Below, piece by piece: positions 1 to 64,000 of a DNA stretch of 64,000 nt (its first letter is position 1; each line of letters begins with the position of its first letter). Source of the stretch: Alkalihalobacillus sp. LMS39 (GTDB taxonomy: Bacteria > Bacillota > Bacilli > Bacillales > Bacillaceae_F); the NCBI RefSeq assembly GCF_022812285.1, contig NZ_CP093300.1, positions 744,001 through 808,000 on the forward strand, given 5' to 3'. The position numbers were made by a program, and so were the translations under genes. Below the pieces are notes generated by a model. That model had not been told where the DNA came from. It was given only the letters and a program-made list of their open reading frames with translations, and did no database searches.

Positions 1-1
1 A

Positions 2-706
2 AACGCAAGATTAGCAAAAGAAGCAGAACAAAGAAAAAATGATTTACTCGTTTATTTGGCTCATGATTTAAAAACACCATTAACTTCTGTTATTGGTTAT
101 ATCACATTGTTGCGAGATGAGCAGCAGATTTCTCAAGAGCTTCGTGAAAAGTATTTATCTATTACGTTGGATAAAGCGGAACGGTTGGAAGATTTAATAA
201 ATGAATTTTTTGAGATCACTCGATTTAATTTAACCGAGCTAAGTCCTGAAAAGAGTTCCATTCATTTAACAAGAATGCTAGAGCAGATAACGTTTGAGTT
301 TCATCCACTTTTTGTGGAGAAGAATGTAACGTGTCAATTAGACATTGAACCGAATCTTGAAATTTCATGTGATGTAAACAAGATGCAGCGTGTTTTCGAT
401 AATTTAATCCGTAATGCCGTTAATTACAGTTATGAGAATGGCACGATTTTCATCCGCTCAAAAAGAGAAAAGGACTTTCTTCATCTTCATTTTATTAACA
501 GTGGTCGTACTATTCCAAAAGATAAGCTAGAGCGGATCTTTGAACAGTTTTATCGGTTGGATACTTCTCGCGCCACACATACAGGTGGTGCTGGTCTAGG
601 TCTAGCTATTGCCAAAGAAATCGTTGAATTACACGGGGGAACCATTACGGCCTATAGCGAAGATGAAACAGTTGAATTTATTGTCGCACTACCATTCACC
701 TCGTAA
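2..706 (+). CDS. vanS: VanS-like sensor histidine kinase, 3' part
   Basis: The reading frame is open from base 2, so the 5' end lies before the window; the first in-window start-like codon (TTG at 56) is internal. The visible 234 residues hold the dimerisation/phosphoacceptor helix (LAHDLKTPLTSVIGY, His in HDLKTP), an N box (IRNAVNYSYENG), a short F box (FEQFYRLDTS) and a G box (GGAGLGLAIAK). This is the cytoplasmic core of an OmpR-class sensor kinase. The gene directly precedes the van ligase, as in vanG clusters, so it most likely senses glycopeptide stress and phosphorylates a VanR lying upstream outside the window. VanS identity is by context; the kinase class is certain. Confidence 0.85.
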   Translation, partial: NARLAKEAEQRKNDLLVYLAHDLKTPLTSVIGYITLLRDEQQISQELREKYLSITLDKAERLEDLINEFFEITRFNLTELSPEKSSIHLTRMLEQITFEFHPLFVEKNVTCQLDIEPNLEISCDVNKMQRVFDNLIRNAVNYSYENGTIFIRSKREKDFLHLHFINSGRTIPKDKLERIFEQFYRLDTSRATHTGGAGLGLAIAKEIVELHGGTITAYSEDETVEFIVALPFTS

Positions 707-766
707 GGAATTTGTAAGAATTAATTCAGAAAAAAGTATCCATTCCTTGATAATAAACGAAAAAAT

Positions 767-819
767 AACACTTTATGTTCTAGTACGATAGATGTACAGA
801 AACATGAAGTGTTTTTTTA
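767..819 (+). terminator. Rho-independent terminator after vanS
   Basis: Arms AACACTT (767-773) and AAGTGTT (807-813) close a longer imperfect hairpin that also pairs GTAC with GTAC, followed by a run of seven T. It separates the regulatory genes from the resistance genes, implying that vanG-vanXY-vanT has its own promoter in 820-930. A TTGCA/TGCAA inverted repeat (850-866) lies there and could be a regulator site, but this is weak. Confidence 0.8.
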
Positions 820-937
820 TTACACAATATCATGGCGGTTTAATCGACATTGCAGTATAAGTGCAACTAAGGCTCAGTTGGCGCCTAAAGGTTTGGCTTT
901 AGTAAATTTTCTTAATAACAGTAGGGGGAATGAAATA

Positions 938-1990
938 ATGGAAAAAATAATTGTAGCTGTGATCTTTGGTGGTTGTTCAAATGAATACGAAGTATCTCTT
1001 CAATCCGCTCATTCAGTTATCTCTCATATGGACAAGGAAAAATATGACATAATCTTGATCGGCATCACTAAAGAAGGTAGCTGGTATCGATATGATGGTA
1101 GTTTGGAAAAAATCGAACAGGACACTTGGTGGAAAGATGTTTCAAACTGTATACCTGTTGCCTTCTCCCCGAATCGTTATAGTCGTAAAATAGTGCAATA
1201 TCAGCTGGGTGAAATTATAGAAACGACAATTGATATTGTCTTCCCTGTTTTGCACGGTAAAAACGGGGAGGATGGCACACTTCAAGGGTATGTTGAACTG
1301 GCAGGAATTCCTTTTGTTGGCTGCGACACCTTTTCTTCTGCTTTATGCATGGATAAAGATAGAGCGCATAAATTAGTAGCGCATGAAGGTATTCGTACAC
1401 CTCGGTCAATTGTTTTTTCAAATAATGATACTGAGGAGCATATCTTTGCATTATGCAGTCAGCTTGAGCCGCCACTATTTGTTAAGCCTGTAAAATCTGG
1501 CTCCTCGATTGGTATTACACTTGTAAAAGAAAAAGAAGAGTTGATTAAGGCAATAACAGATGCATTTTGTCATGATGATCGAGTCATCATAGAAGAATTT
1601 ATCGAAGGATTTGAGGTAGGATGTGCCATTCTCGGTCATGATGACCTTACCGTTGGGGAAGTTGATGAAATCGAATTAGCGAATGGATTTTTTGATTTTA
1701 ATGAAAAATATTCACTTGCAAACTCGCGAATTCATATGCCAGCTCGGGTTGACGCTAATATAGCAAAAAAAATAAAGGAAACGGCTATACAGATTTATCG
1801 GACACTTGGTTGTTCTGGATTGGCGAGAGTCGATTTGTTTATTACAAAGAATCAAGATATTGTTTTTAACGAAGTGAATACCTTTCCTGGTTTTACAGAC
1901 CATAGTCGTTATCCGGCAATGATGAAAGGAATTGGACTTACGTTTCCGACTATTATTGATAAGTTGATCCAATTAGGGTTAGAGCGATGA
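938..1990 (+). CDS. vanG: VanG-type D-alanine:D-serine ligase
   Basis: ATP-grasp ligase of 350 residues that makes the altered D-Ala-D-Ser dipeptide replacing D-Ala-D-Ala in peptidoglycan precursors, lowering vancomycin affinity. The start at 938 follows GGGGG and gives MEKIIVAVIFGG. Family motifs seen are LHGKNGEDGTLQG (about residue 104), GCDTFSSALCMDKDRAHK, KPVKSGSSIGI and NEVNTFPGF (about 310). The omega-loop reads FDFNEKYS (about 252-259); the EKY triad is characteristic of D-Ser ligases (VanC/E/G), whereas D-Ala:D-Ala ligases usually have a Tyr-Lys-Tyr type loop. From memory the sequence is much closer to enterococcal VanG than to VanC or VanE. It overlaps vanXY by four bases. Confidence 0.88.
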   Translation: MEKIIVAVIFGGCSNEYEVSLQSAHSVISHMDKEKYDIILIGITKEGSWYRYDGSLEKIEQDTWWKDVSNCIPVAFSPNRYSRKIVQYQLGEIIETTIDIVFPVLHGKNGEDGTLQGYVELAGIPFVGCDTFSSALCMDKDRAHKLVAHEGIRTPRSIVFSNNDTEEHIFALCSQLEPPLFVKPVKSGSSIGITLVKEKEELIKAITDAFCHDDRVIIEEFIEGFEVGCAILGHDDLTVGEVDEIELANGFFDFNEKYSLANSRIHMPARVDANIAKKIKETAIQIYRTLGCSGLARVDLFITKNQDIVFNEVNTFPGFTDHSRYPAMMKGIGLTFPTIIDKLIQLGLER

Positions 1991-2754
1991 GAACAATAAC
2001 TCTACATAAGGACGATGTTTTCAATGGCTATTTAGTCTTAGTTAACCGCACCAACCCAATAAAAGGACCATTGTTTAAAAACATAAGCACACTCGTACCT
2101 TTTTCAATAGTTGATGAAAAGATTCTGCTCGAAAAAAGGGCAAGTGCCTTTCTCATACATTTAATCGAAAAAATAAATAGTAAGGAGAAGATTGTTCCCG
2201 TTAGTGGGTATCGAAGTAAGGAAGAGCAAGAAACGATATTTGAAGAATCATTACTAGAAAACGGTAGGGATTTTACTGAACGATATGTAGCGTTTCCCAA
2301 TTGTAGTGAACATCAGACGGGACTTGCCATCGATTTAGCTGAAAATCAACCTGTCATTGATTTTATACGCCCTTCTTTTCCTTATAGTGGAATCTTTGCC
2401 GAGTTCCGAGAGCTTGCTGCTGATTATGGGTTTATTGAACGATATGAGAAAAACAAAGAGGAGCTAACAGGAATCTCACACGAACCATGGCATTTCCGAT
2501 ATGTAGGATTTCCCCATGCTAATAGGATTCAAAAGCTTGGTTTCTGCCTTGAGGAATACATTCAATTTCTTAGAGATTTTCCAATAGGTGGGACTCCTTA
2601 TACATTCATAGAAAAAGAATTGGAATTTAATGTTTTTCATGTGCGAGCTAATGAAGAATGGACGACGATTGAAATACCTGAAGACTGCTTATATCAGATA
2701 TCTGGAAATAATGTTGATGGATTTATCGTAACGATTTGGAGCAGACCTCTATGA
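1987..2754 (+). CDS. vanXY: VanXY D,D-dipeptidase/D,D-carboxypeptidase
   Basis: Zinc peptidase of 255 residues that removes the normal D-Ala-D-Ala ending, hydrolysing the dipeptide and trimming pentapeptide precursors so that D-Ala-D-Ser products dominate. The zinc-site motifs are SEHQTGLAID (about residue 106, His and Asp ligands) and EPWHFRYV (about 165, catalytic Glu and third ligand His), preceded by the family motif VPVSGYRS. There is no signal peptide, so it is cytoplasmic. Its length and C-terminal YQISGNN segment resemble VanXY-G. The start overlaps the vanG stop (ATGA) and its own stop overlaps the vanT start, indicating translational coupling across three genes. Confidence 0.9.
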   Translation: MRTITLHKDDVFNGYLVLVNRTNPIKGPLFKNISTLVPFSIVDEKILLEKRASAFLIHLIEKINSKEKIVPVSGYRSKEEQETIFEESLLENGRDFTERYVAFPNCSEHQTGLAIDLAENQPVIDFIRPSFPYSGIFAEFRELAADYGFIERYEKNKEELTGISHEPWHFRYVGFPHANRIQKLGFCLEEYIQFLRDFPIGGTPYTFIEKELEFNVFHVRANEEWTTIEIPEDCLYQISGNNVDGFIVTIWSRPL

Positions 2755-4904
2755 GCTTGAATCATAAATCAGGAGCGATTGATCAGTTCCGATTAATCGC
2801 CGCGTTTCTTGTGGTAGCGAACCATACTTCTCCGCTCCTCACTTTTGGTGAGGATGCTGATTTTATTTTAACGCGTATCATTGCTAGAATAGCGGTTCCG
2901 TTTTTCCTTATGGTCAGTGGATATTTCTTATATAAACAAATAGAAAGAGGAAATAGGCCCTACATTTGGTCTTTCTGTAAGAAACTTGTTCTTTTGTATA
3001 TTGGCTCAATCGTCCTGTTTTTACCACTTAATCTTTACGCTGGACATTATAAGAGTGAAGGTTGGGGATTTTCGTTATTGAAAGATTTGTTAATCAACGG
3101 TACTTTTTATCATTTATGGTATTTTCCAGGGTTGATTCTAGGCGTTCTGATTGTTGTCTTTTGTATGCGGAAAATTGGTTTGCGCTTAACGTTTTTTTTA
3201 TCCCTTTTTCTTTATGTGATTGGATTATTTGGAGATAGCTACTATGGTGTTATTAAACAAATACCTTATTTAGAGTCTTTCTATAATACTATTTTTTCTA
3301 TTTCAGATTATACGAGAAATGGTTTGTTTATGGTCCCGCTCTTTCTTATGATGGGGATGCTTATCTATCAAATTACTAAACGAGGTTCATTTACAAAGAA
3401 CATCTCATTGCTCTTTCTTTCCCTTGTATTCTTAATTGTTGAGGGACTTTTGCTTTATCATCATTCCCTACAACGTCATGACAGTATGTATATCATGCTT
3501 CTTCCAACAATGTATTACTTGTTCCTCTGTTTATTGCAAATAAAGGGAACAAGCAGTAGAAATATACGAACTTTATCGGTCATCATTTATATCATTCACC
3601 CTTGGATGATTGTTATCGTTCGCTTTACATCTGATTTCTTAAATTGGAAACACTTGTTTGTTGAAAATAGTCTCCTTCACTTTTGTATGGTAAGTTTTCT
3701 TTCATTCGCTGTAGCATTGATGATGGTGTATTGGAGAAAAGAGACAGCTTCTTCTACTAGTAGAGCTTGGGTTGAAATTGATTTACAGGCATTAAGAGAA
3801 AATATAAGGGCATTAAAAGAACTGATACCATCCGATGCGAAGTTAATGGCAGTTGTAAAAGCGAATGCATATGGCCATGGCGCTGTTAAAATAGCGAGTG
3901 AATTAAATAAGCAAGGAATTAAATCGTTTGCAGTAGCTACGTTAGCAGAAGGAATCGAGCTACGCAAGCATAGAATCAAAGGTGAGGTCCTTATATTAGG
4001 TTACACCAATCCAGAAGAAATTCATCGAATTAAGCGATACCGTTTGACTCAATCTGTCGTCGATCTGTCTCACGCAAAGGAATTAAACAAGCATGGGGTA
4101 AAAATACCGATTCAGATTAAGTTAGACACAGGTATGCATCGATTAGGCTTTAATCCAGCCAATAGTAAAGATTTAAAAGCGCTGTATAATTGCCACAATT
4201 TAAGAGTTACAGGGATTTTCTCACATTTATCCGTATCCGATAGTTTGACAAGTGAAGATATTCACTTCACGAACAAGCAAGTCGAAACATTTAATCAAAC
4301 AATAAAGTGGTTAGAATCACAGCTACTTCCGACTGGAAAACAACATATCCAAGCAAGTTATGGAATTTTAAATTATCCTACATTACAATACGATTATGTT
4401 CGAGCTGGTATCGCACTTTATGGAGTCTTAAGTAAAAACGATAAAGTTTCTAGCAACGTTAAGTTACAACCAGTTTTAGCCCTCAAAGCTAGAATTGCAG
4501 TAGTGCAACGAATAAATCCCGGAGAATTTATTAGTTATGGCAGAGCCTATCAAGCAAAACAAAAAATGAAAATTGCGATCGTTACGATTGGCTATGCAGA
4601 TGGACTTCCAAGAAACATAAATAAAGGTTACGTTCTTATTCAATCACAAAAAGCTCCCATTATCAGTCGAATTTGTATGGATCAACTTATCGTCGATATC
4701 TCCCATTTAGAACATGTCCAAATCAGTGACGAAGTAACTCTAATCGGAAAAGATGGGAAAGAACAAATAGCTTCCGAAGATGTTGCAGAAAAGAGTGGGA
4801 CGATTACGAATGAATTACTAAGTAGACTTGGTTCACGCCTGGAATATGTTTATAAGGGTGGCGCTCAAACGGTTACTGACCGCTGGAGGAAGCTTTTCGA
4901 TTAG
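2751..4904 (+). CDS. vanT: VanT membrane-bound serine/alanine racemase
   Basis: Two-domain protein of 717 residues supplying D-Ser. Residues 1-325 are a polytopic acyltransferase-3-like membrane domain (DQFRLIAAFLVVANHTSP at the N terminus, about ten hydrophobic segments) thought to take up L-Ser. From RAWVEIDLQAL (about residue 337) a complete PLP alanine-racemase domain follows: Lys in MAVVKANAYGHG binds PLP, then DTGMHRLGF (about 458), and the C-terminal RICMDQL region. The ATG at 2751 overlaps the vanXY stop; a further in-frame ATG at 2736 is less likely. The next gene is on the other strand, so the operon ends here, although no clear terminator is seen. Confidence 0.9.
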   Translation: MSLNHKSGAIDQFRLIAAFLVVANHTSPLLTFGEDADFILTRIIARIAVPFFLMVSGYFLYKQIERGNRPYIWSFCKKLVLLYIGSIVLFLPLNLYAGHYKSEGWGFSLLKDLLINGTFYHLWYFPGLILGVLIVVFCMRKIGLRLTFFLSLFLYVIGLFGDSYYGVIKQIPYLESFYNTIFSISDYTRNGLFMVPLFLMMGMLIYQITKRGSFTKNISLLFLSLVFLIVEGLLLYHHSLQRHDSMYIMLLPTMYYLFLCLLQIKGTSSRNIRTLSVIIYIIHPWMIVIVRFTSDFLNWKHLFVENSLLHFCMVSFLSFAVALMMVYWRKETASSTSRAWVEIDLQALRENIRALKELIPSDAKLMAVVKANAYGHGAVKIASELNKQGIKSFAVATLAEGIELRKHRIKGEVLILGYTNPEEIHRIKRYRLTQSVVDLSHAKELNKHGVKIPIQIKLDTGMHRLGFNPANSKDLKALYNCHNLRVTGIFSHLSVSDSLTSEDIHFTNKQVETFNQTIKWLESQLLPTGKQHIQASYGILNYPTLQYDYVRAGIALYGVLSKNDKVSSNVKLQPVLALKARIAVVQRINPGEFISYGRAYQAKQKMKIAIVTIGYADGLPRNINKGYVLIQSQKAPIISRICMDQLIVDISHLEHVQISDEVTLIGKDGKEQIASEDVAEKSGTITNELLSRLGSRLEYVYKGGAQTVTDRWRKLFD

Positions 4905-5004
4905 AAGGAATTTCAGAAACGACCTTAATAAGTACAACACGTTCTACGTATTCGCTTCCGTTATTACCTGCAAATACATAGAATATTGGTTTGTGGCTAT
5001 GCAT
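4873..5004 (-). pseudogene. Collapsed zeta-toxin-like kinase gene
   Basis: A 43-codon frame whose ATG overlaps the stop of the upstream small gene (TAATG), so it was the second gene of a two-gene operon. It begins KPIFYVFAGNNGS, the strand and P-loop start of zeta-toxin/AAA-type kinases, where GKST should follow. Instead it jumps to EYVERVVLIKVVSEIP and ends within the 3' end of vanT on the opposite strand. I infer an internal deletion that removed the kinase core, perhaps when the van cluster was placed here. The P-loop reading is from family knowledge, and the match is short. Confidence 0.5.
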
Positions 5005-5195
5005 TAGGATTCACCGTTTTCGTTTAATGGTACAATATCTCCATTAGGAAATTCCTTTACAAGCTTTCCTTCTTTTTCATATACGATATATGTGTTATTT
5101 GCTTTTGCGTCAATTCTAGCCCTGTCACCAGTCATTTTAGCCCATTTACTTAACCATTCATATTTTCTTTTAGGTCCATTGTTTTGTTCTAACAT
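5004..5195 (-). CDS. Small conserved-type protein, 63 aa
   Basis: A 63-residue charged protein starting MLEQNNGPKRKYEWL and containing ARIDAKANNTYIVYEKEGK; no signal peptide or membrane segment. The ATG at 5195 is chosen because AAAGGTGG lies 7-8 bases upstream; the in-frame codon at 5207 would sit on that ribosome site. It is translationally coupled to the truncated zeta-toxin-like gene. Small proteins of this look precede zeta-type kinases in some Bacillaceae (from memory), so it may be the partner or antidote, but no function can be read from the sequence itself. Confidence 0.65.
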   Translation of the reverse strand: MLEQNNGPKRKYEWLSKWAKMTGDRARIDAKANNTYIVYEKEGKLVKEFPNGDIVPLNENGES

Positions 5196-5207
5196 AAGGA
5201 ACACCAC

Positions 5208-5719
5208 CTTTATTATAAATGATATCAGATTAATAATTACATTTATAAGCGATTTAAGATGCAGTGGTACTAAAAAATTATGAAGACGTCACTCAAAGTA
5301 AAGGAGAGCTTATGTTGAAGAAGAACAACAAAAAACAATCTTTTGCTGAACAGTACATCGGATAGGGTTATTAAAAAATCCTTGTCTATTTCATGATAGG
5401 GGTGATATGTTGAATTGATTCACTCTGCCTCATATGTTGAGATGCATATGGATGATATAGAGAGACTCAACAAACCATACTTACTTTCATTGTTTTTATA
5501 TAGAATATCTGGTAATTTACTGTTATTATAATCCGCATTTTTTTCGGAATAAAATTCATCAAATGTGGCTAATTATTGTGAAATTCTTAATGAATATAGT
5601 AATTTTGACTCCGGTTGTAGAAATAAAGGATATTAGATTATTAATGCATTTTTGGAATAAACAAAAGTTATAAAATAACTAAAAGCTAAAATTCTTAAAG
5701 ATATTTAGGAGAGATAATT
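5208..5719. other. Gene-poor spacer
   Basis: About 510 bases with no convincing gene. The only start with a good ribosome site (AAAGGAG, then ATG at 5313) opens a 17-codon frame beginning MLKKNNKKQSF that stops at once; it may be the remnant of a small gene. The rest is AT-rich, with no terminator, tRNA or obvious repeat. Confidence 0.5.
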
Positions 5720-5914
5720 ATGTACAAATACAAATTTATAAAAGTCAAGTTAGATTCAAATTGGAAAGGAATTAAACCAGAACAGGATTATCGAGAAATT
5801 ATAGAGGAACAGGCATCAAATGGATGGAGGTTTATACAAATATTTTCACCGGCTACTCAAGTACTCGGTGAGGCAAATTATTATGAGTTGATTTTCGAAA
5901 AGAAATCATCTTAA
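5720..5914 (+). CDS. DUF4177 family small protein
   Basis: A 64-residue cytoplasmic protein with the DUF4177 pattern: MYKYKFIKVKLDS at the start, then DYREIIEEQASNGWRFIQIF, and a final YYELIFEKK. The conserved Gly-Trp-Arg turn between a helix and a beta strand is typical. GGAGAG lies nine bases before the ATG. The function of this family is not known to me. It stands alone, with spacer DNA on both sides. Confidence 0.85.
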   Translation: MYKYKFIKVKLDSNWKGIKPEQDYREIIEEQASNGWRFIQIFSPATQVLGEANYYELIFEKKSS

Positions 5915-5989
5915 TACTTTGTCGCGAAAAAAACAGCGGAATTCTACTTCGTTCTATTGCTTTTAGAAATGAGGTAATGAATCGGAAAA

Positions 5990-6094
5990 ATGGTGAAGAG
6001 CCGAAGTGATGAGGAGTTGTTATATCTCATAAAATGTCTGGAAGACGCTATCCGTATTTGGGATTTTTCCATGAAAAATGTTCGAGTTATATAA
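5990..6094 (+). CDS. Possible 34-aa Sda-like peptide
   Basis: A short frame reading MVKSRSDEELLYLIKCLEDA and then DFSMKNVRVI. The SDEELL helix followed by a second segment vaguely resembles the helical hairpin of sporulation-kinase inhibitor Sda, but the usual LIEKEI segment is missing or degraded. The ribosome site is poor. It may be a remnant; treat as tentative. Confidence 0.2.
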   Translation: MVKSRSDEELLYLIKCLEDAIRIWDFSMKNVRVI

Positions 6095-6331
6095 AGTACC
6101 ACAACGAAAACATGATTGCTATGACCACTAATTATGTAACTTTGAATCAGTTGCACTCATGGACAGGTTAGTGAAAAGTAAATGTTCCGTCAAACGATTT
6201 GTTTGTCGGAATTTTTTTGTGCGTCAACCATTTCCTCAGTATAAATTCATTTATTTTCTTCCTCAATTAATTGGCACGACCAGATGGCTGTGGTTACCCT
6301 TTGTCTACGATATGTTTGTATAAAATTATGA

Positions 6332-6375
6332 TTGACAAAGTATTAGGCAGGAATTACTATTGATAATAGTTTTCA
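6332..6375 (+). promoter_or_regulatory. nik promoter with Fur-like box
   Basis: TTGACA (6332-6337) and TACTAT (6355-6360) are separated by 17 bases. Immediately downstream, TGATAATAGTTTTCA (6361-6375) matches the B. subtilis Fur box TGATAATnATTATCA at 12 of 14 fixed positions. A repressor bound here would cover the transcription start of the importer operon. Zur or PerR binding cannot be excluded by sequence alone. Confidence 0.7.
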
Positions 6376-6403
6376 ATATCATTTAGGAGAGGAACAATTA
6401 CAT

Positions 6404-8026
6404 ATGCCAAACTCAAAACAGTATATACAATTTTTAATGATGGCACTTATTCTATTATTCGCTTTAGTTGGTTGTTCAAATGAAACTGTAGAAACTGATA
6501 ATTCACCTTCTACACAGGTAAGTGATAACAAGATTACATTTGCTTGGCCAAGAGACATTGGTGAAATGAATCCACATATTTATAATCCATCACAATTATT
6601 TGCACAATCTATGGTGTATGAACCTTTAGTTAGCTATCATGACGGAGGAGAATTAAAGCCACATTTAGCAGAGTCATGGGATATTTCTGAAGATGGGAAA
6701 GAGTACATCTTTACTTTGCGTAAAGATGTTAAATTTTCTGATGGCACAGATTTCAATGCAGAGGTTGTTAAGAAGAACTTTGATGCCATATTAGCAAATA
6801 AAGATACTCATAGTTGGTTAGGAGTAATTTCTAAGATTGATAAAATAGAAATCATTGATGAGTATAATTTTAAATTAGCATTAACTGAAGCCTATTACCC
6901 TACTATCCAGGAGTTAGCAGTCGTCCGTCCAGTTCGATTCCTTGGTGAAGCGGGCTTTCCAGAAGATGGTGATACTTCAAAAGGTGTAGTTCATCCAGTT
7001 GGAACAGGACCGTGGATTTTGGAAGATTATAAAGTAGATGAATATGCTACTTTTATACGTAATGATAATTATTGGGGTGAACTACCTTCTGTGGAGGAAA
7101 TTACTGTTAAAGTCATTCCGGATGCTGAAACACGAGTACTTTCTTTTGAAAAAGGAGATTTAGATCTCATTTATGGTGAAGGCGTTATTAATATTGATTC
7201 TTTTAACCAATTAGAATCAACAGGAAACTATGAGACTAGCGTTTCTGAGCCTGTTGCTACTAGGCAGTTAGTTATGAATACAAATACTGAACAGCTTTCA
7301 GATGAGCGTGTTCGTCAAGCATTACATTTTGGATTTAATAAACAAGCTATGGTCGAAGGCGTTACATCTGGGTTGGAAGAAAAGGCTGACTATCTCTTAC
7401 CAACAAATTATCCTTACACTTCAAAAGTGAATGTAACTGCGGTTGATTATAATGTTGAAAAAGCTAAAGAATTATTAGATGAAGCAGGATGGAAGTTGCC
7501 AGAAGGAAAAAACATTCGAGAAAAAGATGGGAAACCATTAGAAATTGAATTAATGTATAATTCTGCTGAATCCATTCAAAAAACAATGGCTGAAACATTA
7601 CAATCTGAGTGGGCAGGACTAGGGGTTAGTTTAAATATTGTTGGAGTGGAACTTACAACACAAGTAGAAAGATTCAAAGCAAATGATTTCCATATGAACT
7701 TCTTTAGCAACTACGGGTCTCCCTATGATCCACATACCTTCGTAAATATCATTTCTACAGAAGGTTTTGGATTTAGTGAAGCTATTTCAGCTTACCCTAA
7801 TAAAGAGGATCTATTAAATGACATTACTAAAGTAAAACAAACAACGGATGAAGCTGAACGCCAAGAATTATATACGACAATATTAAGCTCATTACAAGAA
7901 CAAGGTGCGATTGTACCTATTTCGTATATTAAACAAATAGCTATTTATCAAAGTGATATTTCTAATTTTACATTTCCTGCTAACCGGGATGAACATCCGT
8001 TTACAGGAATTAGCGTAAACGAGTAA
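6404..8026 (+). CDS. nikA: NikA-type ABC transporter substrate-binding lipoprotein
   Basis: A 540-residue SBP_bac_5 family protein. The N-terminal signal ends in a lipobox (FALVGC, Cys about residue 24), so it is a lipoprotein on the outer face of the membrane. It has the early FAWPRDIGEMNPHIYNPSQ segment and the VGTGPW and DNYWG motifs of the nickel/oligopeptide binding group. The first gene of an operon with two permeases and two ATPases, it delivers the ligand. The NikA subgroup suggests nickel or another metal, free or chelated; a Fur-like promoter box raises iron or a metallophore complex as an alternative. Peptide transport is less likely. Confidence 0.8.
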   Translation: MPNSKQYIQFLMMALILLFALVGCSNETVETDNSPSTQVSDNKITFAWPRDIGEMNPHIYNPSQLFAQSMVYEPLVSYHDGGELKPHLAESWDISEDGKEYIFTLRKDVKFSDGTDFNAEVVKKNFDAILANKDTHSWLGVISKIDKIEIIDEYNFKLALTEAYYPTIQELAVVRPVRFLGEAGFPEDGDTSKGVVHPVGTGPWILEDYKVDEYATFIRNDNYWGELPSVEEITVKVIPDAETRVLSFEKGDLDLIYGEGVINIDSFNQLESTGNYETSVSEPVATRQLVMNTNTEQLSDERVRQALHFGFNKQAMVEGVTSGLEEKADYLLPTNYPYTSKVNVTAVDYNVEKAKELLDEAGWKLPEGKNIREKDGKPLEIELMYNSAESIQKTMAETLQSEWAGLGVSLNIVGVELTTQVERFKANDFHMNFFSNYGSPYDPHTFVNIISTEGFGFSEAISAYPNKEDLLNDITKVKQTTDEAERQELYTTILSSLQEQGAIVPISYIKQIAIYQSDISNFTFPANRDEHPFTGISVNE

Positions 8027-8044
8027 GAGATTGGAGAGGTATTC

Positions 8045-8989
8045 ATGGGCACTTATGTCTTGAAACGGATTTTTATGATTGTTCCAATTTTTCTTTTGGC
8101 GACATTACTAACATTTACAATGATTAATTTATCACCAGTGGATCCTGCTGAAGCATATTTTGCCGCAGCTCATATTCAAGCAACAGAAGAGATGTTGGAA
8201 CAAAAAAGACATGAGTTTGGTTTAGACCAACCTCTCCTAACCCAATATGTGAATGCTATTATTAAAATATGCCAACTTGATTTTGGTATATCTTATGTTA
8301 CGAATAAACCAGTATGGGAGGAAATTTCCTCTAGAATGCCAGCGACGATCCAGTTAACAGTAGGGAGTCTTTTCATAGCTATTTTAATAAGTGTTCCCTT
8401 GGGGTTTTTAGCAGGAATAAAGAAAAATAGTGGAATTGACCATTTTAGTCGATTCCTCTCTTTTATTGGTGCATCCATTCCGTCATTTTGGCTTGGATAT
8501 TTATTTATTTTCTTTTTCTCTGTTAAACTAGACCTATTCCCAGTTGAGGGTAAAGGCTCCTGGGAACATTTAGTTTTACCTTCAATTACACTGGCATTCC
8601 CTTTAATCGCTTTATATACCCGATTACTACGTGCAAGTGTTCTTGAAAATTTACAAGAGTCGTATGTACTTTTTGCCCGAACGAGAGGACTTTCTGAAAA
8701 AATTATCATGGGAAAACATGTACTTCGAATTGCCATTTCTCCGATGATTTCTGGACTTGGAATGAATTTAGGGAACTTAATGACCGGAGCGATTATTGTG
8801 GAGGTCGTCTTTTCATGGCCAGGATTTGGACGGTATTTTATAGATGCTGTTTTTAATCGTGATATTCCTGTGATCCAAGGTTATGTGCTGTTAGCGGCGG
8901 CCCTATTTTTAATAAGTAACTTAATTGTCGATTTAATCCAAATGTATATTGATCCGCGCATATCTAGAAAAGGAAGACAGTTTCAATGA
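8045..8989 (+). CDS. nikB: ABC transporter permease NikB-type
   Basis: A 314-residue integral membrane protein of the binding-protein-dependent permease family (DppB/NikB). The N-terminal TYVLKRIFMIVPIFLLATLL segment and six predicted membrane helices are visible, along with the EAA loop (VLENLQESYVLFARTRGLSE) that contacts the ATPase. The ATG follows GGAGAGG. Only 18 bases separate it from nikA, and its last bases overlap nikC, so it is expressed as one unit. It forms half of the membrane channel with NikC. Confidence 0.85.
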   Translation: MGTYVLKRIFMIVPIFLLATLLTFTMINLSPVDPAEAYFAAAHIQATEEMLEQKRHEFGLDQPLLTQYVNAIIKICQLDFGISYVTNKPVWEEISSRMPATIQLTVGSLFIAILISVPLGFLAGIKKNSGIDHFSRFLSFIGASIPSFWLGYLFIFFFSVKLDLFPVEGKGSWEHLVLPSITLAFPLIALYTRLLRASVLENLQESYVLFARTRGLSEKIIMGKHVLRIAISPMISGLGMNLGNLMTGAIIVEVVFSWPGFGRYFIDAVFNRDIPVIQGYVLLAAALFLISNLIVDLIQMYIDPRISRKGRQFQ

Positions 8990-9816
8990 TAGCAACGTTC
9001 CGTGAAAAATTAAAAAGTCAAAAAGTGATTGTCATTTGTTCAGTTATTTTGTGTGTATTATTGTTTATTACTATCTTTGCTCCTTGGCTTGCACCGAATG
9101 ATCCAATTGCAGTCAATTTAGTTCATAAACTACAACAACCTTCTCTAACATATCCATTAGGAACAGATCATTTAGGTCGATGTACATTTTCACGTATCTT
9201 ACATGGTGCAAGAATTTCGTTAGGGTATGCTTTAATTATTTTTATATCAGCATTAAGCATTGGTTTGATTATCGGAATTCTTGCAGGGTATTTCGGTGGT
9301 TGGATAGACCAATTGTTAATGAGATTCGGTGATGCTCTAATGGCAATCCCAAGTCTTTTGTTTGTTCTTGGTTTTGTAGGAATTTGGGGAGCGGGTCTTA
9401 AACAAGTTGTATTAGGGCTAATTCTTGTACAATGGGTTTATTACGCTAGGATAATACGTGGAATGGTATTAAGCTTGAAAGAACGAAACTATATTATGGC
9501 TGCGAAAATCAGTGGATCTTCTACTTGGACCATTGTAAAGAAACATATTTTTCCTAATGTTCTCCCGCCACTAGCGGTAATGGGCACACTTGAAATGGGA
9601 TGGGCGATTATGAGTTTATCCTCCATGTCTTTTCTAGGGTTAGGAGTGCAACCACCTACACCGGAATGGGGGGCGATGATTCATGAAGGGAAATCTTATA
9701 TTCGGACACACCCAGCTTTAATGATTTACCCAGGATTAATGATAATGTTAGTGGTTGTTACTTTCAATTTATTAGGGGAGTCACTATCTGAACGTTTTGG
9801 GGTTAAACGTCGCTAA
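8986..9816 (+). CDS. nikC: ABC transporter permease NikC-type
   Basis: A 276-residue permease of the DppC/NikC family, starting within an ATGA overlap with nikB. Typical marks are FAPWLAPNDPIAVNL and YPLGTDHLGRCTFSRILHGA near the N terminus, several membrane helices and an EAA loop (LSLKERNYIMAAKISGSS). It pairs with NikB to form the import channel. Transport direction is inward because a binding lipoprotein is encoded in the same operon. Confidence 0.85.
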   Translation: MIATFREKLKSQKVIVICSVILCVLLFITIFAPWLAPNDPIAVNLVHKLQQPSLTYPLGTDHLGRCTFSRILHGARISLGYALIIFISALSIGLIIGILAGYFGGWIDQLLMRFGDALMAIPSLLFVLGFVGIWGAGLKQVVLGLILVQWVYYARIIRGMVLSLKERNYIMAAKISGSSTWTIVKKHIFPNVLPPLAVMGTLEMGWAIMSLSSMSFLGLGVQPPTPEWGAMIHEGKSYIRTHPALMIYPGLMIMLVVVTFNLLGESLSERFGVKRR

Positions 9817-9832
9817 TGAAAAGGATTGTTAA

Positions 9833-10666
9833 ATGATGAATTCAAATGAAAGAGTTGTTTTATGTGTGAAAGATTTGCATGTGCAAGTAGCCACAAGCAA
9901 AGGTGTGTCCACACTTATACAGGATATTAATTTTGAGGTGAAAAAAGGTCAAATTCTAGGCCTTGTTGGGGAAAGTGGTTGTGGTAAAACCGTTACAAGT
10001 ATGTCTATCCTACAGTTGCATGATAAAAATAATTTACAAATCAAGGGAAGTATTACTCTAGAAGGAAAGGAATTGAATGGCCTTGAAAACAAAGAAATGC
10101 GAAAAATTCGCGGGAAAGATATTGCTTTCGTTATGCAAAACCCGATGAATGCATTTACTCCTGTTTTTACGATTGGTCATCAATTTATTGAAACAATTAA
10201 ATCTCATACGTCATTAACTAAAAAGCAAGCAAAAGAGCTTGCGATGGATGTCTTGGAAAGTGTGAATTTGGAAAACCCCAATAAGTTATTAAAAAGCTAC
10301 CCTTTCCAATTAAGTGGCGGAATGCTTCAACGAGTGATGATTGCTATTGCAACATGCTTACAACCTTCTGTGATTATTGCTGATGAACCAACTACAGCCC
10401 TTGATCTTCATAGCCAGTTATTAGTACTGCGATTATTAGATAAAATACGTACGGAATATGGAACCGCGATTTTACTTATTTCTCATGATCTAGGTGTTAT
10501 ATCAGAGATGGCTGATGATTGTATTGTAATGCAAAATGGTAGAATTGTTGAATCAGCAAATGTGTTAGAATTATTTGATAACCCAAAACACGAGTATACG
10601 AGGCAGTTATTAAGAACAAGGCCGACCTTATATTCTGAGAAACAACCATATACTTATATGTTGTGA
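9833..10666 (+). CDS. nikD: ABC transporter ATPase NikD-type
   Basis: A 277-residue cytoplasmic ATPase of the Opp/Nik group. It has Walker A GESGCGKT (residues 49-56), the signature LSGGMLQR, Walker B VIIADEPTT and the switch His in LISHDLG. The LSGGMLQR form with Met is usual for NikD. It powers import with NikE. The start follows a modest GGA site 16 bases after nikC; ATG codons at 9833 and 9836 are both possible. Confidence 0.85.
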   Translation: MMNSNERVVLCVKDLHVQVATSKGVSTLIQDINFEVKKGQILGLVGESGCGKTVTSMSILQLHDKNNLQIKGSITLEGKELNGLENKEMRKIRGKDIAFVMQNPMNAFTPVFTIGHQFIETIKSHTSLTKKQAKELAMDVLESVNLENPNKLLKSYPFQLSGGMLQRVMIAIATCLQPSVIIADEPTTALDLHSQLLVLRLLDKIRTEYGTAILLISHDLGVISEMADDCIVMQNGRIVESANVLELFDNPKHEYTRQLLRTRPTLYSEKQPYTYML

Positions 10667-10697
10667 TTACCGATTACATACTCGGAAGGTGAAACCA

Positions 10698-11510
10698 TTG
10701 AGCTTATTACAGGTAAAACAAGTACACCTTAGCTTTAATTCTAAGAAACTATTTAAAGAAAACACCCTATCAAATAAAGTTCTTAATGATGTTTCTTTTA
10801 CTATTGAAGAGGGAACATGTTTGGGCTTAATAGGTACAAGCGGAGCCGGAAAAAGTACTTTAGGAAAAGTAATTCTCGGAATTCAACCTCCACAACAAGG
10901 TCAAGTTTTGTTTCAAGGATATGATATATATAATATTGGGAAAGTAACACAACAAAAACTACGTCGTGATTTACAAGTTGTATTTCAAGACTCATATTCA
11001 GCAGTTAACCCGCGGATGACAGCTGAACATATTATTAGTGAACCACTAGAAAACTATGAAAAATTAACAAAAAGAGAACAAAGAATAAGAATTATTGAGC
11101 TTTTAGAAAGAGTGGGATTAAGTGAAAAGGATTTAAAAAAATATCCACATCAATTTAGTGGCGGACAACTACAAAGAATAAACATTGCTAGAGCGATCGC
11201 TCTTAATCCAAAGTTAATTGTTCTTGATGAATCAGTAAGTAGTTTGGATATGGTAACACAAAGCTTAATTTTACAATTATTAGAGAAATTGAAACAGGAC
11301 TTCGGTTTAGCGTATCTTTTTATTACCCATGATATTAAAGTGGCTTTTTCCATTTCTGACCGTATAGGTGTACTTGAAAAAGGAGAATTAATTGAACTTT
11401 ACAATTCAAAAGATGATTTTTTTTCATCGCAACATCCTGTTGTTAAAAGGCTAAGATCTTCTATTCTTGCGGAACACCCACGCTTTCGTAAACTCATCGG
11501 GACAACATAA
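10698..11510 (+). CDS. nikE: ABC transporter ATPase NikE-type
   Basis: A 270-residue ATPase, the partner of NikD. Walker A is GTSGAGKS, the signature is FSGGQLQRINIARA, and Walker B is LIVLDESVSSLD with ITHD following. I chose the TTG at 10698 because GGAAGG ends six bases before it and the family start is near LLQVKQV; the GTG at 10689 lies inside that ribosome site. It is the last gene of the importer operon, followed by a terminator at 11604. Confidence 0.85.
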   Translation: MSLLQVKQVHLSFNSKKLFKENTLSNKVLNDVSFTIEEGTCLGLIGTSGAGKSTLGKVILGIQPPQQGQVLFQGYDIYNIGKVTQQKLRRDLQVVFQDSYSAVNPRMTAEHIISEPLENYEKLTKREQRIRIIELLERVGLSEKDLKKYPHQFSGGQLQRINIARAIALNPKLIVLDESVSSLDMVTQSLILQLLEKLKQDFGLAYLFITHDIKVAFSISDRIGVLEKGELIELYNSKDDFFSSQHPVVKRLRSSILAEHPRFRKLIGTT

Positions 11511-11603
11511 GAACATATCTAAATACATTTTTTTATTAGTATGTTTTGAAATCGCCATTCTATCAAAGCACATATAGAAAATGTTGCTGTGGAAACATAG
11601 ATT

Positions 11604-11637
11604 AAATGAGTCCCGAACATGGCGCTCATTTTTTTTT
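11604..11637 (+). terminator. Terminator after nikE
   Basis: AAATGAG (11604-11610) pairs with CTCATTT (11625-11631), followed by an uninterrupted T run to 11637. It lies 94 bases after the nikE stop and is the likely end of the importer transcript. Confidence 0.75.
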
Positions 11638-11724
11638 GTATGCACGAAATCGGATAGAAGATGGGAGTATTCATTTATAGTGGGTTTGAGCTATGTTTGC
11701 AAGGTGAACAAAGGTAATTTGATG

Positions 11725-11757
11725 AAAGGGTCTGTTTGACGAACAAACAGACCCTTT
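11725..11757. repeat. Perfect 14-bp inverted repeat
   Basis: AAAGGGTCTGTTTG and CAAACAGACCCTTT flank a five-base loop. The hairpin is strong on both strands but has no adjacent T run, so it is not a standard terminator. It may be a processing site or the trace of a mobile element. Confidence 0.7.
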
Positions 11758-12090
11758 GCTGATTCGAACATGAGACAGAGAGAGCAGAGTCAGTGGTGGC
11801 AACTGAAGGGTATCAGTTAATTGCAATATGAGGCAGAGGCAGATAAAGCACTAAATGTCATCGTAGTATAGAACAGATCGATGCTTTAACAAGCGTTATG
11901 GACAAATTTAAAAACTTGTGAGGTGATACACACAATATGAGTGACATTTTCATACCTGCGAAAAAGGACTAAAAAAAAAGACTAAAAGGCTAAAGCGCTT
12001 CCTGTCTCTTTAATCTACCAATCGAAGAAGTAGAGATTCAAGACCAGCGATTCGTTGGTATAGTAAGGAAAGCATAGATTACAACTACTT

Positions 12091-12780
12091 TTATCCCTTA
12101 TGTCCATGTTTCCAAATCCCAACGGCAATCCAAATACAACCAATTGCAATGAGCAGACCGTGTGCGATTCGAAGGGGTTGGATAGCAAGATATTGGGGAA
12201 GGTATAAAACAAATCCAACGGCAAGTGGTATCCCAGCCCATCTTGTCAGTATTCCCGATTTCCAGATAGCAATCGCAATCAAAATCGTACCGAGCGCAAG
12301 CAACATGAGCCCAAGGAAAATCATAAAAAATCCAGGACCAAATCGAATCGTATTTGCTAGTTCTAGAACACTAGCACTTTGTTGAACAAGTGCTTCTTGA
12401 CCAATGACCGAAAGCGCGAACACCTCAGCACCGTAAAAGGGCAAGGTCAATCCCACGCCCAAATAGCTTAAAAGTACCCCAGTTAACACTGCTTTTCGTG
12501 CTTTGTTATTTTCTATTGTGTTATATAACCCTAATAATCCTAAAGGCAATAATAGAAAAGCGATAATCCCTAAAACATGAGAAAGCATCCAAGCATTTGA
12601 AGCAAATGCTGCTGCACCTTGCAATGTTGCCTCATCTGAAAATGGTCGAAGTGCCGGATACAAAAAGAATAAAATCCCGGACAAACATAGAGAGAAAACA
12701 GCGATAGGACGCAAAAAAGCTTTCAATAGTGCCACTTTGTTCAGCGTTTCTTGTAACGTTGGACGAGCAGTATGATTCAT
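12091..12780 (-). CDS. Multi-pass membrane protein, function unknown
   Basis: A 229-residue protein with about six hydrophobic helices (for example FLRPIAVFSLCLSGILFFLY and LSHVLGIIAFLLLPLGLLGL). The ATG at 12780 is preferred over the GTG at 12789 because AAGGAG ends eight bases before it. No enzyme motif is visible, and I do not recognise the family. It stands alone between the importer and the conjugation module. Two palindromes overlap its promoter region, so it is probably controlled by a dimeric repressor encoded elsewhere. Confidence 0.75.
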   Translation of the reverse strand: MNHTARPTLQETLNKVALLKAFLRPIAVFSLCLSGILFFLYPALRPFSDEATLQGAAAFASNAWMLSHVLGIIAFLLLPLGLLGLYNTIENNKARKAVLTGVLLSYLGVGLTLPFYGAEVFALSVIGQEALVQQSASVLELANTIRFGPGFFMIFLGLMLLALGTILIAIAIWKSGILTRWAGIPLAVGFVLYLPQYLAIQPLRIAHGLLIAIGCIWIAVGIWKHGHKG

Positions 12781-12809
12781 TTTTTCCACTCCTTATATTA
12801 ATCGACATT

Positions 12810-12860
12810 AAAACTAATAGCATTAGTTTTAAGTATATTATAACTAATGCCATTAGTTTT
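12810..12860 (-). promoter_or_regulatory. Tandem palindromic operator
   Basis: Two palindromes with the same half-site: arms AAAACTAAT/ATTAGTTTT at 12810-12830 (9/9) and ATAACTAAT/ATTAGTTTT at 12840-12860 (8/9), each with a three-base centre. The centres are exactly 30 bp apart, about three helical turns. A TATAAT-like -10 for the downstream minus-strand gene lies between them. Confidence 0.75.
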
Positions 12861-13130
12861 GGATATAGATGATTTGTAAATTTTTTGTAATATGTAAAGT
12901 GGTAGGTTTATATCGAAGTTTATTCAAACCAGTAAGTAGATATTATGTGCATAAAATAAAGGGGAGAAAAGGTTAAAAAGACATTTGTTTGTACTTCAAT
13001 GAGCTTAAAAGAATGTAAAAATTTCTTAGCATATCCTACCATAGAAATATGAAAAATGCCTCTTTTGTTTTACCAAATTTTATCCTATTATGGTATAGCG
13101 TTGGTAATTGATTGGAAGGGATTGAAAAGT

Positions 13131-14558
13131 GTGAATGTCGATGAACATACATTAAATGCAATAGAGATTGTCTCAGAAGGAACAAAGTTAACTAGTCAAT
13201 TACTTTTATACCTTATGAAAAGTGTTGTTAATATTTTTGAAAAAAAAGCAGAAAAAATAGTTATTGATGGTTCTCATAAAGAAGGGAAGCAAAAGATCAA
13301 TGACCTATTAAAAAAGCATAAAGCTAGAATTGAAACAATTGATGGTAACTTAACTAAAGAAGAACTAAGAGATTATCAAAGGGAATTTAAAAAGCTAGGT
13401 GTAGATTTTTCAGTGGTTAAAAATGGAAAAGATAGCTATTCTTTCTTTTTCGCTAGTGAACATGCGAATGTTATTGAAAAAGGACTTAGGAATGTCCTTG
13501 AATTAAAAAGTAGAGTTAAAGACAACAAAGAAGTGCAAGAGGCAGAACTTCAATTAAACGCTGAAAAACACAAATTGTCCGAGGGGGAAATCAAAAAAAC
13601 TAAAAATATCTATGATAGCTCATCCGTGTACATAATCCTATCCACTGAAGACAAAAAAAAGATTTTAGATGATGTTAATAAGTTGGGATTTGGTCAGAAA
13701 TATGACTCACTAGTAGCTTTTGACGAAGGAAATATAAATGAAATCCATTTAAAAAATAAAAGAAATAATTCATTGGGTAATGGAGACTTAAAGATTGAAG
13801 TAGATAAATATACAGGAAAGGTAACTATTTATGAAAAAGTTGGAGAGACTCGTGATAAATCTGAGTATCTAATGAAACAAAAAAACATTGATGTATCTAT
13901 TAATATCGAAGACAAAAAAAAGGTTTTAGAATACCCAGATATAAGTGAATTATCCGAAAGTGAAAAGGCCCTCTTTAACAAGATGAAAGCTCGTGATGAA
14001 ATCGCAAAAAAAGTAGAGAGTGAAATCAAAGTTGAATTACAAATATCAATTCCCAATGAGTTATCCCGAACAGATAAAGGTCCAACTACTGAAATGAAGA
14101 CTACCGAACCTAATAATAGTGAAATAAAGACAAAAGAAGAAGCAAAGTCAATCCTCCACGAAAAATTATCTAAACTAGATGATAAAGAACTCGATTTATT
14201 CGTGCAGTATAAAACATATGAAAATGAAGTCGAACCACCAAAGTACAATTTATCCAAAGGATATGCTGAAGCAGATAAAGTAACAGAAATGCAAAAAAGC
14301 TTTCCAAATGATTTAGCAAAAGAAATAAAGTTTTTAGACAGCGGAATTAAGACCCCCATCGAAGTTAACAACAGCAAAAAATTGACAACAAAAGAAATTC
14401 TTAATGAAGCAAAAAAACACCAAATGGAACGTCAAAAGCAAAAAGAAAGTGTGAATACTAAAGCTTTTTCAATAGAAGCTCTCAAAAATAAAATTGAAGA
14501 AATTAAAGGTAAAACAGACAAAAAAGCAGTTATTAAGAAGGAAGAGCAATCACTATAA
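13131..14558 (+). CDS. PcfB-like (DUF3801) conjugation protein
   Basis: A 475-residue, Lys/Glu-rich cytoplasmic protein. The N-terminal 150 residues (IEIVSEGTKLTSQLLLYLMK, then INDLLKKHKARIETI and FKKLGVDFSVVKNG) fit the PcfB/DUF3801 domain, a factor that links relaxosomes to the coupling protein. The long C-terminal part is helical and unassigned. The GTG at 13131 is chosen because GGAAGGG ends ten bases upstream; an ATG at 13056 lacks a ribosome site and adds unlike sequence. It opens the first transcription unit of the conjugation module. Confidence 0.7.
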   Translation: MNVDEHTLNAIEIVSEGTKLTSQLLLYLMKSVVNIFEKKAEKIVIDGSHKEGKQKINDLLKKHKARIETIDGNLTKEELRDYQREFKKLGVDFSVVKNGKDSYSFFFASEHANVIEKGLRNVLELKSRVKDNKEVQEAELQLNAEKHKLSEGEIKKTKNIYDSSSVYIILSTEDKKKILDDVNKLGFGQKYDSLVAFDEGNINEIHLKNKRNNSLGNGDLKIEVDKYTGKVTIYEKVGETRDKSEYLMKQKNIDVSINIEDKKKVLEYPDISELSESEKALFNKMKARDEIAKKVESEIKVELQISIPNELSRTDKGPTTEMKTTEPNNSEIKTKEEAKSILHEKLSKLDDKELDLFVQYKTYENEVEPPKYNLSKGYAEADKVTEMQKSFPNDLAKEIKFLDSGIKTPIEVNNSKKLTTKEILNEAKKHQMERQKQKESVNTKAFSIEALKNKIEEIKGKTDKKAVIKKEEQSL

Positions 14559-14570
14559 AAAGGAGCAGGA

Positions 14571-15095
14571 ATGATGAACGATGAAGCACAAGAAAGAACT
14601 TTGGAATTGGCCTATAAAACGGTATGTGAATTTGAAAAAGCAAAGTATGAGAGAATTTATGTAGACGAACATAATCAAATCACATATCAGGTAGACAAAG
14701 AACAATTCTTAGAGCTAGAGCACCATAACGAAAAAGATATGGATAGTAGTTTTTTCTCTCCTGTGAAATATCCATCATATAAAAATCTATTTAATCAACT
14801 ATACAGAAGAAACTTTACTCGTAATGTATTTGCAATTCAACCTGAACTTCTAAAAAATGAAATTGGTGAGGATAATTTAATAGGTGTAATTAAACAAGAT
14901 GAACAATTGAGAAGAAGGTACTTAAAAAACGTTAAAGAGGTCGATTTAGATAATGATGGAGTACCTGACCGAATCGATATTGATGATACAAGAAATAGTG
15001 TTCAAATTGTCTCCGATCTTAGTTTGGTAAAATCTTCAACAGATAAAGAAACAGAACGTCACAATAAACGAAAGGATGAATTGGCAAGGGAATAG
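14571..15095 (+). CDS. Conjugation-module protein with DxDxDG tail
   Basis: A 174-residue soluble protein 12 bases after the PcfB-like gene, with AAGGAG upstream. Its C-terminal part contains DLDNDGVPDRIDIDDTRNSV, an acidic loop like those at the ends of relaxases and accessory proteins of Firmicutes conjugative elements and like EF-hand/dockerin calcium loops. The N-terminal part is unassigned. Its position suggests DNA processing or substrate docking, but this is inference. Confidence 0.6.
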   Translation: MMNDEAQERTLELAYKTVCEFEKAKYERIYVDEHNQITYQVDKEQFLELEHHNEKDMDSSFFSPVKYPSYKNLFNQLYRRNFTRNVFAIQPELLKNEIGEDNLIGVIKQDEQLRRRYLKNVKEVDLDNDGVPDRIDIDDTRNSVQIVSDLSLVKSSTDKETERHNKRKDELARE

Positions 15096-15147
15096 AAAGC
15101 AATATCGTTTTGTATCTTGAATGTATCTAAAAATAGGAGGGATAAAA

Positions 15148-15318
15148 ATGAAGTTTCTTAGAGGACTATGTCTAGTTATAGGCAAATTATTAATTATCTT
15201 AGGCAAATTATTAATTTTCACAATTACAGTCACATTCGCTATTTTAAAATTCACAACCTCAATATTTTTAATGATTATGCGTATAGGTGCTTTTGCTTCA
15301 TATACATCTAGATATTAA
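15148..15318 (+). CDS. Small membrane protein, 56 aa
   Basis: MKFLRGLCLVIGKLLIILGK followed by two hydrophobic helices and little else. The ATG at 15148 has TAGGAGGG eight bases upstream; an in-frame ATG at 15121 has none. An internal repeat IGKLLIILGKLLIF is visible. It is the last gene of the first conjugation unit, closed by the terminator at 15326. Function unknown. Confidence 0.7.
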   Translation: MKFLRGLCLVIGKLLIILGKLLIFTITVTFAILKFTTSIFLMIMRIGAFASYTSRY

Positions 15319-15325
15319 ATATTAA

Positions 15326-15353
15326 AAAACACTAGGCTTCCTAGTGTTTTTTT
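15326..15353 (+). terminator. Terminator of first conjugation unit
   Basis: AAAACACTAGG and CCTAGTGTTTT form an 11-bp stem with a three-base loop, followed by TTT. It lies eight bases after the 56-aa gene. Confidence 0.9.
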
Positions 15354-15663
15354 ACGTCCATGCCTATGCGCACCAATTCATAACTCAAAGAGAACTTTTG
15401 TAAACTAAGTTAAAAATTTTTCCTTGATATTTCTGATTTTATCTAATAAATGAGTTGGGAACTTTATTAAATTCTTTCTGTAATTTTATTACTCCTTTCA
15501 TATAAAAATACAAGAGTTGAGATATTATTTCCTTCTTATTCAGCCTAGTATTCGCTTTACGTATGTTGAATATTTTGTTGTGTTAATTATTGTTCAAGTG
15601 AGGTTATTTTAAATATATATACTCTAGATGAGATTGGAACAGACAAATAGGAATTAAGGATAA
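15354..15663. other. AT-rich spacer
   Basis: About 310 bases between the two conjugation transcription units. I see no frame with a ribosome site, no RNA gene and no clear repeat. Confidence 0.5.
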
Positions 15664-15692
15664 TTGACTTTCATACCAATTGGTAAAATATA
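15664..15692 (+). promoter_or_regulatory. Candidate promoter and operator of the T4SS operon
   Basis: TTGACT (15664-15669) is a good -35; an AATATA/TATAGG region 16-20 bases on may be the -10. The space between contains the perfect 12-bp palindrome TACCAATTGGTA (15674-15685), placed where a repressor would block RNA polymerase. Confidence 0.5.
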
Positions 15693-15791
15693 GGTATAAA
15701 GTTTTTTTTTATATAAAAGGTGAGAAAATTCCAGTTTTTTCTGGTAATATCTTCTTGTATAGTTGCTAAAAAAGTCGAGAAAGAAGGGAAC

Positions 15792-16400
15792 ATGATGAAA
15801 TATCACAATTTGGCAATTGCGATTTTAAGTATATTGCTTATTACCGCTTGTTCAAATGACAGTAAGACAAATCCTAGTAGTGATGAAGAAGAAACAACGG
15901 TTATTAGGAAATATGAGTCAGTTGAATTGCCCGTACAAATTTACAGAGATGAAAATTACGAACCAGGACATGAAGCTACTTTTATTCGGACTATTGAGTC
16001 AATAGAAGTAACTAAGTTTACAGAGGGTTCAGCTATTGATTTCTTTGATCGTTATGATCGCCAAACTCAAGACATGAATTTAGATTTAGTTAACGATTAC
16101 AAACAAGTAATAATCTCTATGTCACACGCTTTAGAAAGTGAAACAGTTTCAGATCATCATGAAGCTTTCATCTTAGATAGAAATAGCCAAATACTTTTTA
16201 ATAATGAGCCACTCCTTAACGAAGTTGTTAATTATCAGCTGCAACAGGCAACATTAGAACGTCGTATGGGCCGAAATTACGAAACAGAAGGAGATGTGAT
16301 ACTGGCTATTCCAAACGAACTTTTTGAAGGGATTTTACAATTGAAAACAGTAAGCAGAAACAACTCGGATAATGAGGTTATTTATCTTGACTTGAAATAG
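15792..16400 (+). CDS. Lipoprotein of conjugation module
   Basis: A 202-residue lipoprotein. The signal (NLAIAILSILLITAC) has a clear lipobox, with Cys about residue 19. The ATG at 15792 follows GAAGGG; an in-frame GTG at 15720 would put 24 extra residues before the signal. The mature part is acidic and unassigned. As first gene of the secretion operon it may assist the channel at the outer face or act in surface exclusion, both inferences from position. Confidence 0.7.
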   Translation: MMKYHNLAIAILSILLITACSNDSKTNPSSDEEETTVIRKYESVELPVQIYRDENYEPGHEATFIRTIESIEVTKFTEGSAIDFFDRYDRQTQDMNLDLVNDYKQVIISMSHALESETVSDHHEAFILDRNSQILFNNEPLLNEVVNYQLQQATLERRMGRNYETEGDVILAIPNELFEGILQLKTVSRNNSDNEVIYLDLK

Positions 16401-16416
16401 AAAGTAGGTGATCTTT

Positions 16417-17295
16417 TTGCCGGGTTGGATACAAAACATGATCGATGCTATAGAAGAATGGTTTCTTGATACCATTACAGCATTTGTTGCATGGAATCTT
16501 AGACTAACGCACAATCTTTTTACTCACAGTATTAATACTGTACAAACACAAGTAAGCGAAACCCCTACAGAATTTAGTGCAACGCTCGTAGAAACACTAA
16601 GGGAAATATCAGATTTAGCTATAATGCCTGTCGCAGGATTGCTATTAACCTATGTGTTTTGTTACGAGATTTATAATCTTGTTGTGGAGAAAAACAGAGG
16701 AAATGATTTTGATACAGGACAAATGTTTTATCTCATTTTCAAGACAGCCATTATCATATTGTTGATTACAAATAGTTTTGATATTACTTTGGCGTTTTTT
16801 GATTTAGGAAAATGGATAACAAATCGTGTTCCTGAAGCTACATTGACACTTCCTCCTAATATAACAAGTTCAATTGTTGATTCAATTGACACCGTAGGAA
16901 CTGCATTCGGTATGGTGGGTTTATCCGTTATCATTTTAATCGTGACGTTTTTCATGACTGGCATTATCTATCTCGTAGCATGGACGAGGATCATTACCAT
17001 TTTGCTTTATATCTCAATCGCACCACTACCCTTTTCAACTTTAATGAATCGTGATTGGGTGGGTTCGATTGGTCAAACATACTTGAAACATTTGCTAGCA
17101 CTAATGCTACAAGGTTATTTCATGCTAGTGTGTTTGATTGTATATGCTGGCTTACTAGAAAAAACAGTAGTTATGATTACTGAACAAAGTCAACCGATTT
17201 TCGGACTTTTGCTGTTACTAGTATCCATGGCTATCCTAACGCTCACTTTAACCCGAACACACACATTAGCTAAATCAGTTGTGGGGGTAGTCTAA
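16417..17295 (+). CDS. TrbL/VirB6-like conjugation membrane protein
   Basis: A 292-residue polytopic protein with about six helices, matching the VirB6/TrbL-type channel component of Gram-positive conjugative elements (CD1112-like). Marks are the N-terminal amphipathic WIQNMIDAIEEWFLDTI and the central ITILLYISIAPLPFSTL, followed by a LLALMLQGYF segment. The TTG at 16417 has AGGTGATC just upstream; the GTG at 16408 sits inside that site. It forms the membrane pore of the type IV machine. Confidence 0.8.
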   Translation: MPGWIQNMIDAIEEWFLDTITAFVAWNLRLTHNLFTHSINTVQTQVSETPTEFSATLVETLREISDLAIMPVAGLLLTYVFCYEIYNLVVEKNRGNDFDTGQMFYLIFKTAIIILLITNSFDITLAFFDLGKWITNRVPEATLTLPPNITSSIVDSIDTVGTAFGMVGLSVIILIVTFFMTGIIYLVAWTRIITILLYISIAPLPFSTLMNRDWVGSIGQTYLKHLLALMLQGYFMLVCLIVYAGLLEKTVVMITEQSQPIFGLLLLLVSMAILTLTLTRTHTLAKSVVGVV

Positions 17296-17646
17296 ATGAA
17301 AAAGTGGTTAATTAAAAATAAAATTCTACTGATTGCATTCGGTATTACAACCGTTGTTTTCATAGTAATAACGTATTTTCAAATAAATCTAATTATGCAA
17401 CACCTACCTGACTTACATCATTATGCAGAAACTGGTGTCATTAGTGAACCACTTAACAAATTTGGAACGATAGGGATTTTTAATATCTTTATATTTGGGA
17501 TATGGGTGATTCTATTATTCGTAATTTTGTGGAAGATTATTTTCCCTTCAACTCAATCAGTCAAAAATGCTTTTCATGTGAATGATTTTGAATTTATTTT
17601 CGGGTTACCTTCCAATATCAGAAGGGAGCTGAAAAAACGTGAGTAA
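17296..17646 (+). CDS. Two-helix membrane protein of conjugation module
   Basis: A 116-residue protein with two membrane helices (ILLIAFGITTVVFIVITYF and IFNIFIFGIWVILLFVILW). It follows trbL without a gap and overlaps the next gene by eight bases. Small proteins of this shape lie at the same place in related conjugation clusters; no specific function is assigned. Confidence 0.75.
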   Translation: MKKWLIKNKILLIAFGITTVVFIVITYFQINLIMQHLPDLHHYAETGVISEPLNKFGTIGIFNIFIFGIWVILLFVILWKIIFPSTQSVKNAFHVNDFEFIFGLPSNIRRELKKRE

Positions 17647-18121
17647 CAATAACAACTACGTTATACCAATCCCAAAAGACTTAAAAAAAATACAAGCTAA
17701 ACTATTCTTCGGTCTTACACAACGTCAGTTAATTGGGTTTGGTGTAGCTGTAATTTCGGGAACTGCTACCTTTTTAGCATTGAAGCCCATTAGTATAGAT
17801 GCAGGAATGTACGGATTATTTTTTTCAGGAGCACCCATTTTCTTTGCGACAATCTATCAGAGAGACGGTATGTACACAGAACAATGGATTAAGTTAATTA
17901 TCGAACACAAATACCTTAATCCATCCAGAAGATACTTTAGAGTATCAAAACGGAACTTACCATTAGCAAAAGAAAGGAAGGTGGTGCAACGTGCAAAAAA
18001 ACGTAGGAAGTCACAAACTAGAAAGCTCAAACAAACTAAAGCGACGAAACCTGTTTCAAGTTCTACAACTACTGACAGACAAAAAACGGAAAAAACGAAC
18101 GTCAACACAAGAAACACTTAA
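17639..18121 (+). CDS. prgI: PrgI family conjugation protein
   Basis: A 160-residue protein with the PrgI pattern: VIPIPKDLKKIQAKLFFGLT, then RQLIGFG opening a two-helix membrane hairpin, then IKLIIEHKYLNPSRRYF. This VirB3-like part normally works with the VirB4 ATPase. The GTG start follows AAGGGAGC. The C-terminal 45 residues are a Lys/Arg/Thr-rich tail encoded by bases that also encode the VirB4 N terminus, a 131-base out-of-frame overlap. Confidence 0.85.
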   Translation: MSNNNNYVIPIPKDLKKIQAKLFFGLTQRQLIGFGVAVISGTATFLALKPISIDAGMYGLFFSGAPIFFATIYQRDGMYTEQWIKLIIEHKYLNPSRRYFRVSKRNLPLAKERKVVQRAKKRRKSQTRKLKQTKATKPVSSSTTTDRQKTEKTNVNTRNT

Positions 18122-20453
18122 TTACAACAAGATGTACCAAAACGGAATTTGTAATGTATCAGGTGATATTTACAATCGAATGATTCGCTTTTCTGACATT
18201 AGTTACCAACTTTCACAAGACGAAATTAAGCAACGTATTTTTGCTCAATATAGCTCATTGTTAAACTCATTTGACAATACAGTAAAGATTCAATTTTGCT
18301 TTATTAATTACCGATTGCCAAGAGAAAACAATCACAAAGAAGTAATTGAAACTATCAAAACCAGAAGTGATGTAGATGTTTCTGAGTTCGAATCATTAAA
18401 AGAGGAATATTTTAACTTTCTGGAAGAACAACGTCAAAAAGGGAGTAATGGAATCGTCAGAAATATGTACCTCGTATTTTCAATTGAAGATCCTAGCTAT
18501 GAAAGTGCTGTGCGTAGATTAAACAATATTGAAGCTAATATACAATCAAACTTTCAGCCGATGGGAGTCAGTACAGAAGAATTAGACGGTATGGAGCGTT
18601 TATCGATTATTAACTACTTATTAAACGGAAACAGTAAACATTATATTGATTTAGATTCTGTGCAAACAAACGAATTTAAAAAATACGCTTTCAAAGATTT
18701 TATAGCTCCTAAATTTATAGAATTTAAGCCAGAACAATTTACAGTGAACAGTAAACATGGAGCTACCCTGTATTACAGTGTTGAAGCTAACGAACTATCA
18801 GATCGAGTATTAGCTGAGTTTTTGGAATTAGATTTAGAAATGTTAGTAAGTATGCACATTTACTCATTAGACCAACAAAAAGCGGTTCGAATGGTTAAAA
18901 GAAAATCTTCTGACCTCGATACGATTAAAATTGAAGAACAGAAAAAAGCACTTAAAGCAGGATACGACATTGATATTCTCCCTACAGACTTAGACATGAA
19001 TGTTGAGGAATCAAAGAAAATATTAAAAGAATTACAACGTGAAAACGAAAAGTACTTTTTCTTAACGTTAACAATTACTGTTTTTGAAAACCAAAAGAAA
19101 GACTTAGACAATGCTATTTTTAGAGTTCAAAGCATAGCTGCAAAGCAAAATTGCACTCTAAAGAAAATGAAATATCAGCAAGAAAAAGGGTTCATTAGCG
19201 CTTTACCTCTAGGTGTAAATTTGAACGAACCTGAATTAGAAAGAGGTTTAACAACATCATCAACCGCTATCTTTGTGCCTTTCACTACACAAGAGCTATT
19301 TCAAGAAGACAATGAACCCATTTATTACGGTCTTAATGCTCTTAGTAATAACATGATTCAAGTATCGAGAAAGAGCTTAAAAAATCCGAATGGATTAATG
19401 CTAGGTACACCAGGTTCAGGTAAGTCTTTTTCTGCGAAAAGAGAAATCATCGACACATTCTTACGAACAACCGACGACATTTTAATCTGCGATCCAGAAG
19501 GAGAATATTTCCCTTTCGTAAAAAGGCTTGGCGGTGACGAAGTAAAGATAGCCATTAGGTCAGATCACTTTATAAACCCCTTAGATATATCGTTAGAGTA
19601 CGGTGAAGGTGAAAATCCTGTTGCATTCAAAAGTGATTTTATTTTAACGATGATGCAACTAATAGCTGGCGGTAAAACAGGATTAACAGCTCGCCAAAAA
19701 ACAATTGTTGATAAATGTGTACAAATTATCTATCGGCCATTTATTGAAAATCCTATTCCCGAAAATATACCGATATTAGAAAATTTGTTTAATGCTTTCA
19801 AAAATTCTAATTCAGTTGAAGGGAATGACTTAGCTGACGCTCTAGAATTGTATGTTCATGGCTCACTAAACATTTTTAACAACCGAACAACAATTAATAC
19901 GAACAACCGTTTGATTTGTTTCAATATCAAAGAGCTTGGTTCAAACTTACGGGAATTAGGAATGTTAGTCCTGCAAGACCACGTTTGGAACAAAGTTACA
20001 ATGAACCGAAACAAAAAAAGAACATGGTATTACATGGATGAATTTCATAAATTACTTGCTGAAGAACAAACGTCAAATTACAGCGTTGAGTTTTGGAAGA
20101 GATTCAGAAAATGGGGTGGAATACCAACTGGAATCACACAGAACGTAAAGGACTTGTTATTAAGTCCTCGTATTGAAACAATCATTGATAATACTGACTT
20201 TGTTTATTTACTGAATCAGGCAACAAGTGATCGGGTCATTTTACAACAAAAGTTTGAAATTAGTAATTACCAAGCAGACTACATTACTAATTCAGATGAA
20301 GGGTCAGGGTTGATTGTTTATAACGGTATAATCTTACCATTTAAAGACAAGTTTCCTCACGACAATTCTTTATATCCAGTAATGACAACAAAAACCGATG
20401 AAATCAAACAGTTTGAAGAAAAAAAGCTAAGGATTATTCTTGATAGTCAGTGA
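17991..20453 (+). CDS. virB4: VirB4-type conjugation ATPase
   Basis: An 820-residue ATPase (CD1110-like VirB4/TraE) that energises assembly and substrate passage. Walker A GTPGSGKSF is at about residue 471, followed by DDILICDPEGEYFPF, and the Walker B-type WYYMDEFHKLL is near 679. The GTG at 17991 has an excellent AAGGAAGGTGG site, and residues before MYQNGICNVSGD match the family N terminus, so the overlap with prgI appears real. The nlpC/P60 gene follows after 11 bases. Confidence 0.9.
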   Translation: MQKNVGSHKLESSNKLKRRNLFQVLQLLTDKKRKKRTSTQETLNYNKMYQNGICNVSGDIYNRMIRFSDISYQLSQDEIKQRIFAQYSSLLNSFDNTVKIQFCFINYRLPRENNHKEVIETIKTRSDVDVSEFESLKEEYFNFLEEQRQKGSNGIVRNMYLVFSIEDPSYESAVRRLNNIEANIQSNFQPMGVSTEELDGMERLSIINYLLNGNSKHYIDLDSVQTNEFKKYAFKDFIAPKFIEFKPEQFTVNSKHGATLYYSVEANELSDRVLAEFLELDLEMLVSMHIYSLDQQKAVRMVKRKSSDLDTIKIEEQKKALKAGYDIDILPTDLDMNVEESKKILKELQRENEKYFFLTLTITVFENQKKDLDNAIFRVQSIAAKQNCTLKKMKYQQEKGFISALPLGVNLNEPELERGLTTSSTAIFVPFTTQELFQEDNEPIYYGLNALSNNMIQVSRKSLKNPNGLMLGTPGSGKSFSAKREIIDTFLRTTDDILICDPEGEYFPFVKRLGGDEVKIAIRSDHFINPLDISLEYGEGENPVAFKSDFILTMMQLIAGGKTGLTARQKTIVDKCVQIIYRPFIENPIPENIPILENLFNAFKNSNSVEGNDLADALELYVHGSLNIFNNRTTINTNNRLICFNIKELGSNLRELGMLVLQDHVWNKVTMNRNKKRTWYYMDEFHKLLAEEQTSNYSVEFWKRFRKWGGIPTGITQNVKDLLLSPRIETIIDNTDFVYLLNQATSDRVILQQKFEISNYQADYITNSDEGSGLIVYNGIILPFKDKFPHDNSLYPVMTTKTDEIKQFEEKKLRIILDSQ

Positions 20454-20464
20454 GGTGACCTGTT

Positions 20465-22291
20465 ATGGCTTTAAAAAAACAATATGATAATTCTCAAAAA
20501 TTACAGCCACAGCTTGACGAAAAAATTAAACCGACTAAGAAAAAAAGTGGTTCCTCAATCCTTGCTAAAGAAACAGTAAAGTCTACTAGCGATAAAATCG
20601 TTAAAAGCAGTGTGAATAAATACAGCCAAGAATTACAGCGTGACGATGTAGGTGTTGAAGTTGTTGGGAAAACAACTGAAGTTGTTACTAAAGTAGGTAA
20701 AAAAGTAAACACAATCCGTAAAGAGAAAAAACTCAAACAAAAAAACTCTGATATAAAGCTAGTGAAGAAACGAAATTCGAGTGACAACTTTATAAAAAAA
20801 TTGTCTAAACAACCCACAGCGTTATCGACAAAGGCAATCAAACGAGGGGTCTCCAATTATAAAAAGCAGCTCGAAAAAGACGATGTAGGTGTTGAAGTAG
20901 TCGGGAAAGGTGCAACACTTACAAAAGAAGGAGTTAAAACTCTAGAAAGAGCTAACAAAATAAGGAAGCATCGACTCAATCAAGAAAAACTTCAGGGTAT
21001 GTCAACAAAATTATCTGGTGGCAACCAAAAGCTTTCAACGAAACAAAGTCAAAAAAGCAAACTCACAAAAAATGCTAAATCTCAACTGAAGAAGAAAGTA
21101 ATGAAAAGAAAATTGTATGCCAATAAGGGCAAACAGAAAGCTATATCTGCCATTTCAGGCGGTATAAAAACATTCTTTAAAAGCATCGGAACGAAAGCTT
21201 CACTAACCGCTTTAAAAAGCATGTTGGGTACAAAATTGGCGGTTGGTGCTGGAGCACTTTTTATAAAATTAACACCGATTTTCCTTGTTTGTCTTCTACT
21301 CTTTTCTTTAATTGCTTTCTTTATGTTTGGTGGTGGTGGTGTTCAACAACAAATAGAAGCCGAAATAGGAACATCGAGGAATCTATCACCCGAAGTTGAA
21401 CAATGGAGAGACCTAGTCATGACTGAAGCTGAAGCACAAGGAATGAGTGATTATGTAAATTTAGTTCTCGCTATAATCCAAGTCGAATCGGGAGGGAGAG
21501 GTACTAGGGATATTATGCAATCTTCCGAATCCGCAGGATATCCACGTAACTATTATCAAACCGAGGAGGAGTCCGTTCGACAGGGGATTAAATATTTAAA
21601 GCACATTGTCCTTATTCTCAAAGGTTATGAAAAAGGCTATGAAAACAATGCTAAATTAATTGCACAAAGCTACAATTTTGGTGCTCCATTTGCACATTAT
21701 GTAGGTAATTTAGGTGGAGAGTTCGATTTAGAAGTCGCTGAAGCTTATAGCCTTACTGTTGTTGCGCCAAGTTTAGGTAATACAACAGGAGAGACATACC
21801 CATATGTGAATGAAATATCAGTCCGTCTCGGAAAACCTTACTTATACCGTAACGGTGGGAATTTCATGTATGGGGAATTGGTCGGTCAATACATTATCAA
21901 CACTGCTCTTTCAGGAGATTTTGCCATCGTAATGGAAGAGTTGTTGAAATACCAAGGAACTCCATATGTATGGGGTGGAAAAACCCCAGATACAGGATTT
22001 GATTGCAGTGGATTAGTTGCATGGGGTCTTAAACAAATCGGTATTAACTTACCTTCCCCTGCAGCTGCTCAATTTCATAACACGATACCAATTGATATAG
22101 AAGATGCTCAACCCGGTGACCTTATATTTTTTAGGGGAACATACGGTGGTCCGAACCACATATCACATGTAGGGTTTTATATTGATGAAACAACAATGTA
22201 TGACTCTAACAGTAATGGTGTAGGTTACACAGATTGGAAATTGCCATACTGGCAACATCACTTTTTAGGAATTAGAAGAGTCGTTAAATAA
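20465..22291 (+). CDS. Bifunctional lysozyme-NlpC/P60 wall hydrolase
   Basis: A 608-residue CwlT-like protein that opens peptidoglycan for the conjugation channel. Residues 1-250 are very basic and carry two repeats with the core DDVGVEVVGK. A membrane segment (IFLVCLLLFSLIAFFMFGGG) follows at about 270-290. The external part has a lysozyme-like domain (AIIQVESGG with catalytic-type Glu, then IAQSYNFG) and a C-terminal NlpC/P60 domain with Cys in TGFDCSGLVAW (about 514) and His in NHISHVGFY. Both catalytic domains look intact. Confidence 0.88.
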   Translation: MALKKQYDNSQKLQPQLDEKIKPTKKKSGSSILAKETVKSTSDKIVKSSVNKYSQELQRDDVGVEVVGKTTEVVTKVGKKVNTIRKEKKLKQKNSDIKLVKKRNSSDNFIKKLSKQPTALSTKAIKRGVSNYKKQLEKDDVGVEVVGKGATLTKEGVKTLERANKIRKHRLNQEKLQGMSTKLSGGNQKLSTKQSQKSKLTKNAKSQLKKKVMKRKLYANKGKQKAISAISGGIKTFFKSIGTKASLTALKSMLGTKLAVGAGALFIKLTPIFLVCLLLFSLIAFFMFGGGGVQQQIEAEIGTSRNLSPEVEQWRDLVMTEAEAQGMSDYVNLVLAIIQVESGGRGTRDIMQSSESAGYPRNYYQTEEESVRQGIKYLKHIVLILKGYEKGYENNAKLIAQSYNFGAPFAHYVGNLGGEFDLEVAEAYSLTVVAPSLGNTTGETYPYVNEISVRLGKPYLYRNGGNFMYGELVGQYIINTALSGDFAIVMEELLKYQGTPYVWGGKTPDTGFDCSGLVAWGLKQIGINLPSPAAAQFHNTIPIDIEDAQPGDLIFFRGTYGGPNHISHVGFYIDETTMYDSNSNGVGYTDWKLPYWQHHFLGIRRVVK

Positions 22292-22307
22292 ATTAGGAGT
22301 GTTTAAC

Positions 22308-22421
22308 ATGAGTAAAGTCAAAAAAATCGAGGAACGAATCGAAAGCTATACCGAAGCTCTTAAAGCAGAAATGCAAAATAGTAGCGATACGACGAGATTC
22401 AATAATTACAAAGAGGGGTGA
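22308..22421 (+). CDS. Small DUF4315-like protein, 37 aa
   Basis: A 37-residue frame, MSKVKKIEERIESYTEALKA and on to YKEG, with TAGGAGTG before the ATG. It lies between the wall hydrolase and the DUF4366 gene, where conjugative elements normally carry a DUF4315 protein; the KKIEERIESYTEAL helix fits, although it is shorter than usual. A coiled-coil function is likely, but its role is unknown. Confidence 0.65.
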   Translation: MSKVKKIEERIESYTEALKAEMQNSSDTTRFNNYKEG

Positions 22422-22427
22422 AAACAA

Positions 22428-23147
22428 ATGAAACATAAACTCGTTAAACGATTATTAATTGCTAGTTTATTAGTTTCTGCTCTTATCGTTACTTCCATTA
22501 CTACAGCCTATGCTAATGAAGATGAGGAATCTGTTGACGTTGGCGATCCACCTAGTGGTGAAAATGTAATCAGAAACGAAAATGAAGTTGAAATTGATAT
22601 AGACACTCCTGCAAGCGTGACAGGGGAACGAATGGAAGGCAATGGAACAGTCGTTGATTTTACAACAAGTGGTTCAAAAGCGTTTTACACGATTGTAGAT
22701 AATGACCAACAAACATTCTATTTAATTATTGATATGGACAAGCCACAAAATAATGTGTATTTCCTTTCAGATATTAATCGAGCTGAATTAGGTGTTGCGG
22801 CTGCTAACACTCCAGACGATCAAGCTAGAGTTGCTCCCACACCTCCAAATGGAATGGAAGAACCTGAACTAGCATTAGAATCGGAGGACGTAACAGGAAC
22901 AACATCTGGAACAGATACAGATGATAATAATTTAGGCTTCTTATTAACAGTTGTAGTTATAGGTATAGTCGGAGCGTTTGCCTACTTCTTCTTAGTAGTA
23001 AAGAAGAAGCAAACCAAAAATAAATCTGAAGATAATGCAGTAATGTCTGAAGACTATGAGGATGATTTCGAAGGTGATATGTACGAGGAAGATTTTTATG
23101 AAGAAGACCATACAGAAACGGAACAACAACAGCAAGAAGATAGATGA
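22428..23147 (+). CDS. DUF4366 (CD1107-like) surface protein
   Basis: A 239-residue protein with an N-terminal signal (LLIASLLVSALIVTSITTAYA), an acidic external region, the core domain GNGTVVDFTTSGSKAFYTIV ending at IDMDKPQNNVYFLSD, a membrane helix near 170-190 and an acidic cytoplasmic tail. This is the DUF4366 layout of conjugative-element proteins. It likely forms part of the envelope-spanning channel. Its last four bases overlap the next gene. Confidence 0.85.
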   Translation: MKHKLVKRLLIASLLVSALIVTSITTAYANEDEESVDVGDPPSGENVIRNENEVEIDIDTPASVTGERMEGNGTVVDFTTSGSKAFYTIVDNDQQTFYLIIDMDKPQNNVYFLSDINRAELGVAAANTPDDQARVAPTPPNGMEEPELALESEDVTGTTSGTDTDDNNLGFLLTVVVIGIVGAFAYFFLVVKKKQTKNKSEDNAVMSEDYEDDFEGDMYEEDFYEEDHTETEQQQQEDR

Positions 23148-23635
23148 TTTTAAAAGTCTATATAAAAAGAAATCTGTTTCATCTTCCTCGTAAGCAAAAT
23201 GATTTAACCGAATTAATTAAAGAAAAGTTTTACAAAAACAAAACATTAGTAAAGACTGCTTTCCAAAAATTATATTCGATAACTGAAATAGAAAATGAAA
23301 ATATTGTTGTAGAACGAAACACTAACATTTTTCTGTTGAATTTATATTTGCTAGTTCTCCAAGAAAAAGGAGAACTAGCCTTCACAGAAAAAGTGGAATT
23401 TAATGATAAAGTACTTCTGCAAAAAATTGAAGAAAAAACAAGGTTGAATGTATTGAACGATTCCATCGAAGACATTGAAGAATTAGTCTTAAACCACTTA
23501 TATCCTACTGAGCAGAAAGCAACAAAAAAAGAACGTTTATTAGATACAAAAGATACAAGCAGCCGAGCTACTTTCGATCATATCGATTTTAGTATCGAAT
23601 GGATTAAAAAAGCTCATAACAAATTAAACGAATAA
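23144..23635 (+). CDS. Conjugation-module protein of unknown function
   Basis: A 163-residue soluble, mainly helical protein starting in an ATGA overlap with the DUF4366 gene. It contains LLNLYLLVLQEKGELAFTEK and many Glu/Lys residues. No signal peptide or recognised domain is seen. Coupling to its neighbour suggests a cytoplasmic partner of the channel. Not identified further. Confidence 0.65.
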   Translation: MILKVYIKRNLFHLPRKQNDLTELIKEKFYKNKTLVKTAFQKLYSITEIENENIVVERNTNIFLLNLYLLVLQEKGELAFTEKVEFNDKVLLQKIEEKTRLNVLNDSIEDIEELVLNHLYPTEQKATKKERLLDTKDTSSRATFDHIDFSIEWIKKAHNKLNE

Positions 23636-23652
23636 AGGAAGGAGCAAAAAAA

Positions 23653-25218
23653 TTGTTAAGAAGAACGCTAATTTTCCTTATTTGCTTGGTATTGTGTTTT
23701 TCGTTACCGTTCAATGTTGGTGCTGTCGATTCGCTTTCAGACCAAAGACAACACTACTTGAAAATAACGTATGACGATAAAGTCATCTTTCACGAACAAA
23801 TTGCCGAAGGTAAAATCATTCAAGTGAAAAATGCTCATGGTGACATTATAAAAAGCGAAGTATTAAAACGAGAAGAAGTTTATGAATTAAGGGAAGTAGA
23901 ACCCTCACAGGGCTATGTGTTGAGTTATTGGGATATTCAAGAAGACGAAAAATATTTGGTTGTTACTCCTGTTTTAACAGAAGTGAAAGCAATCAATATC
24001 ACATTTAACGCTTTGGAAGGAGGTGAATTAATTGAAAATAACGCTCAAACAAGGGTTATTACAAAAAGCGTGGATAAGGGAACACTCTTAAAAGAGGTAT
24101 TACCTAAAACAAATCCTCGTAAAGATTACAAGTTATCAGGATGGTATTTAAAAACAAACGATAAGAAATTTAAAAAAATTGAAAACCTGACATCATTAGA
24201 AGTATCTGGCCCAAATGAATATTACGCAAAATTTTATCCAGACATAAATGACAATAACATCGATGATCGTACAGAAAAAATCAAGGTGAAGTTCAGACCT
24301 AATACCGGTAAAAAAATCAAAAATAAGACTATATTTGTTGGAGAATCTTTTGAACTACCAAAGCTGGAACGAAAGAATTATATTTTTCTCGGTTGGTACT
24401 ATGATGAAGATTTCAAAAACAAATACAGTAACCAAGACCGACTAATGGAAGATACTACGTTATATGCACGATGGGAAAAAGCTGAAAAAGTTTTACAAGA
24501 AAGTGAATCAGAACCCATTACAGACAAAGAAATTTCAGACCAAATTGAACATTACTTAAATGAAAGATTACGAGAAATTGAAGAACAACTTTTACAAAGG
24601 TCATCTGGTAATAGAAATGAAAGTTCCAATAGCAACAACGACAGTAACAACAACATACTTGACCAAATCGATGGATTTGAATTAGGCGGAACTCAAAACA
24701 ATCCATATACCTACAACGAAGTTTTGACATACACAGAGACAAAATACGTTTTCAATAATACCAACATTGGTGAACGTTATATGATTAAGTTTAAAGACCA
24801 AAATAATCAATTTTTATTCAGTTTAACTTTGCCTTATGGGAGATCCATTCATGTGCTGCATGAAAATGAGAGTATTCAAAAAGAATACGCTGTGAGGCAG
24901 GAAACAACGATTAATTTAAACATACCTGATTTTGTTCATAACGAATCCGAATTTATCGGTTTCGATTCCAGAACAAAAAGAGTAAATAGTTCATCCATTA
25001 CAGAGGTTTATCCCAAAGTGCAACAATATCAACCTACGGATGTACTAGTATCCAATGAGCTAGTCGAAGAATTAGCAAGTGAAGAAATAGAAAGTGCATC
25101 ACATATAATTGCTCTTATTTCAACAGTGATATTGCTTGTACTTGTTATCGCTATAGTTATTTACTTCATATTTTCACGTCAAAAAAGCAAAAAATCTGAC
25201 GTTGTAAATGTGAAATAA
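23653..25218 (+). CDS. Anchored InlB-type repeat surface protein
   Basis: A 521-residue surface protein. It has a signal peptide (LIFLICLVLCFSLPFNVGAV), at least two InlB B-type beta-grasp repeats (ending LSGWYLKT and FLGWYYDEDF, the second followed by TTLYARWEK), an Asn/Ser-rich linker near 315-335, and a C-terminal membrane helix followed by a short basic tail. There is no LPxTG motif. The TTG start is supported by AAGGAAGGAG. In a conjugation cluster it may be a mating adhesin. Confidence 0.8.
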   Translation: MLRRTLIFLICLVLCFSLPFNVGAVDSLSDQRQHYLKITYDDKVIFHEQIAEGKIIQVKNAHGDIIKSEVLKREEVYELREVEPSQGYVLSYWDIQEDEKYLVVTPVLTEVKAINITFNALEGGELIENNAQTRVITKSVDKGTLLKEVLPKTNPRKDYKLSGWYLKTNDKKFKKIENLTSLEVSGPNEYYAKFYPDINDNNIDDRTEKIKVKFRPNTGKKIKNKTIFVGESFELPKLERKNYIFLGWYYDEDFKNKYSNQDRLMEDTTLYARWEKAEKVLQESESEPITDKEISDQIEHYLNERLREIEEQLLQRSSGNRNESSNSNNDSNNNILDQIDGFELGGTQNNPYTYNEVLTYTETKYVFNNTNIGERYMIKFKDQNNQFLFSLTLPYGRSIHVLHENESIQKEYAVRQETTINLNIPDFVHNESEFIGFDSRTKRVNSSSITEVYPKVQQYQPTDVLVSNELVEELASEEIESASHIIALISTVILLVLVIAIVIYFIFSRQKSKKSDVVNVK

Positions 25219-25257
25219 AATGAAATAAAAAATTTTAAAGTAGAGGAGTTTTGTATT

Positions 25258-25476
25258 ATGTCATTCTTTTTGACAGGTGTAGATGTTCTTCAGAAGTTGG
25301 TAATTTTAATCGGTGCTGGATTAGGAGTTTGGGGCGTAGTTAACCTACTAGAAGGTTACGGAAATGATAATCCTGGGGCAAAGTCTCAAGGTATGAAACA
25401 ATTTATGAGTGGAGCAGGGATTGTAATAATCGCTATGCTTTTAATTCCTCAGTTAAAAACTTTGTTCGCCACATAA
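25258..25476 (+). CDS. Maff2 family pilin-like protein
   Basis: A 72-residue protein with two hydrophobic helices: FFLTGVDVLQKLVILIGAGLG and, near the end, FMSGAGIVIIAMLLIPQLK. The central NLLEGYGNDNPGAKSQGMKQ is the Maff2 hallmark. Such proteins occupy the VirB2 (pilin-like) slot of Gram-positive conjugation systems. GAGGAG lies upstream of the ATG. A terminator-like hairpin follows, so it may be made in excess of the coupling protein. Confidence 0.88.
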   Translation: MSFFLTGVDVLQKLVILIGAGLGVWGVVNLLEGYGNDNPGAKSQGMKQFMSGAGIVIIAMLLIPQLKTLFAT

Positions 25477-25495
25477 ATAAAAAGATACAACTGAC

Positions 25496-25521
25496 AAGGG
25501 CGAGTTGAAAAACTCGTCCTT
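25496..25521 (+). terminator. Attenuating hairpin before virD4
   Basis: AAGGGCGAGTT pairs with AACTCGTCCTT (one G-U pair) around a GAAA tetraloop; TATTATTTT follows. It is probably a partial terminator between the pilin-like gene and the coupling protein. Confidence 0.7.
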
Positions 25522-25548
25522 ATTATTTTATAGAAGGAGTAGATAGCA

Positions 25549-27408
25549 TTGATTGAAAAAATGAAAGCAAACAAAGTCTATCTCACTTTGGGCGTATTTT
25601 TATTTGTTTTAGTAAACTATTTGTCTTATTATTTTCGGGTGACATTTGCTCACGACTTTCTTACAGGTTTCAATTATCTTTTTGAGCAACCTAAATACTT
25701 ATTTTACGCTTTCCCTTTATCTTTTAATATAACTGATTTAAGTATTGCTTCTGTGGTTATTGCGGTCGGTGCGTTACTTCTATATGAGAAAAACCAAAAC
25801 AAAAAGAAGTATAAAAAAGGTGTTGAACATGGTTCTGCGGAATGGGGAACAGTCGAAAGAGATTTAAAGGGTATGTACGATGAAAATGACCAATATAACA
25901 ATCTCATTTTTAGCGAAAAAACAAAAATAAGATTAGACGATACAGGCACTCCATTTGATACAAGACGTAATAAAAATGTCATTTATATCGGGGGTTCAGG
26001 TAGTGGTAAAACCCGTTTTGGAGTCAAGCCAAATTTACTTCAAATGAACGCTAGTTTCGTTGTTACTGATCCGAAAGGAACAATCGTCAATGAAGTAGGG
26101 ATGGCACTAAAAAATGTCGGAAAATACAAGATTAAAATTTTTAATACAACCAATTTTAATAAATCAATGAAATACAATCCGTTAAGCTACGTCAAGACTG
26201 AACAAGATATTTTAAAACTAGTTGAGACAATTATCTCTAACACAACCAATGAAGATTCACAGTCCGAAAGCTTTTGGGTGAATACCGAAAAACTACTTTA
26301 TCAAGCTTATTTGAGCCTTATTATTTCTAAATTCCCTAAAGAAGAACAGCATTTAGGAACATTAATCGATTTAATCTCTTACTCTAACGTAAAAGAAGAG
26401 GACGAAGAATATAAAAATGCGGTTGATTATTTGTTTGAGGAACTAGAAATGGAAGATAAAGAACATTTTGCAGTAAAACAATATAAAGCGTATAAGTTAG
26501 CTGCTGGGAAAACCGCTAAAAGTATTTTAATTTCTTGTGCTACACGTTTAGCTCCTTTAAACATTCCAGCTGTTCGAGACTTACTATCAAAGAATGAAAT
26601 TAATTTAGAGACATTTGGGGACAAAGGAAGAAAGACCGCCTTATTCGTTATCATACCTGATACCGATCCAACATTTAACTTCCTTGTATCGATGATGTAC
26701 ACTCAATTATTTAATATTTTAGTGACTAGAGCAGATGAAAAATATAAAGGCTCATTACCTACTCACGTTCGCTTTATGCTTGATGAATTTGCCAATATCG
26801 GTTTGATACCTAATTTTGATAAATTAATCGCTACAATCCGTTCTCGGAACATGTCAGCAACGATCATAATTCAAACGTTGTCACAATTAAAATCAATTTA
26901 TAAAGATAATGCTGAAACAATTGTAGGTAACTGTGATACATCAATTTTTCTTGGTGGAAATGAAAAATCTACAATTAAATCCTTGTCTGAGGATTTAGGA
27001 AAAGAAACGATAAATGACTATAATGAATCTCGTACAAGATCGAACAATGATAGTTACGGTCAAAATTATTCAAAATTAGGTCGTGCATTAATGACTGAAG
27101 ATGAAATTAAGAGGATGGATCGTGATACCTGCATTGTCCAAATCCTCGGCAAAAGACCGTTTAAAGATAAAAAATATCCTTTAGAAAAGCATCCACGCTA
27201 TAAATTTCACAGTGATGGTAATAAATATTGGTTTGATATAGACCAATATTTACAAGCCTTGAGACGTCCTAAAAAACAAAAAATAAAGACAAGTAAGGTA
27301 AAGGATACAAATATAACTTCTGTTGAATCACCTCAACCACAATTAAAATTAACAGCTACAACTGATTCAATCAGTATAAATTTAAAAAAATATGGGGAGA
27401 AAATATAA
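25549..27408 (+). CDS. virD4: VirD4-type coupling protein
   Basis: A 619-residue T4SS coupling ATPase that brings the relaxase-DNA complex to the channel. Two N-terminal membrane helices (YLTLGVFLFVLVNYLSYYF and the ITDLSIASVVIAVGALLLY region) are followed by HGSAEWGT, Walker A GGSGSGKTRFGVKPN (about 147) and Walker B VRFMLDEFANIG (about 411). The TTG at 25549 follows GAAGGAG; the ATG at 25561 is an alternative. It is the last conjugation gene; the decayed IS66 element begins 130 bases later. Confidence 0.9.
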   Translation: MIEKMKANKVYLTLGVFLFVLVNYLSYYFRVTFAHDFLTGFNYLFEQPKYLFYAFPLSFNITDLSIASVVIAVGALLLYEKNQNKKKYKKGVEHGSAEWGTVERDLKGMYDENDQYNNLIFSEKTKIRLDDTGTPFDTRRNKNVIYIGGSGSGKTRFGVKPNLLQMNASFVVTDPKGTIVNEVGMALKNVGKYKIKIFNTTNFNKSMKYNPLSYVKTEQDILKLVETIISNTTNEDSQSESFWVNTEKLLYQAYLSLIISKFPKEEQHLGTLIDLISYSNVKEEDEEYKNAVDYLFEELEMEDKEHFAVKQYKAYKLAAGKTAKSILISCATRLAPLNIPAVRDLLSKNEINLETFGDKGRKTALFVIIPDTDPTFNFLVSMMYTQLFNILVTRADEKYKGSLPTHVRFMLDEFANIGLIPNFDKLIATIRSRNMSATIIIQTLSQLKSIYKDNAETIVGNCDTSIFLGGNEKSTIKSLSEDLGKETINDYNESRTRSNNDSYGQNYSKLGRALMTEDEIKRMDRDTCIVQILGKRPFKDKKYPLEKHPRYKFHSDGNKYWFDIDQYLQALRRPKKQKIKTSKVKDTNITSVESPQPQLKLTATTDSISINLKKYGEKI

Positions 27409-27464
27409 AACACAAAGAGCGCAGAATGAATTAATTGCTATCGGATTATGTATCGCTTAGCATA

Positions 27465-27502
27465 GGTTAGTCCACACCTGTTCAACCAAGTGTGGACTAG
27501 CT
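27465..27502. repeat. Stem-loop after virD4
   Basis: TAGTCCACAC (27468-27477) and GTGTGGACTA (27490-27499) are a perfect 10-bp inverted repeat that extends with G-U/G-C pairs, with a 12-base loop. There is no clean T run; it may still end the virD4 transcript, or be the edge of the IS66 remnant. Confidence 0.55.
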
Positions 27503-27537
27503 TAATAGAGTTAATTCTTTTTCTAGCTCATTTATTT

Positions 27538-27926
27538 AACAATTAAGGCAAGCGTAAACAAAACGTACATGCTCAATACTTTTACTGCAGAAGAAATCAC
27601 TTTTATTTCTCTTAGCACTTTTGTAATCATCTCTGGTAGAGTGCCATCGCAGCACGAACAAACCTGATCTCTTTAGTTAGGCGGTATTCTACCGTTTCCA
27701 CAGGCAAGTTTTCTAGTTTTATATCTCGTTGACCTTGACTTACTTCTGCTTCATGGTAGTTCGAGATGGTTAAGATTAATTTTTCGCTCGAAGAGCAGAT
27801 TTGTCGTTGTTGACAAAGACTGAACTTTTCTTTGCTGTTAGTTCAGTATTCTGCCTTTTAAAGCGAATCACATTTTAAGTGTAACTCATCTATTTGTTGG
27901 TTAAGTTTGTCGTTTTCATTTTCATA
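27538..27926 (-). pseudogene. Decayed IS66-family TnpC transposase
   Basis: Read on the minus strand in several frames, this gives the start of an IS66 TnpC: YENENDKLNQQIDELHLK (leucine-zipper-like region), then RQNTELTAKK, then YHEAEVSQGQRDIKLENLPV ETVEYRLTKE, then CSCCDGTLPEMITK VLREIKVI (zinc-ribbon Cys), then EHVRFVYACLNC. At least four frame changes and internal stops show that it is dead. The DDE catalytic part is absent. Confidence 0.8.
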
Positions 27927-27964
27927 TTTTTATATAATAGTGTGTGCCTGAATTTGGTGAATCA

Positions 27965-28130
27965 TAGGAAATAATGTAATTGACGATAAATTTTAGTGAA
28001 TTTAGAAGAACTACTATCATTTGGTAGTTCAAAAGTACCGCTTTATTAGTGTCGGTAATAAAAACAAAATCCATTTGCCTCCCAATGTAGTTTTTTAATT
28101 TATCTCGCTTTCGGTTACAAAAAACGAAAA
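27965..28130 (-). pseudogene. Decayed IS66-family TnpB (Orf2) fragment
   Basis: Minus-strand reading gives VFCNRKRDKLK, then in another frame KLHWEANGFCFYYRH and SGTFELPND. This is the conserved core of IS66 TnpB (normally VFCNRRRDKIKILYWDGNGF). It precedes the TnpC remnant in the usual tnpB-tnpC order, so both are parts of one old IS66 insertion. Confidence 0.75.
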
Positions 28131-28368
28131 GTTAAAAATCCTGAAATTTTTCAGTCTTAACACACAAATTTAATATCCCATATGAATGTGATTTTACAAG
28201 TTGTTAAAAACAAAAGACGACTAAACTACTGTTGAAATTTATATAAAGATGGTTAGGGATCAGAAATTAAAAGCTAGTGGTATACATAGGAATTAATGTT
28301 CATAATTGTAAATAGTATGGTAAAATACGTAATATAAAAGAATATCTAATAAGTGGTAGGTGTATTTA
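28131..28368. other. Upstream region of the beta-helix/Hsp70/AAA+ set
   Basis: AT-rich, no gene. It must hold the promoter for the three-gene set; a candidate -10 TAAAAT lies at 28321-28325 region, but I could not assign a -35 with confidence. Confidence 0.4.
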
Positions 28369-29697
28369 ATGTATACTCGTAAAGAATTAACCGTTTCAAA
28401 AAAGTTTTTTTCTAAATATAAAACTATTTCTGATGCCATAAGGGATGCAAAACCTGGTTTTAAAGTTTTTGTTGAGCCTGGTACCTACTATGAAAATATT
28501 ATTATAGATAAAGATGTGGAAATAATCGGAAAAGGATCGGTGGACGACATCGTTCTGTTTAGTATCAATATATCTGCTATTAAGATGCAGACAGAATGTG
28601 CTTCTGTTCGAGGGATAACCATCCGCCAAGGAGGAAAAGTCGAGGAAAAGATAGGTTATAGTGCTGTCAGCTCGTATATGGGTTCATTGACTTTGGAGAA
28701 TTGTGTTATTAGTTCAGAAATAGGAATAGGCATTATTGTAACTGAAGAAGGAAATCCAATTATTCGAGAATGTAAAATTTATAGTAATAAAGATAGTGGT
28801 GTAGTATTTTTAGGAGGCAGTGGAATCATTGAAAATTGTGAAATCTATAATAATGGAAGTGCGAATGTAGAGATATCATCAGAAGCGGATCCAGTACTAA
28901 GGGGCTGTAAAATTTATAACAGTAAGCAATGGGGCGTAGTAGTTATGAAAAAAGGCCGGGGAACAATGGAAAACTGTGAAATCTATAGTAACGCATTGGA
29001 TAATGTAGTGATAATAAGTGAAGGGTATCCAGTGTTAAAGAGCTGTAAGATATACAGCAGTGAGGAAAGTGGTGTATCCGTGGTGTACGAAGGCCGAGGA
29101 ACACTGGAGAACTGTGAAATCTATAGTAACGCTAAACCCAATGTTGTAATAGATAATAAGGGAGATGCGTTGTTAAAAAGCTGTAAGATATACAGTGGTG
29201 AGCAAAGTGGCGTATTGGTGAAGGGAAAAAGTCGTGGGATTATTGAAGACTGTTATATATATGACCATCGTCATGACCACCAGATACATCTCCAAGGTAC
29301 TATAGGGGTACTAAGAAATACTAGAATTATAGATGGTGGAAATTATGGTATTTATGTCGAGTCTGGCTATCCACTTATCTATTATTGCACCATTAAAAAC
29401 CATCTAGTGGAAGACATTTATACGGATGAATATAGTATGTCGAGTATTCTGTTGGAAAATGAAAGTTTGGAGAGGGAGACAAAATCACGTGATGATAAGC
29501 CAACAAACCAATCCAAGTATGAGCAAATTTTTGGATTTAATCCATATGATTTAGAGCAAGAGGAGTTAAAATTGTGGCTACTAGAGGAACAAAAGAAATG
29601 GCTTAAGCGAATTAATGCACCAAGCTTAGAACGAAGACAAGAAGCAGAACAAATGCTTGAAATCATTGGAGAAGCTGAAAAAGAGTTATTGAAATAA
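28369..29697 (+). CDS. Right-handed beta-helix repeat protein
   Basis: A 442-residue protein without signal peptide. After an N-terminal cap (YKTISDAIRDAKPGFKVFVE, EPGTYYENI) come repeated turns in which CKIYSxxxSGV alternates with GxxENCEIYSN, at least four copies of about 46 residues between about 130 and 310. These are carbohydrate-binding/pectate-lyase-like beta-helix coils, as in F-box protein 11-type repeats. No catalytic lyase residues are evident. The C-terminal 75 residues are different: charged helix with LLEEQKKWLKRINAPSLERR followed by QEAEQMLEIIGEAEKELL. The ATG at 28369 has GGTAGGTG upstream. Probably a cytoplasmic binding scaffold for the next two gene products. Confidence 0.8.
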   Translation: MYTRKELTVSKKFFSKYKTISDAIRDAKPGFKVFVEPGTYYENIIIDKDVEIIGKGSVDDIVLFSINISAIKMQTECASVRGITIRQGGKVEEKIGYSAVSSYMGSLTLENCVISSEIGIGIIVTEEGNPIIRECKIYSNKDSGVVFLGGSGIIENCEIYNNGSANVEISSEADPVLRGCKIYNSKQWGVVVMKKGRGTMENCEIYSNALDNVVIISEGYPVLKSCKIYSSEESGVSVVYEGRGTLENCEIYSNAKPNVVIDNKGDALLKSCKIYSGEQSGVLVKGKSRGIIEDCYIYDHRHDHQIHLQGTIGVLRNTRIIDGGNYGIYVESGYPLIYYCTIKNHLVEDIYTDEYSMSSILLENESLERETKSRDDKPTNQSKYEQIFGFNPYDLEQEELKLWLLEEQKKWLKRINAPSLERRQEAEQMLEIIGEAEKELLK

Positions 29698-29728
29698 AAG
29701 AAAATGTTAGTGGGAAAGGGTGGTAAGC

Positions 29729-31237
29729 TTGCTTATTGGAATTGATTTAGGAACAACAAACTCAGCAGTCTCTTATATTGACGAACATGGAAATCCAGTA
29801 ATTATTCCTAACCGTGAAGGTGAAAGAACAACTCCTTCCGTTATTTTCTTTGAAGATGATACACCAATTATAGGAAGCTCTGCCAAAGCTATGTCGGTGA
29901 GTGACCCGTTTAATACGATTCAATTTGTTAAGAGACATATGGGGAGCAAGAGCTTTAATTTTAAAACAGGGACCGGAACAACATATACAACAGAAGAGCT
30001 TTCGGCATTAGTTTTAAAAAGGTTAAAGAAAGATGCTGAAACCTATTTAGGACAAACCATAACAAAGGCTGTTATTACTGTACCGGCATATTTCGATGAT
30101 GCACAAAGACAGGCAACATTAGATGCCGGTGAAATTGCTGGATTACAAGTTTTAAGAGTAATTAATGAGCCGACAGCCGCAGCTTTAGCATATGGTTTAC
30201 GTCAAGGAACGGAAGAACAAAATATTCTCGTTTATGACCTTGGTGGTGGGACATTTGACGTTACTATATTAAGTATATCCAAGGATGTTATTAGAGTGAG
30301 AGCAACAGGTGGGGATCGGAACCTCGGCGGTTTTGACTTTGATAATAAAGTTATTAATTATGTACAAGAGAAGTTTGAAGAGGAGCATAAAATTGACTTA
30401 TATGACGATGAAATTGCTCTGCAAGAGTTAAGGGAGAAGGCGGAAGTATGTAAAAAAACGCTAACAAACCGCAAGAAAGCGCTAATCAATATTACGTCAC
30501 AAGGTAAATCGTTACGAGTAGAAATCACGAAAGAGATATTTGAGGAAATGATTTCCCCGCTTCTCAATCGTACCTCACTCATTATGAATACAGTGTTAAA
30601 TGATGCTAATTTATCTTGGGAGGAGATTGATAAAGTGCTGCTTGTTGGTGGGTCAACTCGTGTTCCGGCAGTCAGTGACATAATCGAAAAAACGACGGGG
30701 AAATCTCCTTCGTTAGATGTAAACCCTGATGAAATTGTTGCATTAGGTGCAGCGATTCAAGCGATGCTCTTGGATCAGAATAGTGAGGTTAGTCCAAGCG
30801 ATTCAGCTAATGTCATTATCGATGTGAATTCTCATAGTTTAGGAACATTAACAATAGATTCTGATACTGAAAAATTTGTAAACTCTATTATTTTACCAAG
30901 AAATACTGAGTTGCCAGCAAGTAAAAGTGAAGTTTACTATACATGTGAAGATAATCAAAAAAGCATTCACCTTCAGCTTACAGAAGGTGAAGATGAGGAT
31001 CCAGAGTATGTTCGAGTGATCGGGGAAACACTAATTCAACTCGAAGAACATCTTCCTGCTGAATCTCCTTTACGGATTACGATCTCTTACGATGAAAATG
31101 GGATAATTCATGCTTATGCCCATGACGAAACATCAAAGAAACAGTTAGGTGAGCTAAAGATTAATCGAACTGCTAACTTAAGTGGAGACAGTGTAGACGA
31201 AAAGACAAAAAAGTTTTTACTCATTGATGTTGAATAA
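29729..31237 (+). CDS. Hsp70-family protein without lid
   Basis: A 502-residue DnaK-like ATPase. It starts with IGIDLGTTNSAVSYI and has the phosphate-2 motif DLGGGTFDVTIL (about 169) and the adenosine motif LLVGGSTRVP (about 303). INEPTAAALAYG is intact, so it should bind and hydrolyse ATP. The beta-sandwich substrate region is divergent and the helical lid is missing: DnaK is about 610 residues. The TTG at 29729 is chosen because AAAGGGTGG precedes it. No dnaJ or grpE is nearby, so this is a specialised Hsp70, not the housekeeping chaperone. It lies 31 bases after the beta-helix gene. Confidence 0.85.
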   Translation: MLIGIDLGTTNSAVSYIDEHGNPVIIPNREGERTTPSVIFFEDDTPIIGSSAKAMSVSDPFNTIQFVKRHMGSKSFNFKTGTGTTYTTEELSALVLKRLKKDAETYLGQTITKAVITVPAYFDDAQRQATLDAGEIAGLQVLRVINEPTAAALAYGLRQGTEEQNILVYDLGGGTFDVTILSISKDVIRVRATGGDRNLGGFDFDNKVINYVQEKFEEEHKIDLYDDEIALQELREKAEVCKKTLTNRKKALINITSQGKSLRVEITKEIFEEMISPLLNRTSLIMNTVLNDANLSWEEIDKVLLVGGSTRVPAVSDIIEKTTGKSPSLDVNPDEIVALGAAIQAMLLDQNSEVSPSDSANVIIDVNSHSLGTLTIDSDTEKFVNSIILPRNTELPASKSEVYYTCEDNQKSIHLQLTEGEDEDPEYVRVIGETLIQLEEHLPAESPLRITISYDENGIIHAYAHDETSKKQLGELKINRTANLSGDSVDEKTKKFLLIDVE

Positions 31238-31250
31238 TAATCAAATGTGT

Positions 31251-31282
31251 TAGATATCTAGGGTTATAATTCTAGATATCTA
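31251..31282. repeat. 11-bp inverted repeat between hsp70 and AAA+ genes
   Basis: TAGATATCTAG (31251-31261) and CTAGATATCTA (31272-31282) pair perfectly around ten bases. It is AT-rich and has no T run, so it may be an mRNA stability or processing hairpin, or a protein site, rather than a terminator. Confidence 0.6.
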
Positions 31283-31329
31283 TATTTATGTTTGCAAATT
31301 AATAAAAGAAAGAGGTGTATCTATTCAAA

Positions 31330-33759
31330 ATGAATTACTACGATAGGACTCCTGCTATTCAAGCGTTTTGTCAGCAAATCGAAAACGATACACGATTTGG
31401 TATCAACCAAAAATCGATTCAACGGGTTGAGAAAAAATTAGCTGAATATCCTCAACATCCTGATTTATTGTTCTTAATGGGAAAGTTATTTTTTTATTTG
31501 AATGAGTGGTTAAAGGCTTCAAAATATTTCTATCAGGCAGTGAAAGCAAAATCAACGGTAGCCGAACATTTTGCCTTCTACGGATGGACATTGTTTAAGC
31601 TGAATGATGTGGAAATGGCCAAAACTTACTTAGAAAAGGCCTATAACTTAAATTCCGAAGATGTAACAACATGTCTAGTGCTAGGAATAGTATCTTATAA
31701 AGAAAAGGAATTTTCAGTTGCTCTAAATTATTGTAATAAAGGAATTTATTCAGGTTTACATGAGCATGAATTTTTCAGGTTAAAGGCAAATTGCTACTTG
31801 AATATGGGAAAACCAATCGATGAAATCATTCCAATTATTGAAAGGGCACAAAAATTAGGAGAGGACCATCAGTTAGATTATGAATATGCTAAGTTACTTT
31901 TTATTAATCAACAGATGGAGGATTGTAATAAGTTCTGTAGAAAGTTCATGTTGAAATACCCACAGTCAGTACATAAACATAAGTTTCAACAAATAATGAA
32001 TAAAATAAAAGAAAATAACAATGCTCATGATAAACAATCAAAGAATCAACAGGGTACAAACGAACAAAAACAAAGAACACCTAAACGTATAAATGAATTG
32101 TTAGATGAGTTAAATCAATTCATTGGTTTAGAAAATGTAAAAAACAGTATACAGGAAATGATTAATCTACTAGAGATTAACCGTTTTAAGGAAGAACGAG
32201 GATTGAAAGCTACACCACCTGTAGCCCCACATATGGTTTTTTACGGTAATCCGGGAACAGGTAAGACGACAATTGCACGACTCATTGGAGATATTTTTCA
32301 TTCGCTAGGATTGTTGAAGCAAGGGCATTTGGTTGAAGTAAAACGAGAAGATCTGGTTGGACAGTTTATTGGAGATACCGAAAAAAATACAAAAGAAAAG
32401 ATTGAGGAAGCACTTGGTGGTGTTCTATTTATTGATGAGGCATATACACTAGCAGAGAAGAGTGGAAAAGGTAGTAATGATTTTGGAGTAAAGGCGATTA
32501 ATGTACTGTTACCAGCGTTAACTAATCATCGCGGTGAATTTATCGTCATTGCTGCTGGTTATAAAGAGGAGATGGAAATGTTTCTCGCCTCGAATCCAGG
32601 ATTAAAGGACCGATTTACGAACAAGATTCATTTTGATGATTACACCCCTTCAGAGCTAATGGATATTTTCAATAAATTATGCGAAGACAAAGGTAATATC
32701 CTAGATGAAAATGCAAGCCGATTATTAGTAGAAGAGTTCACCCGTTTGTATCGTAAACGAGATAAAACCTTCAGTAATGGTAGACTTGTCCACAACTATT
32801 TTGAAAGGATTGTCAAAGTTCAATCAAATCGCATTATCCAAGTACCAAAAGAACAGTGGAATGATGAATTAATGGTTAAATTGACAGAGGATGACGTGAG
32901 GAGTGTTCTCCCTAAGGAAGAAGGAAAACTATTTGAAATTCCAATTAATGAAGAACTTTTACAGGAGAAACTAGCACAATTAGATTCAATGATTGGACTT
33001 CAATCTGTAAAAGAAGAAATTTATCAATTAGTAAGTCTCGTCCGTTATTATAAACAAGAAAAAAAGAATTTGAAGAAACTGATTAAGCATGTGTTGCTTT
33101 TGGGGAATCCTGGAACAGGGAAAACCGAGGTGGCACGGATCCTTGCTGTAATTTACGAAGCATTAGGAATATTAGAGCGTGGGGAGCTTATTGAAATCGA
33201 CCGAAATGGTTTAGTCGATAAATACCGGGGCGGGACTGAAGAAAAGACAATGAAGGTCATTGCAAAAGCAATGGGAGGTACGTTATTTATTGATGAAGCT
33301 TACACGTTAACGAACAAAGATAGACATGATCCTGGACACGCAGCATTAGAAATATTATTGAAAAAAATGTCGGATTTAGAAGGACAGTTTATGGTCATTG
33401 CGGCAGGATACAATGCAGAAATGGAACAGTTTTTAGCTAGTAATTCAGGATTACCACGGCGCTTTGGTTTAACACTCCATTTTGAGGATTATACACCATC
33501 GGAATTAATGGAAATATCCAAGTATTATTTATCAGGTTATCAGCTTTCTGCATCTGCGGAAACACTTCTAAACCAACACTATGAACATATGTATCAAACA
33601 AGAAATAAAACGTTTGGCAATGCAGGGTTTGCAAGAAAGGTTATATCAGAGTCGATTAAAAATCTTGATTACCGGGTTTCTCAACTACCATCAGAGGAGT
33701 TAACAGAAGAAATTAAGAAAACCATTGAACCATCTGATATTGCAACTTTAACGAATTAA
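31330..33759 (+). CDS. TPR plus double CbbX/SpoVK-type AAA+ ATPase
   Basis: An 809-residue cytoplasmic protein. Residues 1-210 are TPR-like helices (SKYFYQAVKAKS, AKTYLEKAYNLNSED). After a Gln/Asn-rich linker come two AAA+ modules of the CbbX/CfxQ/SpoVK/EccA type: Walker A GNPGTGKTTIARL (about 305) with LFIDEAYTL (about 365), and GNPGTGKTEVARI (about 591) with LFIDEAYTL (about 650). Both have the VIAAGY sensor and FLASNxGL segments. Both sites look active. It is likely a hexameric remodeller acting with the Hsp70 and beta-helix protein. The ATG at 31330 is favoured; the GTG at 31315 lies in the ribosome site. Confidence 0.85.
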   Translation: MNYYDRTPAIQAFCQQIENDTRFGINQKSIQRVEKKLAEYPQHPDLLFLMGKLFFYLNEWLKASKYFYQAVKAKSTVAEHFAFYGWTLFKLNDVEMAKTYLEKAYNLNSEDVTTCLVLGIVSYKEKEFSVALNYCNKGIYSGLHEHEFFRLKANCYLNMGKPIDEIIPIIERAQKLGEDHQLDYEYAKLLFINQQMEDCNKFCRKFMLKYPQSVHKHKFQQIMNKIKENNNAHDKQSKNQQGTNEQKQRTPKRINELLDELNQFIGLENVKNSIQEMINLLEINRFKEERGLKATPPVAPHMVFYGNPGTGKTTIARLIGDIFHSLGLLKQGHLVEVKREDLVGQFIGDTEKNTKEKIEEALGGVLFIDEAYTLAEKSGKGSNDFGVKAINVLLPALTNHRGEFIVIAAGYKEEMEMFLASNPGLKDRFTNKIHFDDYTPSELMDIFNKLCEDKGNILDENASRLLVEEFTRLYRKRDKTFSNGRLVHNYFERIVKVQSNRIIQVPKEQWNDELMVKLTEDDVRSVLPKEEGKLFEIPINEELLQEKLAQLDSMIGLQSVKEEIYQLVSLVRYYKQEKKNLKKLIKHVLLLGNPGTGKTEVARILAVIYEALGILERGELIEIDRNGLVDKYRGGTEEKTMKVIAKAMGGTLFIDEAYTLTNKDRHDPGHAALEILLKKMSDLEGQFMVIAAGYNAEMEQFLASNSGLPRRFGLTLHFEDYTPSELMEISKYYLSGYQLSASAETLLNQHYEHMYQTRNKTFGNAGFARKVISESIKNLDYRVSQLPSEELTEEIKKTIEPSDIATLTN

Positions 33760-33769
33760 GAGATAAAAA

Positions 33770-33853
33770 ATGATATTTGAAGATATAATAACATTCTTCG
33801 AACAAGAATTACAGGATTTGGTAGAGAAAGTTTTTTCAACGTTCATCAACTAA
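33770..33853 (+). CDS. Possible 27-aa peptide or remnant
   Basis: Ten bases after the AAA+ gene, a short frame reads MIFEDIITFFEQELQDLVEK and ends VFSTFIN. It is a clean amphipathic helix, but the ribosome site is poor. It may be the remnant of a fourth gene of the set or chance. Confidence 0.25.
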   Translation: MIFEDIITFFEQELQDLVEKVFSTFIN

Positions 33854-33944
33854 AAAAGTCGGACCTATAAAAATATAAACACTTATGTTTACGCTTTAAA
33901 AAGGTGGGTATTTATATATACAAACAAAGAAAGGCGTGGATATA

Positions 33945-34106
33945 ATGTTAAGATGGTCAATCATATTTTTTATCATTGCAATTATTGCAGCTTTTTTCGG
34001 CTTTATCGGAATAGCTGGTGCAGCAATTGAGATTGCTAAATTTATCTTTTATATTTTCATCGTCTTGTTTATTATTTCGCTTATTGCTGGTGTTGTAAGG
34101 CGATAG
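33945..34106 (+). CDS. DUF1328 family small membrane protein
   Basis: A 53-residue protein that reads [20 protein letters not shown], then [20 protein letters not shown] and LIAGVVRR. This is the DUF1328/YtjA family: two hydrophobic helices joined by Gly-Ala-rich sequence. AGGCGTGG is the ribosome site. The family's function is unknown, although members are often general-stress induced. A terminator-like hairpin is at 34238. Confidence 0.9.
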
Positions 34107-34237
34107 AAACGAATCTGTAATGACGACAATTAGATTTATCAGTATCAAAAGACTCTCAAATCGCACGTGAAGTGCTGTTCACTCTAACATGTTGGTTTAG
34201 CATTGAACGGACAATAGTGAAATACATTTTATTAAGC

Positions 34238-34274
34238 AAAAGCAGTCCCTTTACGGAGAGGGATTGCTTTTTTG
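34238..34274 (+). terminator. Terminator downstream of DUF1328 gene
   Basis: AAAGCAGTCCCT pairs with AGGGATTGCTTT (one G-U/A-C change), followed by TTTTTT. Confidence 0.75.
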
Positions 34275-34340
34275 CTTATATGTAGGAAAGAAAACTTTTA
34301 AAGCCAAAAGTTTGACTTCGTTCAAGTCTAGTGATAAATT

Positions 34341-34357
34341 TATCTATATTATAGATA
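34341..34357 (+). promoter_or_regulatory. Rrf2-type operator
   Basis: TATCTATA-T-TATAGATA is a perfect palindrome with 8-bp arms and one central base, 42 bases before the Rrf2 gene start. It overlaps the likely -10 (TATTAT). An autoregulatory site is the simplest reading. Confidence 0.65.
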
Positions 34358-34398
34358 TTATGAGTCTTTAATATCTTTTTAAAGTGAGGAGGTTATGT

Positions 34399-34812
34399 AT
34401 GAAGTATTCAAACGCGACCAATTATGCCCTGCATACGATGATACATCTAATGTTGCAGCCTAGCGGGAGTTCGGTGGGAGTGCAGGAATTAGCTGAAATG
34501 CAACATCTTTCCCCGACGTACCTTTCTAAAGTATTAACTAAACTTACGAAAGCTGGTTTAATCGAGTCTACGCCTGGTGCGAAGGGGGGCTACAAAATTT
34601 CAAGAACAAAACATGAAATATCTTTTTTAGATGTGATTCATGCGATTGAAGGGGAGACTAGCTTATTCGATTGCACCATCCATCATGAAGGCTGTTTGAT
34701 TGAGAGCGTCATGAGGCAAGCAGAGGAAAATATGAAAGATGAACTGGGATCAAAGTTGCTGATTGACATTGCAAAAGAAGCAGAATCCCTACAGAAACTA
34801 GCAAAAAAATAA
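34399..34812 (+). CDS. Rrf2 family transcriptional regulator
   Basis: A 137-residue winged-helix regulator. The HTH region reads VQELAEMQHLSPTYLSKVLT, followed by the wing KAGLIESTPGAKGGYKISR; AIEGE and a C-terminal dimer helix follow. Two Cys (FDCTIHHEGC) lie where iron-sulfur Rrf2 proteins have three, so it probably senses a redox or thiol cue without a full cluster. The ATG at 34399 has GAGGAGG upstream. It heads an operon with a dithiol oxidoreductase and a methyltransferase. Confidence 0.85.
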   Translation: MKYSNATNYALHTMIHLMLQPSGSSVGVQELAEMQHLSPTYLSKVLTKLTKAGLIESTPGAKGGYKISRTKHEISFLDVIHAIEGETSLFDCTIHHEGCLIESVMRQAEENMKDELGSKLLIDIAKEAESLQKLAKK

Positions 34813-34837
34813 AATGATTATTTGAGGAGTGAACAAG

Positions 34838-35755
34838 ATGATAGTAGATTGTGCTGTAATTGGTGGAGGACCGGCTGGGTTGAATGCAGCTTTAGTACTT
34901 GGAAGATCAAGACGCCAAACGATCCTGTTCGATGACAACAAACCGAGAAATGCGGTGACTTCTGAATCCCATGGATTTATCACAAGGGACGGTATCCATC
35001 CGCAGGAATTCAAAAGGATAGCCCAGGCAGAATTAAGCAAGTACCCGGACGTGACGATTGAAAAACAACGAGTGTATCGCATAAATAAGGAAAATGAATT
35101 CTTCCAGGTGGAAACAGAGAAAGGAGAAGTATTTACTGCCAAGAAGGTCATTCTTGCAACAGGATTTAAGGAAGTTCTTCCTGAAATCCCACGGGTAAAA
35201 GAGTTCTATGGCAAGAGCCTATTTAGTTGTCCTTTCTGTGATGGCTGGGAATTAAGAGATCGTCCGCTAGCGGTGATTGCAGATGATAAAAAGGCATTTC
35301 ATATGGCGAAAGTAGTATCCAACTGGACAGATGACGTAATTATTTTTACAAACGGCAGTAATGTACTTTCGCAAGAAGAACAAGAATTGCTAAAAAGTAA
35401 AGGCATCCGGATTAATGATAAGAAGATTGTCACTCTCATTGGTGAAGAGGGGATGTTGGAAAAAATTATGCTGGAAGATGAAACAGAAGTACCCCGTGAA
35501 GGAGGATTTATAATTGCAGAGTGGATACAGGCTGCTTCTTTTGACTCGCTCGAATACACATTAAACGAGCAGGGCGGAATTGAAACGGACAACTGGCAAC
35601 GGACGAACATTGAAGGGGTGTATGCTTGTGGAGATACACGAATTGCTGGCCCCACCCAATTAATCTTGGCAGCGGGTGAAGGGTCTATGGCTGCCATTGC
35701 TGTGAATGCAGACCTAATAGAAGAAAAGTTTAACGACGAGAAACAGCACAATTAA
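34838..35755 (+). CDS. Thioredoxin-reductase-like FAD oxidoreductase
   Basis: A 305-residue flavoprotein. GGGPAGLNAALVLGRSRR binds FAD, the redox-active pair is in FSCPFCDGWELRD (about residues 130-142), and YACGDTR is the second FAD motif. CPFCDGWE-type active sites are found in thioredoxin-reductase-like enzymes that act directly on small molecules, including dithiol oxidases of the GliT/HlmI type. NADPH-binding glycines are weak. With the adjoining methyltransferase, detoxification of thiol or disulfide compounds is a reasonable guess. The ATG at 34838 follows GAGGAG. Confidence 0.8.
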   Translation: MIVDCAVIGGGPAGLNAALVLGRSRRQTILFDDNKPRNAVTSESHGFITRDGIHPQEFKRIAQAELSKYPDVTIEKQRVYRINKENEFFQVETEKGEVFTAKKVILATGFKEVLPEIPRVKEFYGKSLFSCPFCDGWELRDRPLAVIADDKKAFHMAKVVSNWTDDVIIFTNGSNVLSQEEQELLKSKGIRINDKKIVTLIGEEGMLEKIMLEDETEVPREGGFIIAEWIQAASFDSLEYTLNEQGGIETDNWQRTNIEGVYACGDTRIAGPTQLILAAGEGSMAAIAVNADLIEEKFNDEKQHN

Positions 35756-35783
35756 AAAACCAGCAAAAAAAAGGAGGAGTAAT

Positions 35784-36356
35784 ATGGAACATTCACATGG
35801 AAAGCACAACAAAGGAAAAGTATCATATTTGGAAAGTCCTGAACGGAGAAAACAATTTTCCCCAGAACAGCTACTTCAAATAGTCACATTTAAAGAAACT
35901 GACACTGTATTGGACTTCGGTGCCGGAACTGGTTATTTTTCTATTCCTACAGCAAAAACGATAAAGGGCAACGTATACGCTTTGGATACCGACACAGCCA
36001 TGCTTGAAATTATAAAGGAAAAAGCCGTAAAGGAACAGCTCACAAACATTGTCCCAGTCCATGGAAGTTTAGAGGCCCTTCCTTTACGTGAAGACTCTAT
36101 CAATATAATCATTGCATCTTTAGTATTGCATGAAATAAAGCCACTTGCACCGGTATTACAGCAAATGAAACATTTACTGAAAAAAGATGGATATCTCATT
36201 TGTCTGGAGCTTGAACCAAAAGGAAGTTCAAAGAAAGCTCCGAGAATTACGTTGGAAGGAATGGAGCGAGAAATGAAGGAAGCAGGATTTAAGGTGAAAG
36301 AGAAATTATTTCCGGCAGAAGCTCTTTATATGATTATTGCAAAGAAAGAGGAATAA
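35784..36356 (+). CDS. Class I SAM-dependent methyltransferase
   Basis: A 190-residue methyltransferase. Motif I is VLDFGAGTGYFSIP, with acidic YALDTD at the end of strand two and IIASLVLHEI as motif IV. The N-terminal HGKHNKGKVSYLESPERRKQ resembles small-molecule or arsenite-type methyltransferases. The strong AAAGGAGGAG site and 28-base gap place it in the Rrf2 operon. Substrate unknown; a thiol is suggested only by its neighbour. Confidence 0.85.
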   Translation: MEHSHGKHNKGKVSYLESPERRKQFSPEQLLQIVTFKETDTVLDFGAGTGYFSIPTAKTIKGNVYALDTDTAMLEIIKEKAVKEQLTNIVPVHGSLEALPLREDSINIIIASLVLHEIKPLAPVLQQMKHLLKKDGYLICLELEPKGSSKKAPRITLEGMEREMKEAGFKVKEKLFPAEALYMIIAKKEE

Positions 36357-36375
36357 CTGATTATTTTTTGTTTAA

Positions 36376-36398
36376 TTACAGATATTAAGTATCTGTAA
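36376..36398. repeat. Inverted repeat after methyltransferase
   Basis: TTACAGATA and TATCTGTAA (9-bp arms, five-base centre). It shares the AGATA/TATCT element of the Rrf2-type operator upstream of the operon, but in the opposite arrangement; the next gene is convergent, so it does not sit at a promoter. Confidence 0.5.
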
Positions 36399-36496
36399 AG
36401 TATTTAATTAAATATCTTAACAATAGGAAACAGATTATGTTGTAGAAGATGGTAATATTTTTATTGCAGTGTCTTCACTGTAACTATAAAACCTAA

Positions 36497-36527
36497 AAAA
36501 GACCACTTTAATATAAAGTGGTCTTTT
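36497..36527. terminator. Bidirectional terminator
   Basis: AAAAGACCACTTTA and TAAAGTGGTCTTTT form a perfect 14-bp stem with a three-base loop, with A and T tracts on both sides. It serves the Rrf2 operon on plus and the MFS gene on minus. Confidence 0.9.
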
Positions 36528-36539
36528 CCTGAAGGTAAA

Positions 36540-37757
36540 TTAATAGTTAGACTTGTAACTTCTAAATGTATGTCCTCTCCACAAAATGGATATAGCAATT
36601 AATAATCCAACAATAGAAAAGGAAAGGATAACTAATTGGATATCAAATCCTCTAGAAACGAGTAAAGTTACACTTGCATAGGCAAGCGGATCAAACCCGT
36701 TCATTGCTAAAAAGACAATACTCATAACCCTTCCCATAATGCGGGGGTCCGTATCTTCTTGTGCTGAAGTGAAAAATGGGATGGATACAAATGTCATCGT
36801 AAATCCAATTAAAAACGCTAACACCGTTAAAATATACAAATTAGGAATTTGACTAAAAGCTATAGCTACGATTAATGTTGCAATTAAGCCTACAATCGAT
36901 GTTAATCCTCTACGGCGTATTTTAATCATACCGATTATTGCTGTACTTACTAGCATTCCAATCCCTAATGCAGCGTCAATATAACTAAGATTAATAGGTG
37001 TTCCTCCATAAGTTTCCACTAAAATGGGGATTGCAATGGATATCGCTCCGAAGGCAAAAAAGTTTAACGTTATTAATATAAGGATACCTGTCATTAAAAA
37101 TCTACTTGCTTTTACATAGGAAAGCCCTTCTATGAGGTCTTTAAATGGTGTTTGTTTTATTGTATTGACTACTGGGCCTTCCTTTATGAAAGGTGGAAAC
37201 ATAAAAAAGGCAGACAACAAAACAATCATAGATGAGACTAAATAACCTGCTGTTACGCCACCGAATTCCATGATACTCCCCGAGAGAATAGGTCCAATCA
37301 CAAAGCCAATCTGCCCCAACCCCTGAATCATCGCATTTGCTTGTTTTATTTGGTTTTTTTGTACTATTTTCGGAATTAATGATGTTCCAGCTGGTCCGGA
37401 AAATGCATCTAATGTTCCGAAAATGGATCCCAAAATGACCAAATACAGAAATGATAATTGATTTGTATGATGCAATAAAAAGATGATAACTAGCAGAACT
37501 CCTTGGATGGAACTTGTACTGAACATGATTGTCGTCTTCTTGAATTTATCAGCAAGAACTCCTCCAAATGCCATCATGAGAATACGTGGGACAGTAATGG
37601 CAATAAGAATAATCCCCAATGAACTAGCAGAATGTAAATCAGAAATGACATACCACGTTGTTGTCATAAAAAACATACTAAAACCTATTAGCGCCAAAAA
37701 GCTCCCAAAAAACAGAAAGATAAAAGTGCGATTCCGAAATAATGATTGTTGTTCCAT
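36540..37757 (-). CDS. MFS efflux transporter
   Basis: A 405-residue major-facilitator protein with twelve hydrophobic segments. The loop 2-3 motif reads GGVLADKFKKTTIM, and VIGPILSGSIMEFGGV is motif C-like, typical of exporters. It belongs to the MFS_3/EntS-like group by general pattern. The ATG at 37757 follows GAGAGGGTG; upstream in-frame starts have no such site. The divergent MerR gene probably controls it, suggesting export of a toxic or signalling compound. Confidence 0.85.
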   Translation of the reverse strand: MEQQSLFRNRTFIFLFFGSFLALIGFSMFFMTTTWYVISDLHSASSLGIILIAITVPRILMMAFGGVLADKFKKTTIMFSTSSIQGVLLVIIFLLHHTNQLSFLYLVILGSIFGTLDAFSGPAGTSLIPKIVQKNQIKQANAMIQGLGQIGFVIGPILSGSIMEFGGVTAGYLVSSMIVLLSAFFMFPPFIKEGPVVNTIKQTPFKDLIEGLSYVKASRFLMTGILILITLNFFAFGAISIAIPILVETYGGTPINLSYIDAALGIGMLVSTAIIGMIKIRRRGLTSIVGLIATLIVAIAFSQIPNLYILTVLAFLIGFTMTFVSIPFFTSAQEDTDPRIMGRVMSIVFLAMNGFDPLAYASVTLLVSRGFDIQLVILSFSIVGLLIAISILWRGHTFRSYKSNY

Positions 37758-37877
37758 ACTTAAACACCCTCTCAAACTTAGTATAGAACCAATCATAAAT
37801 TGTGACGTAATGTCGTAAGCAAACACTTTCCACAGAATTTTATATTAGTAAAACGATTAAAGAGTGTATTGATTGTG

Positions 37878-37909
37878 ACCTTACGTAACAGTTTATAATG
37901 AAGTAAGGT
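37878..37909. promoter_or_regulatory. Inverted repeat between MFS and MerR genes
   Basis: ACCTTAC (37878-37884) and GTAAGGT (37903-37909) are 7-bp perfect arms 18 bases apart, spanning TATAAT (37894-37899), a -10 for the merR gene. It is a likely MerR regulator site, although the spacing is wider than for classical MerR operators. Confidence 0.5.
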
Positions 37910-37918
37910 GGTGTTCAC

Positions 37919-38677
37919 ATGGAAATGACAATTGGTCAGTTCGCAAAATTAGTAGGTTCAACGGTAAGAACATTAAGATACTACGATAAAATTGAGTTAC
38001 TTACCCCAAACAAATTAAATAAAAGTGGTCGAAAAGTCTATACACGATTAGACTGGGAACTATTTCAACAAATAATAATATTAAAACATTTTGGGCTATC
38101 ATTAAATGAAATTAAAGAACAAATGGCTAATCAGCAGTTTAAAAACCAAGAGTTTTTGCAGGTGCAGAAGCAGTTAATTGAAAAAAAGCAAGCAGAATTA
38201 AATGATAAGTTAGAGGTCATTACGAGAATGGAGAGGCTGTACAACATAGAAGGTATTTCTGAGGAAGAATTAGATGATTTTGCTTTTATCATGCTTGATT
38301 TATTTAGGAGAGAAAAATCACAAATTCAAATATGGGAAGAACATTTTGCAGATGACAAAGAGATCATGAAACAAATAAACTTGCTTCGTGATCCTGTATA
38401 CAAGGAGAAAATGGATAGAGAAACCTGGTATTTAATTCAAGCGATTAGAAATGCTATTCACGATAATGATTCTACTAGCAGAAAAAAAGTACAAGCCATT
38501 CTTAACGAAATGAACAACCTATTCCCCGCAAGTAAGAACTTTCTAAATCTTGTGGATGATGAACGTTTTTTAGCGAAGTACAATCATGAGTTTACTAATT
38601 ATTTTCCTGAGAACATAGCTAACTATATTTATAAAGAATTAAAAGCCTATTATGGTGAAAACGATAATAATGAGTAG
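37919..38677 (+). CDS. MerR family regulator with long effector domain
   Basis: A 252-residue regulator. The HTH reads TIGQFAKLVGSTVRTLRYYD, followed by the family wing and a coiled coil (IEKKQAELNDKLEVITRMER). Residues 120-252 are an acidic, helical domain without the Cys ligands of metal sensors, so a drug-like or organic ligand is more likely (TipA-like layout). AAGGTGG precedes the ATG. It is divergent from the MFS gene, its probable target. Confidence 0.85.
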   Translation: MEMTIGQFAKLVGSTVRTLRYYDKIELLTPNKLNKSGRKVYTRLDWELFQQIIILKHFGLSLNEIKEQMANQQFKNQEFLQVQKQLIEKKQAELNDKLEVITRMERLYNIEGISEEELDDFAFIMLDLFRREKSQIQIWEEHFADDKEIMKQINLLRDPVYKEKMDRETWYLIQAIRNAIHDNDSTSRKKVQAILNEMNNLFPASKNFLNLVDDERFLAKYNHEFTNYFPENIANYIYKELKAYYGENDNNE

Positions 38678-38922
38678 GGGAAGCTAGGTGACTGAATAGC
38701 AAATGACCCTCAAGAGCTTTTGTTCCACTAACTGCAGCTAGTGTTGAGGTAGAAAGAGGAAAAAAAACAGACCCGTTTGCTGCGCAGCAACAAATACTAC
38801 TGAATAGTAAAGAGGTTAACTCTTTTATTGTATATTAAAGAAGATATGGTATATTGCTAATGTAACCTAGTACATGTGTTTCATAACGTGGTTGATTATT
38901 ATTTTGTTGGGAGGTAAAGCAA

Positions 38923-39561
38923 GTGAACAAAGATTGGATTCTATACGAAAACTTTACTAGTGAAAAGTTAAATGACATGCTTGAATGGCGTTGTGAACCA
39001 AAGAAATGGTTCTTAGACAAAACATCTAGTCAGCTTGTTTTAGAAACAGATCCAGAGACAGATTATTGGCAAAAAACGCACTATGGTTTTGAGGTTGATA
39101 ATGGGCATTTTCTTTTTACCAAAACAAACAAGAATTTCAGATTGACAACAAAAGTTGATGCCTTCCCAAAAACAAAATATGACCAAGCAGGACTGATGAT
39201 TAGATTTTCCGAGGATATGTGGGTGAAAACATCCTTGGAGTATATACCTGATGGTTTAAGTAAGCTAGGAGCAGTTGTGACTAATCGAGGATATTCTGAT
39301 TGGTCTACCCAATATGTAGATTGTAAAACAGTACAATTATATTATCGTATATCTAAAATTGAGCAAAATTGTTATATTGATGTTTCTTGGGACGGAGAAG
39401 AATGGAATCAAATTAGAATCGCACATTTAGATGTGCCAAAAGATGCAACCGTTTTAGCTGGAATTTATGCCTGTAGTCCACAAGGGCAGGAACAAGAAGT
39501 TCGATTTGATTATATTAAAATTGAAGAACTTCCTAATGATCCAACCGTTGCTTACTTGTAA
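38923..39561 (+). CDS. DUF1349 family protein
   Basis: A 212-residue cytoplasmic protein with the DUF1349 concanavalin-like pattern: NGHFLFTKTNKNFRLTTKVD, YDQAGLMIRFSEDMWVKTSL, then YIDVSWDGEEWNQIRIAHL and GIYACSPQGQEQEVRFDYI. Members are beta-sandwich proteins of unknown or sugar-related role. GGGAGGT is the ribosome site. It is a single-gene unit with its own terminator at 39572. Confidence 0.85.
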   Translation: MNKDWILYENFTSEKLNDMLEWRCEPKKWFLDKTSSQLVLETDPETDYWQKTHYGFEVDNGHFLFTKTNKNFRLTTKVDAFPKTKYDQAGLMIRFSEDMWVKTSLEYIPDGLSKLGAVVTNRGYSDWSTQYVDCKTVQLYYRISKIEQNCYIDVSWDGEEWNQIRIAHLDVPKDATVLAGIYACSPQGQEQEVRFDYIKIEELPNDPTVAYL

Positions 39562-39571
39562 AGTAGTTTCT

Positions 39572-39599
39572 CCCCTAAGCCAGAGCTTAGGGGATTTTT
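39572..39599 (+). terminator. Terminator after DUF1349 gene
   Basis: CCCCTAAGC and GCTTAGGGG, loop CAGA, followed by ATTTTT. Confidence 0.9.
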
Positions 39600-39677
39600 A
39601 CTACTTAAAAGCGAAATTTGGTGTTTGTGAAAAACGATGACTTCAGTGCAAGCCTCTTTGGTAGATAAAATAATTTT

Positions 39678-40265
39678 TTATTCTGCAGCCCGAGTCATAC
39701 AATATACCTTTAGTCCTTCAACTATTTTTGTTTCCTTTAGCTCATATCCAAATCTTGTGTAGTAGGCAATATTTTGCTGATTTTCTGTATCGAGTGAAAT
39801 AGGATATGGTGGCTGTGAAGAACGAGCTATACTATGAATTTCTCTTAGTACCTTTTTACCGATGCCCTTTCCTTGTGAGGAAGGCACTACTCCAATCATT
39901 GTTAAATAATAGTGAGGTCCATTTGGTGCACTTGCAGTAGTTAGTTTTTGGTACTTCGTTAAGAATCTAAGAACATGAAAGGGGAGCTTCAATACTAATA
40001 GAAGCATTTCTATATTTAATCTAACCTTAGCTCTTATAGATACAGTGGTAAGGTTCCTTGGTCTTTCCACAACTGCTACGTAACTAGGGTTTTTAAGGTG
40101 GTCGGTAAGGATTAGCCCTTCCAATATGTGGTTTCGCTTAACTATAAATCTTATTAGAGTTTTGGATTGTTCATTTCCTTTTTTGTTTGAAAACAAATAA
40201 ACAAACATCGGGTCTTTTTCGAATGCTTTGGATAACAAGGAGATATGATTTTCATTAATGTTCAT
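39678..40265 (-). CDS. GNAT family acetyltransferase
   Basis: A 195-residue GNAT. The acetyl-CoA motif is GVVPSSQGKGIGKKVLREI, preceded by the strand YYLTMI and followed by ISLDTENQQNIAYYTRFGYE. The N-terminal half is longer than minimal GNATs. Substrate unknown. Its start overlaps the stop of the upstream membrane-protein gene, so the two are co-translated under the TetR-type operator at 40825. Confidence 0.85.
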   Translation of the reverse strand: MNINENHISLLSKAFEKDPMFVYLFSNKKGNEQSKTLIRFIVKRNHILEGLILTDHLKNPSYVAVVERPRNLTTVSIRAKVRLNIEMLLLVLKLPFHVLRFLTKYQKLTTASAPNGPHYYLTMIGVVPSSQGKGIGKKVLREIHSIARSSQPPYPISLDTENQQNIAYYTRFGYELKETKIVEGLKVYCMTRAAE

Positions 40266-40810
40266 TTTGTTTCCCCCTTATGGTGGGAAACTGAAAAGCT
40301 GAACAACACTTTAAACACATAAAAACTAAATAAAGTAGAAGCAAAAAAAGGTACTGTTTGACCAATATAAGCAACTATTAACAAACCTAATCCTGTTAAG
40401 GTTCCAGCTAAGAGTTTTTGTATAGAATGGTACCTAATTAAATTTAAGAACGCTGCGCTAATTAATGTGTAGGCACAAATTATAACCCCATAATAAAGGG
40501 GAATTTCCATTGACCATGAAAGAATAAGAGGTTGAATATGGATAGCTATAAATATCCATCTTTTCCTTGGGTAACGCTCATAATAAAAATCAGTTCCTTT
40601 GGTTAAGTTTGCTACAACACCTCCTGAGATATCTAAGAACAAAAACCAGATTACTAGTTGTTTTACTAAAGATACCTTATTCCAGTCATCATAACCTAAA
40701 AAACCTATGGCAAAGCCAGAAATGAGCACAAAAAGACCGATGACAACTAAAGATGATTTTGTCTGGAATTCACCTAGAAGTTCATGGAAAAACTTAGGAA
40801 TATTAACCAC
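40262..40810 (-). CDS. Membrane protein in TetR-controlled operon
   Basis: A 182-residue protein with about five hydrophobic helices (SSLVVIGLFVLISGFAIGFLG, then WFLFLDISGGVVANLTKG). The GTG at 40810 is preferred, since AGAGGTG lies just before it; longer in-frame starts run into the operator. I do not recognise the family. Coupling with a GNAT and control by TetR suggest modification or export of a small molecule, but this is inference. Confidence 0.7.
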   Translation of the reverse strand: MVNIPKFFHELLGEFQTKSSLVVIGLFVLISGFAIGFLGYDDWNKVSLVKQLVIWFLFLDISGGVVANLTKGTDFYYERYPRKRWIFIAIHIQPLILSWSMEIPLYYGVIICAYTLISAAFLNLIRYHSIQKLLAGTLTGLGLLIVAYIGQTVPFFASTLFSFYVFKVLFSFSVSHHKGETK

Positions 40811-40824
40811 AGAACACCTCTTTC

Positions 40825-40842
40825 TGACCGACCAAACGGTCA
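40825..40842 (-). promoter_or_regulatory. TetR-type operator for membrane-GNAT operon
   Basis: TGACCG and CGGTCA flank six bases, 15 bases upstream of the GTG start. The half-sites match those before the neighbouring tetR gene (41495), although the spacing differs (six versus two). Confidence 0.7.
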
Positions 40843-40867
40843 ATAATATGTTATAGAAATGGCAGGT

Positions 40868-41452
40868 TTATTTTAATAAAGACTGCCATGCATCTACTTG
40901 TAAAGTCCATATTTCTTTAAAGTTATCTAAATCAGTTTCTAGTAAAAAGTGAAGGCCGTAACCATCTAATGTCATGATGATCATTTCTGAAACTTTTAAA
41001 AGTCTCTCTCTTTTTTGAGAACTATATCGTGATAATTGTGTAGCAATCGCATCAATTACCTCATTTTTAGTTTTTAATAAATATGCTTTATATTTTTCGT
41101 TGTACAAGGAGAAATTATAAAAATTAAGTAAAACAGAGTAGGTTCCCTTTTCTTCTTCACTGAGTGAGTATATACTCTCACCAAGGAAAGAGAGAAATGC
41201 TTTTAAGTTTGGACCGTGATGGGATTTAATCGGTTTCACCAAAGAAACAAGAATGGTCTCAAACATCACATTTAAAAGTTCATCTACAGATCCAAAGTGA
41301 TGGAAGACATTACTTTTACTAATCCCTAAAAAATCAGCTATTTTTTTTGCACTTAATCCTTCAATTCCTTCTTCGGCACAAATCCTTATGGATGCAGCTA
41401 GAATACGTTCTTTTGTTTCGTTTCCCTTAGTAATTCTTTGATCTTGAGTCAT
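40868..41452 (-). CDS. TetR family repressor
   Basis: A 194-residue regulator. The N-terminal HTH reads AASIRICAEEGIEGLSAKKI, then ADFLGISKSNVFHHFGSVDE; the helical C-terminal ligand domain follows. The ATG at 41452 has GAGGAAGG upstream, while the longer start at 41515 would lie inside the operator. GACCG-type dyads occur both before this gene and before the adjacent membrane-GNAT operon, so it most likely represses both. Confidence 0.88.
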   Translation of the reverse strand: MTQDQRITKGNETKERILAASIRICAEEGIEGLSAKKIADFLGISKSNVFHHFGSVDELLNVMFETILVSLVKPIKSHHGPNLKAFLSFLGESIYSLSEEEKGTYSVLLNFYNFSLYNEKYKAYLLKTKNEVIDAIATQLSRYSSQKRERLLKVSEMIIMTLDGYGLHFLLETDLDNFKEIWTLQVDAWQSLLK

Positions 41453-41494
41453 TTCAAACCTTCCTCTTTGAGCTTCATATATTTTCACTTTAAC

Positions 41495-41512
41495 ACTAAC
41501 CGTTCGGTCAGT
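41495..41512 (-). promoter_or_regulatory. TetR-type autoregulatory operator
   Basis: ACTAACCG and CGGTCAGT around TT; arms match at 7 of 8. It lies about 43 bases before the tetR start. Confidence 0.7.
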
Positions 41513-41630
41513 CAATTTAATTTTGGGTTATAGAATATAACTCTATAAAGGAGACGTGTTGTATGTCTGTAAAATAAAATAGTAAAACTAATTGCCTTTT
41601 ATACAGTTCCTAATTAGCCCAAAATCAAAT

Positions 41631-41850
41631 AAACCAATTTAATAACATTTGCTATTCCAATTTTTCATCTGTTATTGTAAAGGAGTTATTTTTGTTCGGT
41701 ATACAGGCAAGAAAAGCTTTAAACACACGCTTTAGACCATCAATAGTAATAAATCATGGAGTAAATCCTCACAGGAGAAAACAAACATGCAACAACAAGG
41801 TACTTTCGTTTAACGCAAAAAAACTATTGGTGAAGGATTTAAATAATATC
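41631..41850 (+). pseudogene. Decayed copy of csp gene and its leader
   Basis: This stretch matches 45392-45660 in the same orientation, including the shared leader blocks TTTTTGTTCGGTATACAGG and CATCAATAGTAATAAATC, the ribosome-site region and ATGCAACAA. The coding part then loses bases, resumes at TTTAACGCA (WFNA in the intact gene), and jumps to GGTGAAGGATTTAAA (GEGFK in the intact gene). Internal deletion and frameshift show a dead cold-shock gene. Its end overlaps the 3' end of the response-regulator gene on the other strand. Confidence 0.8.
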
Positions 41851-42540
41851 TTCGTTAAAAGCTTTTTGTGTTGCTTGCATTCTATCTTTTACGTCTAATT
41901 TAGAATAAATACTTGAAATATAATTACGAACGGTTCCTTCGGATAAAAACAGCTTCTCTGCAATTTCTCTATTTTTAAGGCCTTTAGATAAACTATATAA
42001 AACTTCATATTCACGCGAGCTTAAAGAATAAGTATTTTTCGCTTTTCCTTTACTGTGATGTAAATCAGTAGTCTCATGAACGAGTGAATTAGTATATTCC
42101 GAAGGCTTAGAAGTTGAAGGAGCTAATTTTTCTACTAGTGATTTTGCCATTCCTTGCGTAATGAGCGTTCCTCCTCGAAATACCAGTTTGATTCCATCAA
42201 TTAAGTCTTGAGAATGAATGGCTTTAAGTAGATAGCCTTCTGCACCAGCCTTCATTGCATCGACCATTAAATGGATGTCTTTGAATGTAGTTAATATTAT
42301 AATCTTAATTTCATTGTCTAGTTCTTTTATTATTCGAGTAGCTTCTATTCCGTTCATGTTGGGCATGTTAATATCCATTAGTATCATGTGAGGAGGATGC
42401 TTATGACAAAAGTTCACAGCTTCCTTTCCATCTTTAGCAAGGCCAACAACATTAAGGATGGAGTCTCGTTCTAATAAAATTTGCAAACTTTCACTAAAAA
42501 GTTCTTGGTCGTCAACTAGTAATAATTTAATTTCACTCAT
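41839..42540 (-). CDS. NarL/FixJ-type response regulator
   Basis: A 233-residue regulator. The receiver has LLVDDQELF and the phospho-accepting Asp in ILMDINMPNMNG, with Thr/Lys positions in ILTTFKD and LLKA. The C-terminal LuxR-type HTH reads LSSREYEVLYSLSKGLKNRE and EKLFLSEGTVRNYISSIYSK. The ATG at 42540 follows GGAGGGG. It overlaps the 3' end of the partner kinase gene, so both are made together. Confidence 0.9.
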   Translation of the reverse strand: MSEIKLLLVDDQELFSESLQILLERDSILNVVGLAKDGKEAVNFCHKHPPHMILMDINMPNMNGIEATRIIKELDNEIKIIILTTFKDIHLMVDAMKAGAEGYLLKAIHSQDLIDGIKLVFRGGTLITQGMAKSLVEKLAPSTSKPSEYTNSLVHETTDLHHSKGKAKNTYSLSSREYEVLYSLSKGLKNREIAEKLFLSEGTVRNYISSIYSKLDVKDRMQATQKAFNEDII

Positions 42541-43717
42541 TTTTTTCCCCTCCAATCGGTATGTTGCAAGTAATTATTGAACCTTCCTTTCGTTTAGATT
42601 GAATTTCAAGAGTACCATGCAGCGTTGTTAGTCGATCCTTCATGCTTTGTAAACCAAATCCATAATTCATATTCTCAAATCCTATTCCATTATCGGAAAT
42701 AGTAAGCGTAATTTGATTCATATCAAAAATTAATTGGACAACTAGCTTGGAAGCCTTCCCGTGACGTTTAGCATTTGTCAAAGCTTCTTGTAGACAACGG
42801 ATAATTGTGAACTTTATTGTTTTTGAAACATCTAGTTCTTTTCCTTTAATAAGGAAGTAGACTTCTGAGGAAGTTACTTCTTCAAACTTTGTAATGATTT
42901 TGTTGAGGTAATCACTTAATGAGATGACATCAATATTATCAAACATTGAATGAATAGTGTACCTCACCACTTCTAAGTCCTTACTCATAATACTCTGGAT
43001 TTTTAACAATTTATCCTTAGCTTTTTGAGGATTTTTATCTATTAAATAGATACTTGCTTCAATACCAACAATCGACGAAGTGAATGTGTGCCCAATAGTG
43101 TCATGTAAGTCACGAGAAAGTCGAATTCTTTCTTCAACAAGAGTTATTTGCTCGATTTGATCTGAATATTGTATAAGTGCATTGTTTTGTTCTTCAATAA
43201 TGGTATTTCTCTTTCTAATTTCCGATAATAATTTTTTCACTCTTAAGTTGGAAGTATCCACATAATATATGCAAAATCCTATACCAAAAGCTGCGATATA
43301 AGTTAGTACATGAATCAAGGAATGTAAAATACTCCCCCTTAAAAATCCTTCTAAAAATGGTATAAATAGCAAAATCACAGGTGCAGACCAACGTAAAGTT
43401 TGTTTGTTTTGAAGATATCCAATCATAAAACTGCTAATCATTAAAAAAGTAATGGGTTCAAACTGGTTTAAGTAAATAGTTGCTGTACCACTAAAAATGA
43501 TTTCAGAAACAGAGTAAAAAGTGATATTTTTGTACCCAGGTCTCCAAAAAATGTGAGGGATTATATATGAAAGGACAAATAAAAGAAATACATAGAAAAA
43601 AGTAATTTCAGATGGTCTTTCTATCCAGTAATATGCCAAAGAGGAGGTGTAAAGTAATAACCTTACACTAAATACAAGCCAATCAATGTACCTCCACTGT
43701 TGTAAATCAACACTCAA
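42533..43717 (-). CDS. NarL-type membrane sensor histidine kinase
   Basis: A 394-residue kinase with five to six N-terminal membrane helices (for example SYIIPHIFW and LIHVLTYIAAFGIGFCIYY), a coiled linker, the HisKA_3 motif ERIRLSRDLHDTIGHTF, and an HATPase domain (CLQEALTNAKRHG, ISDNGIGF, GFGLQSMKDRL). Little lies outside the membrane, so it probably senses a membrane-associated cue, as DesK- or LiaS-type kinases do. The TTG start follows GTAGGTGA. The divergent DJ-1/PfpI gene is a candidate target. Confidence 0.88.
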   Translation of the reverse strand: MSVDLQQWRYIDWLVFSVRLLLYTSSLAYYWIERPSEITFFYVFLLFVLSYIIPHIFWRPGYKNITFYSVSEIIFSGTATIYLNQFEPITFLMISSFMIGYLQNKQTLRWSAPVILLFIPFLEGFLRGSILHSLIHVLTYIAAFGIGFCIYYVDTSNLRVKKLLSEIRKRNTIIEEQNNALIQYSDQIEQITLVEERIRLSRDLHDTIGHTFTSSIVGIEASIYLIDKNPQKAKDKLLKIQSIMSKDLEVVRYTIHSMFDNIDVISLSDYLNKIITKFEEVTSSEVYFLIKGKELDVSKTIKFTIIRCLQEALTNAKRHGKASKLVVQLIFDMNQITLTISDNGIGFENMNYGFGLQSMKDRLTTLHGTLEIQSKRKEGSIITCNIPIGGEKNE

Positions 43718-43911
43718 AATTTGTCACCTACCCATTCGTTTCTTTGATTTTAGCATGTAACGTCTTGTTTTCTTCGATGAACAACAATATATTACAAATT
43801 TTATGACAAATGTCACTATAGCTATATGACATTACATTTATACACTTAGGCTAGCGGAAAACAACCTTTATCAGCAGACTAGCTTTAAGGAATAGAAGGA
43901 GCGAATAAATA

Positions 43912-45267
43912 ATGAAACGATTAGTAAGAATAGTTGTTTTTCTGATTGTTTTAGTTTTACCAGTAACAGTTAGTGGGGGAATAGGCGGCATGTTGAAAAT
44001 GAATGAAATGATGGGTGACATTGAAAATAGGCCTGAGGGATTTACGTCTGATATGATTTCCTCACCGGAATATGACCCCGATAAGCCAACAGTAGGTGTA
44101 GTGCTCGGAAGCGATAACAGTGAAATCCTTGATGTTCTTATACCGTACGAACTTTTTTCTGCGACAGGAAAATATAACGTCTATACTGTTTCACCAACAA
44201 ATAACTTAACTACATTGAGTGGTGGGTTAGATATCATACCTCACTATTCGTTTGAAGAACTGAATGAATTAGTTGGGGGTGACCTAGATGTATTAGTAGT
44301 TCCCGCAATTTTTTACACGGCAAATGTGGAATATGATTCAGTTAGAGAATATATTAAAGGTCACTCCGGATCCCAAACTACTATTCTTTCGATATGTGCA
44401 GGAGCAGAAAACCTTGCCGATGCGGGGTTATTAGATTATGTGCCAGCTACGACCCACTTTGGGGACATGGTAAAGCTTAAAATGATGTATCGGGACGTAG
44501 ATTGGGTTAAAGGTAAAAGATATGTCGTCTATGACAATGTTGTAACGACAGCAGGTATTACGTCAGGTATTGATGGTTCCTTATATGTTATCTCCCAGAT
44601 GTTTGGTGAGGAAACTGCTAAAAGTGTAGCAGAAGAATTAAATTATCACGACTTACAATATGTAAATGACCCAACGATGGAACATTTCGGACTTGGGTTA
44701 CCTGATGTTATAGCACTTCTAAATGGTGGCTACCATTGGATTACAAACAAAGATGGTGTTCTCTTATATGAGGGTATGGAAGAAACTGCTTTAGGGACCA
44801 TTTTTGATGCGCACACTATTTCTGGAACGACGTCAACACGTACAATCGGAGAGACTGTGTCACCAATAAAGACGAAAAATGGGTTATTTATTGTTCCTAG
44901 ATACACAAAGGACACTTGGCCAAGTATTGAAAGAATGGTTGTTACCGGAACTAACGCTTTACATGATAAAGAAAAATATAGTTCTGTTGTAGAGGCATTA
45001 CCGGAAGGAGTAGAGCTAGTTTATTTGCATGCTAAAGAGCCAGAAAGATTTATTTTAGAACCCGCACTCGAAGATCTAGCTAAACAAACGAACAATCCTA
45101 CAGCAACGTTCGCAGCTAAGCGTTTAGAGTATAGAGCAGATGCACTGGAACTTGAAGGACCAAGGTTTGCTTTAGGTGTAACGTTATTGCCTATAGTTCT
45201 TCTTTTCCTCTCGTTATTATTGGCAATCATATTAGATAAGCGATTCTTTAGAAAAAGGTGGAACTAA
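43912..45267 (+). CDS. Membrane-tethered DJ-1/PfpI-type protein
   Basis: A 451-residue protein with an N-terminal membrane segment (IVVFLIVLVLPVTVSGGIGG), a large external part and a C-terminal helix (LGVTLLPIVLLFLSLLLAII) ending in a short basic tail. Residues 60-240 are a class-I glutaminase/DJ-1/PfpI domain (PTVGVVLGSDNSEILDVLIPY, nucleophile elbow SICAGAENLADAG with Cys162, TTAGITSGID near the end), like the sensor domain of GATase-AraC regulators. A second domain follows (about 250-420). Placement outside the cell is unusual for this fold. GAAGGAG precedes the ATG. Confidence 0.8.
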   Translation: MKRLVRIVVFLIVLVLPVTVSGGIGGMLKMNEMMGDIENRPEGFTSDMISSPEYDPDKPTVGVVLGSDNSEILDVLIPYELFSATGKYNVYTVSPTNNLTTLSGGLDIIPHYSFEELNELVGGDLDVLVVPAIFYTANVEYDSVREYIKGHSGSQTTILSICAGAENLADAGLLDYVPATTHFGDMVKLKMMYRDVDWVKGKRYVVYDNVVTTAGITSGIDGSLYVISQMFGEETAKSVAEELNYHDLQYVNDPTMEHFGLGLPDVIALLNGGYHWITNKDGVLLYEGMEETALGTIFDAHTISGTTSTRTIGETVSPIKTKNGLFIVPRYTKDTWPSIERMVVTGTNALHDKEKYSSVVEALPEGVELVYLHAKEPERFILEPALEDLAKQTNNPTATFAAKRLEYRADALELEGPRFALGVTLLPIVLLFLSLLLAIILDKRFFRKRWN

Positions 45268-45391
45268 TTTACGATATGGGTTTAAGTATTTTTTGTATGA
45301 AGGAAACGTGAGGAAATTATACTTCGTAGTGGATTGGAAATGGTTGAAGAAGAATCAACAAGAGGCTATAGAGGGAGACAAGTGAAGGTGA

Positions 45392-45556
45392 ACATTTTAA
45401 TTATATTTGCTATTCGTATTTATATCTGTTATTGTTAAGGAAGTTATTTTTGTTCGGTATACAGGGAAAGAAAAGTTTTAAACTCTCGCCTTTGATATCT
45501 ATTTGAACATCAATAGTAATAAATCGTGGAGTAAGTCCACACAGGAGGAAACAAAC
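45392..45556 (+). promoter_or_regulatory. Long cold-shock 5' leader
   Basis: About 130-165 bases of untranslated leader before csp, ending in ACAGGAGGAA. The blocks TTTTTGTTCGGTATACAGG and CATCAATAGTAATAAATC are conserved in the decayed copy at 41631, suggesting a functional temperature-responsive RNA leader, as known for csp mRNAs. Confidence 0.65.
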
Positions 45557-45757
45557 ATGCAACAAGGTACAGTAAAATGGTTTAACGCAGAAAAAGGATT
45601 TGGATTTATTGAAATCGAAGGTGGAGACGATGTATTTGTACATTTCTCAGCGATCCAAGGCGAAGGATTCAAAAGTCTAGAAGAAGGTCAACGTGTAACT
45701 TTTGATACAGAGCAAGGTCAACGTGGACTTCAAGCAACAAACGTAAACAAAGCATAA
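45557..45757 (+). CDS. CspA-family cold-shock protein
   Basis: A 66-residue cold-shock domain protein. RNP1 is KGFGFIEIE and RNP2 is VFVHFSAIQ; the start [14 protein letters not shown] and end GLQATNV complete the five-strand barrel. It binds single-stranded RNA/DNA and melts mRNA structure in the cold. The ATG follows GGAGGAA. It has its own leader and terminator, and a dead copy lies 3.8 kb upstream. Confidence 0.95.
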
Positions 45758-45764
45758 GAACGAT

Positions 45765-45792
45765 AAGGACTCTATTATAGAGTCCTTTTTTT
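45765..45792 (+). terminator. Terminator after csp
   Basis: AAGGACTCTA and TAGAGTCCTT (10-bp perfect stem, three-base loop), followed by a T run. Confidence 0.92.
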
Positions 45793-45907
45793 ATATGCTA
45801 AAATCAATAGAGACTGCTAAAAGTCGCGCTTGTCAGCACCGAAGAGAAATAAATGTAAGTAAAAACGCATAACGGAAGATAAAATTAGGACAAAGGAGAA
45901 ATAGAGA

Positions 45908-46105
45908 ATGACTGGAACAAAAAGAGAACATATAAAGCCAGGTTCAAGAGTAAGAATTGTAGAAAAACAAAACCAGCGCTCTGGAAAGTTAACAGAAGGG
46001 ATAGTAGCAAATATACTGACAAACTCGGCGACTCATCCACATGGTATAAAAGTAAGGCTTGAAAGTGGAATTGTTGGTAGAGTGAAGGAAATTTTAAATG
46101 GATAA
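45908..46105 (+). CDS. ywbE: YwbE family protein (DUF2196)
   Basis: A 65-residue protein with the whole YwbE signature: REHIKPGSRVRIVEKQNQRS, then GKLTEGIVANILTNSATHPH and GIKVRLESGIVGRVKEI. It is a small beta-rich, KOW-like protein that occurs widely in bacteria and some archaea; its function is not established. AAAGGAG precedes the ATG. Single-gene unit. Confidence 0.92.
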   Translation: MTGTKREHIKPGSRVRIVEKQNQRSGKLTEGIVANILTNSATHPHGIKVRLESGIVGRVKEILNG

Positions 46106-46300
46106 ATTGTTGTTTTCTACAAAACGAGGAGACCGTGAACACTTACCAGTTTCGTTGAGCTCATGAAAGATGCCTTCCTGTGTCAACGTTAAACTTAATT
46201 ATCCGCCCCAATGCCTTCCAATCCTGCAGAAGTGTGCACCGATAGTCGGATCCGCTTGTTTCTTTCTTGTTATTCTATTGTTGAAAGGGAGGTCATTTTG

Positions 46301-47146
46301 ATGGATTCACTGGAAAGTATGAATGGAGCAATAAACTATATTGAAGAAAATCTAATTGGTGAAATTGATTTTCAAGAAGTGGCGAGAATGGCTCGATGCT
46401 CAGAATACCATTTTAAACGGATGTTTTCATTTTTAGCTGGTGTGTCACTTTCTGAATATATTAGACGACGTCGATTGACCCTCGCTGCTTTTGACTTGAA
46501 GCATGGCAATGAAAAGGTGATTGATATAGCCTTGAAATACGGTTACCATTCACCGGATGCTTTTACACGAGCGTTTCAAAGTCTTCATGGAGTTACTCCA
46601 ACAGAGGCACGTCGCGATTTCCATTCACTCAAGGCGTATCCAAAAATGACCTTCCAATTAACGATTAAGGGAGGAACAGAAATGAATTACAAAATAGTAC
46701 AAAAAGATGCTTTTCGAGTGGTAGGTTGGAAAAATAGGGTGAATTTAGTGCCTACAGGGACAAACCCTGAAATAGCAGAAATGTGGGAATCGATAAGTGA
46801 TGAAACCTATGCACAAATTGAAGGGTTATCTGAATTAGAACCTAGAGGAATCATCAATGTATGTACGAATTTTTCTGAGGAACGAAGTCAACATGGTGAA
46901 CTTGATTATTACATTGCAGCAGCTACGACGAAACCATGTCCTGACAACTTGGATGAGCTTCAGATTCAGGAGTATACTTGGGCGGTGTTTGAGGTTGATG
47001 GCGATTGGGATAAAGTGCAAGAGGCTTGGGGAAGAATTTATTCGGAATGGTTCCCTTCTTCAGGGTATGAGCATGTAGAAGGCCCAGAAATACTTGCAAG
47101 TAAAGAGAATAAAAGTGAGATCTGGATGACAGTAAGGAAAAAATAG
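46301..47146 (+). CDS. AraC regulator with GyrI-like effector domain
   Basis: A 281-residue regulator. The N-terminal AraC module reads [20 protein letters not shown], then the second [23 protein letters not shown] and [13 protein letters not shown]. Residues 125-281 form a GyrI-like (SOUL/Rob C-terminal type) domain with YYIAAAT and [20 protein letters not shown]. Such proteins respond to small hydrophobic compounds and control efflux genes. The ATG at 46301 has GGGAGGT upstream; earlier in-frame codons do not. Confidence 0.88.
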
Positions 47147-47166
47147 AGCAATAAAATAGATAAGAG

Positions 47167-47211
47167 AAACCCAATCCCCAACAGCTATGCTGATGGGGAT
47201 TGGGTTTTCTT
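47167..47211 (+). terminator. Terminator after AraC/GyrI gene
   Basis: AAACCCAATCCCCA and TGGGGATTGGGTTT, a perfect 14-bp stem, followed by TCTT. 47212-47485 beyond it is AT-rich and shows no gene. Confidence 0.92.
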
Positions 47212-47485
47212 ATTGTTTTTATCTTTAATTGTGGCTTAGAACAAAAAAGAAAAGCTATCATTTTTGAAAAACTTAGATTCTGTAATGTTCAGAACCAAAT
47301 TTTTAAAACTCTCCCACGGTATGGAAAAGTGTGGTAATCTGTAAATGGTAAAATAAAAACCATTTTAAATAACAATAACGGAGTGTACTTTGCTTTATGG
47401 TTTCCTTTTATAAAAGCAAATACAAACAGTATTTTGCTTGGAGCCATACGTAAATAACCCTTAACATATGGAAAGGATAATTTAA

Positions 47486-48682
47486 ATGAATACTAAATTC
47501 GGTTTAACAATACTAAGTGTTATCATTGTTAGTGTTTTAGCTGGATGCCAAAATCAAGTTACTAATAGTTCAGATAGCCTAAAAGATAAGAGTCCTGATA
47601 TAGAAACTGTTGAAAATGTGGAAGAAACACCAAAAGTGCTGAGTGAGGAAGAAGCTAAAGAGATTGTCAACGGTACGTTACATTCTTTATTTAGTAAACT
47701 TGATATGATTGGAATGGAACATTCATGGGGGCAAACTAAAAGTCCAGATTATATTTTAATAGAGAATCAAGTTGAAAACATGGTTACCGATGAATTTTCT
47801 TCTATTATTTTGAGCGATTTTGTAAAAGAATACTATTGTAATTGCGGTTCATTTAGACCTCTAGTTAACACAGAAGTTCGATTTGCCTTCGAACAAAATG
47901 ATGAACAGTTAAAAATAACGGCATTTGAACCAGCAAAGGGTATATTAAGTGGTTATAAGTGGGAGTTTGATTTTATTAAAGATGGGGATATATGGAAATT
48001 ACATCATTGGGAGAGTACTCAATTAGAAGGGATGGATATTGAGTTTACGGTTGAAGAAGCAAAAGCCTTCCTGTCCAATGATAAAGGAAATCCTGAATAT
48101 GTAGACCAATATGAAGATGGAGAGGGAAATAGTATTTACATATTTAACATGGTGAATGCCCCTGAATTGAGTCAGGTTGGATTCCATTCGAAAGACACGT
48201 CATTACTTGTGGGCACCCGTCTAAAGAATGTAAATCATGAGATAGTGAAGAAAAATGAGGGAATTACATTTACAGATTTGTATTTTGAATCGCCTTTGTT
48301 TATTAGGTCTAATACAGATAGATATTATTTAATTGAATGGTATGGTTATCCCATTTCTGAAAACGAAATTACAGACGGAATTCAACTTGAATATGTCGAC
48401 TCGACATATTACTTGAATAAAGAAGGAACTGAATTATTTAAAGTTGTTATAAATGAAAGTAAAGCAAAGAGCTTTTATTATGATTTCAATGAAGTCATCG
48501 ATGTCTACGTAAATGACCCAGAAGTGTGGGAATATTCTTCAGAATACACGTATGAAAAAAAGTCGGATAATGAAGGACACCATTTGATTTTAAAAGATGT
48601 GTATCAGAAGTCTCATATTATTTTTACTTCCGACCATCAAAGTGGGAATCCGATTAAAAGAATTACATTCACATTTAACTAA
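47486..48682 (+). CDS. Hypothetical lipoprotein
   Basis: A 398-residue lipoprotein: ILSVIIVSVLAGC is a clean lipobox (Cys 21). The mature part begins with an acidic Ser/Asp/Glu-rich linker and then a domain with LSEEEAKEIVNGTLHSLFSK and DFIKDGDIWKLHHWESTQ, a fold pattern seen in several Bacillus cell-surface lipoproteins (IseA-like or NTF2-like), and a second beta-rich half. I cannot assign a function. GAAAGGATA precedes the ATG; single-gene unit. Confidence 0.75.
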   Translation: MNTKFGLTILSVIIVSVLAGCQNQVTNSSDSLKDKSPDIETVENVEETPKVLSEEEAKEIVNGTLHSLFSKLDMIGMEHSWGQTKSPDYILIENQVENMVTDEFSSIILSDFVKEYYCNCGSFRPLVNTEVRFAFEQNDEQLKITAFEPAKGILSGYKWEFDFIKDGDIWKLHHWESTQLEGMDIEFTVEEAKAFLSNDKGNPEYVDQYEDGEGNSIYIFNMVNAPELSQVGFHSKDTSLLVGTRLKNVNHEIVKKNEGITFTDLYFESPLFIRSNTDRYYLIEWYGYPISENEITDGIQLEYVDSTYYLNKEGTELFKVVINESKAKSFYYDFNEVIDVYVNDPEVWEYSSEYTYEKKSDNEGHHLILKDVYQKSHIIFTSDHQSGNPIKRITFTFN

Positions 48683-50002
<1,320 letters not shown>

Positions 50003-50081
50003 AGGTGTCTTTAGTCATCTCCTCAGTTTATCTAGTAAACTAGTGTTTATGAAAGTAAACAAAAAAGAGTATCAAATTTAT

Positions 50082-50136
50082 AATAATCCCTTTAGGTAGG
50101 CTAAACTATAACATAGTCGACTTGAAGGGATTATTT
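50082..50136 (+). terminator. Long-loop terminator after arabinanase
   Basis: AATAATCCCTT and AAGGGATTATT pair perfectly (11 bp) around a 33-34-base loop, followed by TTGTTT. Confidence 0.65.
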
Positions 50137-50209
50137 TGTTTGGATGAAAACATTCAAATTATATTTTTTATAGCAGGAAAAATCAACCATCCTTAAAATA
50201 TTAATAAAT

Positions 50210-51076
50210 ATGACAAATATGAACTTAGAGGTGTTTGATATAGAACTTTTAGAATTGTTTTACAAAAAGTATACTCATACAGTTCAAGCTTCCGATTATG
50301 TCGAGTGGGCGAAGGAGCATTTACATATGGATATCCTCGAGATAAAGAAGTTAGCGAGTATGAGTGTAGAAGACTCACTTAATATTTTTGAAATTGAAAA
50401 AATGTTTGCTGATATTATGGAGGCGTTGCAACAAGCGCCCCCTTCAGAGAAAGAATGCTTTCTCTTTCATGTGAAAAGCCTACATAAACAATTATTGCTG
50501 CCAAGTAAAACTGCAATTTCAATTGTAAAAGAATTGTACGATTGTACAATCGAACATGACTTGATGGATGAACAGCTGAATTGGCAAGAAATTAGCGATG
50601 CCATCGATGATTTTCAGTATGGAGACAATCAAAATGGTTACACCGAGGAGAAGATTAAGAAGATGATCATTCCCCAGGCCCGTAAGCTATGGCATGGGAA
50701 ATTGAGTAATGTTGAATGTAAGGAAATCATTGGACAAAAAATAACGGGCATTGATTATGATGTTCATTTCATCATTCAATTGGAAAAAGGTGCTATTATT
50801 ATCGAGTGTCCTTGGAGAATTCGCAACGTGGATTCAGTTCTGTTAGGAGAAACAGATATCAAATCGAACCAAATAGAGTGGAAAGCGGTAAAGGAATTAT
50901 TGAAAGGGAAAACAATTGAAGACGTTCATATATTTGAACAATGCCCATTTCTTATTATCCAGTGTGACGATCTTTTTTTAGATGTGTTTCATGCCAGTTC
51001 TCATTTTGATGGCTGGACGTTAACGGATGAAGATGGTTTTTATTTGTTTTCGATGTATGGGGGAAGCTTGGCGTGA
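50210..51076 (+). CDS. Hypothetical protein, 288 aa
   Basis: A cytoplasmic protein without recognised motif. The N-terminal 130 residues are helical (ELLELFYKKYTHTVQASDYV); the C-terminal half is beta-rich (GQKITGIDYDVHFIIQLEKG, then IIECPWRIRNVDSVLLGETD), like small ligand- or immunity-type domains. The ribosome site is weak at the ATG chosen. It overlaps the possible longer reading of the next gene but not its preferred start. Confidence 0.65.
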   Translation: MTNMNLEVFDIELLELFYKKYTHTVQASDYVEWAKEHLHMDILEIKKLASMSVEDSLNIFEIEKMFADIMEALQQAPPSEKECFLFHVKSLHKQLLLPSKTAISIVKELYDCTIEHDLMDEQLNWQEISDAIDDFQYGDNQNGYTEEKIKKMIIPQARKLWHGKLSNVECKEIIGQKITGIDYDVHFIIQLEKGAIIIECPWRIRNVDSVLLGETDIKSNQIEWKAVKELLKGKTIEDVHIFEQCPFLIIQCDDLFLDVFHASSHFDGWTLTDEDGFYLFSMYGGSLA

Positions 51077-51107
51077 AACTATGTGTTTGTTGGCAGGTGG
51101 AAATGTG

Positions 51108-51854
51108 GTGAATAGTATTATGAAAAAGCTCGTTGTGTTTATATGTCTTATTATATTAAGTTACATTCCGTTCATAGTGAATTCAACTATAGGCTTTCTT
51201 CTTACAGCACTGTTATTTTTTTATTTGACATTGAAACTATTAAAGCTCATTTCTATTAATGGTTTCCATGAATTAGGGCTATATCGTCATCGTAAGTGGG
51301 GCTCTTTTTTGATTAGTGGAGTTTTAATTGGTTGTTTTTTTAATGGTGTAGTGTTTGTCATTTTGTCTGTTTTAGATATTGCTTCACTTGAATTCGTTTC
51401 TGTACAAAATATCATTCTTATTTTTTTATTTGCTCTATTCACTGCTGGTTTTACAGCATTTGCAGAAGAACTCATCTTTCGAGGATATATAGTAAAAATT
51501 CTTAAAGAACATCTATCATGGAGATGGATTGTCTTAATTATATGTTTCTTATTTACGTTGTACCATCTTCCACAATGGGGATTGCCTCTTCCTTATTGGA
51601 TTCGATATTTTATAATGGCAGTTGTTTTTACATTGCCCTTTATTGTGACGAAATCATTATGGTTGAGCATTGGCATCCATTTTGGAGGTAACTTTACATA
51701 TTATTTGCTATTAACTGAGTTAGGGTTTTTAGCAACTGAGAAAAATGAAAATATAATAGAGACTATGGGTTGGGTATCATTAGGGGTTGCGTTTGTATTG
51801 CTTTGTTTTATTTACGTGTTTTTACAAAAGGTAAAACATCATGTCCATAAATGA
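51108..51854 (+). CDS. CPBP family intramembrane metalloprotease
   Basis: A 248-residue protein with about seven to eight membrane helices and the three CPBP/Rce1-like motifs: EELIFRGYI (catalytic-type Glu-Glu and Arg), LYHLPQWGLP (His) and SIGIHFGGNF (His and Asn). Members mature peptides or provide self-immunity. AGGTGG lies before the GTG at 51108; the ATG at 51120 is an alternative. It starts 31 bases after the hypothetical gene, perhaps as an operon. Confidence 0.85.
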   Translation: MNSIMKKLVVFICLIILSYIPFIVNSTIGFLLTALLFFYLTLKLLKLISINGFHELGLYRHRKWGSFLISGVLIGCFFNGVVFVILSVLDIASLEFVSVQNIILIFLFALFTAGFTAFAEELIFRGYIVKILKEHLSWRWIVLIICFLFTLYHLPQWGLPLPYWIRYFIMAVVFTLPFIVTKSLWLSIGIHFGGNFTYYLLLTELGFLATEKNENIIETMGWVSLGVAFVLLCFIYVFLQKVKHHVHK

Positions 51855-51910
51855 ATATTGTTCCTTTGTTAGAAATTATTATTAGAAAAATCCATAATAA
51901 AATTAACATT

Positions 51911-51960
51911 AAAAAGATTGAATCAAAAGAAGAAAAAGTTCTTTTGATTCAGTCTTTTTT
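51911..51960 (+). terminator. Terminator after CPBP gene
   Basis: AAAGATTGAATCAAAAG and CTTTTGATTCAGTCTTT pair over 17 bases with one mismatch, followed by T run. Confidence 0.9.
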
Positions 51961-52134
51961 AGTGTTCAATAATTAGTTCATAGTCAGTTCATATTACTTT
52001 ATTAAAATAGTGTCACGTATTTTTAGAAGACGTTAAAAATCACAATCGTTAAGGGATAAACATAAAAAATGGTAAGAGGAGTCAATGACTAGTTTGATGC
52101 TGAAAACTAGTTGCCAAAAAAGTGAGGTGTAATA

Positions 52135-53580
52135 ATGAAAAGGGGGAAGAGAGTTCTTAAAATACTTAGCATATGTTTTTCTATATATATAATCTATGCG
52201 CTCATGGCGGGTGTTGTGTTATTTTCGTTTCTTAATCCAGAACCTAGCCCGCTTCATAAGAGTTACGAGGCAGAACGCTTCTATGGAGAGGGTGTTTCAC
52301 AAGACGGTGTAGCTCTTATTGAAGGTCGTGTTGAATCAGGAGCGGCGAGAATTAATTTAATGGAAAATGCACAAGAATCCATTGATATTTCTTATTATAC
52401 AATTCATCAAGGTTTTGCTAGTGAATTGTTCTTTGCTAGTATTATCGACGCTGCTGACAGGGGAGTCGAAGTAAGGGTACTTCTTGATGGGCTTTTTCAT
52501 AATTTGCGCAACCATTCCAAGGATATTATCTACGCCTTTTCTACTCATCCTAATATTGAGTTAAAGTTCTATGAACCTTTTGATGCTCTTCGTCCATGGA
52601 CATGGAACAATCGCCTACATGATAAACTGATTTTAGTCGATTATGAGTATGGAATGATTGGTGGTCGGAACATTGGTGATAAATATTTTAGTCATGATGG
52701 ATATGAAGGGGCATCGAATGACCGTGATGTACTCATCATTAATATGGATAAAGAAAATAAAGAACAAAGTGTCATCAAGCAAATGAAAAACTATTTTAAT
52801 GACGTTTGGGACCATGAATTTTCAAAGCATGCTGTTGATGAAATCACGGATAGACAATCTAGGCTTGGAAAAGAAAAAGCAATGGAACTTAGAAAGTTTC
52901 TTGCTGATATGCAAAAAGACCATTCTTCATTATTCCAACAGGAAATCAATTGGGACAATAAAGTGGTGTCAACAAATCAAATTCTATTCCTTCATAATCC
53001 ACTTGAACGACTAGTAAAAGAGCCATGGGTGTGGCAAGAGTTGACCCATTTAATAGAAAGTGCGGAGGAATCCGTCATTGTTCAAAGTCCCTACGTGATA
53101 CCGAATGATAACATGATGAACTTTCTGGATATGGAGAAGAGTTCTGCTTCAGAAATACAAATCGTAACAAACTCGTTAGCAGCAACGCCTAATGTGTTAG
53201 CTTTCTCAGGTTATACAAAATATCGTGAAAAGATAGCAAGTAGTAATGCTGAACTGTATGAGTACCAAGGTCCTTCGGAATCCCTACATGCCAAAACGTT
53301 CATTATTGATAACAGGCTAACGGCAATTGGTTCTTTTAACGTAGACCCAAGAAGTGCGTTTTTAAATACGGAAGTGATGGTTGTGATTGACAGTGTTGCA
53401 TTTGCTGAGGAAGTTAGCGAAAATATAAAACAACAGATTGAGACAAATAGCCTCAAGGTTCAGAATGACGGTTCATACGAAAGTAACCCTGATGTTGAAG
53501 AACAACAAACGTCGTATCGGAAAAGAGCTGGGGTTCATATTTTATCTTGGTTTAACTTCATATTGGAAGATTTACTTTAG
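52135..53580 (+). CDS. Phospholipase-D/cardiolipin-synthase-like membrane protein
   Basis: A 481-residue PLD-superfamily protein. An N-terminal membrane anchor (ILSICFSIYIIYALMAGVVLF) is followed by two HKD sites: HDKLILVDYEYGMIGGRN (about 161) and HAKTFIIDNRLTAIGSFN (about 384), both complete. It probably acts on phospholipid head groups at the outer membrane face; one anchor rather than two helices differs from standard Cls. AGTGAGGTG is the ribosome site. A weak stem (AGCCGGCTATT/AGATAGTCGGTT) follows the stop. Confidence 0.85.
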   Translation: MKRGKRVLKILSICFSIYIIYALMAGVVLFSFLNPEPSPLHKSYEAERFYGEGVSQDGVALIEGRVESGAARINLMENAQESIDISYYTIHQGFASELFFASIIDAADRGVEVRVLLDGLFHNLRNHSKDIIYAFSTHPNIELKFYEPFDALRPWTWNNRLHDKLILVDYEYGMIGGRNIGDKYFSHDGYEGASNDRDVLIINMDKENKEQSVIKQMKNYFNDVWDHEFSKHAVDEITDRQSRLGKEKAMELRKFLADMQKDHSSLFQQEINWDNKVVSTNQILFLHNPLERLVKEPWVWQELTHLIESAEESVIVQSPYVIPNDNMMNFLDMEKSSASEIQIVTNSLAATPNVLAFSGYTKYREKIASSNAELYEYQGPSESLHAKTFIIDNRLTAIGSFNVDPRSAFLNTEVMVVIDSVAFAEEVSENIKQQIETNSLKVQNDGSYESNPDVEEQQTSYRKRAGVHILSWFNFILEDLL

Positions 53581-54133
53581 CCGGCTATTTGAGATAGTCG
53601 GTTATTCATTTTGAGTCTTGAATCACGAAGATGATAGCCGCACATCGGTAACTAGTTCACTTCAACATTTAATTTAAGGTTGGATTATTGGAGGATTGGG
53701 GGGGGGGGAACGGATAGCGGAGGCTAGGAAAGGAGTGCGTATGATAGCTATAACACATCTAGCGGACATACGTTCCGCTATTTAAACAAAAACTAGCGAT
53801 TTACAAATGGTATCGGACATGTGTTCCGTTAAAGTAGAAAAAACAAGCTCTTTTTGTCTTTGTTTGGGGTAAATAACGGAACGTATGTCCGTAAGAACTG
53901 AAAGAAGTGCGTTTTTTCCTCAAATAGCGGAACGAATGTCCGATAGCTCGGACCGCCTAGTAGCTATGACGCAAAGGCTCTCGTGATACTCACTGTTTTT
54001 AGATTTAGTCTAATGAACTACAAGTTTAAAACTAAAAATGGATTTGCTAAAATAGGAGTTGATATAAATAGAATTGGTAGATTAAATGTATTGAGTTAAA
54101 TCATGAGCTCAATTTAATAAGGAGGCGAATACT
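53581..54133. other. Repeat-bearing intergenic region
   Basis: No gene. It contains a run of ten G (53699-53708), a nested palindromic repeat element (53760-53945) and the promoter region of the SNF2 helicase gene. Confidence 0.6.
53760..53945. repeat. Nested palindromic repeat element, copy A
   Basis: Four copies of a 20-base unit: TAGCGGACATACGTTCCGCT (53760), ATCGGACATGTGTTCCGTTA (53812), TAACGGAACGTATGTCCGTA (53874) and TAGCGGAACGAATGTCCGAT (53925). The first two are in one orientation and the last two inverted; start-to-start spacings are 52, 62 and 51. The same arrangement recurs at 58968-59151. Confidence 0.8.
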
Positions 54134-57100
54134 ATGTTTGAAATATTAACAAGAAAAGAAACAGCTGACTTATTTTCAAAAAAAATATATAAGCGTGGTG
54201 AACAGTATTTTCGAGAAGGGCGTGTAAAGAAGTTGTACCATGCCACAGACAGTCATGTTTGGATGGCCAAGGTGAGTGGAACTAAGACGTATGATGTTGA
54301 AATTGAGTATGATGAAATAGGAATGAAATTTGAATGTAATTGTCCGGCATTTAGTAGTTATGAGCCATGTAAACATGTTGCAGCTGCATTACTTGAGATA
54401 TTTGAAGGTGATACGACATTATCAGATGAGGATGAGTATTTTGATCGCATAAAGAATAAGCGTGAAGATAGTAAAAAAATAGCAGAAGAAATTCAAAGAA
54501 AAAGAGAGGAAGAATATGCGTTATTTTTAAAAGGATTAACTAGTAAATTAATCAGTCTTGTCTCTAACATTCCAAAAGAAAATGATTCAATAGACGAAGT
54601 CGTGATGAAAGAACCTTTGCTTGTTGACTGGATGATTAAATTAGAAAAACGGTATTATAATAGAACAAGCTTATTAACGATTGAAATGAATGTAGGACCA
54701 AAGCGTACATATGTTGTTAAAAACATTAGAGATTTTTTATCGGCAATAAAGCGAAAGGAACAACGACTGTTTACAAAAAACTTTACTTTTGATCCAACAA
54801 AACAAACCTTTTCCAAATTAGACGAAGAGATGATTGCGATACTACAGAAAGCATTAGTTTATGAAGACACATACAAAGATATTCACTCTTCTTATGATAG
54901 AAGTGCTTCTGAGCGAACAATTGTTATCCCACCATTCCTTGCCGATGAGTTTTTGTCCATCGTAACGGAAAGACAGGTTCATTTGGAGGTGAATGGAAAA
55001 ACTTATTATGAGATTCACGTTCATCAATCAGAGCTCCCATTAACAATTCCATTAAAAAAAGAAAATGGAGATGACCTTCAGTTGGATCTATCGGAACTGG
55101 TAGAGATCACTCCATTGCATTTATATGGATATATTATGAAGAACAATCACTTCTTTAAAATAACGGATGAACAGAGTTTGGTTATTAGTCATTTGATGGA
55201 AATAATTGCTATGGCGCCAAATCAGTCATTGCCTATTGCGAATGAATTTATTGAAACCTTTATGTCCAACACAATCCCAAGAATAGAAAAAATCGGTCAG
55301 CTAGAAATCGCACCTGAAGTTTCCAATAAAATTCAAAAAACTCCGTTACAAGCAAAGGCCTATATTGACCGAAATGAGGAAGTAATCACTGTTTCACTAG
55401 AATTTATTTATGGAGAAGAAAAAATAAATCCGTTGGAACGGACAAATGTGCCAAAGGATGGGCCGATTGTTATTCGTGACATGGAAAAAGAACAAACACT
55501 ATTGTGGATTATGGAGTCAGCTTCATTAAGTTCAAGCAATAGATTTTTTTATACACAAGATGAAGAGCAAGCGTACAATCTATTATATAAAATCTTACCG
55601 CTGCTTGAGGATAAAGCGGATGTCTATTTGACAAGTGCCGTTAAATCTATGATTTTACCTACAATGCAGACACCTATGACAACGATCGAGGTCGATAGTT
55701 CGAACAATTGGCTTGAAGTAAATTTTGATATGGCTGGCATTGAGAATGAAATGGTAAGGAATATATTACAATCTGTTGTAGAAAAAAAGAAGTATTATCG
55801 GCTTCCAAACGGAGCGTTTGTTTCGCTAGAATCTGAGGAATTCAAAACGATTCAACACATAGCTGACGAATTCGAACTGAAAAAATCACAGCTCCAAGAG
55901 TCCATTCAACTTCCGCTTTATAAAGGAATTCAGATTGATGAAATGATAAATAACCAAAAGGGAAGCGGGACGAAGTTTGGAAAACAGTTTCGTCGACTAT
56001 TAAACCGATTGAAAAATCCTGAAGAATTAGAGTTTGACCTACCAAAAGGACTTCAAGCTCAATTAAGGGATTATCAATTGTATGGTTTTCAATGGTTCAA
56101 AACTCTTAGTTACTACCGATTTGGTGGAATTCTTGCAGACGATATGGGGCTCGGGAAAACTATTCAAAGTATTGCCTATATATTATCTGAGAAAGCGGAA
56201 GATAGTCATCCTACTTTAATTGTAGCTCCGGCTTCCCTCGTTTTTAACTGGAAAAATGAATTTCAAAAATTTGCGCCTTCTTTAACAGTAGAAGTGTTGG
56301 TTGGTAAGCCTGAGGAACGCTTTGAAAAACTACAAAACAAAGAAATTGATGTTTTAATCACTTCCTATCCAACCTTAAGGCAAGACATTGAGGCGTATAA
56401 AGAGTTCGTGTTCAACACACTTATTTTAGATGAAGCGCAGGCGATAAAAAATTATTCAACCAAAACAGCAAAGGCAGTTAGAGAAATAAACGCCAATACC
56501 CGTTTTGCGCTTAGCGGAACCCCGATTGAAAATTCAATTGATGAACTATGGTCTATTTTTCAAACAGTAATGCCTCACTTCTTTCCAAACCAGAAAAACT
56601 TTCGTCAACTTCAACCAGAGAAGGTGGCGAAAATGATTCGACCATTTTTGCTTCGAAGGGTGAAGAAAGATGTTTTAAAAGAATTGCCTGATAAAATTGA
56701 AACGATTCATTATACAGAACTAACGACAGAACAAAAAAGTTTATATTTAGCTTATCTTGAAAAAATTCAACAAGAATCAAAAGAATCACTTGAAGGAGAA
56801 GGGTTCCAAAAGAGTAGGATGAAATTGTTAGCTGGTTTAACGAGACTGCGACAATTGTGTTGTCATCCATCTTTATTTCTAGAAGATTACAGTGGACAAT
56901 CAGGTAAGTTGCAACAATTAGTCGAAATCATCATCAATGCTAAAGAAAATGGGAAAAGGATGTTAATTTTCTCTCAATTTACGAGTATGCTCGTGCTCAT
57001 TCGAGAACAGTTAAACCGAATAGATGAACCGTATTTTTATTTAGATGGACAAACGAATCCAAAGGACAGAGTGGAAATGGTGACTCGGTATAATGAAGGG

Positions 57101-57412
57101 GAAGCAGATATCTTTCTCATCTCGTTAAAGGCTGGAAATACAGGGTTAAACTTAACAGGTGCAGATACTGTAATTCTATATGACCTTTGGTGGAATCTGG
57201 CAGTTGAAGAACAAGCAGCAGGACGAGCACATCGAATCGGACAAAAAAATGTCGTACAAGTCATTCGCTTAATTACACAAGGCACGATCGAAGAAAAGAT
57301 TTATAAACTACAACAAAATAAAAAAGAATTGATTGAAACTGTCGTTGAAGCAGGCGACCAAGCGATAACCTCAATTACAGAGGAAGAAATTAGAGAAATA
57401 TTAAATATATAA
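54134..57412 (+). CDS. SWIM-SNF2 helicase-like ATPase
   Basis: A 1092-residue SNF2-family protein. A SWIM zinc finger lies near the N terminus (FECNCPAFSSYEPCKHVAAA, about 66-82), followed by a SNF2-associated domain. The ATPase has ADDMGLGKTIQSIAYI (about 667), the Walker B variant LDEAQAIKN (about 765), LSGTPIENSIDELWSIF, and QAAGRAHRIGQ as motif VI. Such proteins remodel protein-DNA complexes rather than unwinding DNA; its bacterial role is unclear, perhaps transcription recycling as for RapA. AAGGAGGCG precedes the ATG. No partner gene is seen. Confidence 0.92.
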   Translation: MFEILTRKETADLFSKKIYKRGEQYFREGRVKKLYHATDSHVWMAKVSGTKTYDVEIEYDEIGMKFECNCPAFSSYEPCKHVAAALLEIFEGDTTLSDEDEYFDRIKNKREDSKKIAEEIQRKREEEYALFLKGLTSKLISLVSNIPKENDSIDEVVMKEPLLVDWMIKLEKRYYNRTSLLTIEMNVGPKRTYVVKNIRDFLSAIKRKEQRLFTKNFTFDPTKQTFSKLDEEMIAILQKALVYEDTYKDIHSSYDRSASERTIVIPPFLADEFLSIVTERQVHLEVNGKTYYEIHVHQSELPLTIPLKKENGDDLQLDLSELVEITPLHLYGYIMKNNHFFKITDEQSLVISHLMEIIAMAPNQSLPIANEFIETFMSNTIPRIEKIGQLEIAPEVSNKIQKTPLQAKAYIDRNEEVITVSLEFIYGEEKINPLERTNVPKDGPIVIRDMEKEQTLLWIMESASLSSSNRFFYTQDEEQAYNLLYKILPLLEDKADVYLTSAVKSMILPTMQTPMTTIEVDSSNNWLEVNFDMAGIENEMVRNILQSVVEKKKYYRLPNGAFVSLESEEFKTIQHIADEFELKKSQLQESIQLPLYKGIQIDEMINNQKGSGTKFGKQFRRLLNRLKNPEELEFDLPKGLQAQLRDYQLYGFQWFKTLSYYRFGGILADDMGLGKTIQSIAYILSEKAEDSHPTLIVAPASLVFNWKNEFQKFAPSLTVEVLVGKPEERFEKLQNKEIDVLITSYPTLRQDIEAYKEFVFNTLILDEAQAIKNYSTKTAKAVREINANTRFALSGTPIENSIDELWSIFQTVMPHFFPNQKNFRQLQPEKVAKMIRPFLLRRVKKDVLKELPDKIETIHYTELTTEQKSLYLAYLEKIQQESKESLEGEGFQKSRMKLLAGLTRLRQLCCHPSLFLEDYSGQSGKLQQLVEIIINAKENGKRMLIFSQFTSMLVLIREQLNRIDEPYFYLDGQTNPKDRVEMVTRYNEGEADIFLISLKAGNTGLNLTGADTVILYDLWWNLAVEEQAAGRAHRIGQKNVVQVIRLITQGTIEEKIYKLQQNKKELIETVVEAGDQAITSITEEEIREILNI

Positions 57413-57420
57413 TTTGTTTT

Positions 57421-57468
57421 AAGGCAACTGAAAAAAGTCGTATTGCCCTTTTTCAGTTGCTTTTTCAA
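57421..57468 (+). terminator. Terminator after SNF2 gene
   Basis: GGCAACTGAAAAA pairs with TTTTTCAGTTGCT around a 14-base loop, followed by TTTT. Confidence 0.88.
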
Positions 57469-57617
57469 CATATAAGAAAGCATAAAAATCTAGGTGTAGC
57501 AGTGAAGCTTTGAAAGTTTATTGTAGAAGAGCGAAGGATCCGCACTTCGCTTGAAACGAAAAGACGCTTCTGCGTTTCTCTTAACGGAGGGCGTTTGAAT
57601 TGTGAGTTATAGGGATC

Positions 57618-57714
57618 TATTGGACAAAACGAGTGCAAAATTGGAGAGAAGTGTCTAATAGAAGGTTTCTATTGGACAAAACAAGAGTAAAATCGGAAAG
57701 AAGTGTCTAATAGG
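57618..57714. repeat. Tandem hairpin repeat, two units
   Basis: Two units start CTATTGGACAAAAC and end AGAAGTGTCTAATAG, at about 57618-57662 and 57669-57714 (period 51). Ends are inverted (CTATTGGACA against TGTCTAATAG), so each unit can fold. It is a different family from the CGGACAT element, with the same intergenic style. Confidence 0.75.
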
Positions 57715-57728
57715 AGACTTCTGTCAGC

Positions 57729-57872
57729 TATGTTTGTTTAGTGTGTCATGAAAAGGAAAAGATACCTTTTGATGTGGTAAAAGATTTTGATTTAATGGGT
57801 GGTGGCGATCCGGTGACACCACCAATGTTTTCCTGTGAAACTTGTGGAGGGGGAATGTATTCTGAGTATTAG
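57729..57872 (+). pseudogene. Zinc-ribbon protein, 5' end lost
   Basis: An open frame of 47 codons reads YVCLVCHEKEKIPFDVVKDF, then DLMGGGDPVTPPMFSCETCG and GGMYSEY before the stop. Paired CxxC motifs (CLVC, CETC) indicate a small zinc ribbon. No start codon or ribosome site is present in frame: upstream it runs into TAG inside the tandem repeat. I infer that the start was overwritten by the repeat; a GTG inside the frame is a poor alternative. Confidence 0.55.
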
Positions 57873-57925
57873 AAAGGGGTACATGGAGTAGAGTACAGGC
57901 TTTCAGTTTTGCAGGAAACAATAAA

Positions 57926-57961
57926 GACTGAGTGAGGTGGGTTTCCTCACTCAGTTTTTAT
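57926..57961 (+). terminator. Terminator after zinc-ribbon fragment
   Basis: ACTGAGTGAGG and CCTCACTCAGT, 11-bp perfect stem, then TTTTA. The strong terminator supports a once real gene here. Confidence 0.88.
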
Positions 57962-57984
57962 TAAATGTGTTTTTTTTTTTTAGA

Positions 57985-58128
57985 TTAATGTGTTCGTTTT
58001 GATTTGCTTCCACGTCTAGAATTGTAATCATTGCCTTTGTTGTTATCGCCAGCATCACCATGTAATTGTCCACCTCGTTCTGGTGCGCTTTGGTTGGCGC
58101 TTCCGCCTTGATTATTTCGTTTTGTCAT
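57985..58128 (-). CDS. Small Gly/Asn-rich basic protein, 47 aa
   Basis: MTKRNNQGGSANQSAPERGG and on through DAGDNNKGNDYNSRRGSKSK. It is disordered-looking, highly polar and basic at the end. The ATG at 58128 has GAGGAGGTG upstream, which makes it a real gene despite its length; a longer in-frame start lacks one. The composition resembles small spore or stress proteins, but no family is recognised. Confidence 0.7.
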   Translation of the reverse strand: MTKRNNQGGSANQSAPERGGQLHGDAGDNNKGNDYNSRRGSKSKRTH

Positions 58129-58351
58129 CCAATACACCTCCTCAACATAAAGTATTATTAGCATTCCAATAATCGGAAAAATTAGTATGTGCACTCATGA
58201 AAATTGAAATTTACAAGCGATGTAAATATTATAGTGGAAAAATGATCCAAAAATATCTTTATTGTTTCTTTATTACCAAGTATAATATGGAGGTAGTAAG
58301 AAAAGACACATGCACTTATATTATTTTTATGTGTTGTAAGGAGTTTAATAA

Positions 58352-58855
58352 ATGATGGATGGGGGTAGTAAAATGTCAGAAGAAAATGAAGTGGTTGTTG
58401 AACAAGTAGAGCAAGTTGAAAAGCCTAGACCTAAATTGGAAAGAAGAGAAGGAGAGCCGACGGCTGCTTTTAAAGGAGCAACTTGGGCTGCGTTATTGTT
58501 AGGGGTTTCTTCGTATTTAATTGGTTTGTCTAATGCAGGGATGGAGTTGAATGAAAAAGGGTATTATTTTGCAGTTTTAGTTTTCGGTTTATATTCAGCG
58601 GTTTCATTACAAAAAGCGGTGAGAGATAGAGATGAAGGGATTCCTGTTACAAATCTTTATTATGGGATAAGTTGGTTAGCATTAGTAATTGCTATCTCTT
58701 TAATGGCAATTGGCTTATATAATGCAGGAAGTATTATTTTAAGTGAAAAAGGCTTTTACGGAATGGCTTTTGTTCTTAGTTTGTTTGCTGCTATAACGGT
58801 GCAAAAGAATATAAGAGATACGCAAAAAGCGCGTGATAATTGGCATAATCAATAA
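58352..58855 (+). CDS. YiaA/YiaB family membrane protein
   Basis: A 167-residue protein with an acidic N-terminal tail and two YiaAB units, each a two-helix hairpin: FKGATWAALLLGVSSYLIGL ending NEKGYYFAVLVFGLYSAVSL, then WLALVIAISLMAIGLYNAGS ending SEKGFYGMAFVLSLFAAITV. Both end in QK(A/N)xRD. This is the duplicated form of the family, whose function is unknown. GTAAGGAG precedes the ATG. Confidence 0.9.
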   Translation: MMDGGSKMSEENEVVVEQVEQVEKPRPKLERREGEPTAAFKGATWAALLLGVSSYLIGLSNAGMELNEKGYYFAVLVFGLYSAVSLQKAVRDRDEGIPVTNLYYGISWLALVIAISLMAIGLYNAGSIILSEKGFYGMAFVLSLFAAITVQKNIRDTQKARDNWHNQ

Positions 58856-58967
58856 AGAACATGAAAGGGACACTACAATGTGAATTGTAGTGTTTTGTGA
58901 TAAGAAAGAAAATTTTTGGTCTAGCAGAGAAGCTTTGAAAGCTTATTCAAGAAGACAAAAAAACTAC

Positions 58968-59151
58968 GTACGGACATCTATTCCTCTATTTATAAGATAA
59001 ATCAAGTTTTTCAATAGCTATCGGACATGTGTTCCGCTAAATAGGGAAAAAATAAGGATTTTCTGGATGGATTGGTTAAGTAGCGGAACACATGTCCGTT
59101 AAGAATCGGAAAAATCCTAATCCTTGTCATATAACGGAATAGATGTCCGAT
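58968..59151. repeat. Nested palindromic repeat element, copy B
   Basis: Four units at 58968, 59020, 59081 and 59132 (TACGGACATCTATTCCTC, ATCGGACATGTGTTCCGCTA, TAGCGGAACACATGTCCGTT, TAACGGAATAGATGTCCGAT). Two direct then two inverted, with spacings 52, 61 and 51, almost the same as copy A. The rest of 58856-59281 holds no gene. Confidence 0.8.
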
Positions 59152-59244
59152 GCGCGATTCTCTACTTATCGCAGTTCTTGGCATTGCGCTACAGTTACAC
59201 GCTTTTCTCTCTATTTCACTAGAAAGGACACAAATTCAAATAAA

Positions 59245-59274
59245 AAAACCGTCATCACATTTGATGACGGTTTT
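59245..59274 (-). terminator. Terminator of katG
   Basis: AAAACCGTCATCA and TGATGACGGTTTT, 13-bp perfect stem with a four-base loop; on the minus strand it ends in a T run. It starts eight bases after the katG stop. Confidence 0.92.
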
Positions 59275-59281
59275 CTATTTA

Positions 59282-61540
<2,259 letters not shown>

Positions 61541-61545
61541 CTAGA

Positions 61546-61577
61546 TGAGAATAATTATTGTTATGTAATCATTATAA
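61546..61577 (-). promoter_or_regulatory. PerR/Fur-like boxes upstream of katG
   Basis: On the minus strand TTATAATGATTACAT (61563-61577) matches the PerR box TTATAATnATTATAA at 12 of 14 fixed positions. Next to it TGAGAATAATTATTG (61546-61560) is a weaker Fur/PerR-like site (11 of 14 to the Fur box). Peroxide-released repression of katG is expected. Confidence 0.75.
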
Positions 61578-61896
61578 TAAACTATCGATTAAAAAGAAAG
61601 AATAATAACTTAAAAATATAAATTTTTTTTAAGAGTATGATGACATCAAGCTTTATAACGATTTAATTCTCTTTTTCTCTGTGGAATTATGGCATTTTAT
61701 GGAGAAGTTTTGGGAAAAACTAGAATGGAATATTTCTCATTTGACTCTATCTTATTGAATATGAAGAAACTTGACATACACAAGTACATGACTATGTTTA
61801 TGACAAGGAGGATGATGGGATGATAAAAATTCTTTTTTTATATACCCGAATTTGAAGAACGTGAAACAAAGATTGGATTTTAATATTAATTTATGT
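61578..61896. other. Spacer between katG and sugar-kinase promoters
   Basis: No gene identified. A strong ribosome site (AAGGAGG at about 61805) precedes an ATG whose frame (MIKILFLYTRI) stops after 11 codons, possibly a remnant of a small gene. Confidence 0.45.
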
Positions 61897-61953
61897 AATT
61901 GTACGTATTTAATGTTTATAAATATAAAATAATATAAAGTTGTACGTACATTT
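61897..61953 (+). promoter_or_regulatory. Two AraR-type operators
   Basis: B. subtilis AraR binds ATTTGTACGTACAAAT. Here AGTTGTACGTACATTT (61938-61953) matches at 13 of 16 and AATTGTACGTATTTAA (61897-61912) at 11 of 16. Their centres are 41 bp apart, close to the in-phase spacing that allows cooperative looping by AraR. They lie 120-180 bases before the kinase start. Confidence 0.75.
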
Positions 61954-62076
61954 TTTATTGTAAATTAGAAAGTTATTTCTTATAATAATGGTATCAACGA
62001 TATGTAATAGATATTGCTTCTTGTTTTCATAGAATGTTGGACTTCTACTAAACTATGTGTACTGGGGGAAATGATA

Positions 62077-63675
62077 ATGAGTATTGATGTAAAACAAATG
62101 ATTGAGAGTGGAAAAACAGTACTAGGAATTGAGCTTGGATCAACTCGTATAAAAGCGGTTCTTATCGGGGAAGATAATGTACCGATCGCTTCTGGTAGTC
62201 ATGAGTGGGAAAATCAATTGGTTAATAATATTTGGACGTATTCTGTAGAAAGTGTTTGGAAGGGTTTACAAGATAGCTATCAACAATTAATTGAAAACGT
62301 GAAAGAACAATTTGGTGTGAGCATAAAAACAATTGGAGCTATTGGATTTAGTGCAATGATGCATGGTTATATGGTTTTTGATAAAGAAGGAGAACTGCTC
62401 GTTCCATTCCGAACGTGGCGGAACAACATGACTGAGCAAGCTTCCAATCAGTTAACAGAACTATTAAACTATAATATCCCGCAAAGATGGAGTATTGCTC
62501 ATCTCTATCAAGCGATTTTAAATGGAGAAGAACATGTGAATCAAATTGCGTTCCAAACAACATTGGCTGGATATGTGCATTGGAAATTGACGGGGCAAAA
62601 AGTGTTAGGTGTGGGCGAAGCTTCTGGTGTATTCCCTATTGATTTAAGCACGAAACAATATAATGAAGCCATGATTACGCAGTTTAATGACTTAATTGCC
62701 TCGAGAAACCTTCCTTGGCAGCTTGAAGATATCTTACCAAGTGTGTTGGTAGCGGGAGAAAATGCGGGTGTCCTTACTGAAGAGGGAGCCAAACTATTAG
62801 ATGTCAGTGGAGAATTACAAAGTGGAATTCCGCTTTGTCCACCAGAAGGTGATGCAGGAACAGGAATGGTGGCTACAAACAGTATTGCTAAACGAACAGG
62901 GAATGTCTCAGCAGGAACGTCAGCGTTTGCGATGGTTGTGTTAGAAAAAGATTTGTCCAAAGTCCATCCAGAAATTGACCTTGTAACAACACCTACTGGG
63001 AATCTAGTCGCAATGGCCCATTCAAATAACTGCTCTTCGGATATGAATGCTTGGGTTGGGTTGTTTGATGAATTTACGAAAGCACTTGGAATCGAGGTCG
63101 ATAAAACAAAATTATATGAAACTCTTTTTAATTCCGCTCTTAGCGGGGACCCTGACGCTGGTGGCTTATTATCCTATGGTTATCTTTCAGGAGAACATAT
63201 GACCCATTTTGAAGAAGGTCGTCCGTTGTTTGTAAGGTCTACTGGTTCAAATTTTAATTTAGCGAACTTCATGCGAACTCATTTATTTACAGCTTTCGGT
63301 GCGATGAAAATTGGAATGGATATTTTGTTTAAAGAAGAAAAAGTCGAACTTGACGAAGTGTTAGGTCACGGTGGATTGTTTAAAACAGAAGGTGTCGGCC
63401 AACGCTTTTTAGCAGCAGCTTTTAACGTGCCTGTTTCTGTTATGGAAACTGCGGGAGAAGGCGGAGCATGGGGAATTGCATTGTTAGGATCGTATATGAT
63501 AAACAAAAAGGAAAACGAAACATTAGAGAGCTTTTTAAATGGCCATGTGTTTGCTGGCCAAACAGTCAAAACGGTGTCACCTGACCCGATTGACGTTGAA
63601 GGATTTGAACAATTTATGGAGCGATATAAGCAAGGACTTGAGATTGAAAGAGCGGCAGTGAATACACTTCGATAA
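62077..63675 (+). CDS. FGGY carbohydrate kinase, probable L-ribulokinase
   Basis: A 532-residue sugar kinase. The ATP-site loop is [17 protein letters not shown], with [15 protein letters not shown], the central [15 protein letters not shown] with [10 protein letters not shown], and the C-terminal [18 protein letters not shown]. It is not the classic AraB type; it resembles the xylulokinase-like AraK group. The two AraR-type operators upstream argue that its substrate is L-ribulose in arabinose breakdown. The ATG at 62077 follows GGGGG; the 62014 reading adds unlike sequence. A terminator follows, so it is a single-gene unit. Confidence 0.8.
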
Positions 63676-63685
63676 TAATATATTG

Positions 63686-63723
63686 AAAAAAAGCGATAAG
63701 GAAGAATCCTTATCGCTTTTTTT
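63686..63723 (+). terminator. Terminator after sugar kinase
   Basis: AAGCGATAAGG and CCTTATCGCTT, 11-bp perfect stem with six-base loop, flanked by A and T tracts; works on both strands. Confidence 0.92.
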
Positions 63724-63795
63724 GTTTAGTATAATATTTAAAGGTTTTATAGTAAAATAGAATTAGTTATAAGTACCTGTTCAGGAGTTGGAAAA

Positions 63796-64000
63796 ATGAA
63801 TATAGTAAATATGCTTTTTTTAGGTTTAGGATTTCTATTTATCTTACTATCGTTAGTTATCATCATCGTAAAACTTACAAAAGGAAACCATGTTTTTTCT
63901 CCGTTATTAGTATCGTGTATTGTATTTGGTTTCCTATCGGTAATTGCAGGTGTTGTGTTCATGGTATTAGATGGAAATGAAAATGTCGTTCAAGTTACAA
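63796..64000 (+). CDS. Small membrane protein, 3' end outside window
   Basis: A frame beginning MNIVNMLFLGLGFLFILLSL, followed by VIIIVKLTKGN and a second helix LLVSCIVFGFLSVIAGVVFM, then DGNENVVQVT at the window edge. CAGGAG lies before the ATG at 63796. Two membrane helices are visible in 68 residues; no family is recognised. It follows the kinase terminator and so has its own promoter. Confidence 0.7.
   Translation, partial: MNIVNMLFLGLGFLFILLSLVIIIVKLTKGNHVFSPLLVSCIVFGFLSVIAGVVFMVLDGNENVVQVT

Follow-up and report, generated by a model that had tools for sequence, protein, structure and literature searches.

Three neighbouring genes of Alkalihalobacillus sp. LMS39 encode a beta-helix protein, an Hsp70 without a lid and a double AAA+ ATPase. 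Why do these three stand together? The initial annotation of this DNA proposed a dedicated set in which the beta-helix recognises, the Hsp70 chaperones and the ATPase remodels. We conclude that the three genes probably do encode one dedicated machine of this kind.

Gene organization

The three adjacent plus-strand genes of the initial annotation are real and intact: the ORF list places them at 28360-33759 of the window (the whole 64-kb stretch of DNA analysed), Pfam recognises each product, and all three frames are open. The beta-helix gene (28360-29697, plus strand; ORF list, Pfam) encodes 445 residues as called, though by eye the ATG at 28369, behind TAGGTG, is a likelier start and gives 442 residues. 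The initial annotation also began this gene at ATG 28369. After a 22-bp gap comes the lidless Hsp70 gene (29720-31237, plus strand; ORF list, Pfam, NCBIfam; 505 residues, start GTG 29720 or TTG 29729) and, after another 77 bp, the ATPase gene (31315-33759, plus strand; ORF list, Pfam, NCBIfam; 814 residues, alternative start ATG 31330). A hairpin search found a terminator- or attenuator-like 14-bp inverted repeat in the second gap (31251-31282, no strand assigned) and a terminator-like hairpin that closes the unit (34238-34271, plus strand). Terminator-like sites numbered 6, against 3.0 in shuffles (s.d. 1.9).

The ATPase and the beta-helix protein

The ATPase has two intact modules of the SpoVK/CbbX/EccA clade, just as first described. 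Pfam AAA matches it over two stretches (4.2e-35), together with AAA_lid_6, and Pfam, NCBIfam and motifs place module 1 at 32098-32919 and module 2 at 32953-33732 (plus strand). Both modules have Walker A (residues 311 and 597), Walker B (371 and 657), sensor-1 GY (414 and 697) and an SN.GL..R finger (426 and 709); the AAA core, sensor-1 GY and AAA_lid_6 are features of the clade. The SpoVK model TIGR02881 scores 468.6 bits against a cut-off of 422.95, but this score sums the two modules; the EccA model TIGR03922 (444.8 versus 466.65) and the CbbX model TIGR02880 (391.9 versus 459.25) stay below their cut-offs. The same genome has a separate, single-module TIGR02881 match in a 319-residue frame. 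The TPR front claimed for the ATPase is less secure, as TPR_1, TPR_2 and TPR_8 of Pfam match at about residues 25-235 (31387-32019, plus strand) but all below their cut-offs.

The beta-helix protein (Pfam Beta_helix, 6.2e-54) and the ATPase are joined elsewhere. The closest relatives of the ATPase are fusion proteins with a beta-helix ahead of the two AAA modules (G173, 1348 residues; G559, 1164; G420, 1064). A tree of 10 sequences unites the window ATPase and these three with 100/100 support, and the ATPase is 50-54% identical to their ATPase halves. The window beta-helix protein is 48% identical over 365 residues to the beta-helix half of the G420 protein and 21-25% identical to those of G173 and G559. 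Moreover, among the 40 of 249 ATPase plasmid records that were listed, ATPase and beta-helix matches lie side by side in at least 13 of the 18 beta-helix records, all from Streptomyces. Judged by sequence, the two window proteins are halves of a known fusion family, and it is very likely that they act together.

The complete triad is another matter. Pairs recur, but all three genes are adjacent in this genome only among those sampled, and the frequent co-occurrence that the initial annotation had set as its own test was not found.

A lidless Hsp70

The Pfam HSP70 model matches the second protein over positions 2-511 of 599 (4.4e-144) and the protein ends at residue 505; it therefore lacks the alpha-helical lid of the SBD that DnaK, HscA and HscC types have. 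It falls below the NCBIfam cut-offs for DnaK (496.1 versus 648; 486.5 versus 822.55) and for HscA (400.6 versus 708.55).

We considered truncation and rejected it. The protein belongs to a lidless clade that separates from DnaK with 100/100 support (24 lidless, 13 DnaK sequences). All 24 lidless sequences, the window's included, stop after 503-513 residues, so a local frameshift does not explain the missing lid. The comparison excluded L067 and the two broken L094 copies, and L066 was not picked up.

The description of this Hsp70 as ATP-competent yet lidless agrees with its sequence. Equivalents of K70, E171, D194, T199 and D201, which we take to be the Hsp70 ATPase positions and whose numbering was placed by motif, are kept in every one of the 24 lidless and 13 DnaK sequences. 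The interdomain linker has changed. In the alignments, codons 30809-30823 (plus strand) read N-V-I-I-D and are followed by VNSHSLG, where the DnaK of the same genome has VVLLDVTPLSLG; the replacements P396S and L397H in this region each occur in 23 of 24 lidless sequences and in none of the 13 DnaKs. Residues R167, Q378 and P419, given as HPD contacts of DnaK in the sections of a review drawn on here (PMC8215388), are retained in 21, 22 and 24 of the 24 lidless proteins, respectively.

A GrpE-like gene accompanies the lidless Hsp70 at all 14 Bacilli loci (62.9-300 bits, the lowest being a piece of a broken gene). The window differs: as the initial annotation stated, no GrpE is nearby, the best score among the ORFs of the 64 kb being 7.0 bits. 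The genome has a single GrpE at E 0.001.

A J-like domain on the beta-helix protein

The statement that no DnaJ is nearby is true only formally. No J-domain with an HPD motif was seen, and Pfam DnaJ does not match the beta-helix protein alone; judged by HMM, however, this protein carries an HPD-less pseudo-J domain. Its final 60 residues (residues 386-444; 29515-29691, plus strand) correspond to a J-like domain found beside lidless Hsp70s (leave-one-out HMM, 56.6 bits, E 1e-16). The next best of 915 window ORFs scores 7.8 bits, and the best of 2000 shuffles reaches 9.9 against 61.0. Single-sequence AlphaFold2 models of a 71-residue piece (best pLDDT 88.3, five models 68.9-88.3; pTM 0.67) have helices at 12-17, 26-43 and 49-70. 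The loop reads N-A-P-S where DnaJ has Y-H-P-D, which aligns A-P-S with the HPD motif between helices II and III.

The domain adjoins lidless Hsp70s at 10 of 14 Bacilli loci, at L063, L064 and L065, and at a Rhodococcus plasmid locus (L043). It occurs in four contexts: TPR proteins with hydrophobic C termini, which by eye is what the Bacilli J-like proteins are; proteins of 220-296 residues; the Rhodococcus TPR protein; and the beta-helix protein. Aligned with nine DnaJ J-domains, the family of 15, Rhodococcus and window members included, gives an hhalign probability of 96.9 (E 1.5e-10), and three of eight J-like proteins or pieces pass the Pfam DnaJ cut-off of 27.8 (35.2, 30.0 and 27.9 bits). 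HPD is absent from 14 of the 15. The sole retainer, L064, has it at the aligned place, which supports a J ancestry for the family.

L064 keeps its HPD alongside the same Hsp70 linker change, so the loss of the one and the change of the other are not strictly tied.

Fusion of a pseudo-J domain to the scaffold predicts a physical link to the Hsp70, and the J-like tail is likely to bind it.

Discussion

We propose that the three products would form a single cytosolic recognition-and-remodelling machine, and we think it probable that all three belong to one pathway. The beta-helix would bind a target or site. Its C-terminal J-like hairpin would dock the lidless Hsp70 at the face of NBD and linker, in the manner of a J-domain on DnaK, except that HPD is missing and the linker opposite is altered (DVxSHSLG). 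Without a lid to trap peptide, the Hsp70 would hold the target only transiently and expose a segment, which it may pass to the TPR-AAA-AAA ring for threading or remodelling. The target shared by the three proteins could, at a guess, belong to a structure of the envelope, a pilus or a secretion system; it is also our guess that ADP leaves spontaneously or with the help of the housekeeping GrpE. Such a unit may have arisen when an Hsp70 gene came to separate the two halves of a beta-helix/AAA fusion and the scaffold acquired the J-like domain that belongs to this Hsp70. Two parts of the dedicated set originally proposed are thus backed, by the fusion of beta-helix and ATPase in the three closest relatives and by a J-like domain of the Hsp70's clade on the beta-helix tail; non-recurrence of the triad counts against the whole.

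Could the arrangement be an accident, in which a lidless Hsp70 module happened to land inside a beta-helix/AAA gene, between its halves, and two systems work apart? The triad is in no other sampled genome, in G420 and G533 the lidless Hsp70 is encoded at a different locus from the beta-helix/AAA gene, and no GrpE-like gene arrived with the Hsp70. However, mere insertion would not be expected to fuse the Hsp70's companion domain to the beta-helix protein, and every frame is open; we consider such an accident unlikely. It is also improbable that the J-like tail is a mere helical spacer or dimerisation hairpin, leaving the Hsp70 to the housekeeping DnaJ. The missing HPD and the mostly retained DnaJ-binding residues (R167, Q378, P419) would suit this reading, but proteins of four kinds carry the domain beside Hsp70s of this one clade, and 23 of the 24 lidless Hsp70s have a rewritten linker.

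Two other roles were considered. Type IV secretion genes (13056-27408) end about 950 bp upstream of the set and include VirD4 (CD1115 family), a VirB4-like ATPase, PrgI, and TrbL/VirB6-like, lysozyme-NlpC/P60 and CD1107-like genes; the set might serve them as a conjugation or secretion helper. Lidless Hsp70s also lie by Tad pilus genes at 9 of 14 loci and near an EccC-like ATPase in Rhodococcus. Nevertheless, by eye we recognised no conjugation genes beside the beta-helix/AAA relatives L037, L052 and L053 and no relaxase or integrase in the window, and a search for flanking repeats gave none convincing; a helper role seems unlikely. Anti-phage defence by an IetA-like AAA+ system that includes chaperone parts and is carried as accessory cargo is also unlikely. 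IetA/IteA models do match the ATPase (84.7 bits in PADLOC), S8 peptidase genes lie near beta-helix/AAA genes in two Streptomyces plasmids, and a search at E 1e-70 finds no match for the ATPase, which stands beside conjugation genes, in the six other genomes of its family. Yet the NCBIfam score is far from its cut-off (60.5 of 510 bits), PADLOC matches neither the Hsp70 nor the beta-helix protein, and Pfam assigns no domain of a nuclease, toxin or protease to any of the three. IetAS shares a related AAA domain with the window ATPase, but its partner, presumably a subtilase protease, was not recognised in the unit. PADLOC thus backs the defence role first suggested through ATPase similarity only, and the relatives' neighbours point to pili and secretion. 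An envelope or secretion structure is more likely than defence as the role, although we name such a target tentatively.

The proposed machine resembles several known systems in part. In the sections of PMC10659427 drawn on here, SpoVK-clade ATPases are dedicated chaperones, and the EccA/CbbX/SpoVK clade has the same Walker, sensor-1 GY and finger motifs and beta-helix or TPR recognition parts. The claim that no described system has this composition therefore goes too far for the beta-helix/ATPase pair. Here, by contrast, the ATPase has two AAA modules per chain, the beta-helix is encoded separately and ends in a J-like tail, and the Hsp70 gene separates the two. E. coli HscC, with tail-anchored DjlB and DjlC, is likewise a specialised Hsp70 with its own HPD-deviating J partners, which are membrane-anchored and have HPE in place of HPD; the cited review passages (PMC8215388, PMC13254874) give HscC a lid, whereas the window clade has none, H and D are both gone from most loops here, and the lidless family usually comes with a GrpE-like gene. 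In Pam16 and further type IV J proteins, too, a J-type domain lacks HPD (PMC13254874, in the part consulted), but here the loss unites nearly a whole family (14 of 15) that is tied to a single clade of Hsp70s. DnaK/DnaJ/GrpE has three components homologous to those at most lidless relatives' loci, which differ in the missing lid, the changed linker, the mostly lost HPD and the other parts on the J-like protein.

Prokaryotic Hsp70s fall into three types in the pertinent part of one review, which draws them with a lid (PMC8215388); in that of another, what HPD-less J proteins do is described as not elucidated (PMC13254874). The lidless clade may be a fourth bacterial type, with its own GrpE, a mostly HPD-less J partner and a rewritten linker making an orthogonal pair, wired here by the J/beta-helix fusion into a single-purpose recognise-hold-unfold complex of the SpoVK/EccA clade. 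Its pairing with a largely HPD-less partner offers a natural, testable case for the purpose of the lid and for whether J-Hsp70 coupling can be rewired, and the gene set would be a concrete example of hand-over from an Hsp70 to an AAA+ ATPase in which the recognition part is named.

Also in favour of a joint machine, a sister species (L105) has a separate operon of an Hsp70, two J-TPR proteins, a GrpE-like gene and a SpoVK-clade ATPase; its Hsp70 sits on a long branch on the DnaK side of the tree.

Results

Three adjacent plus-strand genes encode a repeat scaffold, a lidless Hsp70 and a double-AAA ATPase, as the initial annotation had proposed. Indeed, the frames for the beta-helix protein (28360-29697), the Hsp70 (29720-31237) and the ATPase (31315-33759), which lie with the whole window (positions 744001-808000) in one contig of 4.85 Mb, are intact and closely spaced, and the Pfam matches agree. 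The first protein matches Pfam Beta_helix at 6.2e-54, and we take it to be cytosolic because no signal peptide is obvious by eye. The Hsp70 match to Pfam HSP70 stops at position 511 of 599. The ATPase has a weak TPR front followed by two AAA modules, both complete and both belonging to the SpoVK/CbbX/EccA clade. A terminator-like hairpin (34238-34271) lies 3' of the unit and a second hairpin sits between the hsp70 and ATPase genes; promoter-like sites show no excess over shuffles (28 versus a shuffle mean of 28.1).

Elsewhere the window holds a vanG-type cluster (809-4904; D-Ala-D-Ser ligase, VanXY-like, VanT-like racemase), whose ligase scores 563.8 bits with the VanG model (cut-off 495). It also holds type IV secretion/conjugation genes (13056-27408; TrbL/VirB6-like, PrgI, VirB4-like, lysozyme-NlpC/P60, CD1107-like and a VirD4 of the CD1115 family); no relaxase or integrase was recognised in the window by eye.

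By sequence, the window Hsp70 is a member of a lidless clade. The top plasmid hit, an Hsp70 of 510 aa from Rhodococcus pseudokoreensis, matches it at 46% across 496 residues and shares its end point. Further short Hsp70s are among the matches listed for the phylum sample (genomes G788, G811, G834 and G623), and 14 class-sample genomes of two families carry short Hsp70 frames at 45-54% identity. A tree built without L067, both broken L094 copies, L066 and the L044 DnaK separates 24 lidless from 13 DnaK sequences at 100/100, with the window and Rhodococcus proteins as long branches. Each of the 24 lidless proteins retains the five catalytic residues examined. DnaK numbers on the lidless proteins are our own assignment, placed by motif. 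So numbered, the linker region carries P396 to S and L397 to H, each in 23 of 24 lidless proteins and 0 of 13 DnaKs, while E206 is kept in 2, R167 in 21, Q378 in 22 and P419 in all 24. These last four contact the J-domain in the DnaK-DnaJ structure (PMC8215388), the available text of which claims no role in J binding for P396 and L397. At one Bacilli locus (L094 6826-10584, genome G510) the two lidless Hsp70 genes are both broken, as is the GrpE-like gene.

The three genes were thought to have no DnaJ or GrpE nearby. The window has no GrpE-like gene, but the beta-helix protein ends in a J-like tail that lacks HPD (residues 386-444; 29515-29691). Related stretches accompany other lidless Hsp70s. 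At the Rhodococcus plasmid locus L043 the Hsp70 precedes a TPR protein whose N-terminus is a J-domain (35.2 bits with Pfam DnaJ, cut-off 27.8); in most Bacilli loci the Hsp70 is followed by a TPR protein, mostly of 426-437 aa, with an N-terminal J-like stretch and, by eye, a hydrophobic C-terminus. G788, G811 and G623 have a 220-296-aa protein between or after Hsp70 copies, with a similar stretch at its C-terminal end. A model of nine seed stretches, the window's included, searched against ORFs of the fetched loci, finds the domain in 15 loci, six outside the seed (1e-27 to 5.8e-11); two ordinary DnaJs score 0.07 and 0.43 and two more over 1. Rebuilt without the window and run on 915 window ORFs, it still recovers the tail of the beta-helix protein (1e-16). 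The family aligns to DnaJ (probability 96.9, E 1.5e-10), from which it differs in a helix II about five residues longer.

HPD is lost in 14 of these 15 domains; an N precedes this position in 14 and the P is retained in 12. The aligned place of HPD reads A-P-Q (five), A-A-Q (two), S-P-S (two) and, once each, A-P-H, A-P-S (window), S-P-D, S-A-D, H-P-N (Rhodococcus) and H-P-D (locus L064). Tandem lidless Hsp70s flank a J-like protein at L063 (8684-13642) and L064 (5807-11169), followed by what by eye is a polyprenyl synthase-like gene.

A GrpE-like gene occurs at 14 of 14 Bacilli loci (L081-L094; in two pieces at L094, which is counted although its Hsp70s are broken) and a J-like gene at 10; Tad pilus genes (CpaE/CpaF/TadB-like) occur in 9 of the 14 fetched stretches, one only partly. 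Both partners are also present at L063, L064, L065 and L043. The window genome has one GrpE, versus two each in G420, G533, G430 and G314. Frequent adjacency of the three families was not borne out: the full triad was seen once, and 0 of 20 lidless Hsp70 loci examined have the ATPase or beta-helix gene. In G420 and G533 the lidless Hsp70 and the beta-helix/AAA gene lie at separate loci, the G533 copy (L054 8215-9766) being broken.

The beta-helix protein and the ATPase correspond to the two halves of a fusion. ATPase matches occur in 2 of 299 order-sample genomes at E 1e-70 (window genome, G173), 6 of 299 class-sample genomes at 1e-72 (window genome, G559, G420, G533, and G434 and G514 with single-module matches) and 2 of 299 phylum-sample genomes (window genome, G783). 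G173, G559 and G420 each encode a single long protein with a beta-helix ahead of AAA-AAA. The window beta-helix is 48% identical to that of G420 over 365 residues, whereas its identity to the G173 and G559 beta-helices is 21-25%. In a tree of ten double-AAA proteins the window ATPase groups with these three at 100/100, which is most simply explained if an ancestral fusion was split. Among plasmids, 249 records match the ATPase and 18, every one from Streptomyces, match the beta-helix protein; judged on the best 40 of the 249 ATPase records, the two matches lie side by side in at least 13 of the 18. One plasmid beta-helix/AAA gene is close to eccCa and an S8 peptidase gene, and another adjoins an S8 peptidase gene.

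About 5 kb from the fused gene of G173 lies what we take by eye to be an LXG-type secreted protein (L037 2704-4503), and about 2 kb upstream of that of G420 a Ser/Thr kinase gene (L053 3860-5305). The window genome has another two-module SpoVK-clade ATPase (L107 8780-11110), and a relative has one with three modules (L106 8931-12557).

A sister species of the same genus (G005) carries a different operon (L105 6945-15047): J-TPR, a 90-aa protein, single-module SpoVK-clade ATPase, GrpE-like, Hsp70, TPR and a second J-TPR. Its 580-aa Hsp70 has a lid and in the tree falls with the DnaKs rather than with the lidless clade, on a long branch and with its placement unsure; by eye, both J loops lack HPD (F-P-N and Y-P-N). 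Beside the window set, this operon suggests that Hsp70 modules and SpoVK-clade ATPases have probably come together on two or more occasions. The Rhodococcus plasmid operon (L043 7592-16209) comprises lidless Hsp70, J-TPR, GrpE, an EccCa-like FtsK/SpoIIIE ATPase (89 of 509 bits) together with small proteins, among them an 86-aa protein of WXG100 size without W-x-G; a 272-aa protein has no Pfam match.

Discussion

In our reading the three proteins form a machine that recognises, holds and unfolds, coupled through the J-like tail. A dedicated recognition, chaperone and remodelling machine had been suggested for this set; homology, the beta-helix/AAA fusion, the lidless clade and the J-like domain, all of them shown by the analysis, argue for it, and we infer tail docking, substrate hand-over and a common target. 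If the Hsp70 binds weakly without its lid, a scaffold-borne J part would concentrate it at one site, and would make sense of both losses.

Several observations weigh against such a machine. The full triad occurs once only in our samples, and the window's missing GrpE-like gene counts against it too. In J proteins, HPD changes as a rule abolish stimulation, according to two papers (PMC8215388, PMC13254874), and L064 retains HPD yet has the same linker change. The 71-residue tail, predicted without an alignment, forms three helices (mean pLDDT 88.3), but structural comparison does not tell a J-domain apart from other helical hairpins.

As for the target, our guess, by analogy, is an envelope or secretion structure, because Tad, EccC-like and T7SS genes adjoin relatives and because of published clade roles: Delerue et al. 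describe the characterised SpoVK/EccA members as dedicated chaperones (PMC10659427). The same paper includes TPR and beta-helix forms among EccA-type members. The beta-helix/ATPase architecture is thus already in print, and the view that no system of this composition had been described goes too far as regards this pair. A search of titles and abstract openings named no lidless Hsp70/pseudo-J pair (a J-like domain without HPD), and an earlier description is possible. We regard the set as a whole as a variation on known kinds, in which this pair is the newest part.
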